Positions 1 to 48,052 of a stretch of DNA of 48,052 bases are shown piece after piece; positions within the stretch are counted from its first letter, which is position 1; each line of letters opens with the position of its first letter. The translations under genes and the position numbers were made by a program. The notes under the pieces were generated by a model, which was not told where the DNA came from, did no database searches, and saw only the letters and a list, made by a program, of their open reading frames with translations. Origin of the DNA: Candidatus Bathyarchaeota archaeon. GTDB taxonomy: Archaea > Thermoproteota > CALKCG01 > B24. Location: NCBI GenBank assembly GCA_021161255.1, contig JAGHAZ010000054.1, positions 1 to 48,052 on the forward strand, in the 5' to 3' direction.

Positions 1-457
1 CCTGGAGCCTCTGTACGAGGCTTACAAAGAAGCGGTTTTAACCGATGTATACGCGTATGAAGATTCGGTCTCCGTCCTCGAAACCCTTAAGCGGAGAGGC
101 TTTCTCCTAGGTCTGATCTCCAACACTACTGACTATGAATCGCTTAGAGATATCTTGAAGAAGTTTGGTATGTTCGAGCTTTTCGACTCCATAGCGGCGT
201 CTGTCCTCACGTTGTGGAGGAAACCTAGGCGAGAGATATTCATGTATGCCTTGAGCCAAGTAGACGTCGAACCGCGTGAAGCCGTGCATATAGGTGATAG
301 CCTAAAAAACGATGTGGCTGGGGCTAAAAGCGTCGGCATGTATGCGGTGTGGAAGGTTAGGAATAAGCAGAGTCTCGATTCGATGCAGGCACCGGTTAAA
401 CCAGACTTCGTCGTGGAGAAGCTCAGCGAGGTCTTAGATTTTGTGGAGCTTGTTTAA
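1..457 (+). CDS. HAD-superfamily hydrolase, C-terminal part (5' end outside the window)
   Basis: The open frame runs in from the left edge (first full codon at base 2) and stops with TAA at 455-457. The visible part has HAD motif II (LISNT), the motif III lysine in a KPRREIF context, and motif IV as GDSLKNDVAGA, the Mg-binding acidic loop. It ends with the usual Rossmann-fold tail. The nucleophile motif DxD lies outside the window, so the substrate cannot be judged. The family are mostly cytosolic phosphatases or dehalogenases. The next gene, adenine deaminase, follows on the same strand after about 50 bases. Confidence 0.85.
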   Translation, partial: LEPLYEAYKEAVLTDVYAYEDSVSVLETLKRRGFLLGLISNTTDYESLRDILKKFGMFELFDSIAASVLTLWRKPRREIFMYALSQVDVEPREAVHIGDSLKNDVAGAKSVGMYAVWKVRNKQSLDSMQAPVKPDFVVEKLSEVLDFVELV

Positions 458-464
458 TGCCGTG

Positions 465-478
465 GGTTAAACTTAACC
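465..478. promoter_or_regulatory. Palindrome upstream of adenine deaminase
   Basis: GGTTAA and TTAACC form a perfect 6-bp inverted repeat with a 2-base centre, 28 bases before the ade ATG. A related GGTTTAAC lies further down at about 494-501. It may be an operator or part of the promoter; this is inferred from position only. Confidence 0.3.
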
Positions 479-505
479 GCGTCGCCGACTTAAGGTTTAA
501 CGGGC

Positions 506-2245
506 ATGACTCGGTTTGAAGAGCTTGTCGAAGCCGCCCTAGGTAAGAGACGGCTCACCCTTTTATTCAAGGACGTTAACCTGGTCAACGTATACACGGG
601 CGAGGTTTACAGGGCGGACGTGGGGGTTTTAGGCGATAGGGTGGCTTATGTCAGCGACCATAGCGGTCTAAAGGCTTCTGAAGTTGTCGATGGAAGTGGA
701 AGATATCTGATACCTGGGCTTATAGATTCACATCTCCACATCGAGAGCAGCATGGTTACGCCATGCCGGTTTGCAGAAGCCGTCCTACCCCGGGGCGTCA
801 CCACGGCTGTAGCAGACCCGCATGAGATAGCTAACGTGCTCGGCGTAAGAGGAGTCAAGGCTATGGTCGAGAACTCCAAGGGTCTACCGCTTAAACTATA
901 CTTCTGGGCTCCGACATGCGTCCCACCTTTACCTGGTTTCGAGACATCGGGGGCCGAGATAAGGGCTGAAGACGTCGCTGAGATGCTCGGCTGGGAAGGG
1001 GTCATAGGGTTAGGTGAGGTCATGGACTACCACGGCGTGTTGAACCTAGACCCGAGGATCGTGGACATAGTGAATGTAGGTCGGTCTTCAAGAGTTCTCA
1101 TCGACGGACATGCCCCCATGCTCAGGGGTAGGATGCTTAACGCATATGTATCGTCTGGGGTCGAGGCTGATCATGAAAACTTCGGCTTGGAAGAGGTCGT
1201 CGAGAAGGCGAGGCTGGGTCTATGGGTGGAGGTCCGTAGAAACCTTGCTGGGTCTAGAGAGTTCATAGAGACGCTCGCGAAGTCTGGGGTTTTATCAAGG
1301 CTTATATTGACCACAGATGATACCTCACCAGATTTGCTTGTGGAAAAGGGTCACCTAGACGAACTGGTCAGATCTGCCATTGCCAATGGACTAGACCCTA
1401 TCGAAGCCGTGCGGTCGGCTACTCTGAGACCTGCACAGCGACTAAGATTATACGACCGTGGTGGTTTAGCTCCAGGCAAACTGGCCGACATGATCCTCCT
1501 TAAAAGTCTAGAGAGATTCGAGGTCGATAGGGTTTACTCAGACGGTAGATTGGTGGCTAAAGAAGGTAGATTAGTCGCCGAGGTTCCTATAAGGAGTTTT
1601 CCGGATTGGGCTAAACGAACCGTTAAAGCACCCTCTCTGAGGGCTGAGGACTTCAGGGTTAAGGCTCCTATACCTGATGGATGGGTTTATGTGAACGTGA
1701 TAGTCGTTAGAGGGTTTGAAACCTTCCTAGCCGAAGCTAGGCTTCCGGTCGAGAATGGCTTCATAGAATCTTCTGAATACGTCTCAGCCGCTGTCATCGA
1801 GAGACACGGTAGAGGCGGGGGTTTCGCTAAGGCTTTCATCGACGGTCTAGGTATGGAAAAGGGTGCCGTGGCGTCGACCGTAGCCCACGATACGCATAAC
1901 ATCGTGGTCCTGGGTAAGTCTACGTCTGATATGGCGCTGGCTTATGAGACCCTACGGAGAAACCAGGGCGGCTATGTGGCGGTCTTAGAAGGTAGGGTTT
2001 TAGCCCTATTGAGGCTTCCGGTCGCGGGTCTTATGAGCGAAGAACCTGTCGAAGAGGTCTCTGAGAAGTTTAAAGCCTTCAGAAAAGCCGAGAAGACGCT
2101 TGGGCTATCTGAGGAAACACCTATACCTCTGATTAGCCTTCTGACACTTCCGGTCATACCGCACGTCAGAGTCACGGACAAGGGGTTATTCGACGTGGAT
2201 AAGGGGTCGTTTATACCGCTCGTTAAAAGGTTTGAGAAGCGCTGA
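506..2245 (+). CDS. ade: Adenine deaminase
   Basis: This 579-residue amidohydrolase converts adenine to hypoxanthine and ammonia in purine salvage, in the cytosol, with a binuclear metal site. The metal-binding motif GLIDSHLHIESS sits near residues 71-82, followed by the family-specific DPHEIANV. The C-terminal AdeC domain carries HDTHNIVVLG near residue 460. Length and domain order match AdeC-type adenine deaminases rather than adenosine deaminases. ATG start; no overlap with neighbours. It stands alone between a HAD hydrolase and the broken mch. Confidence 0.95.
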   Translation: MTRFEELVEAALGKRRLTLLFKDVNLVNVYTGEVYRADVGVLGDRVAYVSDHSGLKASEVVDGSGRYLIPGLIDSHLHIESSMVTPCRFAEAVLPRGVTTAVADPHEIANVLGVRGVKAMVENSKGLPLKLYFWAPTCVPPLPGFETSGAEIRAEDVAEMLGWEGVIGLGEVMDYHGVLNLDPRIVDIVNVGRSSRVLIDGHAPMLRGRMLNAYVSSGVEADHENFGLEEVVEKARLGLWVEVRRNLAGSREFIETLAKSGVLSRLILTTDDTSPDLLVEKGHLDELVRSAIANGLDPIEAVRSATLRPAQRLRLYDRGGLAPGKLADMILLKSLERFEVDRVYSDGRLVAKEGRLVAEVPIRSFPDWAKRTVKAPSLRAEDFRVKAPIPDGWVYVNVIVVRGFETFLAEARLPVENGFIESSEYVSAAVIERHGRGGGFAKAFIDGLGMEKGAVASTVAHDTHNIVVLGKSTSDMALAYETLRRNQGGYVAVLEGRVLALLRLPVAGLMSEEPVEEVSEKFKAFRKAEKTLGLSEETPIPLISLLTLPVIPHVRVTDKGLFDVDKGSFIPLVKRFEKR

Positions 2246-2333
2246 AAGAATAAGTCTTGGAACATGCTCTGAGTATCCTTGGGCCCAAATTTTATACATC
2301 ATATGTGTTAACCCTTGTCCGGGAGGTATTTTC

Positions 2334-3288
2334 ATGTTCAGCGTGAATCAAGGTGCGTTTAAGATAGTTAAGGCGCTTATGTCCAATCCCGAATACTACG
2401 GTGTCAAAGTGGAGAAGGTCGAGGGCGGAGGTACGATAATAGACGCCGGTGTCAAAGTACGCGGGGGATACGAGGCCGGCCTGAGGATAACAGAAATCTG
2501 TATGGGAGGCCTAGGTAAGGCCTATTTAACTGTCTGACAATACGAGGATCTGCTTCTGCCGACGGTTGTCGTTTATAGCGATGAGCCTTGTGTAGCCACT
2601 TTAGGCGCTCAGTTCGCAGGCTGGAGGATAAAGGTTGGAGACTTCTTCGCGCTAGGCTCTGGGCCTGCCAGGGCGTTATCTCAGCAGCCTAAGGAGCTTT
2701 ATGCTAAGGTAGGTTACAAAGACGAGTCTGACGTAGCGGTTATAGTGTTCGAGACGGATAAATACCCCTCAGCCGACGTGTTCAAGTATGTAGCCGACAA
2801 ATGCGGCGTCGAGCCTAGTAGTGTCTACGCGGTTATAACCCCGACCTCAAGCATAGCCGGTTAGACCCAGATATCTGGCCGCATAGTCGAGACCGGTATC
2901 CACAAGCTCACGGAGCTAGGGTTCGACCCCAAGAAGATCGTCTACGGAGCAGGCTCCGCACCTATAGCCCCTATACACCCCAAGTTCGCTAGAGCTATGG
3001 GTAGGACGAACGACGTGATAATAGTATGCGGAGAGGTTTATCTCACCGTCGACTACGACGGGGAAGACCTGGAGCACTAATGTCAAAAAGGCACCGTCGT
3101 CTGAGTCTAAGATGTACGGTAAACCGTTCTTCCAGATATTCAAAGAAGCCGGGTACGACTTCTACAAGATCGACCCCGGAATATTCAGCCCAGCCTAGAT
3201 AACGGTCAATAACCTGAGAGACGGTAAGGTATACACAACCGGAAAGGTCGATGTGCCGCTTCTCAAGAAATCACTAGGCCTAGGTTAG
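2334..3288 (+). pseudogene. mch: Methenyltetrahydromethanopterin cyclohydrolase, disrupted
   Basis: Joined across frames, the translation follows Mch over its whole length (about 318 codons): MFSVNQGAFKIVKAL at the start, then [77 protein letters not shown] and FSPAQITVN near the end (with * for Q). Intact Mch converts methenyl-H4MPT to formyl-H4MPT in the archaeal C1 pathway. Here TGA at 2535-2537 and TAG at 2862-2864 interrupt the first frame. A +1 frameshift near 3075-3085, with TAA at 3078-3080, moves the rest to another frame, and TAG at 3196-3198 sits where the family has a Gln or Glu. The reading ends at TAG 3286-3288. All other conserved blocks are well preserved, so the decay looks recent. 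A TATA-like element (tttatacat) and a GGGAGG ribosome site still precede the ATG. Confidence 0.9.
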
Positions 3289-3341
3289 CCTCTCTTCTTT
3301 TCATACATTTCTGATAACTGACTGCTTGGGTTGCTTCACTC

Positions 3342-4343
3342 TCAATAATATAATAGTACGCCAAGAACCTTTTCTTTATGCTCTATCAGAATCTTGTAGG
3401 CATCTGGAGCCTTCTCAACCGGTAATTTGAGGCTTATGTAGTCCTTAACCCTCAATCTTCCCTCGGCCATGAGCTTCAGCACGAGTCTCTTATCGTCTAT
3501 ATCTGTCCAATAATGCGGTAAAGACTCGCAGCTCGGTCTGACGCTTGTATGAGCTCCTATGATGATCAATCCCTTCCTGTGAACAGGCATGTAGAAGTTC
3601 ACGGTCGACACCCCTCTAGGGCTTCCGAGAATGACGACTCTCCCGAGCCTCCCGGCCATATCGAGAGCCATCGGTATGGCCTTAGGATTCCCCGTCGCCT
3701 CGATGACCACGTCTGCCCCTTTTCCATCGGTCAAACGTCTAACCTCTTCGACAGCGTCGGTCTTAGAGGGGTTTACCACATGGTCTGCGCCGTGTTTAGC
3801 CGAAACTTCAAGCCTCCAGTCCACAAGGTCGACCGCTATCACGGGAAATCCACCGCTAAGCCTAGCTAGTTGAACGGCAAGCTGACCCACAAGACCTTGA
3901 CCCACCACCACTACGGAGTTTCCGAGCTCTATGAACCCCTTCCTTACACCCTGGAGAGCTATCGAAGCTAAGTTGAAGAAAGAGGCTTCCTCGGCCGATA
4001 AGCCGTCTGGAACCTTGAGGACGCTACTACATCGAGCTATAACATGGCTACTATGGGGCATCGGCGAAACCACGAGTTCTCCCGGTTTGAACCCTTCGAC
4101 GTTTTCACCGTTTTCCTTGACCACACCGACGTTCGAATAGCCCGGATACTGAGGGAACTTCTGAGACGTGTTAGGAAGCGCCATCAGGAAAGCCGTCTCG
4201 GTTCCCGGACTTATGAGACTACAAACGGTTTTAATCAGCAACTGATCTGCGCTCGGTTTAGGAACGTCGAACTCTTCTACATCCACAAGCCCCTTACTCC
4301 TGAAGACAACCCTCTTACCCTTCAAACCTAGCCACCTGCTCAA
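3342..4343 (-). CDS. Medium-chain dehydrogenase/reductase (zinc-type alcohol dehydrogenase family)
   Basis: A 333-residue MDR protein: N-terminal GroES-like domain (PGTETAFLMAL, then PGYSNVGVV), followed by a Rossmann domain with VVVGQGLVGQLAVQLARLSG as the nucleotide-binding loop near residues 145-165, and GADVVIEATGNPKAI. It should be an NAD(P)-dependent oxidoreductase of an alcohol, polyol or similar substrate. The classical GHE zinc motif is not evident, so it may use a modified metal site or none; it resembles the sorbitol dehydrogenase/BchC-like branch. Substrate unknown. Monocistronic on the minus strand. Confidence 0.8.
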   Translation of the reverse strand: MSRWLGLKGKRVVFRSKGLVDVEEFDVPKPSADQLLIKTVCSLISPGTETAFLMALPNTSQKFPQYPGYSNVGVVKENGENVEGFKPGELVVSPMPHSSHVIARCSSVLKVPDGLSAEEASFFNLASIALQGVRKGFIELGNSVVVVGQGLVGQLAVQLARLSGGFPVIAVDLVDWRLEVSAKHGADHVVNPSKTDAVEEVRRLTDGKGADVVIEATGNPKAIPMALDMAGRLGRVVILGSPRGVSTVNFYMPVHRKGLIIIGAHTSVRPSCESLPHYWTDIDDKRLVLKLMAEGRLRVKDYISLKLPVEKAPDAYKILIEHKEKVLGVLLYY

Positions 4344-4385
4344 ACGTATTTAGGAACGTGTTTAAAGCTTTCACCGACGCTTTTC

Positions 4386-5684
4386 TTAGGTCTCTGCGTA
4401 TCTCCTCAGAACTGTTCTATAGGCGAGTATACCCAGCAGGTATACGACCGTCGTCGCTGCCAAGACCTTAAACGTATCCGGTAACACCTCTGCTAACCCG
4501 GCTTCGAAAACCATTATCGATCTCATAGCATCTATGGCCCACGTAGCCGGGAATACATCTCCTAGAAACCTCATCCATTCAGGCATCCAGCTTTTAGGGA
4601 ACCATATACCCGCCGTGAAAGACAGCATCATACCGAGTACTGTGCTTAAACCAGACGCCCCCCTAGCGGTCTTGGTCACAAGCGAAAGGAGCATACCAAA
4701 TCCTATCATGAGAAGAGAACCCAGCACGAGAAGTATGGGAACGAACCAGTGTTCCGGTTTCAAGGGGTTCCACAGGATCTTCGCACCGCACCCAAATATA
4801 CCTACTATCACGGAAAGCCCGGTCGTAAGGCTTAGGATGAGGATTCCGGCTAAAGTCTTGCCTATGAGCATGTCCGTCGACGTGGCGGGGGAGGCTAGGA
4901 GTCTCTTAAGAGTCCCACGCTCCTTCTCGCTCACGGCCATCGTGCTTCCTATGCTCAAACCGGTGTATAATATACTCATACCAGCCGCGCCTAACGTATA
5001 CCAGCCTAGGATCGTACTCCTAGTCATGAGAGTCTCAGGTTTCACATCTACGAAGGTTGCGTTTATCGGCTCCATCAACCCGATCATCCAAACCTCTAGG
5101 AATTCCACCAGAGTCTCGTTGAACCCAGGTATCGTAAAGTTTTCAGGCATATACTGCGAGCCGTATTTCTTCATGTAGAAGAGTGTCTCGTTCACCTTCC
5201 TGTAGGCTATCTCCTTGCTCATACCGTCTATAAACCCTCTGAGTATCGCCTCGTTAATCTGAGCAGACTGAAGGTCGCTAGCTCCCACGTATATCTTAAG
5301 CGTAGCCTGCCCCATCATGAGCTTCGTACCAAAGCCTCTAGGTATGAGAAAACCACCATCGAGTCTTCCGGCTTTCAAATCGTCTATTATGGCAGACTCG
5401 TTCTCGTACTCGACCACGTCGAAGAGTTTAACGCCTTTATACTCTACCTCATCGAGTATTTGCACGAAATATAAGCCGTTAAAGGGGGCTGTTGACTTAT
5501 CATCATAGTTCACAACCCCTATCTTTAACGTCTTAGGCCGATCCACAGACGGGGGTATGAAGATATAACCGGTCATCAAGACTAGAACCATGGGCCAGAA
5601 AACGATCCAGAAGATTTGGTCCTTGCTCCTCAACGTCGTCTTGAGTTCTTTAACGGCAAACGCCTTAACAGCGCTCCACTTCAT
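4386..5684 (-). CDS. ABC-2 type transporter permease
   Basis: A 432-residue membrane protein with the ABC-2 exporter layout: a short cytoplasmic head, a first membrane helix near residues 24-46, a large external domain of about 190 residues, and five or six membrane helices from about 225 to the end. The cytoplasmic motif VSEKERGTLKRLLASPAT is typical of ABC-2 permeases. Its start overlaps the stop of the upstream ATPase gene by 4 bases, so the two are translationally coupled and form one exporter. Substrate (drug, lipid or polysaccharide) cannot be told. Confidence 0.9.
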   Translation of the reverse strand: MKWSAVKAFAVKELKTTLRSKDQIFWIVFWPMVLVLMTGYIFIPPSVDRPKTLKIGVVNYDDKSTAPFNGLYFVQILDEVEYKGVKLFDVVEYENESAIIDDLKAGRLDGGFLIPRGFGTKLMMGQATLKIYVGASDLQSAQINEAILRGFIDGMSKEIAYRKVNETLFYMKKYGSQYMPENFTIPGFNETLVEFLEVWMIGLMEPINATFVDVKPETLMTRSTILGWYTLGAAGMSILYTGLSIGSTMAVSEKERGTLKRLLASPATSTDMLIGKTLAGILILSLTTGLSVIVGIFGCGAKILWNPLKPEHWFVPILLVLGSLLMIGFGMLLSLVTKTARGASGLSTVLGMMLSFTAGIWFPKSWMPEWMRFLGDVFPATWAIDAMRSIMVFEAGLAEVLPDTFKVLAATTVVYLLGILAYRTVLRRYAET

Positions 5685-6643
5685 TCTTCGACCAGCCTCC
5701 TACCTGTCAACTTGAGAAACACGTCTTCAAGAGTCGGCGGGGAGATCCTCATAGCCAGCAGCTTATACCCGTTGTTTAGAAGCCTAGACACGAGCTTCGG
5801 GGCTACCATATCGGGGTCTTCCACATAGACCCTTAAGCTGTTTCCGTCGACGTAGACCGCTCCTTCATATGCGTAGGGCTCGACAAGCTTCAACGCTCCG
5901 CTGGCAGGCTCCATCAGCTCCAGGTTTATCACAGCCCTTAACCCGCACTCCCTCTTAAGCATGTCGGGCTCTCCCTCGGCTACGATCCTGCCCCTATCCA
6001 TTATCGCAACCCTATCCGATAAGACCTCAGCCTCCTCCATGTAATGCGTCGCAAGGATCACGGTCTTCCCCAGGCTTTTAAGCTCGTTTATCAAATCCCA
6101 TACGCTTCTCCTTATACCCGGGTCCATACCCGTGGTAGGCTCGTCTAGAAGCAGAACCTCAGGTTCCCCTATCAAAGCTATCGCGAAGTTCAGCCTCTTT
6201 TTCATACCTCCAGAGTATTTCCCCGCTCTCCTATTGGCGTGTTCAAGAAGTCCGAGCTTATCGAGAGGCTCTCGACACCTTTTCACCGCTTCGCTTCCAC
6301 TTAAACCATGTAACCCAGCGTAGAATGTGATGTTTTCAAACCCTGAGAGCTCATCATAGACGACCGGCTCCTGAGGGCAAAAACCGACAAGCCCCCTAGT
6401 CTTACTGTCTAGAGGGTTCATACCTAGGATTCTGACGGTCCCTGACGTAGGAGTAACGACGCCCGCTAATATACCCAAGAGCGTAGTCTTACCGGCCCCG
6501 TTGGGTCCCAGTAGACCATAGACTTCACCCCGTTTTACTTCGAAGCTCACGTTATCGACCGCGGCTCTATCTCCAAACCTTTTGGAGACGTTCCTGACGG
6601 ATACCGCAGGCTCCTGTGTAGAATAGCTTCTTGAAGAGCTCAT
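5681..6643 (-). CDS. ABC transporter ATP-binding protein
   Basis: A 320-residue ATPase that powers the permease encoded just downstream. It has the Walker A motif GPNGAGKTT near residues 46-54, the signature YSGGMKKR, Walker B VLLLDEPTTGMDP and the switch His in ATHYMEEAE. The C-terminal 90 residues form the extra domain found in DrrA/CcmA-like exporters. It is first in a two-gene operon; the 4-base overlap (5681-5684) with the permease shows coupling. Confidence 0.93.
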   Translation of the reverse strand: MSSSRSYSTQEPAVSVRNVSKRFGDRAAVDNVSFEVKRGEVYGLLGPNGAGKTTLLGILAGVVTPTSGTVRILGMNPLDSKTRGLVGFCPQEPVVYDELSGFENITFYAGLHGLSGSEAVKRCREPLDKLGLLEHANRRAGKYSGGMKKRLNFAIALIGEPEVLLLDEPTTGMDPGIRRSVWDLINELKSLGKTVILATHYMEEAEVLSDRVAIMDRGRIVAEGEPDMLKRECGLRAVINLELMEPASGALKLVEPYAYEGAVYVDGNSLRVYVEDPDMVAPKLVSRLLNNGYKLLAMRISPPTLEDVFLKLTGRRLVEE

Positions 6644-6769
6644 CGAATAGCCCCTACGTCTCTAGAATAGGGTTTCAAGGGTTAATAACATTTCAGAGAG
6701 GAGGTTTCATAGGTCCCGATGAGTCTCCTCTAGATACGCAAAGTTTAACAGTTTTCATCACGATATGAA

Positions 6770-7452
6770 ACCTATATAATCGACTCAGACGAGTCCAACA
6801 TATTCTTGCCCAAGCTTCTAGGTGTATCTCCTCCAAGACCCCTAGTCGAATACGTTGGAGGGAAAAGCCGAAGAAGAGGAATTCGAGAAGAGAGAGCCGG
6901 ATATAGCTAAAGCCTTAGCCAAAGCCGGTCAAGGGGGTGAAGCTGAGTCTCCTACCGGATGAATATATCTCCTATTCGGCTGAGGGTATAGGTTTGGTCA
7001 CGATAGGTAAGGTTAGGGAATACGGCGAAGGATGCGCCTGCCCATTCAATATTTTGACGAGAATACTTCTGAAGAACCTTGTTCTCGAAGAGTCGGAGAT
7101 GGTTCTAGTCGATACAGATGCAGGTATAGAACACGTCGGTCGGAGGGTCGAGGAAACTGTTGACGGTGTATTAGCGGTCGTAGATCCCACGGCTGAATCC
7201 CTCCGTTCAGCCCTTCTCCTGAGGGAGGTCGTCTCAAAACTGGATAAAGCCTTCTGGGTGGTAGCGAACAAGATAACACCTCGGACTTAGGCTTTGATCA
7301 GTAGAGAAGCTGAACATCTTGGGCTTAGGATAGATGGGGTCATAAGGTTTGACGACGACGTTTTCGAATCCACGCTCCTAGGTGAAAAGCTCAGATATAA
7401 AACCGCGTTAGAGGACGTAAGGTCCCTTGCTAAAACCCTGAAGCTACTCTAG
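6770..7452 (+). pseudogene. CooC-like (MinD-family) maturation ATPase, disrupted and 5'-truncated
   Basis: Three frames together read as one CooC-type protein: YIIDSDESNIFLPKLLG and RPLVEYVGGK (frame from 6773), then FEKREPDIAKALAKAGQG (frame from 6870), then VKLSLLPDEYISYSAEG, EYGEGCACPFN, VLVDTDAGIEHVGR and VVANK (frame from 6937). A TAG at 7288-7290 stops this frame, yet it continues with recognisable sequence to TAG 7450-7452. The N-terminal 30 or so residues with the P-loop (KGGVGKT) are missing. The family loads nickel into carbon monoxide dehydrogenase. Lesions: loss of the head, two +1 shifts and one nonsense codon. Its end overlaps the convergent hydrolase gene by 4 bases. Confidence 0.8.
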
Positions 7453-8360
7453 TAGCCGCTAAACCTCTCGACTTTTCTGAGCTCAGGTTTCTCCATACTA
7501 CCGTCCTGATATGCGTACACGAACTCCCTTAAGCTATGGGCGGCTCCGACCTCTCCCTTATTGTTTAACGCCAGAACAGCTATGCCTCCTTCGAAGTTTC
7601 TACGGTAGAGTGTCTCGGCTATCGCCCTCTCGCACGCTTCTCCAGGACTAAGCCCCGAGACCATCAAGTCACATACCCTCTTAGATAGGCAATAGTTTAT
7701 GGCAATCTCCCCCGTACCCGTCGTAACGGCTCCCCCGACCCTGTTATCGACGTAGAGCCCAGCACCTATTATAGCTGAGTCGCCGACCCTACCCGGCATT
7801 TTCATGAACAAACCGGTGGTGGAGTTTCCAGCCGCCATGCATCCTTTAGTATCCAACGCTACTGCGCTCACTGTTTCCTTCCAAAGTCCGTGTACAGCCT
7901 TCCAAACCCTACCGTAGAAAGACTCCGCCTCATACTTTCCTTTTCTAATATTCTCGAGTGTTTCTTCCCACTTCTCTCTAGAGCCAGGCTTCCAAAAGTG
8001 TTCCCTCTTAAACCCGCATCCCAAGGCGAACTTCAAAGCACCTTCTCCTACAAGTAACGCGTGAGGTGTAAGCTCCATGACTTTCCTAGCGACCGATATG
8101 GGGTGTCTTATGTCTTTAAGAGCGCCTACCGAGCCGCATCTTAGGGTTTCACCATCCATTATAGACGCATCGAGCTCGACCTCGCCTTCGATGTTCGGAA
8201 GCCCACCTAGGCCTACGCTTAAAACCTCTAGGTCGTCTTCCACGACCTTTATACCCGCCTCGATGGCATCCAAGGCTGAACCGCCTGAGAGTAGAATCTC
8301 CATACCCTTCAAGACGGCTTTAACCCCGAAATTCCACGTCGCGACCATAACGGGCTTCAT
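7449..8360 (-). CDS. N4-(beta-N-acetylglucosaminyl)-L-asparaginase / isoaspartyl peptidase family
   Basis: A 303-residue N-terminal-nucleophile hydrolase. The likely cleavage and nucleophile site is the Thr in ETVSAVALDTKG near residue 165; after it come GNSTTG and GRVGDSAIIGAGLYVDN, then TGTGE, the usual substrate-binding loop. Such proenzymes cut themselves into alpha and beta chains. They hydrolyse beta-aspartyl links, glycosylated asparagine or asparagine. The GxxxNxEGxVELDASIMDG block near residue 60 also fits. Which substrate is used cannot be told. ATG start, single gene. Confidence 0.9.
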   Translation of the reverse strand: MKPVMVATWNFGVKAVLKGMEILLSGGSALDAIEAGIKVVEDDLEVLSVGLGGLPNIEGEVELDASIMDGETLRCGSVGALKDIRHPISVARKVMELTPHALLVGEGALKFALGCGFKREHFWKPGSREKWEETLENIRKGKYEAESFYGRVWKAVHGLWKETVSAVALDTKGCMAAGNSTTGLFMKMPGRVGDSAIIGAGLYVDNRVGGAVTTGTGEIAINYCLSKRVCDLMVSGLSPGEACERAIAETLYRRNFEGGIAVLALNNKGEVGAAHSLREFVYAYQDGSMEKPELRKVERFSGY

Positions 8361-8408
8361 GGTTCAGCGAAATCCATTTAAACGGTTTACCCGCTTAAAA
8401 CTTTTGGT

Positions 8409-9365
8409 TTGCCGCTTCGTATTCCACGTCTGATCTTAGGGTCTCAGCCGTTTCTAGGCGAATCCTACCAGGGTGAAGAGAAAAACCGCATATACCGGGA
8501 TAGATTTTCAGATGAATCGTTCACGACTAGGCTTCTGATAGAGGCCTACCGGCTCGGTTTGGACACGGTCTCTGTGATGGCTATGCCCGACAACCATCTT
8601 TTCCAGAAGCTTCTGAAAGTATTAAAGAGGCTGAGGGAAGAGGGGCTAGAGTTTAAAGCGGCTCCCTGTATAAGTATACCTCTCAGGATCGACGAGACCC
8701 CGGTCGAAGACTACAGGCGATGGTTGACCTACTACGTGTACGAGTCTAAGCTTGTAGGCGAAGAAGCCGTCAGGGGTAAATACTTCCAAGATCCTATACT
8801 CCTTATCAGACCGGGATGGAGGGAGAGATTCTCCAAGGTGCTTAAGTACTATAAACCATATACGGAGACGGATTTCAAGAGGCTTAGGATAGACTTCAAA
8901 GCCGTATCCGATAGGATTCGGCTTTATGAAGACTTGGGAAAACCCTTTGCGAACATAGGCTCTGAGTCAGATTTTCTAGCAGTGGCCGGTAGATTCGACT
9001 TACTGGGTGAAATGATCGATAGGTTGAGGGCCGCCGGATACAAGAGCGTGCTCATCTCATCCCATCACGCCGGGTCCACGATACCCCTGGTCGAGGATTC
9101 TCGGCTTAAACCGGACGGCTACGCTACACCCTTAAATCCTCTAGGCGCCTTGATGCTTCCAAGTATGGAATCTGCCCTAAACGCGATCAGGATGGTTCGA
9201 GATAAAGTCGTGGCTATAAAGCCTTTAGCAGGTGGGCGGGTCGACCCCTTTGAGGCTTTCAGGTTTCTAGCCGACGAAGAGGTGAAATACTGCATGGTCG
9301 GTGTAGCTTCCCTTGAAGAGCTCAAAGCAGATGTAGAAGCCTCTAAATATATCTTCAGGTTATAA
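8409..9365 (+). CDS. Aldo/keto reductase-like TIM-barrel protein of unknown role
   Basis: A 318-residue protein starting at a TTG codon. The C-terminal third reads like the end of aldo/keto reductases: VVAIKPLAGGRVDPFEAFRF, then YCMVGVASLEELKADVEA. The N-terminus LILGSQPFLGESYQG also fits a barrel first strand. The central part, rich in Arg/Tyr, is not one I recognise, and the classical Tyr/Lys/His catalytic set is not clear. It may be a distant AKR-like enzyme or a structural relative. It is followed after 6 bases by the SpoIIM-like gene, so the two probably form an operon. Confidence 0.6.
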   Translation: MPLRIPRLILGSQPFLGESYQGEEKNRIYRDRFSDESFTTRLLIEAYRLGLDTVSVMAMPDNHLFQKLLKVLKRLREEGLEFKAAPCISIPLRIDETPVEDYRRWLTYYVYESKLVGEEAVRGKYFQDPILLIRPGWRERFSKVLKYYKPYTETDFKRLRIDFKAVSDRIRLYEDLGKPFANIGSESDFLAVAGRFDLLGEMIDRLRAAGYKSVLISSHHAGSTIPLVEDSRLKPDGYATPLNPLGALMLPSMESALNAIRMVRDKVVAIKPLAGGRVDPFEAFRFLADEEVKYCMVGVASLEELKADVEASKYIFRL

Positions 9366-9371
9366 GGAAGC

Positions 9372-9959
9372 TTGAGTGGTTTGTTAAGAAAACTACCGAG
9401 GAAGCGTAGGTTCGTCTTGAATACTTTGGTATCGTTTGTGCTATTCATGGTTTTCATGGTCTTAGGCTCGACGATAGAGATATCTGAGAGCATAGGAATC
9501 CTGGAAGAGCTTGAGACCTTATCGGAGCTTCTTAAAGGGCTTCCAACTCCGATATTGGCTCTGGCGATATTCGCGAATAACTTTGTCAAAGCGCTCCTCC
9601 TGATTCCGTCAGGAGCGGTCTTCGGCCTTCCACCTATAGCTTTCATAGCGTTCAACGGCCTGATACTCGGCGTGGTCTTCACCTATAGTGCGGCAAACCT
9701 AGGTGTATGGGTTACCTTGGCAGGGATCTTGCCCCACGGCGTCTTAGAGATCCCGTCGATACTGATGGCCTCTGGTTTAGCGTTAAACGTAGGCTGGGAG
9801 GTTTGGATGAAGGTGCTAGGTAGAGACGGGAAACCTAAGGCGACGATCAAGGACGGGCTGAAGATCTGTCTACGGGCGATTCTGCCGTTGCTGGCGGTGG
9901 CGGCTTTAATCGAGGTTTACGTTACACCTTTGGTCGTAATGCTGGTGGCCGGGAGCTAG
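9372..9959 (+). CDS. SpoIIM / DUF95 family membrane protein
   Basis: A 195-residue integral membrane protein starting at TTG after a GGAAG site. Hydrophobic helices lie near residues 15-35, 60-78, 82-105, 108-130 and 168-192. The family block IFANNFVKALLLIPSGAVFG followed by FNGLILG and LPHGVLEIPS (His/Glu in a membrane helix) marks the stage II sporulation M family, common in archaea that never sporulate. The archaeal function is unknown; a role in membrane remodelling is only a guess from the bacterial namesake. Confidence 0.85.
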   Translation: MSGLLRKLPRKRRFVLNTLVSFVLFMVFMVLGSTIEISESIGILEELETLSELLKGLPTPILALAIFANNFVKALLLIPSGAVFGLPPIAFIAFNGLILGVVFTYSAANLGVWVTLAGILPHGVLEIPSILMASGLALNVGWEVWMKVLGRDGKPKATIKDGLKICLRAILPLLAVAALIEVYVTPLVVMLVAGS

Positions 9960-9961
9960 CC

Positions 9962-9971
9962 ATATATTTAA
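9962..9971 (+). promoter_or_regulatory. TATA-like promoter for the ACT-domain gene
   Basis: The run catatattta, about 27 bases before the ATG at 9990, is the spacing expected of an archaeal TATA box with a leaderless or nearly leaderless transcript. No ribosome binding site lies before this ATG. Confidence 0.45.
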
Positions 9972-9989
9972 TAACTCGACTGATCTAAT

Positions 9990-10508
9990 ATGTACATCGG
10001 TTATATGTGGAGCCGTGTGCTTAAGAGGCTAGAATCTTACCCGGCTAGGATAAAGGTCGCCAAAGCCATAATTGAGCTTGGCTTCAGGATTTCCGAGGAT
10101 GGTAAGATCTACTGCGGCCCTGTCGAACAGAGCTACCAGAAGATCGCCCGTGCTCTCGACGTCGACAGAAGAGTAGTCAAAGAAACGGTTTATACGATCC
10201 TCAGGGATCCCAAGCTTAGAGAGATATTTAAATCCCTCAGGCCGTCTGGGCCGCTGTTGTCCGATGTGGCTAAACACTTAGGCTTCTCGGTTATAGAGAT
10301 CTATGCGGACTCTAAGAAAGCGGGTATACTCGCTAAGGCGTCGAGCATCGTGGCTTCAGAGGGTATAAGCATCAGGCAAGCCGTGGCTGAAGACCCGGAC
10401 TTGTCGCCTGAACCTAAGCTGATACTAGTCATAGAAAGGCCGGTATCTGGGAACGCGTTGAACAAGATACTTGAGATAGATGGCGTAAAGAAGATCTCAG
10501 TCTACTAA
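9990..10508 (+). CDS. Predicted amino-acid-responsive regulator with HTH and ACT domains
   Basis: A 172-residue protein in two parts. Residues 1-95 look like a helix-turn-helix module (AKAIIELGF, YQKIARALDVDRRVVKETVYTIL). Residues 100-172 form an ACT domain (SVIEIYADSKKAGILAKASSI, SEGISIRQAVAEDPD, KLILVIERP, IDGVKKISVY). Archaeal proteins of this design are predicted regulators of amino acid metabolism that bind a ligand through ACT. The target genes are unknown. It has its own TATA-like promoter and sits convergent to tpiA. Confidence 0.8.
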   Translation: MYIGYMWSRVLKRLESYPARIKVAKAIIELGFRISEDGKIYCGPVEQSYQKIARALDVDRRVVKETVYTILRDPKLREIFKSLRPSGPLLSDVAKHLGFSVIEIYADSKKAGILAKASSIVASEGISIRQAVAEDPDLSPEPKLILVIERPVSGNALNKILEIDGVKKISVY

Positions 10509-10532
10509 AAAAGGTAGAGAAGGGGAAATCGC

Positions 10533-11219
<687 letters not shown>

Positions 11220-11283
11220 TCAGCTCCGACCTTTTTATCCGCTCTCTTAAAGTAGAGTTTTTATTTAGTGTGCTCCTAGAAAA

Positions 11284-11301
11284 GTCTTCTTGTTTGAAGA
11301 C
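11284..11301. promoter_or_regulatory. Inverted repeat in the CTP synthase leader
   Basis: GTCTTC and GAAGAC (6-bp arms, 6-base loop) lie 16 bases before the favoured pyrG start and just downstream of a TATA-like tttttattta near 11259-11268. It would fall at or just after the transcription start, a common place for an archaeal operator or a leader hairpin. No function is shown. Confidence 0.3.
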
Positions 11302-11316
11302 GGAGAGGATGCCGCG

Positions 11317-12942
11317 TTGGTTAAATTCATATTCGTAACCGGGGGTGTGCTATCGAGTGTAGGTAAAGGGATAGTCACAGCCTCCATAGGTAAGATCCTC
11401 CAGGTCCGAGGCTACAAGGTTTCAGTGATAAAGATCGACCCCTACCTCAACGTGGACTGTGGAACGATGAATCCGTATCAACACGGCGAGATATTCGTGA
11501 CGGAGGATGGGGGTGAGATAGACCTTGACCTCGGACACTACGAGAGGTTTCTAGATATAAACCTGACCAAGGACCATAATATAACGACCGGTCAGATCTA
11601 CTGGGAGGTTATACGTAGGGAGCGTAAGGGCGACTACCTGGGTAGGTGTGTCCAGATAGTGCCTCATATAACTGATGAGATTAAACGGCGCATATACATG
11701 ATCGCCAATAGGGAGCCTATAGACGTGCTCTTAACGGAGGTCGGCGGTACGGTAGGCGATATAGAAGGCCTACCCTATCTCGAAGCCATACGTCAGATAA
11801 GGCTTGAGAAGGGATATGAGCATACGATGTTCGTCCACGTAGCCCTCGTCCCGATACTAGACGTCACCGGAGAGGAAAAAACCAAACCCCTACAGCACAG
11901 CGTCAACGAGCTGAGGAGGATAGGTATTCAACCTGATATCATAGTAGCCCGATGTGTCAGGATGATAGGTAAAGAGGCTAAGGCTAAGATAGCTTTATTC
12001 GGGACCATACCTGAGGACGCGGTATTCTGCTCTTACACGCTTCCGTGTATATATCAGGCCCCGCTTATGCTCGACGAGCAGGGTATGGGGGATTACATAG
12101 TTAAGAGGCTCGGTTTAGCGGCTAGGAAGCCCGACTGGGCTAGGTGGAGACGCATAGTAGAGTCGTTTCTCAACGCCAAGTATGAGGTTAAGATCGCGAT
12201 GGTCGGTAAATACGCGACTCTAGCGGATGCTTATGTCAGTATAAACGAGGCGATTAAACATGCCGCCGCCTACTGCAACGCCAGAGCACGTATAGAATGG
12301 ATCGAGGCTGAAGAGTTTGAGGACCCTGAGAACCTCAAGAGGCTTTCAGACTACGACGGTGTTCTGATACCTCCTGGCTTCGGCGCACGGGGTACGGAGG
12401 GTAAAATCATGGCTGCAGACTACGCCAGACGGATGAACATCCCACTGCTAGGTATATGCTTCGGTTTTCAAATGTCTATAGTGGCGTTTGCAAGGTACGT
12501 GTGTGGGCTTAAGGACGCAAACAGTACGGAGAACAACCCCGACACACCAAACCCGGTCATAGACCTCATGCCTGAGCAGAAGAACGTGAAGATGCTTGGA
12601 GGCACCATGAGACTCGGGGCTCAGCCTGTGAGGCTTATCCCGGGTACGCTTGCCCATAGACTTTACGGCGGTAAGGCTGTAGTCATGGAGAGGCATAGGC
12701 ATAGGTGGGAGGTCAACCCCAAGTACTGGAGCATTCTCCAGGAGAACGGCATGGTCTTCTCAGGCTTCACGTTAGACGGCACAAGGGTTGAGATATTCGA
12801 GCTTCCCGACCGGTACTTCTACATGGGAACCCAGTTCCACCCTGAGTTCAAGAGTAGGCCTGGAAAGCCTTCTCCCCCGTACTATGGCTTCGTGAAGGCG
12901 TGTTTGGATAAGAAGCTTGGTAAACCTAAACCGGAGTTTTAA
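11317..12942 (+). CDS. pyrG: CTP synthase
   Basis: A 541-residue enzyme making CTP from UTP, ATP and glutamine. The synthase domain starts with [16 protein letters not shown], and continues with [20 protein letters not shown] and [13 protein letters not shown]. The class I glutaminase domain has the Cys nucleophile in [11 protein letters not shown] near residue 385 and His/Glu in [10 protein letters not shown] near residue 520. I prefer TTG at 11317, which has a GGAGAGGAT ribosome site and begins exactly at the conserved N-terminus. A TTG at 11290 would add nine non-conserved residues and lies inside the leader inverted repeat. Confidence 0.96.
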
Positions 12943-12993
12943 GCCAGAAAAAAGGAATGGTTGTTGAACGAGACCTTAGCCGCCGGAGGGAGT

Positions 12994-13149
12994 CTATGCG
13001 ACTCTCTTAGCGGTTCGGAACCTCGTCTTGCAGTTAGGGCATTCAAAGAGGGATATGCGGACCCTAGGTCCCTTCTTCCTCTTAGGCTGAATCTCCCACT
13101 CTTTTATGGGCTTTTCAACCTCTGTACCGCACTTCGGACACTTAGCCAT
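12994..13149 (-). CDS. Tiny zinc-ribbon protein resembling the chromatin protein Cren7
   Basis: A 51-residue basic protein. Two CxxC knuckles, CPKC at residues 4-7 and CPNC at 37-40, should bind one zinc. Between them the sequence EWEIQPKRKKGPRVRISLF, followed by a KTRFR tail, follows the order of Cren7 (Trp, Pro-Lys-x-Arg/Lys-Lys-Gly, Val-x-Ile, Leu-Phe, Lys-x-Phe-Arg). Cren7 is a small crenarchaeal protein that coats and bends DNA. The match is from memory and by eye, so a DNA-binding role is an inference. I chose the ATG at 13149 because upstream codons are not conserved-looking and overlap the promoter. It has its own promoter with a repeated operator-like motif. Confidence 0.75.
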   Translation of the reverse strand: MAKCPKCGTEVEKPIKEWEIQPKRKKGPRVRISLFECPNCKTRFRTAKRVA

Positions 13150-13158
13150 GCTCCATAC

Positions 13159-13208
13159 CTCCATGATGGAGATGGAGGTCCATGATATATAAGATTTTCC
13201 ATGATGGA
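13159..13208. promoter_or_regulatory. Three phased CCATGAT elements over the promoter of the zinc-ribbon gene
   Basis: CCATGAT occurs at 13161, 13180 and 13199, exactly 19 bases apart. The first copy lies in a 13-bp palindrome (CTCCAT-G-ATGGAG, 13159-13171) and the third in TCCAT-G-ATGGA. The middle copy merges with the minus-strand TATA box (ATATATCATGG). Such regular phasing around a TATA box suggests cooperative binding of a regulator, possibly the gene's own product. Confidence 0.55.
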
Positions 13209-13323
13209 TCGTTGGCTTTAAACCGTCCAAATATTATCCATCAGATATATCGGTTAAGGAGTCTTATGTAAATATCCGTGCTCTTTATGGTTCTCTTTGC
13301 CTTAGTCATGGTAATTTTAAACG

Positions 13324-14490
13324 TCAGATGAATTCTTTGATGATTGACACGATCTTTTCGACGCCGTCGTAGTGTCTAAGTGCCTCAGCCGTCTTACAGC
13401 ACCTATCTATGAATCTCTCATCCATGATCTTATTCATAGCCTCTACGAGCCTCCTTCTGCTCAGCTCCTCTTGGTTTAAGACTATTCCCAAACCCATCTC
13501 CTCAACCCTAGACGCGTTACCCATCTGCTCGGTGTGATTCGGCGTAGGTATTAGGATCATCGGTTTTCCATAGTACATACACTGGGTGATCGTTCCGTGT
13601 CCGGCTCTGGAGACGACTATGTCGCATGCTTTAAAATACTCAAACCTATTATCCAGCCAGTCGTACAGGATAAGCGGGCCGTATTTAACGGGATTTGAAT
13701 CCCCGTTGGGATTGGCCGTAGACATGACTATCTGAAACCCATCAACAGTCTTGAATATCGAGGTTAAGACTTCGATCAGGTATCTACGTTCTCTGAGAGG
13801 ACCGCTTATGGGTGCGAATACCAGGGGCTTATCGGGGTCAAGACCGAGCTTTTCTCTAAGCTCTTCACGGCTCGGGAGCTCATCGGGTTTAACCGGGATC
13901 ACCGGGCCTACGAGGAAAACCTTCTTAGAATATGCGGGAGGTATCTCGAGATTTCCTAGGGAAACCGTATATGGCATGGGATAGTCGGGTATCAGCACGA
14001 GGTCGCTTACCGTCCACACCCTTCCCACAAGCGCCAAGGCTCCGGCATCTACGAGCCTACATAGTCTGAGAAATCGTCTTCTACGGGGTATGATCAGTTT
14101 AAACTGGTTCAGTATGGTTATACACGGTATTCTAAGTATTTTAGCCGCGACTATGCTCGAAACTCTGCTATCCGATACTACGACCTTAGGCTGATGTTCG
14201 CTTATGGACATGAGCTCGAATGCTATCTGCTTGAGAACCTTTATCGACGCTATGAACGGGCCTGGGTTCACCGTGCTCTGCCTGAAGTCTACCGAGCCGT
14301 CCACTTTAACGGCGAACCCTATAGAGGGGGCCTTCTTAAACCTGAACTGGTATCTACTGACATATTTCAGCCCGTCGCTGTAGGTCGAGAAGACTACGTC
14401 GACCCCCTCTCTCGCGAGCCTCATGGCTATAGGTATGCATCGCCCCGCATGTCCTAGACCTATCCCACATACTCCGAAGTAAACCCTCAT
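13324..14490 (-). CDS. GT-B glycosyltransferase (MurG/UGT-like)
   Basis: A 388-residue protein with the two Rossmann domains of GT-B enzymes. The N-terminus YFGVCGIGLGHAGRCIPIA has the Gly-rich acceptor loop with GHAGR. The C-terminal donor domain shows LVFAPISGPLRERRYLIEVL, then CDIVVSRAGHGTITQCMYYGKPM, the nucleotide-sugar-binding block, near residues 285-310. Archaeal homologs are predicted glycosyltransferases of COG1819 type; the sugar and acceptor are unknown. It is 6 bases downstream of the AMMECR1 gene, in the same direction, so probably co-transcribed. Confidence 0.85.
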   Translation of the reverse strand: MRVYFGVCGIGLGHAGRCIPIAMRLAREGVDVVFSTYSDGLKYVSRYQFRFKKAPSIGFAVKVDGSVDFRQSTVNPGPFIASIKVLKQIAFELMSISEHQPKVVVSDSRVSSIVAAKILRIPCITILNQFKLIIPRRRRFLRLCRLVDAGALALVGRVWTVSDLVLIPDYPMPYTVSLGNLEIPPAYSKKVFLVGPVIPVKPDELPSREELREKLGLDPDKPLVFAPISGPLRERRYLIEVLTSIFKTVDGFQIVMSTANPNGDSNPVKYGPLILYDWLDNRFEYFKACDIVVSRAGHGTITQCMYYGKPMILIPTPNHTEQMGNASRVEEMGLGIVLNQEELSRRRLVEAMNKIMDERFIDRCCKTAEALRHYDGVEKIVSIIKEFI

Positions 14491-14496
14491 AATCCC

Positions 14497-15114
14497 CTAC
14501 CCTAGCCTTCTCCGTATAACTCTCCCCTTAGGCTCCTCCTCCTCGAAGACCTCGGCTTGAAACCTGTAAACCCGTGTCCCCGCTAAAAGCCAGCTGTCTG
14601 GAGGCAAACCCGCCTTCATACATGCATAGCTTAGAAACTCCTCCTCATCCCAGCCCCACTCCACCGGAACCTGTGGAAGTAGCAGTCCTCTATAGTATCC
14701 TCTTTCGACGATCAAGCCGTCGACCCCGATCCTGATAACCTTAGGTAGCTCCCTGGGGTCTCTCACCTTTATCAACTCGGGCTTTGTCAAAACACTTACC
14801 TCGACCACTATATCGTCCATTTCCTCGAGCTTTACAGGTGGAAATCTAGGGTCTCCGACGGCGGCTTCTATGGCACTTTCTATCGTAGCCTCGACTAAGG
14901 GATGTGTAGGATATGGAAACCCTATACAACCCCTAAGCTCTCTTTTTCCTCCTTTAACGGTGTTTAAAGTCACGAACACACCCATCTTGCCTCTCAAACG
15001 TTCCGGTGTATCGCTGGGAGGCTCTACCTTAGTTCCGTTTCTAAGATACTCCTCTATGCTCTTCCTGGCGAGTCTAACCAGGAACGCGCCCTCCTCATCT
15101 GTTAAAGCCGGCAA
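14497..15114 (-). CDS. AMMECR1 family protein
   Basis: A 205-residue cytosolic protein with the invariant LRGCIGF block near residues 59-65 and [10 protein letters not shown] nearby, the hallmarks of AMMECR1. The biochemical role of the family is not settled; archaeal members are often near radical SAM and Memo partners, which are not present here. It starts at a TTG (15112-15114). It precedes the glycosyltransferase gene and is divergent from pyrC, only 48 bases away. Confidence 0.92.
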
Positions 15115-15162
15115 TGCTAAAGTAGGTTTAAGGACAACTTCTTATAGAAGTTTCCCTTTAGA

Positions 15163-16512
15163 GTGTTGAAGTTGAGAAGCTTAAGGTTGAAGAACTGTAA
15201 GGTTTTTCACAGAGGATCCATAGTCGATGACGCTGAGATCTTTCTAGAAAACGGACGTATAACAGATATCACAAAGCTTGGTATTCAGAGACCCGTAGAC
15301 GAAACCTTCGATTTAAAGGGTTTACTAGTCATACCTGGGCTCATAGACGTTCACGTTCATCTCAGGGGGCTAAACCTAGCCTATAAGGAAGACTACGACA
15401 CAGGCACCATGGCCGCGGCCTCGGGCGGCGTCACGACCGTTCTCGACATGCCTAACACGAACCCGCCTACGGTAGACTCGAAGTCCCTCAAACTTAGGGT
15501 CGAAGCCGCCGAGCCTAAACTCTACGTCAACACCGGCTTCTACAGCTTTGTACCCGAGGACTTGACCGAGGCTTCTAAACTCGCCGATGCGGGGATATTC
15601 GGTTTTAAGCTCTTCATGCATAGAAGAATGCCTGGTTACAAGTTTGAAACCCTAGATGGTCTAAGGGATATTCTGAAAGCAGTCAGCAAGGTAGACCTAC
15701 CGCTTCTCGTACATGCAGAGGATAGGGAGGTCCTTGAAACCGTTAAATCTGAAAACCCGAACGGCGACTTAGAGACGTTCGAGAAAGCTTTATCCGAAGA
15801 GTCTGAGGAGAAAGCCGTTAAGATGGTTCTGAAGGCGTTGAAGGCCGTTAAAGAAGCCAGGGTACATTTCTGCCATGTAAGCTCCATAGGCGCCCTCAAG
15901 GCTATAGAGATGGCTAAGGCCTCGGGTCTACCTATCAGCTGTGAAGTTACTCCTCACCACTTGCTGTTGACCAGAGAGGTCTGTATAAGATTAGGGTTTT
16001 ACGGGCTTGTAGACCCGCCTCTAAGGTCTAAGGAGAGCTCTGCGGGCTTATGGTCAGGTATTAAACGCGGTGTCGTAGACTGCATAGCGACCGACCATGC
16101 TCCGCATACGTTGGAAGAGAAGACGGTCGGAACGCTTTGGAGTCTTAAAACAGGTTTCCCTGGCCTAGAGACCCTTCTACCGCTGATGCTAGACTGCGTG
16201 AACAAAGGCCGGCTCTCTCTATCGGAGCTTGTAAGACTTACCGCCCATAACCCGGCTAAGATATTCAGAATCGTGGATAGAGGCCGTATCGAGGTAGGTT
16301 ATTGGGCCGACCTGACGGTCGTAGACTTGAAGAAAGAGGCTGTGATAGAGCCTTCAAGTTTCAAGTCTAAGGCGAAGCATAGTCCCTTCGAAGGCTGGAG
16401 GGTTAGGGGTGTTCCACAGACGGTGTTTGTGAACGGTGAGCCTGTTGTCTTGGAGGGTGAACTAGTGTGTAAGCCCGGGGTCGGTAGGGTGCTTAAGCCG
16501 GGGGTTTCTTAG
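15163..16512 (+). CDS. pyrC: Dihydroorotase
   Basis: A 449-residue amidohydrolase that closes carbamoyl-aspartate to dihydroorotate in pyrimidine synthesis. Metal ligands are visible: HVHLRG near residue 65, the bridging Lys in GFKLFMH near residue 149, His in LLVHAEDRE and CHVSS, and Asp in ATDHAPHT near residue 311. It belongs to the long class I type. The start at 15163 is a TTG, and a second TTG start at 15169 is just as plausible. The downstream RNase gene starts 2 bases after the stop. CTP synthase lies about 2 kb away but is not in the same operon. Confidence 0.94.
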   Translation: MLKLRSLRLKNCKVFHRGSIVDDAEIFLENGRITDITKLGIQRPVDETFDLKGLLVIPGLIDVHVHLRGLNLAYKEDYDTGTMAAASGGVTTVLDMPNTNPPTVDSKSLKLRVEAAEPKLYVNTGFYSFVPEDLTEASKLADAGIFGFKLFMHRRMPGYKFETLDGLRDILKAVSKVDLPLLVHAEDREVLETVKSENPNGDLETFEKALSEESEEKAVKMVLKALKAVKEARVHFCHVSSIGALKAIEMAKASGLPISCEVTPHHLLLTREVCIRLGFYGLVDPPLRSKESSAGLWSGIKRGVVDCIATDHAPHTLEEKTVGTLWSLKTGFPGLETLLPLMLDCVNKGRLSLSELVRLTAHNPAKIFRIVDRGRIEVGYWADLTVVDLKKEAVIEPSSFKSKAKHSPFEGWRVRGVPQTVFVNGEPVVLEGELVCKPGVGRVLKPGVS

Positions 16513-16514
16513 CG

Positions 16515-16994
16515 TTGAATAGGGTTTTTGTGGTGGATGCTATGCTCGGGAGGACCGCTAGATGGCTTCGGATACTAGGCTTGAACGTGGTCTATGATCC
16601 CTCCTGGAGTGACGAGCGTCTGCTTGATGTCGCTTTAAGGCTTAACGCTACGGTACTTACGAGGGATAGGGAGCTTGCGAACAGGGCAGCGTCCATGGGT
16701 TTAAGCGTTTTAGAGGTCTCTGGTAGAAGCGAGGCTGAGAGGATGCGTTTCCTGCTTAAGAAGCTCGGCCTAAGACCGGTCATAGACCCGTCTAAAAGTA
16801 GGTGTCCTGTCTGCAACGGCTCTCTCAGAGAGGCCTCCAAGGAGGAGGTCTCTCATCTCGTTCCAGAAGGAGTCTTACGTAGGCAAGATAGGTTCTGGAT
16901 ATGTGTAGAATGTGGAAAAGTCTACTGGCTCGGCTCTCATTTTAGGAACATGAAAAGGTTTCTCGAAAGATGCATAAATGAAACCGATGTGTGA
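16515..16994 (+). CDS. Mut7-C (DUF82) RNase-domain protein with zinc ribbon
   Basis: A 159-residue protein. Residues 1-90 form a PIN-like fold (VVDAMLGRTARWLRILG, VLTRDREL) with the acidic residues of the Mut7-C family. Residues 93-150 hold a zinc ribbon with CPVC and CVEC. Such proteins are predicted RNases, related to the C-terminal domain of metazoan Mut-7. The TTG start lies 2 bases after the pyrC stop, so it is co-transcribed with pyrC. The substrate RNA is unknown. Confidence 0.88.
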   Translation: MNRVFVVDAMLGRTARWLRILGLNVVYDPSWSDERLLDVALRLNATVLTRDRELANRAASMGLSVLEVSGRSEAERMRFLLKKLGLRPVIDPSKSRCPVCNGSLREASKEEVSHLVPEGVLRRQDRFWICVECGKVYWLGSHFRNMKRFLERCINETDV

Positions 16995-17010
16995 TCAAGC
17001 ATGAAAGATT

Positions 17011-17577
17011 TTATCTCTCCATCTCCTCTAGACAGTCCCTACACACAAACTTGCCGTTTCTAAAGGTCAGTATATCGCTCCACTGGCCGCATATTTCGCA
17101 GTAGCCTACGGCCGTCTGAGCGTATCCCGGTATGACTGTAGCCTCCTCTATACGAGCCTTCTCATAGATCATCTCTATAAGCTCAGGCGTGATGGCCGTT
17201 ATATCCCTAGAGGAAATTATGCCCACCAGCCTACCCTTGTACATGACACCCAGCCTTTTGACACCGTATCGGCTCATCAGCTTAGCGGCGTCGGTTATAT
17301 TCGCATTGGGATCTACGGTTATCAAGGGCTGGCTCATAACCTCACCGGCTTTAACCTCATAGGGGTTCAGGTTCTTAGCGACAACCCTCTTGATGATGTC
17401 CATGTCTGTTATTATACCTAATGGCCTACCCCTCCTATCCGTTATTATGACGCTACCCACGTCGTGGAGGTCCATGATCTTAGCGACCTCGACGATGTTC
17501 TCATCAACCCTAGCCGTTATAACAGGACTAGACATTATCGCCTGAACCTTCATCTTCAAATTAACCATTTCACCCAT
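17011..17577 (-). CDS. CBS-pair protein with C-terminal zinc ribbon
   Basis: A 188-residue protein. Two CBS domains fill residues 8-130 (VQAIMSSPVITARVDENIVE; GEVMSQPLITVDPNANITD), each ending in a GIITD/GIISSRD-type strand, forming one Bateman module that usually senses adenine nucleotides. A four-Cys ribbon (CEIC and CRDC) closes the protein. There is no gap between the RqcH stop and this ATG, so the two are one operon. A link to ribosome quality control is only suggested by that context. Confidence 0.9.
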   Translation of the reverse strand: MGEMVNLKMKVQAIMSSPVITARVDENIVEVAKIMDLHDVGSVIITDRRGRPLGIITDMDIIKRVVAKNLNPYEVKAGEVMSQPLITVDPNANITDAAKLMSRYGVKRLGVMYKGRLVGIISSRDITAITPELIEMIYEKARIEEATVIPGYAQTAVGYCEICGQWSDILTFRNGKFVCRDCLEEMER

Positions 17578-19545
17578 CTAAACATCCTCCAAAACTCCGC
17601 CGCTCCCAGGTATAACCCTATAAACTTCATCAATAGGTAGCACTACTCTTCTTAAAACCTTTTTCGAAACCATGCGTTCAAGCCTCTTCTTCACGGTCTC
17701 AGCTAGCCTCCGCTTATCCATGTTACCGGGTCTCAAAACGACATAGGCGTCAAGCCACCCTTTGACACCGTCTTCTGAACCGACAAGAATCCTAACCCTA
17801 TCCTTCTCGACCTTGATACCCACGCATAGTCTTAGCGGAACGTTATGCATGTAGTTCTTACGTCCTCTGACCATAAAGCTCCCACGGGGTAGATATTCTC
17901 CAGAGGGTGCTTTCTTCGAAATCTGTTCAGGTTTAACGTAAAACACGTCTAAGCTAGCTAATCCATCGCTCCAAGCCCTGCTGTAACATGCCGTAAACAC
18001 TGCGGCTTCCCTCAAGGCTTCGGCCGTGACGTCATGTGTTTCCGTCTTCAGAAGGACGAACGGAGAGCCCCTATATTCTGCGTGAAACACCAGGTCCCTA
18101 GGCTCCATATATCTGTTTATGAGTAGCTCGTTGGTCGATGCGTCTTTTCCACCTACGACTAGAAACCCTCCCCTCGTGAACGTGTATCTAAACCTCTCAT
18201 ACCATGCTCCGGTTCTCTTAGGCCGTAAAACTTCCTCTTCGGCCTTAAGCTGCTTGACACGCTTCTCGACCTCTTTCATAGCCTCCCTTACGCGTTTAGC
18301 CTTTTCCTCCGCCTCCTTAGCTAGCTTATAATAATTCGAAGCGTTTTCCGCCGGACTTAGTCTCGTATCGAGTTTAAACCTTAGCCCCCACGCCTCTACA
18401 CGTATGACCTTACCACCCATATCGGTTCCCAGGAGTTTGAACCCCTCCCTCTGAAACTCGGCTCTGAGCTTTTCCTCCGCCACGTCGATCCCTAGGTCCT
18501 CTACCATCTCCCTGAACGCCGGTAGGATTGTCTGGAGGATGTGAAGCTTAGTCATCAGAAGTTCACCGACTCTTCTGAACGTCTCAGCCTGTTCGGTCAG
18601 TTTCGATAGGCTTTCTCTCTGCTGGTCTAGGATCCTACTGACCCGCTCGGCCTCGGCTTTAAACCTCCGCTCCTCCTCCAGGGCCTTCTCGTAAAGCTCA
18701 AGCTCTGTAAAATACGTGTCGACAGCCTCTCCGAAGCTTTTGTAGAAGCTCGCCTTAAACCCTCTATACATGGTAAGTGGTATAGGCGAGAAATCCACCA
18801 GTACGTTCTCATCGTCTCTGTAGACCACCGGCTTTGAAGTTCTTTCGAAGACCTCTCTGAGAAACGACTTCAGGTTTTCATAGACTTTTACCAAAGCGTT
18901 CTCACCGTCGAATTCGCTTGGACGTATCGAAGGGTCTAACCCAGCTTTCAGAAGAACCTCTTCGGCGTATGGTGGAGGTAAACCTGTGACCTTCGATAAA
19001 GCCCTCTGAAGGTTTCTTGAGCCGGCCTTCTTTATGCCATCGAGGTCGTCTAGGGATGTCTTTCTGGGGTCTTTCAACATCGGTGGATACTCATAAACTG
19101 CTTTGAGTTGAACGGCTCTATCCTTCGACACTGTTCTACGCATCACGGCTTTCACCACGTTATTCTTATCGGTCAGAATCACGTTTCCAGCTCCGAAAAG
19201 CTCAAAGATGAGCTTGTATTCTCCGCGTCCACCTAGAAGATGTACCGTTACGATTCTCTCCAATCCACGCTGCTCGACCTTGATGACCTTCAAGCCAGAT
19301 ATGTGTTTCCGAAGTAGCATCACGAAGGACCGCGGCTTCAAGGGCTTAACCTTCTCGAAACCTGTTAAGTATAAGGCCCTACCGGGTTTGACTATCAGCT
19401 CCCTAGATACGCCTGAGCGTTTAAGCTTGAATACGAGTTCGCCGTCGAGCATGTAGATGTTGTCTATATATGAGCCTTCGACTATCTCCCTACACTCCGC
19501 TAATAGAACCGCTATGTCTACGCCGTTCATACGGTCTCTAGGCAT
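17578..19545 (-). CDS. rqcH: RqcH / Rqc2 (NFACT family) ribosome quality control factor
   Basis: A 655-residue NFACT protein. The N-terminal NFACT-N domain begins MNGVDIAVLLAECREIVEGS, a helix-hairpin-helix region follows, then a coiled coil near residues 285-330 and 410-445, then the NFACT-R domain with FRYTFTRGGFLVVGGKDAST near residue 465. The family binds 60S/50S ribosomes carrying stalled peptidyl-tRNA and recruits tRNA for C-terminal tailing. ATG at 19545 is used; the in-frame ATG at 19530 would fit the family N-terminus as well. First gene of an operon with the CBS protein. Confidence 0.93.
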   Translation of the reverse strand: MPRDRMNGVDIAVLLAECREIVEGSYIDNIYMLDGELVFKLKRSGVSRELIVKPGRALYLTGFEKVKPLKPRSFVMLLRKHISGLKVIKVEQRGLERIVTVHLLGGRGEYKLIFELFGAGNVILTDKNNVVKAVMRRTVSKDRAVQLKAVYEYPPMLKDPRKTSLDDLDGIKKAGSRNLQRALSKVTGLPPPYAEEVLLKAGLDPSIRPSEFDGENALVKVYENLKSFLREVFERTSKPVVYRDDENVLVDFSPIPLTMYRGFKASFYKSFGEAVDTYFTELELYEKALEEERRFKAEAERVSRILDQQRESLSKLTEQAETFRRVGELLMTKLHILQTILPAFREMVEDLGIDVAEEKLRAEFQREGFKLLGTDMGGKVIRVEAWGLRFKLDTRLSPAENASNYYKLAKEAEEKAKRVREAMKEVEKRVKQLKAEEEVLRPKRTGAWYERFRYTFTRGGFLVVGGKDASTNELLINRYMEPRDLVFHAEYRGSPFVLLKTETHDVTAEALREAAVFTACYSRAWSDGLASLDVFYVKPEQISKKAPSGEYLPRGSFMVRGRKNYMHNVPLRLCVGIKVEKDRVRILVGSEDGVKGWLDAYVVLRPGNMDKRRLAETVKKRLERMVSKKVLRRVVLPIDEVYRVIPGSGGVLEDV

Positions 19546-19609
19546 ATCTGTTGACGGGAAAGTGAAAGCAATGCTTAAAGGTTTCTACCTGGTTAAAGTC
19601 TCCTAGCCG

Positions 19610-19858
19610 ATGAAGCTCAGGACGATATACTGGATACGCTTCGCACTTGCCTTAGCCGTGGCGTTGTTGTCCGGTTTTCTGAGAATATGGGGTCCACCCG
19701 GGGTTTCGCTAGCCATACTCGTCTACATGCTGAGCCATGGAGTTTTCAGAACCCTAGCCGAGGATGTAGAGCATAAAAAGGTCTTGCTCGAAGGCATAGG
19801 TACGTATTTCCTCGTTTGGCTTACCGTGTGGACGATCCTCTACAACTTCCTAAGATAG
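19610..19858 (+). CDS. Small membrane protein resembling EMC6/Rab5ip
   Basis: An 82-residue hydrophobic protein with three predicted membrane segments, near residues 8-26, 31-46 and 62-81. The C-terminal pattern Gly-x-x-TYFLVWLTVWTILYNF resembles the last helix of eukaryotic EMC6 (a Thr-Tyr-x-x-x-Trp-Thr-x-Leu-Tyr pattern). EMC6 is a core subunit of the ER membrane protein insertase. Archaeal relatives have been grouped in the Rab5ip family, so membrane-protein insertion is a reasonable but unproven guess. The 3' end overlaps the convergent gene by 9 bases. Confidence 0.6.
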   Translation: MKLRTIYWIRFALALAVALLSGFLRIWGPPGVSLAILVYMLSHGVFRTLAEDVEHKKVLLEGIGTYFLVWLTVWTILYNFLR

Positions 19859-20209
19859 CTTCTCACCGTCTACGTCTAGATGCTCCAAAACCGTGTTTAA
19901 AAGGTCTAGCCAGCATCTAAAATACCCCTTCTCATAATCATCTAGAAAAGGCTGGTCTAGCTTTAGAACCTCTTTGAACCTAACCTCGTATTTCTTGACA
20001 AACCTCTCCTCGAGGAGGCTTCTATACGCATAGGGTTTATCTCCTCCCTTCATCGATAGGAGCACACCGTTCATGGCGTTCAGGTAGCCGAGCTCCCACT
20101 CAGAAAGCTCAGACTGACTCAGTTCCTTAATGATCGGCTCGGCTTTGCTATACTCACCCTTAACTACGTGGTCGAAAAACCTCTTCACCAACTCGTCGTT
20201 TAGGGGCAT
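19850..20209 (-). CDS. Hypothetical protein downstream of radA
   Basis: A 119-residue, acidic, mostly helical protein that I do not recognise. It has no membrane segment and no Cys motif. Aromatic and charged residues (YEKGYFRCWLDLLNTVLEHL near the end) suggest a small helical-repeat or adaptor fold. It starts 6 bases after the radA stop with a GGTGATCT site, so it is very likely co-transcribed with radA; a link to recombination or repair is suggested only by this. Confidence 0.7.
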   Translation of the reverse strand: MPLNDELVKRFFDHVVKGEYSKAEPIIKELSQSELSEWELGYLNAMNGVLLSMKGGDKPYAYRSLLEERFVKKYEVRFKEVLKLDQPFLDDYEKGYFRCWLDLLNTVLEHLDVDGEKLS

Positions 20210-20215
20210 AGGAGA

Positions 20216-21217
20216 TCACCTTCTCCTAATAGACTCTTCAACGTCTTCGACACCGTTCTCCGTGATCTTGAATATCGCTTCTCCCTCTGGAAGATACGGG
20301 CTTGATACGAGCCTCGCGATCCTAACGTTCCCCTTAGCGGCCTTCTTGAGGTATATCCTCGTATGGCTTGTATGGGCCACTATATGACCTCCGACGGCTT
20401 GGACAGAGTTCCCGAAGAAAACGTCTGGCCTCGACATGACTTGGTTGGTGACGACCGCTACGAGGTTGAAGACCCTCGCCAACCTGAAAAGCCGGTGTAG
20501 ATGTTTGTTAAGCTTCTGCTGTCTCTCGGCTAGCATCTCTCTTCCTAGGTATTCGCTTCTGAAGTGCGCCGTAAGGGAGTCGACGACTATGAGCTTGATG
20601 TTGTTCTCTTTGATTATCCTGTCACACCGCTCCAGTAGAAGCATCTGATGGTCTGAGTTGAATGCCTCAGCGTATACTATTCGCTTAACCACCTGCTCGG
20701 GGTCTAAACCTCTGAACTTAGCCATCTGAACGATCCTTTCGGGGCTGAACGTATGCTCTGTGTCTATGTATAAGGCCGCGCCCTCCAATCCACCCCTCTC
20801 ATAAGGAAGCTGGACGTTTACGCATAGTTGGTGGCATAACTGGCTTTTACCACTGCCGTAGGCTCCGAAGAACTCCGTGATCGTCTGAGTATCCAAGCCT
20901 CCTCCCAGGAGCTCGTCGAGGGCTTGGCTACCGGTCGTGAGCTTTTTAACGTTAAGCCTCTCCTTGAGAAGCTCATCCGCTGTGACGAACTGCACCGATA
21001 TCGAGTCTCTAGCGATCGATATTATCTTAGCCGCCTGCTTCTCACCCAGCCCGGCGAGAGTAAGCTCTTTAACCGTGGCCGTAGCCAGCGACTCAACCGT
21101 ATGGTAGCCTAGCTCTCTAAGCTTAGACGCCGTAGCCGGGCCTATACCGGGTATATCTTCGATATTCTCGAAATGTCTCTTAGAGCCTCTAGATAACTCA
21201 GCCGTCATCTTTCCCAT
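20216..21217 (-). CDS. radA: DNA repair and recombination protein RadA
   Basis: A 333-residue RecA/Rad51-family recombinase that forms filaments on single-stranded DNA and drives strand exchange. The N-terminal helix-hairpin-helix domain has [18 protein letters not shown] near residue 25. The core has Walker A as GAYGSGKSQ near residue 117, a Walker B in [15 protein letters not shown], and the L2 region near [12 protein letters not shown]. Length matches archaeal RadA (not RadB). Its ATG directly abuts a 21-base inverted repeat, and the gene precedes the hypothetical 119-residue protein. Confidence 0.97.
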
Positions 21218-21262
21218 GAGCTTTTTATCAAAAAGCTCCTATTTAAAGAATGCACACATTCT
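21218..21262 (-). promoter_or_regulatory. radA promoter with two inverted repeats
   Basis: GAGCTTTTT and AAAAAGCTC (9-bp arms, 3-base centre) occupy 21218-21238, immediately before the radA ATG. A minus-strand TATA-like tttaaatag lies at about 21238-21246, so transcription should start inside or just before this dyad and the mRNA is nearly leaderless. A second dyad, AGAATG and CATTCT (4-base centre), sits upstream of the TATA at 21247-21262. Together they look like operators for a repressor or an activator of radA. Confidence 0.5.
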
Positions 21263-21300
21263 TAAACCGGAGAGATGAGTGAAAGTATAACTGTTTAAAC

Positions 21301-21338
21301 ACTAAGACTTTAAACCTAAGACCGTGTTGAGTCTTAGT
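21301..21338. promoter_or_regulatory. Long-armed inverted repeat before fumarase
   Basis: ACTAAGACT (21301-21309) and AGTCTTAGT (21330-21338) are perfect inverted copies, 20 bases apart, ending 5 bases before the TTG start. The arms flank a TTTAAA that may be the TATA element. A GTTTAAAC palindrome lies just upstream at about 21293-21300. This is likely an operator; the mRNA could also fold there and hide the start codon. Confidence 0.4.
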
Positions 21339-21342
21339 AGTC

Positions 21343-22215
21343 TTGAACCCTGAAGAGACCTTGTTTGAGGTGGCGGTTAAGCTGGTCGATAGGGCGGTTA
21401 AGGTTCTCCCTAGGGATGTCGAGGATGCTCTTAGACGGGCTTATAAAAGCGAAGTTTCCGAGACGGGTTTAAAGATACTCGAAGCCATACTCTCAAACGT
21501 CAAAACCGCTAGGGAGGAGGGTAGACTGATATGCCAGGACACCGGTTCTCCGGTCTTCTTCGTCGAAGAAGGGCTCGCACACCCTTGGAGGATAAATTAT
21601 CGGAGGGTTTTCGCTAAAGCTGTTTCAGAGGCTACGAAGAAGGTTCCGCTAAGGCCGAACATAGTCCATCCGTTAACCAGGGTGAACACGGGGAATAACA
21701 CAGGGCTTGGAACCCCTATAGTACACGTATCTAAGGCCGAGGGTTCGCTTCTAAAAGTGTCGTTTATGCCTAAAGGTGCCGGTTCAGAAAATATGAGTAG
21801 CCTACATATGCTCACACCCTCAGAAGGCGTCGAGTCGATCAAACGCGTCGTTCTACGTAGGGTGGTCGAAGCCGGGGGCATGCCATGCCCACCGACAGTC
21901 ATAGGAATAGGTATAGGTGGGACGGCCGACGAAGCCATGCTGATGGCTAAGAAAGCCCTACTCAAACCTCTGGGTGAGCGGAACGAGGACCCGATGCTAG
22001 CGAGGCTTGAAGAAGAGCTACTTGAAGCAGTTAACCAAACGGGTATAGGGCCTATGGGTTTAGGGGGTAGATGGACATGCCTCGACGTTAAGGTGGAGTA
22101 TAAGGGTTGTCACACGGCGAGCCTACCGTTGGCGATAAACTTTCAGTGTTGGGCCGCCAGGAGGGCCTCGGCCGTGATAGAGCCTGACGGCTCTTATAGG
22201 ATAGTTCAACCTTAG
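21343..22215 (+). CDS. fumA: Fumarate hydratase class I, alpha subunit
   Basis: A 290-residue subunit of the two-part, oxygen-sensitive [4Fe-4S] fumarase or tartrate dehydratase family, which hydrates fumarate to malate. Conserved blocks: LICQDTGSPVFFVEEG (cluster-binding Cys near residue 64), LTRVNTGNNTG, MPKGAGSENMS and GIGIGGTADEAM. Further Cys residues at GGMPCPPTVIG and the KGCHTAS region fit cluster ligation. TTG start without a clear ribosome site. Forms a pair with the beta subunit 4 bases downstream. The fumarase name is favoured over tartrate dehydratase by general archaeal metabolism. Confidence 0.9.
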   Translation: MNPEETLFEVAVKLVDRAVKVLPRDVEDALRRAYKSEVSETGLKILEAILSNVKTAREEGRLICQDTGSPVFFVEEGLAHPWRINYRRVFAKAVSEATKKVPLRPNIVHPLTRVNTGNNTGLGTPIVHVSKAEGSLLKVSFMPKGAGSENMSSLHMLTPSEGVESIKRVVLRRVVEAGGMPCPPTVIGIGIGGTADEAMLMAKKALLKPLGERNEDPMLARLEEELLEAVNQTGIGPMGLGGRWTCLDVKVEYKGCHTASLPLAINFQCWAARRASAVIEPDGSYRIVQP

Positions 22216-22219
22216 TTAG

Positions 22220-22804
22220 GTGGTGGTTATGGAGTTCGAGCTTAAGACACCTATCAAGGATGTTTCGAATCTGAAGGCCAGGGACGTGGTCTACTTGACC
22301 GGACTTGTGGCGACGATGAGGGATAGAGCAACCCGGAAATTCATAGATGTCGTCAAGGAAGGGTTTAAGCCTCCGATGGATCTAGCCGGTATCCCCGTCT
22401 TCCACTGCGGCCCCGTGGTCCGACGAGTAGGCTCCGCATGGGTCGTTGAGGCGATGGGGCCGACGACAAGCGCTAGGATGGAGGCTCTACTAGAAGACTT
22501 CCTCAGGTTTTCAGGCGTTAAACTCATCATAGGTAAAGGCGGTTTCAGCGGAGCCTATACGAGGCTGTTTAAAACGCATGAGGCCGTCTACTGTGCGCTA
22601 CCCGGTGGGGTTTCTGCCCTTCTAACAAAAACCGTTAAAAAGGTTTGCTCAGTTTACTGGCTTGAACTCGGCTCTCCGGAGGCTGTGTGGCTTCTAGAAG
22701 TCGAGAAGTTAGGGCCGATGGTGGTGGCGATAGACTGCCATGGTATAAACCTCTACAGCGAAGTTCGGAAGGAAGCTCTAAAGAAGGTTGAAGGCTGTCG
22801 GTAG
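22220..22804 (+). CDS. fumB: Fumarate hydratase class I, beta subunit
   Basis: A 194-residue partner of the alpha subunit. Signature blocks are VVYLTGLVATMRDRATRKF near residue 24, PVFHCGPVVRR, GPTTSARME and IIGKGGFSG; these build the substrate pocket of the swivelling beta domain. The start lies 4 bases after the alpha stop (a GGTGGT ribosome site overlaps that stop), so the two are translated together. The 270 bases after it contain a hairpin and no clear gene. Confidence 0.93.
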   Translation: MVVMEFELKTPIKDVSNLKARDVVYLTGLVATMRDRATRKFIDVVKEGFKPPMDLAGIPVFHCGPVVRRVGSAWVVEAMGPTTSARMEALLEDFLRFSGVKLIIGKGGFSGAYTRLFKTHEAVYCALPGGVSALLTKTVKKVCSVYWLELGSPEAVWLLEVEKLGPMVVAIDCHGINLYSEVRKEALKKVEGCR

Positions 22805-22815
22805 AGGCTTGGCGT

Positions 22816-22839
22816 CATCATCTGAACGGTCAGACGATG
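22816..22839. other. Hairpin after the fumarase genes
   Basis: CATCATCTGA and TCAGACGATG pair in 9 of 10 positions around a 4-base loop, 11 bases after the fumB stop. No U-tract follows, so it is not a simple terminator; it could stabilise the mRNA 3' end. Confidence 0.3.
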
Positions 22840-22868
22840 CAGGCTTCCTCATCCACCGATAAGATCGA

Positions 22869-23009
22869 GTGGCTTCTAAAGAGATAAGGTTTTTCTTCGA
22901 AAAGAAGCCTCGAGATATCATGGAAAATCTAGAGAGGGCGGGTAAAGCGAGTTTTTCTAAGGTCCGGTTTATTTTCTTTAAGACTTGTTTCTTCTGTAAA
23001 GGTTTTTAA
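22869..23009 (+). CDS. Doubtful 46-residue open frame in the gap before the beta-CASP gene
   Basis: A GTG-started frame of 46 residues, rich in Phe and Lys, ending with CFFCKGF. It has no convincing ribosome site. In the same frame, separated by TAA, an earlier 17-residue stretch reads ASSSERSDDAGFLIHR, so the pair could be the remains of a short gene. I do not recognise the family. The rest of the gap holds only the hairpin and TATA-like tttttaaag elements that probably serve the next gene. Confidence 0.2.
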   Translation: MASKEIRFFFEKKPRDIMENLERAGKASFSKVRFIFFKTCFFCKGF

Positions 23010-23073
23010 AGCCGTAGGTTTTTAATCTGGGATAGTATCGGTAGACCATAAACGGGACGGGTGTTTAGGGTTC

Positions 23074-24327
23074 TTGAAGATCACTTTCCTAGGTGGAACA
23101 TGTGCTATAGGTAAATCCGCCGTGGCCGTTAAAACCAGTGAGACCACGGTCGTCTTAGATTATGGAGTCGCTATGGACGGGGTTCCGAGTTTCCCGATGC
23201 ACATAGCCCCGAGAGACGTAGACCTCGTTATAGTGACTCACGCCCACCTAGACCATAGCGGAGCTGTGCCGCTCTTCCACGTAAGCAGGCCCATACCGGT
23301 CTACGCCACCCCCGTGACCTTTGACCTGATGGAGCTTCTGCTAAACGACTTCCTGAGGTTATCGGGCTACTACCTGCCCTATGAGTATCTTGATATGAAG
23401 ACGATGTTCGAGTTTTCTAGGCCGCTAAGATACGGTGAACGGGTCTCTGTTAAAGACGTAGAGTTCACCCTCGTGAACGCCGGCCACATACCGGGCTCAG
23501 CCCAGATACTCCTAGAAGCAGAGGGTAAGCGAATCCTCTATACAGGTGATATAAACGACGTGAATACGTGTCTTCTGGAGGGTGCATTCAGAGACTACGG
23601 CCCATTAGACGCGGTAATAATCGAGAGCACCTACGCCGACGAGGAGCATCCTGAAAGAGATGAGCTCGAGAAGGAGTTTGTAGAAAGCGTTCTAGAGGTC
23701 GTCGAGAGAGGTGGTAAGGTCTTAGTACCGGCCTTCAGCGTAGGAAGGTCTCAGGAGGTCCTCACGGTCCTCACAAAGTGGCGTTTCGACTATCCCATGG
23801 CGGTTGATGGAATGGCCGTCGATGCCACGCAGATATTCTTAAAGCATGTCGACTGGCTCAGAGACCCTGAGCTTTTCAAGAAGGCTGTTAGAACCGCTAA
23901 GTGGGTCTCAGGCTGGAAGGATCGGAGGCTTCTACTTAAGAAGGAATGCGTCATAATCGCCCCGGCTGGTATGCTCAAAGGCGGGACCGCTGTCTTCTAC
24001 GCCGAGAAGCTCGCTAAATCAGGTAACAACGCCATATATTTAGTGAGCTACCAGATACCTGGTACACCTGGGAGGGAGCTTCTGGAAAAGGGTCGTTTCG
24101 TCATCGGTGGAAAAATTAGGAAGGTTAAGGCTAAGGTCAAGAGGTTCGACTTTTCGTCTCACATAGGGATGAGCGGCTTCAAGAGGCTCTTGAAGGAGTT
24201 GAAGGGGAACCCGGTCATCTACGCCGTGCATGGAGAACCCGAGAAGTGCTCGGCCCTATGTAGGTATGCTAGGGAACTCGGCTTGGAAGCCCACGTGCCC
24301 AAAGTGGGTGATGTATACGAGGTCTAA
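23074..24327 (+). CDS. Beta-CASP metallo-beta-lactamase ribonuclease (aCPSF2-like)
   Basis: A 417-residue protein without N-terminal KH domains. The metal site shows as THAHLDHSG near residue 65, NAGHIPGSAQ near residue 138 and YTGDIN near residue 159. The beta-CASP insert spans about residues 190-330 (VLVPAFSVGRSQEVL; GMLKGGTA) and the last catalytic His is in VYAVHGEPEKC. Archaeal proteins of this kind are endo/5'-exoribonucleases in RNA processing. TTG start. Its last 17 bases overlap the archaemetzincin gene. Confidence 0.9.
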   Translation: MKITFLGGTCAIGKSAVAVKTSETTVVLDYGVAMDGVPSFPMHIAPRDVDLVIVTHAHLDHSGAVPLFHVSRPIPVYATPVTFDLMELLLNDFLRLSGYYLPYEYLDMKTMFEFSRPLRYGERVSVKDVEFTLVNAGHIPGSAQILLEAEGKRILYTGDINDVNTCLLEGAFRDYGPLDAVIIESTYADEEHPERDELEKEFVESVLEVVERGGKVLVPAFSVGRSQEVLTVLTKWRFDYPMAVDGMAVDATQIFLKHVDWLRDPELFKKAVRTAKWVSGWKDRRLLLKKECVIIAPAGMLKGGTAVFYAEKLAKSGNNAIYLVSYQIPGTPGRELLEKGRFVIGGKIRKVKAKVKRFDFSSHIGMSGFKRLLKELKGNPVIYAVHGEPEKCSALCRYARELGLEAHVPKVGDVYEV

Positions 24328-24865
24328 AGATAAAGTCCTTCTGGTCCCGCTGGGAGGTGTCGACCTAAACCTCCTCATGAGACTTGCATCCGAGGTCGAG
24401 GAGACTCTTCCGTTCGTCAGATGCACGGTATCATCTTTCCAACTGGAACTACCGAAGGATGCGTATAATCCCCATCGAAGACAGTACAACTCAGATATCA
24501 TAATGAAGCTTTACCGAGGGAGGTTCAGGAATAGAACGCTCATGGTAACGGAGGTCGACCTATATTCACCAGGGCTAAACTTCATCTTCGGCCAAGCCGA
24601 ATACCCTGGCCTACTAGCTCTGATATCCCTAGCCAGGCTAAACCCTAGGTTTTACGGTAAGCCCTACGATAAAGTGCTTTTCATCGATAGGGCTGTCAAG
24701 GAAGCTGTTCATGAGATATGTCACACCTATGGTTTAAGCCACTGCTCAAACCCCATATGCGTCATGCACTTCTCTAACAGTATAATAGACACGGACCTTA
24801 AGTCCAAGGTACCCTGCCGCATATGTTTAGCTAAACTCGAGAAGATTCTCGAGATAATGTCCTAA
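24311..24865 (+). CDS. amzA: Archaemetzincin, zinc metalloprotease
   Basis: A 184-residue protease. The active site reads HEICHTYGLSHC near residues 136-147, followed by a CVM x FSNS block and CRIC, which binds a second, structural zinc together with the earlier Cys. This is the AmzA signature HExxHxxGxxHC. The family is widespread in archaea; natural substrates are unknown. I place the start at ATG 24311, 17 bases inside the upstream gene, because the conserved VLLVPLGGVDLN begins just after it; a longer version from 24230 would only duplicate upstream coding. Confidence 0.92.
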   Translation: MYTRSKDKVLLVPLGGVDLNLLMRLASEVEETLPFVRCTVSSFQLELPKDAYNPHRRQYNSDIIMKLYRGRFRNRTLMVTEVDLYSPGLNFIFGQAEYPGLLALISLARLNPRFYGKPYDKVLFIDRAVKEAVHEICHTYGLSHCSNPICVMHFSNSIIDTDLKSKVPCRICLAKLEKILEIMS

Positions 24866-24866
24866 A

Positions 24867-24876
24867 CCTATATATA
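24867..24876 (+). promoter_or_regulatory. TATA-like promoter of the MIP18-family gene
   Basis: cctatatata lies 26-35 bases before the ATG at 24902, the spacing of an archaeal TATA box for a leaderless or nearly leaderless transcript. No ribosome site is present before that ATG. Confidence 0.5.
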
Positions 24877-24901
24877 ACGGTTTAATCATCCCTTAGGCGA
24901 G

Positions 24902-25264
24902 ATGGTTTTAGATAAGAAGGCTGTGATACGTGTTTTAGAGAAGGTCTATGACCCTGAGTATCCGGCTTCGATAGTCGAAATGGGTATGGTAGACGAGGAG
25001 TCCGTCGAAATAGGGGATGAGAAGGTTAAAGTGTTTTTCAAGCCTACGACGCCGTTCTGCCCTATGGGTGGTCTCATAGGTGTGTTGATAAAATACGCCT
25101 TGGAAAAGGCGTTGAACGTTAAAGCGGAGGTTAGGGTTAAGCCTGGAACCCATCTAAACGAGGCTATGGTTAATACGATAATCAACGACGAGGCTCAGTA
25201 CAAGAGGGTGCTTGGGCAACTCTCAGACATGGGTATGCTCGAAAGATGCGTTAAAGTTAAATGA
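24902..25264 (+). CDS. MIP18/DUF59 family Fe-S assembly protein
   Basis: A 120-residue protein with the DUF59 opening VIRVLEKVYDPEYPASIVEMGMV and the conserved Cys in TTPFCPMGG near residue 59. Homologs (SufT, PaaD, CIA2) help place Fe-S clusters into target proteins. The C-terminal part is longer than the minimal domain. A ferredoxin gene follows 30 bases later on the same strand, which supports an Fe-S role. Confidence 0.88.
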   Translation: MVLDKKAVIRVLEKVYDPEYPASIVEMGMVDEESVEIGDEKVKVFFKPTTPFCPMGGLIGVLIKYALEKALNVKAEVRVKPGTHLNEAMVNTIINDEAQYKRVLGQLSDMGMLERCVKVK

Positions 25265-25294
25265 TCATATAGTTTTCTTTAACTGGGGGTTAGG

Positions 25295-25480
25295 TTGAAG
25301 GTTAAAGTCGACAGAGATGCGTGTATAGGTTGTGGGCTCTGTGCCTCGTTATGCCCAGATGTCTTCGAGTTAGACGACGAGGGCAAGTCGGTGGTCGTAA
25401 ACCCTGAGGGATGCGATGGATGCGACTGCGCTGATGTCGCAGAGCAGTGTCCTGTAGGAGCCATAACGATCGAGGAGTAG
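25295..25480 (+). CDS. Ferredoxin, single [4Fe-4S] type
   Basis: A 61-residue electron carrier. CIGCGLCASLCP near residues 10-21 gives three ligands plus a fourth Cys that may pair in a disulfide, and CP in EQCPVGAI near residue 52 gives the last ligand. This is the monocluster layout known in Pyrococcus and Thermotoga ferredoxins. An extra CDGCDC near residue 40 is unusual in having three more Cys. TTG start with a GGGGGT ribosome site. Confidence 0.92.
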   Translation: MKVKVDRDACIGCGLCASLCPDVFELDDEGKSVVVNPEGCDGCDCADVAEQCPVGAITIEE

Positions 25481-25561
25481 CGTAATGCCCCTTCTATCTT
25501 TTTCTGTCAGCTCTCCTAAGCCTTATCAACAGTCACGTCTAAAATTCAGTATCGATGCCTC

Positions 25562-26305
25562 ATGTCGTCTAGCAGGGTTAGACGTGAGAAGGAGCTCGTA
25601 GCTAGATATGCGTCATCGCTGGTCAAAGACGGCCAGGTCGTAGGGCTCGGTAGCGGAACCACGGCCGCTATGTTTGTCAGAGAACTAGCTAAAAGGGTGA
25701 TGGAGGAGGAGCTTAAGATAATAGCCATACCTTCGAGCATACCTATCAAGCTTCTAACCTTAAGCCTCGCCATACCCACCGCTTCGTTGGACGAGTATCC
25801 CGAGGTGGACATAGACGTCGACGGCGCCGATGAAGTAGATAGAAGTCTCAACCTGTTGAAAGGCGGCTCCTACGGGGTTTTCACGAACGAGAAGATCTTA
25901 GCCGCGTCTTCTAAGATGCTCATCATAATAGTGGACCATAGAAAGCCTGTAGAGAGACTCCACACAAGGTTCCCGATACCGCTTGAGGTCTTGAAAGACG
26001 CACGGAGCCTAGTCTTCAGAAGGCTTAAAGAGATGGGTGGTGAGCCTAGGCTTAGGGTTCATAAGATGAATGGTGAAGAGGTTCCTCTGATGACAGAGAG
26101 AGGCAACCTAATAGTTGAGGTCTGGTTCAGAAACCCCGAAATAGGGTTTAAAGAGCTTGACGGTGAGCTCAGGAGAATACCCGGCGTCATAGAGACGGGG
26201 CTATTCCTCGACATGACCGACATGGTCTGTATAGGCGTCGGAGAAGAAGTCCGAGTATTCAAGAAAGGTGAGAAACTACCCGAAGAACTGATAACATATC
26301 GATAA
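25562..26305 (+). CDS. rpiA: Ribose-5-phosphate isomerase A
   Basis: A 247-residue enzyme that interconverts ribose 5-phosphate and ribulose 5-phosphate. Typical blocks: GLGSGTTAAMFVREL near residue 30, the catalytic Asp in DIDVDGADEVDRSLNLLKGG near residue 81, EKILAASSKMLIIIVDHRK, and the product end VIETGLFLDMTDMVCIG. In archaea without a full oxidative pentose phosphate pathway it supplies ribose for nucleotides. ATG start, single gene. Confidence 0.95.
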   Translation: MSSSRVRREKELVARYASSLVKDGQVVGLGSGTTAAMFVRELAKRVMEEELKIIAIPSSIPIKLLTLSLAIPTASLDEYPEVDIDVDGADEVDRSLNLLKGGSYGVFTNEKILAASSKMLIIIVDHRKPVERLHTRFPIPLEVLKDARSLVFRRLKEMGGEPRLRVHKMNGEEVPLMTERGNLIVEVWFRNPEIGFKELDGELRRIPGVIETGLFLDMTDMVCIGVGEEVRVFKKGEKLPEELITYR

Positions 26306-26531
26306 CGCTTTCTCAAGATCTAGAAAATAAACCCGCTCTTCTATTCATCTTACATCGTCGGCTTGACTATGTAAGGATGATGCATCATCATGCTCAGAGC
26401 GAACAATCGTAGAGACGCCGAAGCTATGTACAACTATGACATTAGTTTTACGATAACAATAACATTTGATCCCATTTTAAATATATGGTGTTGAACAACT
26501 ACCGTGACATCGTATTTATCTACCGTTTGCA

Positions 26532-26584
26532 TACATCTTATGAATCGAAGAGTGCTCGAAGCTCGTGAGCTTCGAGAAGATGTA
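26532..26584. repeat. Nested inverted repeat, possible structured RNA
   Basis: The inner hairpin is CTCGAAGCTC and GAGCTTCGAG, 10 perfect pairs around a GT centre (26555-26576). Directly outside it, TACATCTT (26532-26539) pairs with AAGATGTA (26577-26584), with a 15-base bulge on the left side only. The combination could be a small RNA, a protein-binding dyad or the end of a decayed mobile element. Confidence 0.45.
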
Positions 26585-26883
26585 CGTTATCTCACGTTTA
26601 ACCTTATACCATGAATCCAACGTTTATATCCATCTGAACTTGCATATCATCAACGAACGGCTAGAGTTACTGCTAAAAGTAAAGTCCCTAAAGATATCTC
26701 GAACGATAATTTGAGTTCGACCGATGGTCATCATAAGTTCTTCAACTTCTTATCCAGCTTAAATCCTGGAGATGGCTTACAGGCCTCTATTACTTGTAGC
26801 CAGGTTCTTAACTCTATAATCGGTCTAAGAGCTCTTAACATTGAAAACTCATGTTCATATATTTTGCTGACGAAAAGGAAAGT

Positions 26884-26891
26884 TTTAAATA
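26884..26891 (+). promoter_or_regulatory. TATA-like element of the 120-residue hypothetical gene
   Basis: tttaaata lies about 36-43 bases before the ATG at 26927. It sits between two copies of AAAAGGAAnGTTTTA (26875-26888 and 26892-26905), which may carry BRE-like or regulator-binding sequence. Confidence 0.4.
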
Positions 26892-26926
26892 AAAGGAAGG
26901 TTTTACGTTTTCACAGGTGCAAAATA

Positions 26927-27289
26927 ATGTCTGAAGCCGTTAAAAGCGGTAAAGCTGTTTTAGAACCTGGTTCTAAAATATACTATCAGGGAAGATGGAT
27001 CGACGTATCAGAGATCGTAACTGTCAAGAAAGGTAGAGCTAGGCTTAAACAAGCACGTGTAGAGCTTGCACGTAGAGTAGTTTCAGAGATCCTAAGGTCT
27101 CCCAGAAACTGCATAAGACGTGCTAAGCTTATGGAGCTTAGTCGTCAAGTTGCTGAAGAGATGGGTCTAAAACGGCTCGGCTACAGGTTTCTTCTATCTC
27201 AAGGTATAATCGGCAGACCACCTGGTTCAAAACTATACTTCCTCACAGAGAAGGCTAAAGAGATGTTTCCAGACCTATTCCCGAAATAG
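26927..27289 (+). CDS. Hypothetical basic protein, possible winged-helix fold
   Basis: A 120-residue, strongly basic protein that I do not recognise. Residues 40-85 are helical and Arg/Lys-rich (KQARVELARRVVSEILRSPR; MELSRQVAEEMG). The C-terminus YFLTEKAKEMFPDL after SQGIIGRPPGSKL looks like the wing and last helix of a winged helix. A nucleic-acid role is plausible from charge only. I start at ATG 26927, after the promoter; the frame stays open upstream but that part is A/T-rich and lacks coding character. The mtrH homolog follows 141 bases later. Confidence 0.6.
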   Translation: MSEAVKSGKAVLEPGSKIYYQGRWIDVSEIVTVKKGRARLKQARVELARRVVSEILRSPRNCIRRAKLMELSRQVAEEMGLKRLGYRFLLSQGIIGRPPGSKLYFLTEKAKEMFPDLFPK

Positions 27290-27430
27290 CTTCGTCAGCT
27301 TTGACCAAACCATATCTAAAAGCCTTCCACCTTTTTATCATCTGTCGTTAAAGACGTTTACCTAGGGTTCTGATCTTGTATATGACTATGAAATTTTTAT
27401 CCGGTAGTTTCTCCAATACATCGTAACAGG

Positions 27431-28339
27431 GTGTCTCGTCTGTTTAAGTTCGCCAAAAAACAGAAGGTTTTCGAGGTGGCTGGGGTTAAGCTCGGTGGGC
27501 AACCTGGCCAGCTACCTACGGTTCTCATAGGTAGTATCTTCCATAAAGGCCATAAAATAGTTAAAGACCCTATCAAAGGCGTATTCGACCGGAGGAGAGC
27601 TGAACACCTCATAAACCTTCAAGACGAATACTCTGATAAAACCGGCAATCCATGCATGGTTGATGTCGTGGGTGAGACCGTTGAGGCTTTAGACCGCTAT
27701 ATCGACTTCGTAGCGTCTATTACAGATTCCCCTATACTTGTTAACGGAGTAGAGTCGTCGGTTAGGGTCGAAGCCTCAAGACACGCCGTAGAGGTCGGAT
27801 TAAAAGATAGGGTCGTCTATAACTCGTTAAACTTCAGGTGTACCCAAGAAGAACTTCAGGTTATAGGAGAACTGGGTCTCGAAGTAGCCATAGTCCAGTC
27901 TTTCAATCCTCATGACCCCACACCGAGAGGTATGCTAAAGATCCTAGCGGGTCTACTGGAGAAAGTCGAAAAATATGGAGTATCTAAACCGCTTGTGCTT
28001 ACACCCGTGTTAGATATCCCAAGCATCGGATTAGCCGCAACGGGTTTAAAGCTTATCAAAGAAAACCTGGGTTTACCGACTGGTTGCCCGCCAGTAGGAG
28101 TGGTAGGGAGATGGAAACGTAAAAGTGAATACAGCCCTTCAGCCATAGACTCTTGCAGAGGAGCTACGTTGGCTCTCGTCCAAACAATGGGGGCGGATTT
28201 CATAATCTATGGAAGCCTCTCGAAGGCACCCCGTATATTCCCCGCATGCGCATTCATCGATGCTATAATCGCCTACCATGCAAGGTTTCAGGGAGTGAGA
28301 CCCCTGACGAGAAATCACCCGCTGTATAGAATCTTTTAG
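27431..28339 (+). CDS. mtrH: MtrH homolog, methyl-tetrahydropterin methyltransferase subunit
   Basis: A 302-residue TIM-barrel protein of the MtrH family. Visible blocks: VFEVAGVKLGGQPGQLPTVL at the start, IGSIFHKGHKIV, DVVGET, ILVNGVESSVR, YNSLNFRCTQEE and GCPPVGVVGRWK. In methanogens MtrH moves the methyl group between H4MPT and the corrinoid of MtrA. Here there are no other Mtr subunits, which fits the non-methanogen MtrH paralogs that act with soluble corrinoid proteins. Reading frame fully open, unlike mch nearby. GTG start; TATA-like aaatttttatc lies about 40 bases upstream. Its 3' end overlaps the convergent DUF134 gene by 4 bases. Confidence 0.88.
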   Translation: MSRLFKFAKKQKVFEVAGVKLGGQPGQLPTVLIGSIFHKGHKIVKDPIKGVFDRRRAEHLINLQDEYSDKTGNPCMVDVVGETVEALDRYIDFVASITDSPILVNGVESSVRVEASRHAVEVGLKDRVVYNSLNFRCTQEELQVIGELGLEVAIVQSFNPHDPTPRGMLKILAGLLEKVEKYGVSKPLVLTPVLDIPSIGLAATGLKLIKENLGLPTGCPPVGVVGRWKRKSEYSPSAIDSCRGATLALVQTMGADFIIYGSLSKAPRIFPACAFIDAIIAYHARFQGVRPLTRNHPLYRIF

Positions 28340-28683
28340 CCCTCTCCGTATATCTCTAGCGGTCTCTTCTCGACTATCGCCTGAACAAGTTTTCTTCTAC
28401 CGTTGTTCAAAGCCCTCCATAAGGTTCCTCTAGAGATGCCCATCATCTGAGCCGCGTTCTCCTGGGTAAGCCCTTCCAGATAAACAAGCCTAAGAGCCTC
28501 AAACTCGTCAGGCTTCAACATCACAGGTTCTCCAGAAGATAAGGGAGCTCCTCCAACCATCGGGACAAACAGAACTCTCCCGGGTCTAGACCTTATCACC
28601 CTATGCTTCGGCGGCCTGCCTGGTCCTCTAAGACCCCAACGCCACCTCCAAGCTCTACCTACCATAAGGCTCCCAGCCATCAT
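28336..28683 (-). CDS. DUF134 family helix-turn-helix protein
   Basis: About 115 residues. After a basic, Trp/Gly-rich head (GRAWRWRWGLRGPGRPPKHR) comes a short strand region and then the sigma-like HTH: MLKPDEFEALRLVYLEGLTQ, ENAAQMMGISRGTLWRALN, RRKLVQA. DUF134 proteins are predicted DNA-binding regulators frequently next to NifX-like and Mrp/MinD-type Fe-S ATPase genes, exactly as here. I start at ATG 28683, which has a GAGGGG site and a TATA-like element (cctttatagg on the minus strand); ATG 28680 and ATG 28665 are alternatives. Divergent from the cluster it probably controls. Confidence 0.85.
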   Translation of the reverse strand: MMAGSLMVGRAWRWRWGLRGPGRPPKHRVIRSRPGRVLFVPMVGGAPLSSGEPVMLKPDEFEALRLVYLEGLTQENAAQMMGISRGTLWRALNNGRRKLVQAIVEKRPLEIYGEG

Positions 28684-28734
28684 AAAAATGAAGCCCCTCG
28701 ACCTATAAAGGTTCCTAGATGGGTAATTAAAAAC

Positions 28735-28747
28735 TATTGCACAAAAT
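28735..28747. promoter_or_regulatory. Candidate DUF134 binding site, copy 1
   Basis: TATTGCACAAAAT in the divergent promoter between the DUF134 gene and the small-protein cluster. The same motif with one base changed occurs at 29228-29240 before the next gene of the cluster. Two near-identical 13-mers in two promoters of one locus suggest a shared regulator. Confidence 0.45.
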
Positions 28748-28788
28748 TTATTACAAGGACTGTCCGATACTGTCAGACGGTGAAGAAC

Positions 28789-29163
28789 TTGGCAGGATAC
28801 GGTCGCCGTAGGAGAACGCGTTGGTGGTGGTACATGATGCCTCCGATGCCTCCGCCTATGCCACCGGCGGCTACACAGCCCCCGGCTCAACAGCCTCAAC
28901 AGCAGCAGCCACAGGTCCAACAGCCTCAGCCTGGTTATCAGCAATATCCCTATCAGCAGTATCCATATCCATGGGCTTTCTATCCACCGCCGTTTTACGC
29001 GATGCCACCTCCATATCCGAGAACACCTCAGGAAGAGCTTCAGATGCTTGAGGAATACAAACGCGACTTAGAGGCCGACCTACAGGACCTACAAGAGGAG
29101 CTCAGAAGCGTCGAGGAACGTATAGCAGAGCTGAAGAAGGCCCTCGAGGAAGGGCAACCTTAA
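28789..29163 (+). CDS. Pro/Gln-rich small protein with C-terminal coiled coil (DUF5320-like)
   Basis: A 124-residue protein starting at TTG 28789. The head MAGYGRRRRTRWWWYMMPPM is basic and aromatic; residues 20-75 are Pro, Gln and Tyr-rich with QQ and PPY repeats; residues 80-120 form a charged coiled coil (EELQMLEEYKRDLEADLQDL). Aromatic Gly/Met-rich head plus C-terminal coil is the layout of archaeal DUF5320-type proteins that accompany NifX genes. Function unknown; the coil may mediate oligomerisation. The frame is open further upstream, but that part opposes the DUF134 gene and is left out. Confidence 0.7.
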   Translation: MAGYGRRRRTRWWWYMMPPMPPPMPPAATQPPAQQPQQQQPQVQQPQPGYQQYPYQQYPYPWAFYPPPFYAMPPPYPRTPQEELQMLEEYKRDLEADLQDLQEELRSVEERIAELKKALEEGQP

Positions 29164-29227
29164 ACCCCGTCTTTTTAAGCCCATACTCATGTGCGTAAGG
29201 TTTATATCCTCCGAGATAATTTTGAGA

Positions 29228-29240
29228 TATTGAACAAAAT
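29228..29240. promoter_or_regulatory. Candidate DUF134 binding site, copy 2
   Basis: TATTGAACAAAAT, identical to copy 1 in 12 of 13 positions. It also forms the right arm of an inverted repeat (ATTTTG at 29219-29224 with CAAAAT at 29235-29240). It overlaps the region between a TATA-like gtttatatcc (29200-29209) and the AGGAGGTGG ribosome site, where a repressor would block transcription. Confidence 0.45.
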
Positions 29241-29253
29241 AGGAGGTGGTTAA

Positions 29254-29538
29254 ATGGCCTGGTTTGGATGGGGTGGATGGGGTAGAGGAAGAGGCAGAGG
29301 AGGATGGTCTGGACCATGGCCTGGACGAGGGCCTTTCAGTTACCTACCTCCATGGCAGAGACCCGGCTGGCTATTCGGTAGAGGATCCTGCTGGTGGCTT
29401 CTCGGATACCCATGGGGCTACGGCTACGGGTTCTATCCACGCTTCTACGCACCGTACTATGCTCCATACATGGCTCCGTATGCGCCGTGGCTCTATAGAC
29501 CATACCTACCGTGGACGCCCTACACATATCCCTACTAG
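29254..29538 (+). CDS. Trp/Tyr/Gly/Pro-rich small protein
   Basis: A 94-residue low-complexity protein, about half Gly, Pro, Trp and Tyr. The first 30 residues hold GRGRGRGGWSGPWPGRG, an RG-rich patch; the rest is Tyr/Pro-rich (FYAPYYAPYMAPYAPWLYRP). There is one Cys. A very strong ribosome site (AGGAGGTGG) and the ATG spacing support that it is a real gene. No family known to me; composition resembles proteins that self-associate through Arg-aromatic contacts. Second gene of the cluster, 20 bases before the next. Confidence 0.7.
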   Translation: MAWFGWGGWGRGRGRGGWSGPWPGRGPFSYLPPWQRPGWLFGRGSCWWLLGYPWGYGYGFYPRFYAPYYAPYMAPYAPWLYRPYLPWTPYTYPY

Positions 29539-29557
29539 ACGCTAGGAGGTAGGGAGC

Positions 29558-29755
29558 ATGGCATACCCATACTACCCGTATTTCGGATATGGGTATCCGT
29601 GGATGTCCTTCGACCCGTTCACCGCCTTCTACTACTGGATAGGGATGATGTACTACCTCTACATGTTCAGGATATGGATGGACATCTGGGCTAAATTCGT
29701 AGAAATGATTCCGGGGATGTTCCCGACGGCCCCGACGGCTAAGCCCGCGGCGTAA
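29558..29755 (+). CDS. Tyr/Met-rich small protein, possibly membrane-associated
   Basis: A 65-residue protein with the head MAYPYYPYFGYGYPWMSFDP and an aromatic, hydrophobic stretch near residues 21-52 (FTAFYYWIGMMYYLYMFRIW) that could lie in or on a membrane. The end is Pro/Ala/Thr-rich. A good ribosome site (AGGAGGTAGGG) precedes the ATG. No homolog recognised. Its position between the two low-complexity genes and the NifX gene suggests a common complex. Confidence 0.7.
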   Translation: MAYPYYPYFGYGYPWMSFDPFTAFYYWIGMMYYLYMFRIWMDIWAKFVEMIPGMFPTAPTAKPAA

Positions 29756-29813
29756 GCATTTTTCTCCCAAATTTTTATTTTTAGCGATTGCTCTAATCCT
29801 TTGCTAGGAGGTG

Positions 29814-30302
29814 ATGTCCACGGGTTATCCACCTTACGGCGGAGGTTATGGACGTGGTAGAGGTAGAGGAGGCGGTTATGGCCAGGGAAGAGGTATGGGT
29901 AGGGGGATGGGTTTTGGGTCATTCCCTCAGCAGGCCTTAGAGCCTATTCCTCCTCCACCGCCTGGAGTATTGAGAGTTGCAGCGTCCACAGACGATGGAA
30001 ACGGGTTGAACGCTAGGATATCCTTCAGGTTCGCTAGGGCCCCTTTCCTAACGATAGTAGACTTAAGGGATGGTAAAGCCGTAGATAGCCGCTCCATCCA
30101 GAACCTCTTAACTGCAGGTGCTAGGGGCGTTGGAGTAGCGGTTGGACAGTGGTTGGTATCCTCAGGCGTTAGACTCGTGTTAGCCCCTCACTTAGGACCG
30201 AATATAATGATGGTTCTATCTCAGGCGGGCGTTAAGGTCGAGATGGTTCCACCCGGTGTAACTATTGAAGAAGCACTTAGAAGGCTTAGGTTAGTGTATT
30301 AG
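29814..30302 (+). CDS. NifX/NifB-domain protein with RG-rich N-terminus
   Basis: A 162-residue protein. Residues 1-40 are RG/GY-rich (GGGYGRGRGRGGGYGQGRGM), then a Pro-rich linker, then from about residue 50 a dinitrogenase Fe-Mo cofactor domain (VLRVAASTDDGNGLNARISF; ARAPFLTIVDL; LTAGARGVGVAVGQWLVSSG; GVKVEMVPPGVTIEEAL). Such domains carry Fe-S or Fe-Mo precursor clusters and occur in archaea without nitrogenase. The TATA-like atttttattttt is about 40 bases upstream, so it may have its own promoter. The AGGAGGTGAT ribosome site nearly touches the ATG; GTG 29811 is an alternative. Confidence 0.85.
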   Translation: MSTGYPPYGGGYGRGRGRGGGYGQGRGMGRGMGFGSFPQQALEPIPPPPPGVLRVAASTDDGNGLNARISFRFARAPFLTIVDLRDGKAVDSRSIQNLLTAGARGVGVAVGQWLVSSGVRLVLAPHLGPNIMMVLSQAGVKVEMVPPGVTIEEALRRLRLVY

Positions 30303-30304
30303 CC

Positions 30305-31192
30305 ATGGAGATCGTCGTAGCCAGCGGTAAGGGTGGTACAGGTAAAACGTTTGTAGCATCCAACCTATGCGTGTACTTAAAAAGGAACTTAAGCGAAGAA
30401 GTTGTGGCGGTAGATGCCGACGTCGAGGCTCCTGATCTTTTAATGGCTTTAGGAGGCTCTACGAGGGAGGTCGTTCGTGAGGAGTTCTACGGCTCATACA
30501 TGCCTACGATAGACATGTCTATATGCTTCAACTGTGGGCGGTGCGCCGAGGCCTGCGAGTTTAACGCGATACATATGGCTCCTGAAGGCCCAGTCATAGA
30601 CTATTCCAAATGTGAAGGGTTAGGGACATGCGCCGTCGTATGCTCTGTTAAAGCCATAACCCTCGTCGAGGATAAGACGGGTGACATCTATGCCTCTGAG
30701 ACCCCCTTCGGGATCACGGTTGTAACCGGAGACTTGGAGCTTGGTAAAGGTAACAGCGGTAGGCTTGTCTATGATCTTAAGGAGCGGGCATACCGGATAG
30801 CGTCTGAAAAGGGTGTAGAATTCAGGGTCGTAGACGCCGCGCCGGGTATAGGTTGTCCTGTCGTCTCTAGTATAGCGGGCTCAGACCTCCTTATAACGGT
30901 CGTAGAGCCCACTCCTCAGTCTCTGAAGGGCTCCCTCAGGCTTCTAGAGGTCGCTGAAACCCTAGGCATCAAGACTGTTGCGATAATAAACAAGTATAAC
31001 TTAAACCCAGACTTCACCGCTGAGGTCGAGAAGAAGCTTGGAGTCGAAGTCTTAGGATACGTGCCCTATGACGATGCGGTGGTCGAAGCCTATACGTCTG
31101 CTGTACCTCTCCTAGAGTATTCTCCGGCCTCAAAGGCCTCGGAAGCGTTGGTCAAGTGCTTCGATAGGTTTAGAGAAGGGTGGTTTAGGTGA
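30305..31192 (+). CDS. MinD-type P-loop ATPase with inserted ferredoxin domain, first copy
   Basis: A 295-residue protein of the COG1149 group. The deviant Walker A ASGKGGTGKTFVASNL is at residues 5-20 and the switch region DAAPGIGCPVVSS near residue 179. A 2[4Fe-4S] insert lies near residues 75-120: the first motif CFNCGRCAEAC is complete, but the second reads CEGLGTCAVVC, with Leu in place of the second Cys. So the second cluster may be missing or altered. Such ATPases act as Fe-S carriers or assembly factors. The start is 2 bases after the NifX stop; it overlaps the next gene by 4 bases. Confidence 0.9.
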   Translation: MEIVVASGKGGTGKTFVASNLCVYLKRNLSEEVVAVDADVEAPDLLMALGGSTREVVREEFYGSYMPTIDMSICFNCGRCAEACEFNAIHMAPEGPVIDYSKCEGLGTCAVVCSVKAITLVEDKTGDIYASETPFGITVVTGDLELGKGNSGRLVYDLKERAYRIASEKGVEFRVVDAAPGIGCPVVSSIAGSDLLITVVEPTPQSLKGSLRLLEVAETLGIKTVAIINKYNLNPDFTAEVEKKLGVEVLGYVPYDDAVVEAYTSAVPLLEYSPASKASEALVKCFDRFREGWFR

Positions 31193-32079
31193 CTGTACTA
31201 ACGGTTACAGGCGGTAAGGGTGGTACTGGTAAAACGGTAGTGGCCGTCAACTTGGCTTTAGCCTTAAGCTCTTTGACGGGTGAACGCGTGCTCCTAGTAG
31301 ACCTCGATGTGGATAACCCCTGTACGTATACTCTACTAAACGTCGAACCTAAAACCGTAGAGGAGGTTAAGTCGTTTAAACCGGTTATAGACAAGGACGC
31401 GTGCGTCAGATGTGGTACATGCGTAAAATACTGTCCGACTCATGCGCTCTTCTTGATACCTAACGCAGGTTTATCGTTCATAGAGACTCTTTGTGAAGGC
31501 TGTGCGATGTGCATGTATGTATGCCCTAAGGAGGCTATAAGCCGTGGTCACTGTTTAACAGGCTGGGTTAAGGAGGCTGATGCAGGAGACCTGCATCTAG
31601 TCTTAGGCGAACTCAGACCGGGCGACCGTAAATACCATGACGTTATGGAGGCCACTTTAAACTACGCCAAAAGGATCTGGGGAAACTACAGGATTGTAGT
31701 GATAGATACTCCCCCTGGAACCGGTAAGGGTATTCTCATGGCTTTGAACAGCTCAGACGTCATAGTAGCCGTTACGGAACCTACCAGTCTAGGTCTCTTA
31801 GACCTCAAGAGGCTTAATAGGCTCGTTACCCCCTTGGGTAAACCTGAGATAGTGGTCGTCAACAAGTATGGACTACCTGGCGGGGCTCATAATAAGCTTG
31901 AACGGTACCTACAGGAGTGCGGTCTCAGGTGGGCTAAAATACGTTACGATAAGCGGTTGATGAGCGCTTATATTCGAGGAAAGCCTGTCATATGCTACGA
32001 CCCAAACGCCCCGTCTGCCTTAGATATCCAGGCTTTAGCGAAGATGCTGACGAAGGAGATGGGTCTAAATCGAAGCTGA
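31189..32079 (+). CDS. MinD-type P-loop ATPase with inserted ferredoxin domain, second copy
   Basis: A 296-residue paralog of the preceding protein. Walker A is TGGKGGTGKTVVAVNL near residue 6 and the switch motif is VIDTPPGTGKGIL near residue 170. Both ferredoxin motifs are complete: CVRCGTCVKYCP and CEGCAMCMYVCP. The GTG start overlaps the upstream stop (GTGA), so the two are made together and probably form a heterodimer. Expected role: ATP-dependent Fe-S or metal cluster transfer to the NifX-like partner. Confidence 0.9.
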   Translation: MTVLTVTGGKGGTGKTVVAVNLALALSSLTGERVLLVDLDVDNPCTYTLLNVEPKTVEEVKSFKPVIDKDACVRCGTCVKYCPTHALFLIPNAGLSFIETLCEGCAMCMYVCPKEAISRGHCLTGWVKEADAGDLHLVLGELRPGDRKYHDVMEATLNYAKRIWGNYRIVVIDTPPGTGKGILMALNSSDVIVAVTEPTSLGLLDLKRLNRLVTPLGKPEIVVVNKYGLPGGAHNKLERYLQECGLRWAKIRYDKRLMSAYIRGKPVICYDPNAPSALDIQALAKMLTKEMGLNRS

Positions 32080-32088
32080 GCTGATGGG

Positions 32089-33345
32089 ATGATAGACCGA
32101 CGCCTCAGAATCGAAGAGGGTGAGAAAGCGGCTAAGGTGGCCTTGACCATAGACGGTTTGTTAAGTCTTTTGAAGATAACGGTAGGTGTCTTCTCCGGTA
32201 TCACTATGTTGACCGCCGACGGGTTACATGGGCTGGCGGATTCCGTGACATCGATAGCTACGTGGCTTGGATTGTTTCTCTCGAAGAGGAAACCCACGGG
32301 TAGGTTTCCCTACGGCTACTATAAGGCTGAGAACCTAGCGTCCCTACTTGTATCTACGTTCATACTCTATACGTCCTATGAGGTTCTGCTCGACGGTTTC
32401 GAAACGTTTTTCAAGCCCGAGCCCATATCTATGCCCTTCGAAGCTACCATAGTGGCGTCGTTTTCGGCTCTAATCTCTTCTCTCCTATTTCTGTATCTCA
32501 AAAAGGTCGCCTCGAGAATAGGCTCTCAGTCGATATCGGCCATAGCCAAGGAGAAGATGATCGACGTTTTGTTTGCGGTCTCTGTGGTCATAGGAATTTT
32601 ACTCGTAGTTTATACCAAGATGTTTTACGTCGAAGGAGTCCTCACCACGGCGATATCGATTCCAGTCTTCTACACAGGTCTTCTGATAATGAGGGATGCG
32701 GTCTACGCTCTGATGGACGTTAGCCCTAGTAAAACGGTCGAGGAGAAAGTTATGCAAGCGATAGGATCTGTGGAAGGTGTTATAGGATTCAGAGACCTTA
32801 AGCTTCGTAAGTCGGGCTCCTTCCTATTCGGCGAGGTTGTTATAAAGGTTAAACCGGGTCTAAGCGTCGAGAAGGCGCATGAAGTAGCCGATAAGCTTGA
32901 GAAGGCTATAAAAAGTAAGGTTGAGGAGCTTGAATACATAACCATCCACATCGAACCCACGGAGAAACCCGTACAAAAGGTGGCGATTCCCATAGAACAC
33001 TACATAGGGCTAGACTCTAGACCGGCTGAACGATTCGGTAGGTCTAAGAATATACTCATAGCAACCGTCAGCCTAGAGGATAAGGAAGTTATGAATTTAA
33101 CGGTCGTTAAAAACCCTCACAGTCAGAATAGAGTCCGGGCAGGTTTGAAGACGGCTAAGCTTTTGCTTAAACACGGCGTGGATGCTGTAGTAACTAGCGA
33201 GATAGGTGAGATCGCTTATCATACGCTGAGGGACGGATTGGTCTTGATCTATCTACTCGAGGGTTCTACGGTAAAAGAGGTCCTAGATAGATTCATGGAT
33301 AAAAAACTCATGGTTCTTGAGAGGCCCACTAGAGAGGTGGCTTAG
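32089..33345 (+). CDS. CDF metal transporter fused to a NifX-like domain
   Basis: A 418-residue fusion. Residues 1-205 are a cation diffusion facilitator with about six membrane helices; the metal site shows as ADGLHGLADSVTS near residue 44 (two of the Asp/His ligands). Residues 210-295 are the cytoplasmic CDF domain (VEGVIGFRDLKLRKSG; HIEPTEKP). Residues 300-410 are a NifX/NifB-type domain (VAIPIEHYIGLDSRPAERFG; LTVVKNPHSQNRVRAG; LLKHGVDAVVTSEIGE). CDF proteins export Zn, Fe or Mn. The fusion and its position after the Fe-S ATPases link metal export to cluster handling. Confidence 0.92.
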   Translation: MIDRRLRIEEGEKAAKVALTIDGLLSLLKITVGVFSGITMLTADGLHGLADSVTSIATWLGLFLSKRKPTGRFPYGYYKAENLASLLVSTFILYTSYEVLLDGFETFFKPEPISMPFEATIVASFSALISSLLFLYLKKVASRIGSQSISAIAKEKMIDVLFAVSVVIGILLVVYTKMFYVEGVLTTAISIPVFYTGLLIMRDAVYALMDVSPSKTVEEKVMQAIGSVEGVIGFRDLKLRKSGSFLFGEVVIKVKPGLSVEKAHEVADKLEKAIKSKVEELEYITIHIEPTEKPVQKVAIPIEHYIGLDSRPAERFGRSKNILIATVSLEDKEVMNLTVVKNPHSQNRVRAGLKTAKLLLKHGVDAVVTSEIGEIAYHTLRDGLVLIYLLEGSTVKEVLDRFMDKKLMVLERPTREVA

Positions 33346-33349
33346 GGGC

Positions 33350-34012
33350 ATGGGTTCGGGTAGAAAGAGAAGCTTCGAGGTGTTCGACAAGTACGCCGAC
33401 CGCTACGACTCTTGGTATACGCGTCATAGAATAACCGCTGAGAACGAGGCTATGTGTCTGAAAAGCCTCGGGCTCCGTGGTTTAGGCATTGACATCGGCG
33501 CAGGCTCGGGTTTCTTCACAAAGACCGTAGGCGCTATAGCCTTAGAGCCTTCACGTCGGATGCTCTGTAAGGCTAAAGAGAAAGGTCTGGAATCGATCAG
33601 GGGGGTGTCTGAATACATACCGGTTAGATCCAACATCTTGGACTACGCAGTTATGGTAGTAACGTTGTGTTTCTTGGAAGACCCTATGAAGGCCCTACGG
33701 GAGACGTGGAGGATTTTGAAAAACGGAGGAGTCTTAGCGTTATGCATAGTCCCTAGGGATTCTACGTGGGGCCGATTCTACGAGTCGAGAAAAGCCGAAA
33801 GCCCCTTCTACAGGATGGCTAAGTTCTACACGGTCGAGGAGGTCATCGGTATGCTTAGGGATACGGGTTTCAAGGTCGAGTCGATCAGGGCGACGTTATC
33901 CTATGGTCCCTTGGACGAAGCTAGGGTCGAAACCCCCGTAGAGGTTTACTCAGACCGAAGCTTCGTCTGTATATCGGCTCGTAAGGTTGTCTCAGGTGTA
34001 GCATCCGCTTAG
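33350..34012 (+). CDS. SAM-dependent methyltransferase, class I
   Basis: A 220-residue protein. The SAM loop LGIDIGAGSGFFTK is near residue 47, the acidic second motif is replaced by ALEPSRRML, and EYIPVRSNILDYAVMVVTLC follows, typical of type 11 (UbiE-like) methyltransferases. The substrate is unknown. It starts at ATG 33350, 4 bases after the CDF stop, so it may belong to the same transcript. Its end overlaps the convergent isomerase gene by 4 bases. Confidence 0.88.
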   Translation: MGSGRKRSFEVFDKYADRYDSWYTRHRITAENEAMCLKSLGLRGLGIDIGAGSGFFTKTVGAIALEPSRRMLCKAKEKGLESIRGVSEYIPVRSNILDYAVMVVTLCFLEDPMKALRETWRILKNGGVLALCIVPRDSTWGRFYESRKAESPFYRMAKFYTVEEVIGMLRDTGFKVESIRATLSYGPLDEARVETPVEVYSDRSFVCISARKVVSGVASA

Positions 34013-34815
34013 GCGAGCTTCCGGGCCTTCTCGAGGCTGAACTTTAGATAGTCCCGGTCTTTTGAGAACACCTCTAGGGTTACGGTTTCGTCGTATCCAT
34101 AGTTCCTTAAGAGTTTAAACACCTTAGCCCAATCTATCCGTCCAGCCCCTAGCGGTAGATGTAGGTCCCAGCCTTTGGTCGCAGAACCCCCGACGTTATC
34201 GGATACGTGGACATGTATCAGCTTAGACCCTGGCGTGAAGGTTTTCAAAAACTCTTCGACTCTAAGCCTTTCAGAGTTTAGGTTTGCATGACCAACGTCT
34301 AAGTGGAAATACGCCTCTCCCTCCTCGACGATGAACTTATACTCTTCTAAGCTCCATATTTTCCCTCCGTCTAGGTTTTCGACCATTACTACGGCTCCGA
34401 GGTCTGAGGCTCTACGGCTTAAGACTTTGAACGAAGATGCCATAAGCTCTAGAAGCTTTGTCCTATAGGGTTGTCTACGGTATGCGCTTGAAATCATCAA
34501 GAAGGGATGATATGTAACCTTATATGCTCCAACCTTGGCTAGGACCTCTAACGCTTTCAAAGCCTCCTCTAGATACGCTCTACGTATGGAATCGTATGGA
34601 TGGGCTAGCTGAAGGAACCAAGCCGTATGCCCGACCACGTCCAAGCTGTAGGACGATAGGGTATCCTTAACTTCGCCAACCCGCTTCTCTATGTCCTCGG
34701 GTAAGGCCTTGGGCCCTTCAACCGTGAAGTCTACGTAGTCAAAACCCATTTCTCCTATGAATTTAATTTCCTCTACGAAGTCCCTCGAAGGATGATTCAT
34801 CGCTCCAAATTTCAT
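34009..34815 (-). CDS. Sugar phosphate isomerase/epimerase-like TIM-barrel protein
   Basis: A 268-residue AP-endonuclease-family-2-type barrel. Metal ligands typical of the fold can be seen: His in VGHTAWFLQLAHP and TYHPF, Glu in VMVENLDGG near residue 146, Asp/His in YFHLDVGHANLN, His in HVHVSDN and Glu in VTLEVFSKD. Members include xylose isomerase-like and endonuclease IV-like enzymes; this short form is usually an epimerase or isomerase of unknown substrate. ATG start, single gene. Confidence 0.85.
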   Translation of the reverse strand: MKFGAMNHPSRDFVEEIKFIGEMGFDYVDFTVEGPKALPEDIEKRVGEVKDTLSSYSLDVVGHTAWFLQLAHPYDSIRRAYLEEALKALEVLAKVGAYKVTYHPFLMISSAYRRQPYRTKLLELMASSFKVLSRRASDLGAVVMVENLDGGKIWSLEEYKFIVEEGEAYFHLDVGHANLNSERLRVEEFLKTFTPGSKLIHVHVSDNVGGSATKGWDLHLPLGAGRIDWAKVFKLLRNYGYDETVTLEVFSKDRDYLKFSLEKARKLA

Positions 34816-34877
34816 AAACTTGAGAGCGTACGTCTAAGATGCAGATAAGTCTTACCCTTTCTATGAACTTCGTGTAG

Positions 34878-35376
34878 ATGAAGATAAGAGTGCGAAGGGT
34901 AGAGGTCGACGCGTCTAAATGTAGACGTTGCGGCTTCTGTAGAAGCGTTTCGATTTGTCATAGTCCTACGGAGTGCGTGGGTTGCTTGGCATGCTATCTG
35001 GTATGCCCCTATGAGGCGAGGTATGTTACATACCTAACGAAGGATGTTGAATGCATAAACATAGGCGTCGAGCCTAAGGCCGTTAACGTCGAGACCTACA
35101 TGCGTATAACGGGCTTCCGGTAGGGAGCAGGTCGCTAGGTATCTTGAAACCTCATGAAGGGGGTGGAGTATATCTACGATAAATACCGAGATAGGGTCTA
35201 CCTAGGTGTCGGTTTAGTCTACAACTTTCAGAAGACGAGACTTGAAAAGACCTTCAGTCTCCGAGATGCTACGGGTTAAGAGAGTTTTAGAAGACCAAGG
35301 TTTAAAATGCGTGATCGTTCAAACGAGCATAGGTCACATAGGCCCAGGAGATCAAAACCTTAGAGACTTTATGTAG
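34878..35376 (+). pseudogene. Ferredoxin-headed radical SAM protein, collapsed by an internal deletion
   Basis: The first frame (34878-35123) holds a Cys-rich head (CRRCGFCRSVSIC, then CVGCLACYLVCPYEAR) and runs directly into PKAVNVETYMRITGFR. From my knowledge of this archaeal radical SAM family, the latter lies near the C-terminus, after the CxxxCxxC core, which is absent here. After stops, a second piece (YIYDKYRDRVYLGVGLVYNF, from about 35155) and, after a +1 shift, a third (MLRVKRVLEDQGLKCVIVQT, then SIGHIGPG, to TAG 35374-35376) continue the family's end. So the middle part, probably 250 or more codons, is deleted and the rest has stops and a shift. The last 25 bases overlap the uracil-DNA glycosylase gene. 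Confidence 0.65.
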
Positions 35377-35948
35377 TCTCCAAGCTTTCTCCAGTCATTT
35401 TCTAGGATTATCCGCATAGACGGGTTGTAGAGGGCTGAAGCCGGATGATACATCACCGCTAAGTCGAAGTCTAACGTCAAGCTTCTTACTCTGTAGAATT
35501 TCCCGTGCAACCTACCCATGGAGCTGTATGGAAGTTTGAACTTGGACAGTAGGTATTTAGCCGCTACGGAGCCTAAAGCCACTATAAGCTTGGGTTTTAT
35601 AAGCTCGATCTGTCTGTCCAGATAGGGTGTACAAGCCTCTATCTGCTCCTCCGTGGCCTTGTTATCCGGGAGATAGCATTTAACCACGTTTGTGATGTAT
35701 ATCCCGCTCCTATCGAGGCCTGCAAGCTCGAGAAGATGGTTAAGGAACTTTCCAGCGGCTCCCACGAACGGTCTACCTTGAAGGTTTTCATGGTAGCCGG
35801 GTCCTAAACCCACGAGCATGATCTTCGCGTCGAGAGGCCCCTCCCCTACGACCGGATACCTCCGCGTCTTCCATAGCTCGCATTTTCTACAGTTCTCGAC
35901 TTCAGATACCAACTTTTTATACGTCGCGACCTTATCCATGAGGCTCAC
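35352..35948 (-). CDS. Uracil-DNA glycosylase, Fe-S type (family 4-like)
   Basis: A 198-residue enzyme that removes uracil from DNA. The four cluster Cys appear at CRKC near residues 19-22 and, further on, in VKCYLP and EACTPYL. The substrate pocket reads GRPFVGAAGKFLNHLLELAG. Motif A is GLGPGYHEN rather than the usual GEAPG-x-x-ED, so the catalytic acid is changed; motif B is YHPASAL. A related family or altered specificity is possible. ATG start. Confidence 0.88.
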   Translation of the reverse strand: MSLMDKVATYKKLVSEVENCRKCELWKTRRYPVVGEGPLDAKIMLVGLGPGYHENLQGRPFVGAAGKFLNHLLELAGLDRSGIYITNVVKCYLPDNKATEEQIEACTPYLDRQIELIKPKLIVALGSVAAKYLLSKFKLPYSSMGRLHGKFYRVRSLTLDFDLAVMYHPASALYNPSMRIILENDWRKLGDYIKSLRF

Positions 35949-36048
35949 GTTTAGAATACACCTGCGGTTTCTGAAAAACCTTAATCATAACAATGTGAGA
36001 TAATGTTTAATTCTGGTTTTTAGATTCACCTAAAATCGGTGTAGGCTC

Positions 36049-36612
36049 GTGGTCGAGGTCTTATGTCTCTACGGGAGCCCCAGGGTTGGTGGCAATACCG
36101 AGGCTCTTGTACGCCATATAGCCCGTTTATTCGAAGACCGTGGGTTTGACGTAACGGTCATAAACCTATGTAGTTTAGACATCAAGTTCTGTAGGTCTTG
36201 TAGGCGATGCATTGAAACCGGTTATTGTTCTCTAGAAGATGATCTCTCAAGAACGGTTTTTCCCAAGCTGTTATCCTCGAAAGCTCTAGTCTTAGCGTCT
36301 CCAGTATACTTTAACAACGTATCGTCTTGCGTCAAAGTGTTCATGGATCGGACTTGGAGCTTGAGAGGTCGGCTTAAAAACGTCGTAGGCGGAGCAGTGG
36401 TCGTCGGTAGAGGTTATGGAGCCGAGCTCGCTATAGCGGCGATACATTCGTTCATGCTCAAACACGATATGATCCTATGTTTCAGAGGGGTCACAGGGTT
36501 CGCATATGAAAGAGGCGAGATCTTACGAGACAAGGAGGCGTTTAAAAACGCTAATAAGCTTGTGGATAGAATGAGCGAGGTCTTGATGAAACTCGATGGA
36601 CGAGGAGTATAG
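36049..36612 (+). CDS. Iron-sulfur flavoprotein (NADPH-dependent FMN reductase family)
   Basis: A 187-residue protein with the FMN phosphate loop YGSPRVGGNTEAL near residue 8 and the compact Cys motif CRSCRRCIETGYC near residues 48-60, which holds a [4Fe-4S] cluster in archaeal iron-sulfur flavoproteins. ASPVYFNNVSSCVKVFMDR is the second flavin-binding block. These proteins carry electrons from ferredoxin to small acceptors, including oxygen species. GTG start. No linked partner. Confidence 0.9.
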   Translation: MVEVLCLYGSPRVGGNTEALVRHIARLFEDRGFDVTVINLCSLDIKFCRSCRRCIETGYCSLEDDLSRTVFPKLLSSKALVLASPVYFNNVSSCVKVFMDRTWSLRGRLKNVVGGAVVVGRGYGAELAIAAIHSFMLKHDMILCFRGVTGFAYERGEILRDKEAFKNANKLVDRMSEVLMKLDGRGV

Positions 36613-36661
36613 GGGCAATCGTTTTATGGTTCTTTTAAAGAGCTATTGTTAGGCGGTTTAG

Positions 36662-37483
36662 TTGAAGCGGTTTAGGGCGAACTATCATGTCCACACTTTC
36701 ATGAGCGACGGCTCCTCTGAGCCCGTAAAATACTTGGAGAAAGCCGTCGAGAGCGGTCTCACCGAGATAGGATTCACAGACCACTTGATAATCCTCGACG
36801 ACGGTCGGGTCGGCCCAGGCTCTTTAGACCCAGAGAAGTTAGACGAATATATCGACGCGATACGGGACGCCGCGAGCCTATTCAAGCCCCTATCGGTCAA
36901 ATGTGGTTTGGAAGTCGACTACACACCAGGCGGTATCAGACGCGTCGAGGAGATACTCGCCTCCTACCGGCACAGCTTGGACTACACGCTTATAGGGGTT
37001 CACATAGTCGACGGCTTCGAGTTCGACATCCCCGAATCGATCCCGATATGGAGAAGCCTAAGCCAAGAACAGGTCGACAAGGTCTACCGTAGATACTACC
37101 AACTCCTATTAGACGGTGTTAGAACAGGGTTATTCGACGTAGTGGCGCACTTAGATATCGTAAAGAGATTCGGCTTTAAACCGTCGAGAAGCTTCCTCGA
37201 CCTCATAGAACCCATACTACTCTCTGTTAAAACGTTGAGGATGGCCGTAGAGGTGAGCTCGGCGGGTCTAAGGCATCCTGTAAATGAACTATATCCATCG
37301 GAGGAGATAGTAACGCTCATGTCCGAGTTACGGGTACCCGTGACCTCGTCGACGGATGCACATAAACCAGAAGACATCTCCACGGGGTTAGAAGCCGTAG
37401 TAGAGCTGATAAAATCTAAGAGACTTCCCTTCGCAGTACCCGGCGGAGGTCTCAAAGTATTCGATTCTTTAAAGGTTCTGTAA
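36662..37483 (+). CDS. PHP-domain phosphatase (histidinol-phosphatase-like)
   Basis: A 273-residue PHP phosphoesterase. The metal-binding motifs are NYHVHTFMSDGS near residue 7, GFTDHLI near residue 37, GLEVDYTPG near residue 80, GVHIVDG, VVAHLDIVKRFG near residue 157 and SSTDAHKPED near residue 238. These match HisK-type histidinol-phosphatases, though other phosphate esters are possible because no his genes are nearby. TTG start. The end faces the kinase gene with 9 bases between. Confidence 0.88.
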   Translation: MKRFRANYHVHTFMSDGSSEPVKYLEKAVESGLTEIGFTDHLIILDDGRVGPGSLDPEKLDEYIDAIRDAASLFKPLSVKCGLEVDYTPGGIRRVEEILASYRHSLDYTLIGVHIVDGFEFDIPESIPIWRSLSQEQVDKVYRRYYQLLLDGVRTGLFDVVAHLDIVKRFGFKPSRSFLDLIEPILLSVKTLRMAVEVSSAGLRHPVNELYPSEEIVTLMSELRVPVTSSTDAHKPEDISTGLEAVVELIKSKRLPFAVPGGGLKVFDSLKVL

Positions 37484-37492
37484 GCGGCTTGC

Positions 37493-38479
37493 CTACCTGC
37501 TAAGTTCTTCAAGGCCTCTCCTAAGTTTCTCCACCCTACTTCGGATGTCTCTGAGGTTAAGCCTTCTGAAACAGATTACGGCTGAGCCTATGACGGGCTG
37601 GTAGCCTATGAGGGGTTTTTCGAACCTTGCTCTCTTAAGCTTACGTTCGAGACGGCTGTAGAAGCTATCTCGGAGGATCCGGGATTTAAAGACACTTCCG
37701 ACGGCTCCGACGACTATAGGCTCCTCGACCATATCCAGCTTCGAGGCCACGGCGTAGCAGGCCGAGGCAAGCTCGGCTCCCCCTCTGTCTAAGATGTCTA
37801 TAGCCACCTCATCACCGGCTTCTGCAACCTCGTCTACTAGGACGGCTAACTCGGCGATCCTAGTGGAGTCTCCCTCCATAACCCTGTAGACGATCTCCAT
37901 AAGGTCTATAGGCTCTACTAACTCGAAACGTTCCATAAATGCCTCAAGGAGTTTAGTCCTCACCCCCCTGCCGTCGCACGCCTTAGCAGCCGCCTGAAGA
38001 GCCTCCCTGGCTATCCAGTATCCGCTTCCCTCGTCTCCGAAAACCCATCCCCAACCCCCCGCCCTAGCCCTCTCACCTCTACTGTTCATACCGAAGGCTA
38101 TACTACCGGTTCCGGCTATGACGGCAACCCCGGGGTCGCCATAGGTTACGGCGTAATAGGCCGTGACTGCGTCGTGTTCGACCACTACGTCGGCCGTAGA
38201 CGGTATCGGAAGGCTCTTGACGATGGACCAGGCTCTCTCAAGGTCCTTTCTAGTGTCTATATCGGCCAAGCCTATGGAGAATACCTTTACTGAATTCACA
38301 GTAAGACCGGCTCTAGATAGCGCGTCTATTATAGAGTTCCAAACGTTTCTCTTCACCAGGTCTGAAGCCAATAGCACTCCGCTTGGACCTGTAGAAGCCG
38401 TAGATAAGAGTTCACCGTCTTCGTCGAATACTATGCACGTCGTCTTCGTCTTACCACCGTCTACAGCTATCAGGACCAT
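37493..38479 (-). CDS. BadF/BcrA-type ASKHA kinase (N-acetylglucosamine kinase-like)
   Basis: A 328-residue actin-fold ATPase. Phosphate loop 1 reads IAVDGGKTKTTC near residue 4, and phosphate loop 2 VAVIAGTGSIAFGMN near residue 119, followed by GGWGWVFGDEGSGYWIA, the motif typical of N-acetylglucosamine kinases. No CxxC for Fe-S binding, so it is not a benzoyl-CoA reductase activator. The likely reaction is phosphorylation of an amino sugar. ATG start; divergent from the acetamidase gene across a 115-base promoter region. Confidence 0.88.
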   Translation of the reverse strand: MVLIAVDGGKTKTTCIVFDEDGELLSTASTGPSGVLLASDLVKRNVWNSIIDALSRAGLTVNSVKVFSIGLADIDTRKDLERAWSIVKSLPIPSTADVVVEHDAVTAYYAVTYGDPGVAVIAGTGSIAFGMNSRGERARAGGWGWVFGDEGSGYWIAREALQAAAKACDGRGVRTKLLEAFMERFELVEPIDLMEIVYRVMEGDSTRIAELAVLVDEVAEAGDEVAIDILDRGGAELASACYAVASKLDMVEEPIVVGAVGSVFKSRILRDSFYSRLERKLKRARFEKPLIGYQPVIGSAVICFRRLNLRDIRSRVEKLRRGLEELSR

Positions 38480-38594
38480 CCTTCCACGGTCAGAAATAGC
38501 AAAGAGGTATATTCTAAACGTTACTCACATCAGAGAGATGAACAACCATATATGAGATCACCTCGACTTTACCGATCCTATAGAGGGATAAAAG

Positions 38595-39557
38595 TTGGTT
38601 AAGAGAGTATCCTATAAGGACATCGGTCTAAGATATGCTCTCAGCCCGTTCTATGAACCGGTCTTGAGGATCAAACCTGGCGAACGTATAATAGTAGAGG
38701 TTCAAGACGCCTCTTCGGGTCAGATTAGACATAGAGGTGATGTGAGAGATAGGAGCAAGGTTCCCTATGGAAACCCGGTCGTCGGCCCGATATACATCGA
38801 AGGATGCGGTGAAGGCGATAGTCTAGCTGTCAGAATCGAGGACATAAAGCCGAGTATAAACCTAGGGGTCACATACTTCTCCGGGTTTACCGGGAGCTAC
38901 TTCATAGGAGACCATGCTATCGGGTTTACAAGGGTCGAGATACCCTCCGCGGCGAGGATATGCCGTATAGAAGAAGACCTCGTCTACTTCTCAGACAGGC
39001 TGGCTATTCCGTATAGACCGATGATAGGCACAATAGGTACAGCCCCCAAACTCGAACTTTATGGGATGTCTAGTAGCCTATCGGTGGGGCCTAACGGAGG
39101 TAACATGGATATCCCCGACATAACCGTAGGCGCTGAAGTTTATCTTCCGGTTTTTCATGAAGGGGGTCTTCTATACATCGGAGACGCGCATGCGGTTCAA
39201 GGAGACGGTGAGATATCCGGTACGGCCGTCGAGATGCCTGCGGAGATAACTTTAACCGTCACGGTATTGAAGGGTAAGTCTATCAGATGGCCTAGGGTTA
39301 AGTCGAATGATGAGATAATGTGCCTAGTGTCTACCTCACCTGGCAGAGGCCTCAGAGACGCTATAAAGACCGCTTTCACAGAGCTTATACGGTGGATGGA
39401 AGAAGATTACGGCATCGACAGGTGGGAGGCATTAATGCTCCTAGGGCAAGTGGGTAGGATTAGGGTCGGAAACCTATGGAGCGTAGCGGCGAAGGTAAAT
39501 GTGAAATATCTTAAGCCCTATCAGAAGACGGGATGGGGCGATACATCTCGACCTTAG
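38595..39557 (+). CDS. Acetamidase/formamidase family protein
   Basis: A 320-residue hydrolase that splits short-chain amides into acid and ammonia. Typical blocks: HRGDVRDRSKVPYGNPVVGPIYIEG near the start, GPNGGNMDIPDI near residue 170 and LLYIGDAHAVQGDGEISGTAVEM near residue 195, where the catalytic and metal residues sit. The TTG start has an AGAGGGA ribosome site. Its last 25 bases overlap the remnant of a DUF2119-like gene in another frame, so the C-terminal tail (after VKYLKPY) may not be ancestral. Confidence 0.9.
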   Translation: MVKRVSYKDIGLRYALSPFYEPVLRIKPGERIIVEVQDASSGQIRHRGDVRDRSKVPYGNPVVGPIYIEGCGEGDSLAVRIEDIKPSINLGVTYFSGFTGSYFIGDHAIGFTRVEIPSAARICRIEEDLVYFSDRLAIPYRPMIGTIGTAPKLELYGMSSSLSVGPNGGNMDIPDITVGAEVYLPVFHEGGLLYIGDAHAVQGDGEISGTAVEMPAEITLTVTVLKGKSIRWPRVKSNDEIMCLVSTSPGRGLRDAIKTAFTELIRWMEEDYGIDRWEALMLLGQVGRIRVGNLWSVAAKVNVKYLKPYQKTGWGDTSRP

Positions 39558-39962
39558 ACCCCCGAATATCTGAATTCGAAGGCGGGTAGAAGACTTGCTC
39601 GGCTTGTGGGGCGTCTGAAACCAGACGTCTACGTAGAACTACACTGCTGCAAACCGTCTAGCTATCGAAACCTAGTTAGTCCCGATAGGTTCACGTTAAA
39701 AGGCGTACCTCCGCTCGTGGGGCTTGAAAAAGGCGTATTGATAGGCTTAGTCTCGCCAGTGCTCATGGCTAAACTCAAGCTTAGAACCCCGATAATCGTG
39801 GAAACTCCTTGCGGAAGCCTTGACAACCTCGAAGTCGTCGTTAGGATTCTGAAAACATTCATCGATGCTCATTCGGTCTCAGAGGCCTTGAGCATATTGA
39901 GCGATAGGTATCCTGAGCAGATGGACCGGGTTTTAAAGCTCTACGGAAAATGGATGGTCTAA
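39533..39962 (+). pseudogene. DUF2119-like gene, 5'-truncated and frameshifted
   Basis: The main frame, open from just after TAG 39555 and readable from GTG 39606, gives KPDVYVELHCCKPSSYRNL and PPLVGLEKGVLIGLVSPVL, which recall archaeal DUF2119 proteins of unknown function. In a second frame, starting at ATG 39533 inside the end of the acetamidase gene, MGRYISTLDPRISEFEGG reads as the part just before it, and then meets TAG at 39587-39589. Joining them needs one +1 shift at GGG-TAG. The N-terminal 60 or so residues expected for the family are missing. It may still make a shortened protein of 118 residues from GTG 39606. Confidence 0.5.
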
Positions 39963-39978
39963 ACGGGCTTAACCGGTC

Positions 39979-41427
39979 TTACGTTTTTCTAGAGGCTCTA
40001 ACATTTTCAAGCCTGCTCTCTATTATCTGACGTGTTAGGTTCGGGTCTGCCTTGCCGCGGGTTATCCTCATGACTTGACCTACTAGAAAGTGGACGGCCT
40101 TCTCGTTTACTAGAGCGTCTTCGACGGCCTTCCGGTTCTCTCTGAACACTCTGTCGACTATCTTTTCAAGCTCCTCTCTGGAGCCTATCCTACGTAATCC
40201 CTTCTCCTCGACGATCGCCTCAGGGTCTCTACCGGTCTCCAGCATCTCTCTAAGGACCGCTTTGGCTAGATGCCCGGTTAACACCTTCTTATCCAGCAAC
40301 CTAAGGAGCTTAGCTATGTACTCCGGCTTAACCTTAACCTCTCTAACCGATAGGTTCAAACTGTGTAGTTGAGCTAGGAAGTCTCCGACGAGTAAGTTGC
40401 TTAGCTCCTGAGCTTTCCCGTAGTGTTTAAGGCATTCCTCGAAGAAGTCGGCCAAGGCCTTATCGTTCACGAGGACCTCCGCGTTCTGCTCGGATACCCC
40501 GTATTTTTCGACGAATATCCGTTTCCTCTCGTCGGGTAGGATCGGTAGGCTACGTTTAACCTCGTCTATGAACTCGTCGGTTATCACGACCGGCGGTAGG
40601 TCTGGCTCTGGGAAATACCTGTAGTCCTCCTCGGTCTCCTTAACCCTAAGCGAGACGGTGACCCTCCTACGCTCGTCCCAGAACCTAGTCTCCCTAACGA
40701 CCCTGATACCTCTCGATATCAGGCTACTCTGTCTGGTTATCTCGAACCTTAAGGCCCGTTCGACATCTTTATACGACGAGATGTTCTTGATCTCCACCCG
40801 GACGCCTCCCTCGAGGGATATGTTGGCGTCACACCTCATCGACCCCTCCAGCTCACCGTCGAAAACCCCTAGATGCTCCAGTATGGACCTGAGCTTCTGG
40901 AGAAACCGCCTAGCGTCCTCGGGGGACGTTATATCTGGTTCTGTAACGATCTCAATCAACGCTACTCCATGCCTGTTATAGTCTACTAGGGTCGCGGTGG
41001 CCGTGTCTATAGTCCCCTCATAGACGAGCCTTGCCGGGTCCTCCTCTAGCTGGAGGCGTCTGATTCTCACGACTTTACCGTTACCCAAATCCACGTAACC
41101 GCCCTTAGCTATGGGTGCCCCGCCTACACCGTCATACTGCGATATCTGAAAGTTCTTAGCCATATCTGGGTAGAAGTAGTTTTTACGCGTGAAATAGGTG
41201 AACCTAGAGATCTTCGAGTGAAGAGCAAGAGCGACCATGACGGCGGCTCTGACGGCCTCCTTATTCAAAACGGGTAGAGTTCCAGGCTCACCCATACAGA
41301 CAGGGCATATGTTAGTGTTAGGAGGCTTTCCCCTATAGTCCGTCGGGCATGAGCAGAAGAGCTTGGTCTTAAGGCTGGTGAGTTGGCAGTGAACCTCAAG
41401 CCCTATCTTAACGCCGTCGCCGACCAT
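39979..41427 (-). CDS. gatB: Asp-tRNA(Asn)/Glu-tRNA(Gln) amidotransferase subunit B
   Basis: A 482-residue subunit that binds and activates the misacylated tRNA. Blocks: VKIGLEVHCQL at the start, four zinc Cys (CSCP, CPVCMG), LPVLNKEAV, KNYFYPDMAKNFQISQYD, and the C-terminal YqeY-like domain ending before residue 482. I prefer ATG 41427, right before the conserved N-terminus; TTG 41451 would add eight residues. It is last in the order aspS-gatC-gatA-gatB. Confidence 0.95.
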   Translation of the reverse strand: MVGDGVKIGLEVHCQLTSLKTKLFCSCPTDYRGKPPNTNICPVCMGEPGTLPVLNKEAVRAAVMVALALHSKISRFTYFTRKNYFYPDMAKNFQISQYDGVGGAPIAKGGYVDLGNGKVVRIRRLQLEEDPARLVYEGTIDTATATLVDYNRHGVALIEIVTEPDITSPEDARRFLQKLRSILEHLGVFDGELEGSMRCDANISLEGGVRVEIKNISSYKDVERALRFEITRQSSLISRGIRVVRETRFWDERRRVTVSLRVKETEEDYRYFPEPDLPPVVITDEFIDEVKRSLPILPDERKRIFVEKYGVSEQNAEVLVNDKALADFFEECLKHYGKAQELSNLLVGDFLAQLHSLNLSVREVKVKPEYIAKLLRLLDKKVLTGHLAKAVLREMLETGRDPEAIVEEKGLRRIGSREELEKIVDRVFRENRKAVEDALVNEKAVHFLVGQVMRITRGKADPNLTRQIIESRLENVRASRKT

Positions 41428-41469
41428 CAGACGATAAGAAGACCTAAACAAGCTAATAGGGTTAGCGGT

Positions 41470-42933
41470 CTAGGGTTTAAGCTGGAACATCCACTTACCC
41501 GTTCTTTCATAGGCGTATGCGACTTTGAAAACTAAGTCCTCCCTCAGGGGAGGAGCCATGACCTGTAACCCGACTGGTAACCCATCCGATAACTCGCATG
41601 GCACCGATATGGCTGGTATACCTACGAGGTTAGCCGGTACAGTGTTTATGTCGCACATGTAGAGTTCAAGCGGGTCTTCGATTTTCTCACCTATCTTGAA
41701 CGCGGTCATAGGCATCGACGGGCCTACAAGTACGTCGAACTTCTTAAACGCTTTCTCGAACTCCATCCTTATCAAGGTTCTAACCTTCAACGCCTTCAGA
41801 TAATACGCCTCATAGTACCCGGCCGATAGGGCGAAGGTTCCCAGGATTATCCTACGTTTAACCTCCTCGCCGAACCCCATCCTCCTAGTTTTAGCGTATG
41901 CCCTATTCCAGTCGAGACCCTGGTCTGAGGACCTGAACCCGTATCTTAAACCGTCGTATCTGGCTAGGTTCGAGCTGGCCTCAGACATGGCTATTATATA
42001 GTAGGCGGCTAAAGCATAGTCTAGACTTTTAAGAGAAACCTCACCGACCTGAGCTCCCAAGTTCTCCAAGCTCTGAACGGCGTTCCAAACCCTCTCCCTT
42101 ACACCCTCTTGAACGCCTTCGCCCATAAACTCCTTTATGACACCGATGCGTAGCTTCTCCAACTCTGGTGGGTCTGTGAGCTTAGTCTGATAATCCATAG
42201 GCTGAACTTTGAGCGAAGTGCTATCCCTAGGGTCATACCCTGCTATGACCGACAATAGAAGCGCGCAGTCTCCGACGTTTCTAGCCATAGGCCCTATCTG
42301 CTCTAGGCTGTTAGCATAAGCCACAAGCCCGTACCGGCTTACGAGACCATAAGTCGGTTTAAGACCTACTACTCCGCAGAAGGCCGCCGGGCACCTCACC
42401 GAGCCACCTGTATCAGAGCCTAACGCGAGCGTAGCCTCGCCCGATGCGACGGCGGCTCCGCTTCCCCCAGAGGAGCCTCCTGGTACTCTCTCTAGATCCC
42501 ATGGGTTTCTAGTGGGGCCGTATGCGCTGAATTCTGTGCTCGAGCCCATCGCAAACTCGTCCATGTTTGTCTTGCCGATTATAACGGCGTCCTCTGCCAT
42601 GAGTCTCTCGACGACCGTGGCGTTGTAGCTCGGCCTATAGCCCTTTAAAATCCTCGAGCCACACGTCGTCTCGACGCCTTTGACGCATATGTTATCCTTG
42701 ACGGCTACGACGACTCCTGCGAGTTTGCCGACTTTAAGCCCTTTTTCAACACGTCGGTCGATGTTCTCAGCTTTTCTACGGGCCAGCTCCTCGGTAACGG
42801 TTATGAATGCGTTGAGCTTAGGCTCTACGTGTTTCAGCCTCTCTAGGACAGCTTCTAGATAATCCAGCGCCGATAGCTCCCCGTTTCTGACGGCCGACGC
42901 GACCTTCTCCGCCGGATAGAGTAGCGGGTTCAA
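41470..42933 (-). CDS. gatA: Asp-tRNA(Asn)/Glu-tRNA(Gln) amidotransferase subunit A
   Basis: A 487-residue amidase that releases ammonia from glutamine or asparagine for the GatB site. The Ser-cisSer-Lys triad is visible: Lys in VVAVKDNICVKG near residue 78, cis-Ser in PGGSSGGSGAAVASGE near residue 153, and nucleophile Ser in LGSDTGGSVRCPAAFCG near residue 177. TTG start 2 bases after the gatC stop. Middle gene of the operon. Confidence 0.96.
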   Translation of the reverse strand: MNPLLYPAEKVASAVRNGELSALDYLEAVLERLKHVEPKLNAFITVTEELARRKAENIDRRVEKGLKVGKLAGVVVAVKDNICVKGVETTCGSRILKGYRPSYNATVVERLMAEDAVIIGKTNMDEFAMGSSTEFSAYGPTRNPWDLERVPGGSSGGSGAAVASGEATLALGSDTGGSVRCPAAFCGVVGLKPTYGLVSRYGLVAYANSLEQIGPMARNVGDCALLLSVIAGYDPRDSTSLKVQPMDYQTKLTDPPELEKLRIGVIKEFMGEGVQEGVRERVWNAVQSLENLGAQVGEVSLKSLDYALAAYYIIAMSEASSNLARYDGLRYGFRSSDQGLDWNRAYAKTRRMGFGEEVKRRIILGTFALSAGYYEAYYLKALKVRTLIRMEFEKAFKKFDVLVGPSMPMTAFKIGEKIEDPLELYMCDINTVPANLVGIPAISVPCELSDGLPVGLQVMAPPLREDLVFKVAYAYERTGKWMFQLKP

Positions 42934-42935
42934 GG

Positions 42936-43229
42936 CTACACGATCCTCGGGGCCTTTATGAACCTACCCTTCATCTTAGGGGGATTTTTAAGCACGATAT
43001 CTGAGGGAAATTGCCTAGGCTCGTCTTCCCGGAATACGTTGTAGTGTTCGACGACGTGGAAGGTCGGCGGTAGGTCTTCGACGTTCGCCTCGTCGAGCTT
43101 GTCGAAGTACTCGAGTATACTCGAGAGCTGTTCCTTAAACAGTCTCTTCTCCCTCTTCGTAAGCTGCACCCTAGCCAGCCATGCTAGATGCTCGATCTCC
43201 TTAAGGGTTATCCTGCTCTTCCTAGGCAA
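42936..43229 (-). CDS. gatC: Asp-tRNA(Asn)/Glu-tRNA(Gln) amidotransferase subunit C
   Basis: A 97-residue structural subunit that wraps around GatA and GatB. The opening ITLKEIEHLAWLARVQLT and the SILEYFDKLDEANVEDLPPT block are standard GatC. The C-terminus FREDEPRQFPSDIVLKNPP matches as well. It lies between aspS (10 bases upstream) and gatA (2 bases downstream). ATG start. Confidence 0.94.
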   Translation of the reverse strand: MPRKSRITLKEIEHLAWLARVQLTKREKRLFKEQLSSILEYFDKLDEANVEDLPPTFHVVEHYNVFREDEPRQFPSDIVLKNPPKMKGRFIKAPRIV

Positions 43230-43239
43230 CCCATCCCCC

Positions 43240-44562
43240 CTATGGCGTCAACCTGGTCTGGTCTCTCGGAAATAATGTAACCTCTCTTATATTAGATATT
43301 CCCGTTATAGCCATCATGAAGCGTTCAAGCCCAAGTCCGAACCCGGCGTGCGGCGGCATCCCATACTCATACACCCTGAGGTGGTATTCGAATAGCTTGG
43401 GGTTTAACCCCTGCCTCCTCAGACGTCTAGCCAACACGTCTCTCGAAGAGACTCTGGAGCCCCCAGACGCTAGCTCTAGGGAGCCGTGCATCAAGTCGAA
43501 GCTTTCCGATAGTCTCGGGTTGTCTTCTCTAGGCTTGATGTAGAACGGTTTAGACACAGTAGGCCAGTCGGTTATGAAGTAGAAGCCTAGGTTAAGCTCT
43601 CCAAGCTTTCTAAGAGCCGGCGTGGAGAAGTCTTCCCCCCATGAAACCTCAACGTCCAGCTTTTTAAGGGTCTTGTAGGCCTCGTTATACGTAAGCCTCT
43701 TTAAGGGTAGCCGCGGCTTCTCAAGTTCGACCTCTAGGACCTTAAGCTCCTCTGAGCATTTATCCAACACGTCCGTGATGGCTCGATGGATCATTTCCTC
43801 TAGAAGCTTCATGACGTCCTCGTAGTCTGCGAAAGCCATCTCGACGTCTACGGACGTTATCTCGCTTAAGTGTCTGGGCGTTTTAAACTTCTCGGCTCTG
43901 AAGACCGGGCCTATCTCGAAAACCCTCTCGAAAGCTGAGGAAAGCTGTTCCTTGTAGAGCTGGGGGCTTTGTGCCAGAAAGGCCTCCTTATCATAGTATA
44001 GGAGCGGGAACAACGCGGCTCCGCCCTCGGTGGCGGATCCTATGATCTTAGGCGTGTTAACTTCTATGAAACCTTTCTCGACTAGGAAGCTTCTTATAGC
44101 TTGTAGAACTTGGTGTCTTATCTTGAACACGGCCTGAGCCGCCGGTCTGCGTAGGTCCACGGCTCTTATCTCAAGCCTCTTATCCAGGCTTGGAAGGGTT
44201 TTGGCAAACACGTCGAAGGGTGGAAGCCTCTTAGGCTCTGAGAACACGTATAGATCGTCTACCTCTACTTCAGCTCCTCTAGGGGCTTTCTCTATGGCCT
44301 TAACTACGCCTTTAACCCCGATGTAGCTGTGGGCTTTAAGCCCGGTTAGTCTCTCGAAAACCTGTGGCTCTGTCCTATCTTTATGGGCCGTGACTTGAAG
44401 GGTTCCATATCTGTCTTGGAGGATCACGAAGCACAATCCACCCTGCTTTCTCACGCTTAGGACCATGCCGAGAACCGTGACTTTCTCACCTTCGATAGAC
44501 GGCTTTACATCCACCGAGAAGTGGCTTCTCTTCCATCCTTCAGGTATAGGCAAGCCGACCAC
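43240..44562 (-). CDS. aspS: Aspartyl-tRNA synthetase, archaeal type
   Basis: A 440-residue class II synthetase without the bacterial GAD insert. N-terminal OB anticodon domain (VTVLGMVLSVRKQGGLCFVI), class II motif 2 EIGPVFRAEKFKTPRHLSE near residue 215 and motif 3 GFGLGLERFMMAITG near residue 405. Being first in one operon with gatCAB implies that it is non-discriminating and also charges tRNA(Asn) with Asp for transamidation; that reading rests on context. GTG or ATG start at 44562; no asnS or asnA seen in the window. Confidence 0.95.
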   Translation of the reverse strand: MVGLPIPEGWKRSHFSVDVKPSIEGEKVTVLGMVLSVRKQGGLCFVILQDRYGTLQVTAHKDRTEPQVFERLTGLKAHSYIGVKGVVKAIEKAPRGAEVEVDDLYVFSEPKRLPPFDVFAKTLPSLDKRLEIRAVDLRRPAAQAVFKIRHQVLQAIRSFLVEKGFIEVNTPKIIGSATEGGAALFPLLYYDKEAFLAQSPQLYKEQLSSAFERVFEIGPVFRAEKFKTPRHLSEITSVDVEMAFADYEDVMKLLEEMIHRAITDVLDKCSEELKVLEVELEKPRLPLKRLTYNEAYKTLKKLDVEVSWGEDFSTPALRKLGELNLGFYFITDWPTVSKPFYIKPREDNPRLSESFDLMHGSLELASGGSRVSSRDVLARRLRRQGLNPKLFEYHLRVYEYGMPPHAGFGLGLERFMMAITGISNIREVTLFPRDQTRLTP

Positions 44563-44659
44563 CGCTCTACCCCATATGCTACGTGTTTAGAATGTAGATG
44601 GAGTAACCTAATGTAAAGGTTTTCCTAGAAAATAAAAAAGAATGGAGTTTAGTAGGAGG

Positions 44660-45010
44660 CTACTCCTCCCTACCTAAAACCCTAATCCTACCGAACCTAC
44701 CTACGTTAAGCTGAAGTACCCCTCTGAATGAGTTTACGTAACCGTTTCTAATCTCTACAAGGTCCCCAGGCGAGACCTTACCTATATCCTCGTTCCACAA
44801 CGTCAGTTTAATAGAGCCGGAATCGTCTTCAAGAGTCGCTGTGGCAACCCTAGACTGCGTACCATACCTCGTCATAACTTCCCTAACCTCAGAGACATCT
44901 AAAACCTTGCCCTTGACGTTAACACCACGCATTCCTCTTCTAAGCTCAGATATCTTCAAATCAACCAACTCCGGTGGAAGTAGCATCCGCCTCCTAATAA
45001 GTTTATCCAT
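44660..45010 (-). CDS. OB-fold single-strand nucleic acid-binding protein (RPA/SSB-like)
   Basis: A 116-residue protein made of one OB fold: GVNVKGKVLDVSEVREV, VATATLEDDSGSIKLTLWNE, GDLVEIRNGYVNSFRGVLQL, ending in RIRVLG. This is the single-OB design seen in archaeal RPA-like or SSB-like proteins. I start at ATG 45008-45010, whose product begins with a basic helix (MDKLIRRR); an upstream start would add nine residues. A short A/T-rich region separates it from the divergent HtpX gene. Confidence 0.85.
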   Translation of the reverse strand: MDKLIRRRMLLPPELVDLKISELRRGMRGVNVKGKVLDVSEVREVMTRYGTQSRVATATLEDDSGSIKLTLWNEDIGKVSPGDLVEIRNGYVNSFRGVLQLNVGRFGRIRVLGREE

Positions 45011-45043
45011 TTCAACAGCGTAAGATGCTGGTAACACCTATCC

Positions 45044-46123
45044 ATGAGATATACACCATTATGTCACAGTGGTTTAATGGAGCTTGGTCAGAGTAACGTT
45101 TTTAAGAACGCCCTTTTCTCTAAACTCTCTAGGCCAGCCATGAGGCTTTTAAAACTCAAACTCTACATGGTTGGAACGGTGGCTTTCCTCATAGCGCTGA
45201 CTACGTTGTTCTTCACTATAATACTCCAACTCGCGGGAGCGCCTCTGCTTTTCGTGATACCTATGGTCGTGACCTTCAACCTGATTCAATGGCTTATAGC
45301 TCCATATCTCATAGAGATGACATACGGTGTTCACGAGGCTCCTCCTCATAGATACCCTAGGCTTCATAGGATAGTCGAGAGGTTAAGTCTTAGGTCTGGG
45401 ATACCCAAGCCTAAGGTTATGATAGCTCACATACCGATCCCCAATGCCTTCGCATACGGCTCGCCTATAAGCGGATCTAGGGTCGCGGTTACCGAGAAGC
45501 TTCTAGATGTCCTCGAAGAGGAGGAGGTTGAAGCAGTCTTAGGTCACGAGCTAGGGCATCTCAAACATAGAGACGTTCACATAATGATGTTCGCGTCTGT
45601 TCTACCGGCGATATTCTACTACTTGGCATATTCGCTTATGATGAGCGCCTACTATGGAGGTTACCGCGATAGGGAGGGAGGCAACGCCGGTTTAGCCCTG
45701 TTGATCGGTATGTTTTCGCTTGTTCTCTATTACGTGGTTTCGCTGGTCGTATTATACTTCAGCCGTCTGAGGGAGTATTATGCGGATATGCATAGCGTAT
45801 CGGTGGTCGACGACGGAGCTAGGAAGCTCTCAGAAGCCTTAGCGAAGATCGTAGCCTACACCGGGAGGTATGCGTCTCGAAGAAGAATGGCTCCTGAAGT
45901 CGGCGCCTTCAAAGCGCTGTTTATAGCGGACCCAGATACCTCTAGAAACGATGCGGTGCGGCTTGCGAGATACGGTATGAGCAAGGATATGCAGCTCGTG
46001 ATGTCCGTAGCCTCTAGGAAGTTGACTTGGGCCGATAGGCTTCTCGAGATTTTCTCGACGCATCCGAATATCGTGAAGAGGATCAGGGCGCTCCTAGAGC
46101 TTCAGCGGATGCCGATGCCTTAA
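45044..46123 (+). CDS. htpX: M48 zinc metalloprotease, HtpX-like
   Basis: Up to 359 residues. Two membrane helices near residues 44-66 and 67-88, the zinc motif VLGHELGHLKHRDVH near residue 166, two further helices near 180-205 and 219-240, and the third ligand in REYYADMHSV near residue 246. HtpX degrades misfolded membrane proteins from the cytosolic side. The start is uncertain: ATG 45044 is used, but ATG 45077 or 45140 would still keep all domains, and the first 30 residues look non-conserved. Confidence 0.9.
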   Translation: MRYTPLCHSGLMELGQSNVFKNALFSKLSRPAMRLLKLKLYMVGTVAFLIALTTLFFTIILQLAGAPLLFVIPMVVTFNLIQWLIAPYLIEMTYGVHEAPPHRYPRLHRIVERLSLRSGIPKPKVMIAHIPIPNAFAYGSPISGSRVAVTEKLLDVLEEEEVEAVLGHELGHLKHRDVHIMMFASVLPAIFYYLAYSLMMSAYYGGYRDREGGNAGLALLIGMFSLVLYYVVSLVVLYFSRLREYYADMHSVSVVDDGARKLSEALAKIVAYTGRYASRRRMAPEVGAFKALFIADPDTSRNDAVRLARYGMSKDMQLVMSVASRKLTWADRLLEIFSTHPNIVKRIRALLELQRMPMP

Positions 46124-46133
46124 CTCGCTTAAC

Positions 46134-46694
46134 CTATTTTATGTTTTTCTGCATAGACTTGACTCTGGGTTTTAGATGTTTCCATACCTTTGTCTTAACT
46201 AGGTCGAGAAGCGAGACCAAAGGGGTTCCTATGATAGGAATCAGACCTAGCTGCAGGAGGTAGTCTGGGCTAACTGCGTTAATTAGGTCTCTCATATAGA
46301 GGAACGTTATGGCTCCGCCGTTTCCTTTGATGGGTAGAGAGCCTCCTGAAACCATCAGTACGAGGGCCGTTAGGAAGAGCACCAGCACTACCGTCATGTA
46401 GACCGCCGCTAATCCGTATAGAACGTCGTAGACGAGCGCCTTCACACCCTTGCCTTTCTTAACCCATGGGATCAGGAAGCCTCCTATGCTGAATATCCCC
46501 CCTACCACGGCTCCGGCTAGGAGCAGTAGCACTATGTTTCCCGGCTGGAGTTCTACATGCGCTTGTATACGGTGGATAGAGGTCATAAGAACCGCCCATA
46601 CGGCTCCTCCTGCGACGTTAACGCTTAGGGTTCTCAGAAACACGCCTATGCCGCTGTCCGTCGGGTTCTTATCGTCGCTCATGGAGGTCCCCAT
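46134..46694 (-). CDS. Hypothetical membrane protein with four membrane segments
   Basis: A 186-residue protein with hydrophobic stretches near residues 25-45, 52-75, 90-115 and 145-165. The N-terminus is charged (MSDDKNPTDSG), the C-terminus basic (KPRVKSMQKNIK). I do not recognise the family; composition suggests a small integral membrane protein. Start at ATG 46694 or at the in-frame ATG 46682. Convergent to htpX with 10 bases between; divergent from rpl38e. Confidence 0.6.
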   Translation of the reverse strand: MGTSMSDDKNPTDSGIGVFLRTLSVNVAGGAVWAVLMTSIHRIQAHVELQPGNIVLLLLAGAVVGGIFSIGGFLIPWVKKGKGVKALVYDVLYGLAAVYMTVVLVLFLTALVLMVSGGSLPIKGNGGAITFLYMRDLINAVSPDYLLQLGLIPIIGTPLVSLLDLVKTKVWKHLKPRVKSMQKNIK

Positions 46695-46757
46695 AGTTTT
46701 TTAAGCTACGAAACCTTTAAGACCTTAACTCGTCGATTTAAGCCTTAAGGTGGTGTT

Positions 46758-46952
46758 ATGCCTGAGGAAGTGTTTGACGTCGAGAAGTTTGTGGAGTTTT
46801 CGTCACGTGCCTCGGAGTGCCGTGTTAAGAGGCTTGGGGAAGTGACGAAGCTGAAGCTCAGGACCAAGAGACGACTTTATACGATAAAGCTTCCGGCCGA
46901 GGAAGCCGAGGAGCTCCTGAAGAAGATCAAGTGCAAGATCATCGAAGTCTAA
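46758..46952 (+). CDS. rpl38e: Ribosomal protein eL38
   Basis: A 64-residue protein: MPEEVFDVEKFVEFSSRASE, then VKRLGEVTKLKLRTKRRLYT, ending in KLPAEEAEELL. This matches eukaryotic L38e (MPxEI-x-D-I-x-x-F, a basic middle, RYLYTL and the KAEKLKQ end). In archaea eL38 is patchy and found in TACK lineages, which supports the lineage call. It lies just before eL15 on the same strand, 44 bases apart. ATG start with a GGTGGT site. Confidence 0.85.
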   Translation: MPEEVFDVEKFVEFSSRASECRVKRLGEVTKLKLRTKRRLYTIKLPAEEAEELLKKIKCKIIEV

Positions 46953-46996
46953 GGTAAAGGTTTATGTGTCTGAACCCGTTACTGTAGGGGTTGGGT

Positions 46997-47431
46997 ATGA
47001 CTACGTCGATGTATCATGAGCTTTCTAAGGCCTGGAGGAGACCTCACGAGTCTTATATAGCTGAGCTTATGCGGAGGAGGCTTATAGCCTGGAGGAGGCA
47101 ACCCGCGGTTGTTCGGGTAGATAAGCCTACCAAGCTTCACACGGCTAGGAAGCTGGGCTATAAGGCTAAGCCGGGTATGATCGTGGTGAGGGTTAGGGTT
47201 AGGAAGGGTTCTGGTGAGAAGCCTAGGCCTAGGTCTGGGCGTAGGCCTAAGGCGCTCGGTGTTAAGAAGCTGAAGAGGGAGATAAGTAAGCAGGAGATCG
47301 CGGAGAACAGGGCTGTGAAGAAGTATCCCAACCTGAAGCTTCTCGGCAGCTACTACGTCTGGGAGGACGGGGTCTACGAGTGGTACGAATGCATATTCCA
47401 AGACCCCCAGATAGTCTCTAAAAACCATTAA
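46997..47431 (+). CDS. rpl15e: Ribosomal protein eL15
   Basis: A 144-residue protein of the large subunit, binding 23S rRNA. Conserved blocks: MYHELSKAWRRPHESY, then VDKPTKLHTARKLGYKAKPG, and GSYYVWEDGVYEWYECI near the end. High Arg/Lys and unusual AGG/GGT-rich codons fit a strongly expressed ribosomal gene. I start at ATG 46997, 7 bases after GGGG; TTG 46991 would place the start against the ribosome site. Confidence 0.95.
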   Translation: MTTSMYHELSKAWRRPHESYIAELMRRRLIAWRRQPAVVRVDKPTKLHTARKLGYKAKPGMIVVRVRVRKGSGEKPRPRSGRRPKALGVKKLKREISKQEIAENRAVKKYPNLKLLGSYYVWEDGVYEWYECIFQDPQIVSKNH

Positions 47432-47563
47432 GGTCTCCTTTTCTCGGCATATTCTCGAAAGAAAATTACCTGGGTTGATGTTTCTATGCGTGTTTAGAGG
47501 TCTGTCTGCGGCCTCTCCCCTCTAGGTTTTTCCATGATAAATTACCCGAGGTAATATCGGCTG

Positions 47564-48052
47564 CTACCAGGGTTTCAGGAGAACTATTCCCAATACTGTT
47601 AAGCCTATTCCCATCCACGTTTTTAGGTTGGATTTCTCCTTCAGAAACAGCGTAGCCGCTACGGCGGATATCATCGGGTATATGGATGATAAGGCTGTTG
47701 CTCTCGCGGCGCCTATAAGCTTTATACTCTCGAGATACACGGACGTGCCTAGGCTTAGCCCGGTCACCCCGGCGGCGGCCCCCCAGAAGAGCGCTCTACT
47801 GCTTCTAAGCCCCCTCCTAAAGCTCTTCTTAAGCAACGGTGGGAGGGATAAAATCAGGGCTAGGATAGAAAGCCTATACGTGTTCGCCACCAAGGGGTCG
47901 ACATCTCTGACGCATAGGGCTATCAAAGTTATACCTATAGACCATATGACTGCTGAAGTTATGGCGAGTACGACGCCCTTACGGAGGCTTGGGTTGCCTC
48001 TTCCCCCGTTTTTACCGTTGCTTGCTATGCTTATCAAAGATACCCCGAGGAC
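47564..48052 (-). CDS. EamA/DMT family transporter, C-terminal part (5' end outside the window)
   Basis: The frame enters from the right edge and stops at 47564. The 162 visible residues include the end of the first EamA half (VLGVSLIS), a hydrophilic linker, then the second half with five membrane segments and the EamA pattern ALSSIYPMISAVAATLFLKE near its end. Substrate unknown; such proteins move metabolites across the membrane. Confidence 0.85.
   Translation of the reverse strand, partial: VLGVSLISIASNGKNGGRGNPSLRKGVVLAITSAVIWSIGITLIALCVRDVDPLVANTYRLSILALILSLPPLLKKSFRRGLRSSRALFWGAAAGVTGLSLGTSVYLESIKLIGAARATALSSIYPMISAVAATLFLKEKSNLKTWMGIGLTVLGIVLLKPW

Follow-up and report, generated by a model that had tools for sequence, protein, structure and literature searches.

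The window, i.e., the whole 48,052-nucleotide stretch of DNA analyzed here, carries near its start a full-length but interrupted gene for methenyl-H4MPT cyclohydrolase (mch), followed 3.5 kb downstream by a second pseudogene of the CooC-like ATPase type. Its features are as follows, with the mch lesions and natural stop placed by alignment to the orthologous mch of Ca. Bathyarchaeota B24 (see below):

506..2245, forward strand: adenine deaminase, intact (reads through); neighbor and control
2334..3288, forward strand: mch pseudogene (methenyl-H4MPT cyclohydrolase, TIGR03120/PF02289), full length, interrupted; identified by PF02289 matches and the B24 alignment
2535..2537, forward strand: nonsense codon TGA at mch codon 68
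2862..2864, forward strand: nonsense codon TAG at mch codon 177
3078..3080, forward strand: TAA created by a one-base insertion at ~3079 (frameshift) in mch
3196..3198, forward strand: nonsense codon TAG, in the shifted frame, at mch codon 288
3286..3288, forward strand: natural stop TAG of mch
3342..6643, reverse strand: zinc-dependent dehydrogenase and ABC-2 transporter pair, intact (read through), between the two pseudogenes; controls
6752..7452, forward strand: CooC-like ATPase pseudogene (CODH nickel-insertion accessory type); tblastn of the B24 orthologue, matches in three frames
34878..35360, forward strand: remnant of a radical-SAM/ferredoxin-domain gene (408 aa in full), mostly deleted; comparison with the B24 orthologue and its domains

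The genome to which the window belongs (G000) is a metagenome-assembled genome of 1.67 Mb in 85 contigs, estimated to be 95.6% complete, and the losses described below are read from this one assembly. It was compared with its seven nearest relatives (G001-G007), of which the closest is Ca. Bathyarchaeota B24 (G001, LUCB01), a member of the same genus. B24 is colinear with G000, with 92-94% nucleotide identity in the blocks flanking the lost cdh cluster, but differs from it in possessing complete Fwd, Ftr, Mch, Mtd, Mer and CdhA-E, the identities of which were verified against NCBIfam. The GTDB order B24 (Bifangarchaeales) is found mostly in geothermal systems, according to a review (PMC12694404).

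The mch pseudogene matches PF02289 in two frames, at 2340-3089 (E 4.8e-96) and 3064-3273 (E 4.5e-23), which together cover positions 1-310 of the model, indicating full-length homology to Mch; the internal TGA, TAG, TAA and TAG all fall within the matching stretch. Over its length it shows 91.2% nucleotide identity to its 954-bp B24 counterpart, which is intact and whose product matches TIGR03120 at 429 bits. The gene is open in all seven relatives, the G004 copy being truncated by a contig end, and the three nonsense codons and the insertion are absent from these orthologues. The original prediction had described a full-length mch at 2334-3288 broken by these lesions, and both its coordinates and its lesion list are borne out by the two-frame match and the B24 alignment; the comparison with sister genomes that it proposed shows intact copies there. 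It had also named a second, intact mch as an observation that would speak against it; a whole-genome PF02289 search of G000 recovered only the single locus at 2340-3273 of the window.

The second pseudogene has lost its start codon and P-loop and carries +1 shifts at ~6855 and ~6933 as well as a TAG at 7288-7290. Its intact B24 orthologue has the CODH accessory protein CooC (3KJE, E 5e-17) as its best PDB match, and the translation of the gene contains a GCACP (C-x-C) motif. The radical-SAM/ferredoxin remnant farther along the window may be decaying along with the pathway to which mch belongs, and is an as yet unproven candidate for a function linked to it.

Beyond the window, the losses extend to further genes of the archaeal Wood-Ljungdahl pathway. 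CdhA was absent from G000 in a whole-genome search, and is likewise absent from the more distant G007; it is open in G001, G002, G004, G005 and G006, while in G003 contig ends divide it into two open pieces. CdhB, CdhC, CdhD, CdhE, FwdB, Ftr and Mtd were likewise not recovered from G000 with a composite query built from B24 proteins. A ~14-kb deletion in contig C55 has removed the counterpart of B24's cdhA-E cluster. In B24 this cluster additionally holds a second CdhD/CdhE-like pair and two cooC genes, together with a ferredoxin, an aldehyde:ferredoxin oxidoreductase-like gene and a toxin-antitoxin-like pair, these last three named by sequence only. What is left of the region in G000 amounts to 66 bp of the cluster and the 3' terminus of a radical-SAM gene. 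As the site lies within C55 and its flanks are colinear with B24, at the identity given above, this is a deletion rather than an assembly gap; further, because a stump remains and the relatives possess the genes, the direction of the change is a loss in G000.

Of the fwdDBAC operon, in turn, only fragments survive, spread over contigs C44 and C51: residues 36-88 of fwdD, residues 140-204 or 240-314 of fwdA in two separate fragments, and pieces of fwdC, with fwdB gone entirely; the relatives' copies of fwdA are intact. The ends of the deletions in G000 fall at short imperfect repeats. The end of C44 (L038:1-106) and C51 (L037:235-340) are identical over 106 bp of fwdC but have different deletions upstream, which would fit either a population carrying two broken fwd alleles or a partial repeat. 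The situation for ftr and mtd is less decisive: Ftr was also absent in its own whole-genome search of G000, but the ftr/mtd site of B24 lies exactly between the end of C39 (end of L177) and the start of C67 (start of L178), and since it thus falls in a contig gap the absence of ftr and mtd is not proven. The contig break at this site resembles the one inside fwd.

These losses may be set against the general state of the genome. A full-length, stop-free match in G000 was found for 132 of the 242 B24 ORFs in the stretches examined, and most of the unmatched ORFs fall outside the compared blocks. Within the syntenic blocks, six of seven pathway genes have been inactivated or lost (mch, the CooC-like gene, fwdD, fwdB, fwdA and fwdC, the seventh being the intact mer), as against three of 134 other genes (Fisher p 6e-8, a count which leaves out the single cdh deletion event). 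The denominator is approximate, as the ORF set holds some spurious reading frames. This bias toward one pathway speaks against random decay. Of the three other genes, two are of the radical-SAM type and one is a DUF655 gene. A radical-SAM gene other than the remnant in the window (457 aa in B24; L139:2380-3216 of C44) is disrupted by a stop and by three deletions, of 2, 34 and 51 bp, while the DUF655 gene (L139:9804-10368 of C44) has a 2-bp deletion near codon 38, either a sequencing error or another loss. Several further neighbors that had at first appeared broken proved on alignment to be spurious ORFs or to have very late stops or in-frame changes.

This concentration bears on the possibility that sequencing or assembly errors merely make an intact mch look broken. 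The fragmented metagenomic assembly lends it some credence, and the separate DUF655 deletion could indeed be an error of this kind. However, four lesions lie in mch while about 130 neighboring ORFs read through, the lesions cluster in the genes of one pathway, the large deletions are bridged inside contigs, and the insertion in mch lies outside any homopolymer. Hence, we regard error as a very improbable explanation. Slightly more improbable still is the proposal that only the methyl branch has been lost from the bin, with cdh, ftr and mtd residing in unassembled parts of the genome or elsewhere: the incomplete assembly and the contig gap at the ftr/mtd site leave some room for it, but the cdh site is spanned by one contig that lacks the cluster, and the whole-genome search retrieved none of CdhA-E. 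Finally, production of Mch via recoding, i.e., stop readthrough or pyrrolysine together with frameshifting, can be rejected as having a negligible probability, for while two of the lesions are TAG and the gene is otherwise well conserved, three different stop codons (TGA, TAG and TAA) and a frameshift would all have to be bypassed, mch itself terminates naturally at a TAG, and the enzymes on either side of Mch in the pathway survive as fragments or not at all, such that a rescued Mch would be left without its pathway.

Substitution patterns offer a view of the timing of the loss. Between G000 and B24, mch has a dN of 0.018, a dS of 0.38 and a dN/dS of 0.048, placing it at the 22nd percentile of the genome; the medians for 117 intact genes are a dS of 0.38 and a dN/dS of 0.095. 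With its low dN/dS and its dS at the median, mch was constrained in the ordinary way during most of the period after the two genomes diverged, and its loss is therefore recent. Polarized against the outgroups G002 and G003, the differences on the G000 branch number 13 silent and nine changing (one of them nonsense), and those on the B24 branch 17 silent and three changing; the surplus of changing differences in G000 is a trend only (p 0.09).

Not all of C1 metabolism has been affected. Mer is retained in an open frame with 97% identity to B24 (TIGR03555, 458 bits) and a dN/dS of 0.056 between the two genomes, indicating that it is under constraint. Serine hydroxymethyltransferase (GlyA), the F420 gene cofE and the NiFe hydrogenase large subunits are likewise intact. 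Beta-RFAP synthase (TIGR00144), a marker for H4MPT biosynthesis, fell below the cut-off in all eight genomes and is uninformative. The original prediction had taken the broken mch as a recent loss in an archaeon losing C1 metabolism, and had suggested looking to the rest of the pathway. Its view of mch decay as part of a wider pathway loss gains support from fwd and cdh, missing or in fragments here and intact in B24 along with the unrecovered ftr and mtd, and its recency agrees with the dN/dS of mch. What has been lost, though, judging by gene content, is the reduction of CO2 to acetyl-CoA, and "C1 metabolism" is a slightly too broad term for it given the intact Mer, GlyA and cofE.

Taken together, it is very probable that this bathyarchaeial lineage has recently lost the archaeal Wood-Ljungdahl pathway almost completely and would now be a heterotroph rather than a CO2-reducing acetogen, with Mer presumably kept for biosynthesis. 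Under this scenario, selection on the reduction of CO2 to methyl-H4MPT and on acetyl-CoA formation would have been relaxed in the G000 lineage, and the pathway genes would then have been lost one by one through point mutation and through deletions ending at short imperfect repeats. Mer could have been spared as GlyA would supply methylene-H4MPT from serine, the reduction of which to methyl-H4MPT would serve the synthesis of methionine and related compounds; such an anabolic role is likely by analogy. The former CO2 reducer or acetogen would thereby, most likely, have become a heterotroph drawing its methyl groups from serine, as far as gene content can tell.

The Wood-Ljungdahl pathway is an ancient CO2-fixing pathway, and its loss in archaea is a known phenomenon, inferred for many lineages, usually from presence and absence alone. 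Against this background, G000 is a new case of a familiar type of event, resolved in unusual detail, with the process of decay itself visible in the comparison of a same-genus relative holding every gene with a genome in which these are point-mutated, fragmented or cleanly deleted. It hence offers a testable order and mechanism of decay and points to Mer as the retained step. In gut Methanosarcinales the pathway has similarly broken down, with Mch absent, CdhA and CdhB lost and Mer kept, the last being explained by anabolic need (PMC11362671). Those, however, are intestinal methanogens in which the loss has been completed clade-wide, whereas G000 belongs to the Bathyarchaeia, in a geothermal-linked order, and has decaying copies still visible beside an intact relative of the same genus. 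Within the Bathyarchaeia, termite-gut members (Bathy-6, TB1) have lost CO2 reduction to the methyl level at least twice (PMC7886697), but the enzyme absent there is Mer, which G000 retains; its own losses are in fwd, mch and cdh. Among hot-spring Bathyarchaeia, cdh/acs has been reported from every family covered by one survey (PMC8407382). A Ferroglobus paper that mentions both Mch and pseudogenes has no bearing on this case. The present case cautions that a full pathway in a bathyarchaeial genus does not mean that each of its species fixes CO2 or makes acetate by it.

There are also hints of DNA exchange. The dS from B24 is ~0.3-1.1 at 4392-28336 of the window and mostly 0.01-0.3 at 28780-47428, and the adenine deaminase next to mch (506-2242) has a value of 0.058; the pattern is suggestive of recent recombination between the two species. 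It is conceivable, if rather unlikely, that the loss is still segregating, with different broken fwd alleles coexisting and DNA being exchanged with B24-like relatives; were this so, regaining the pathway would be possible in principle. A chloride-channel-like gene on C44 (L038:5565-6884) occupies the place of its B24 counterpart with only 41% identity, amid neighbors at 85-99%, and is a putative gene replacement.
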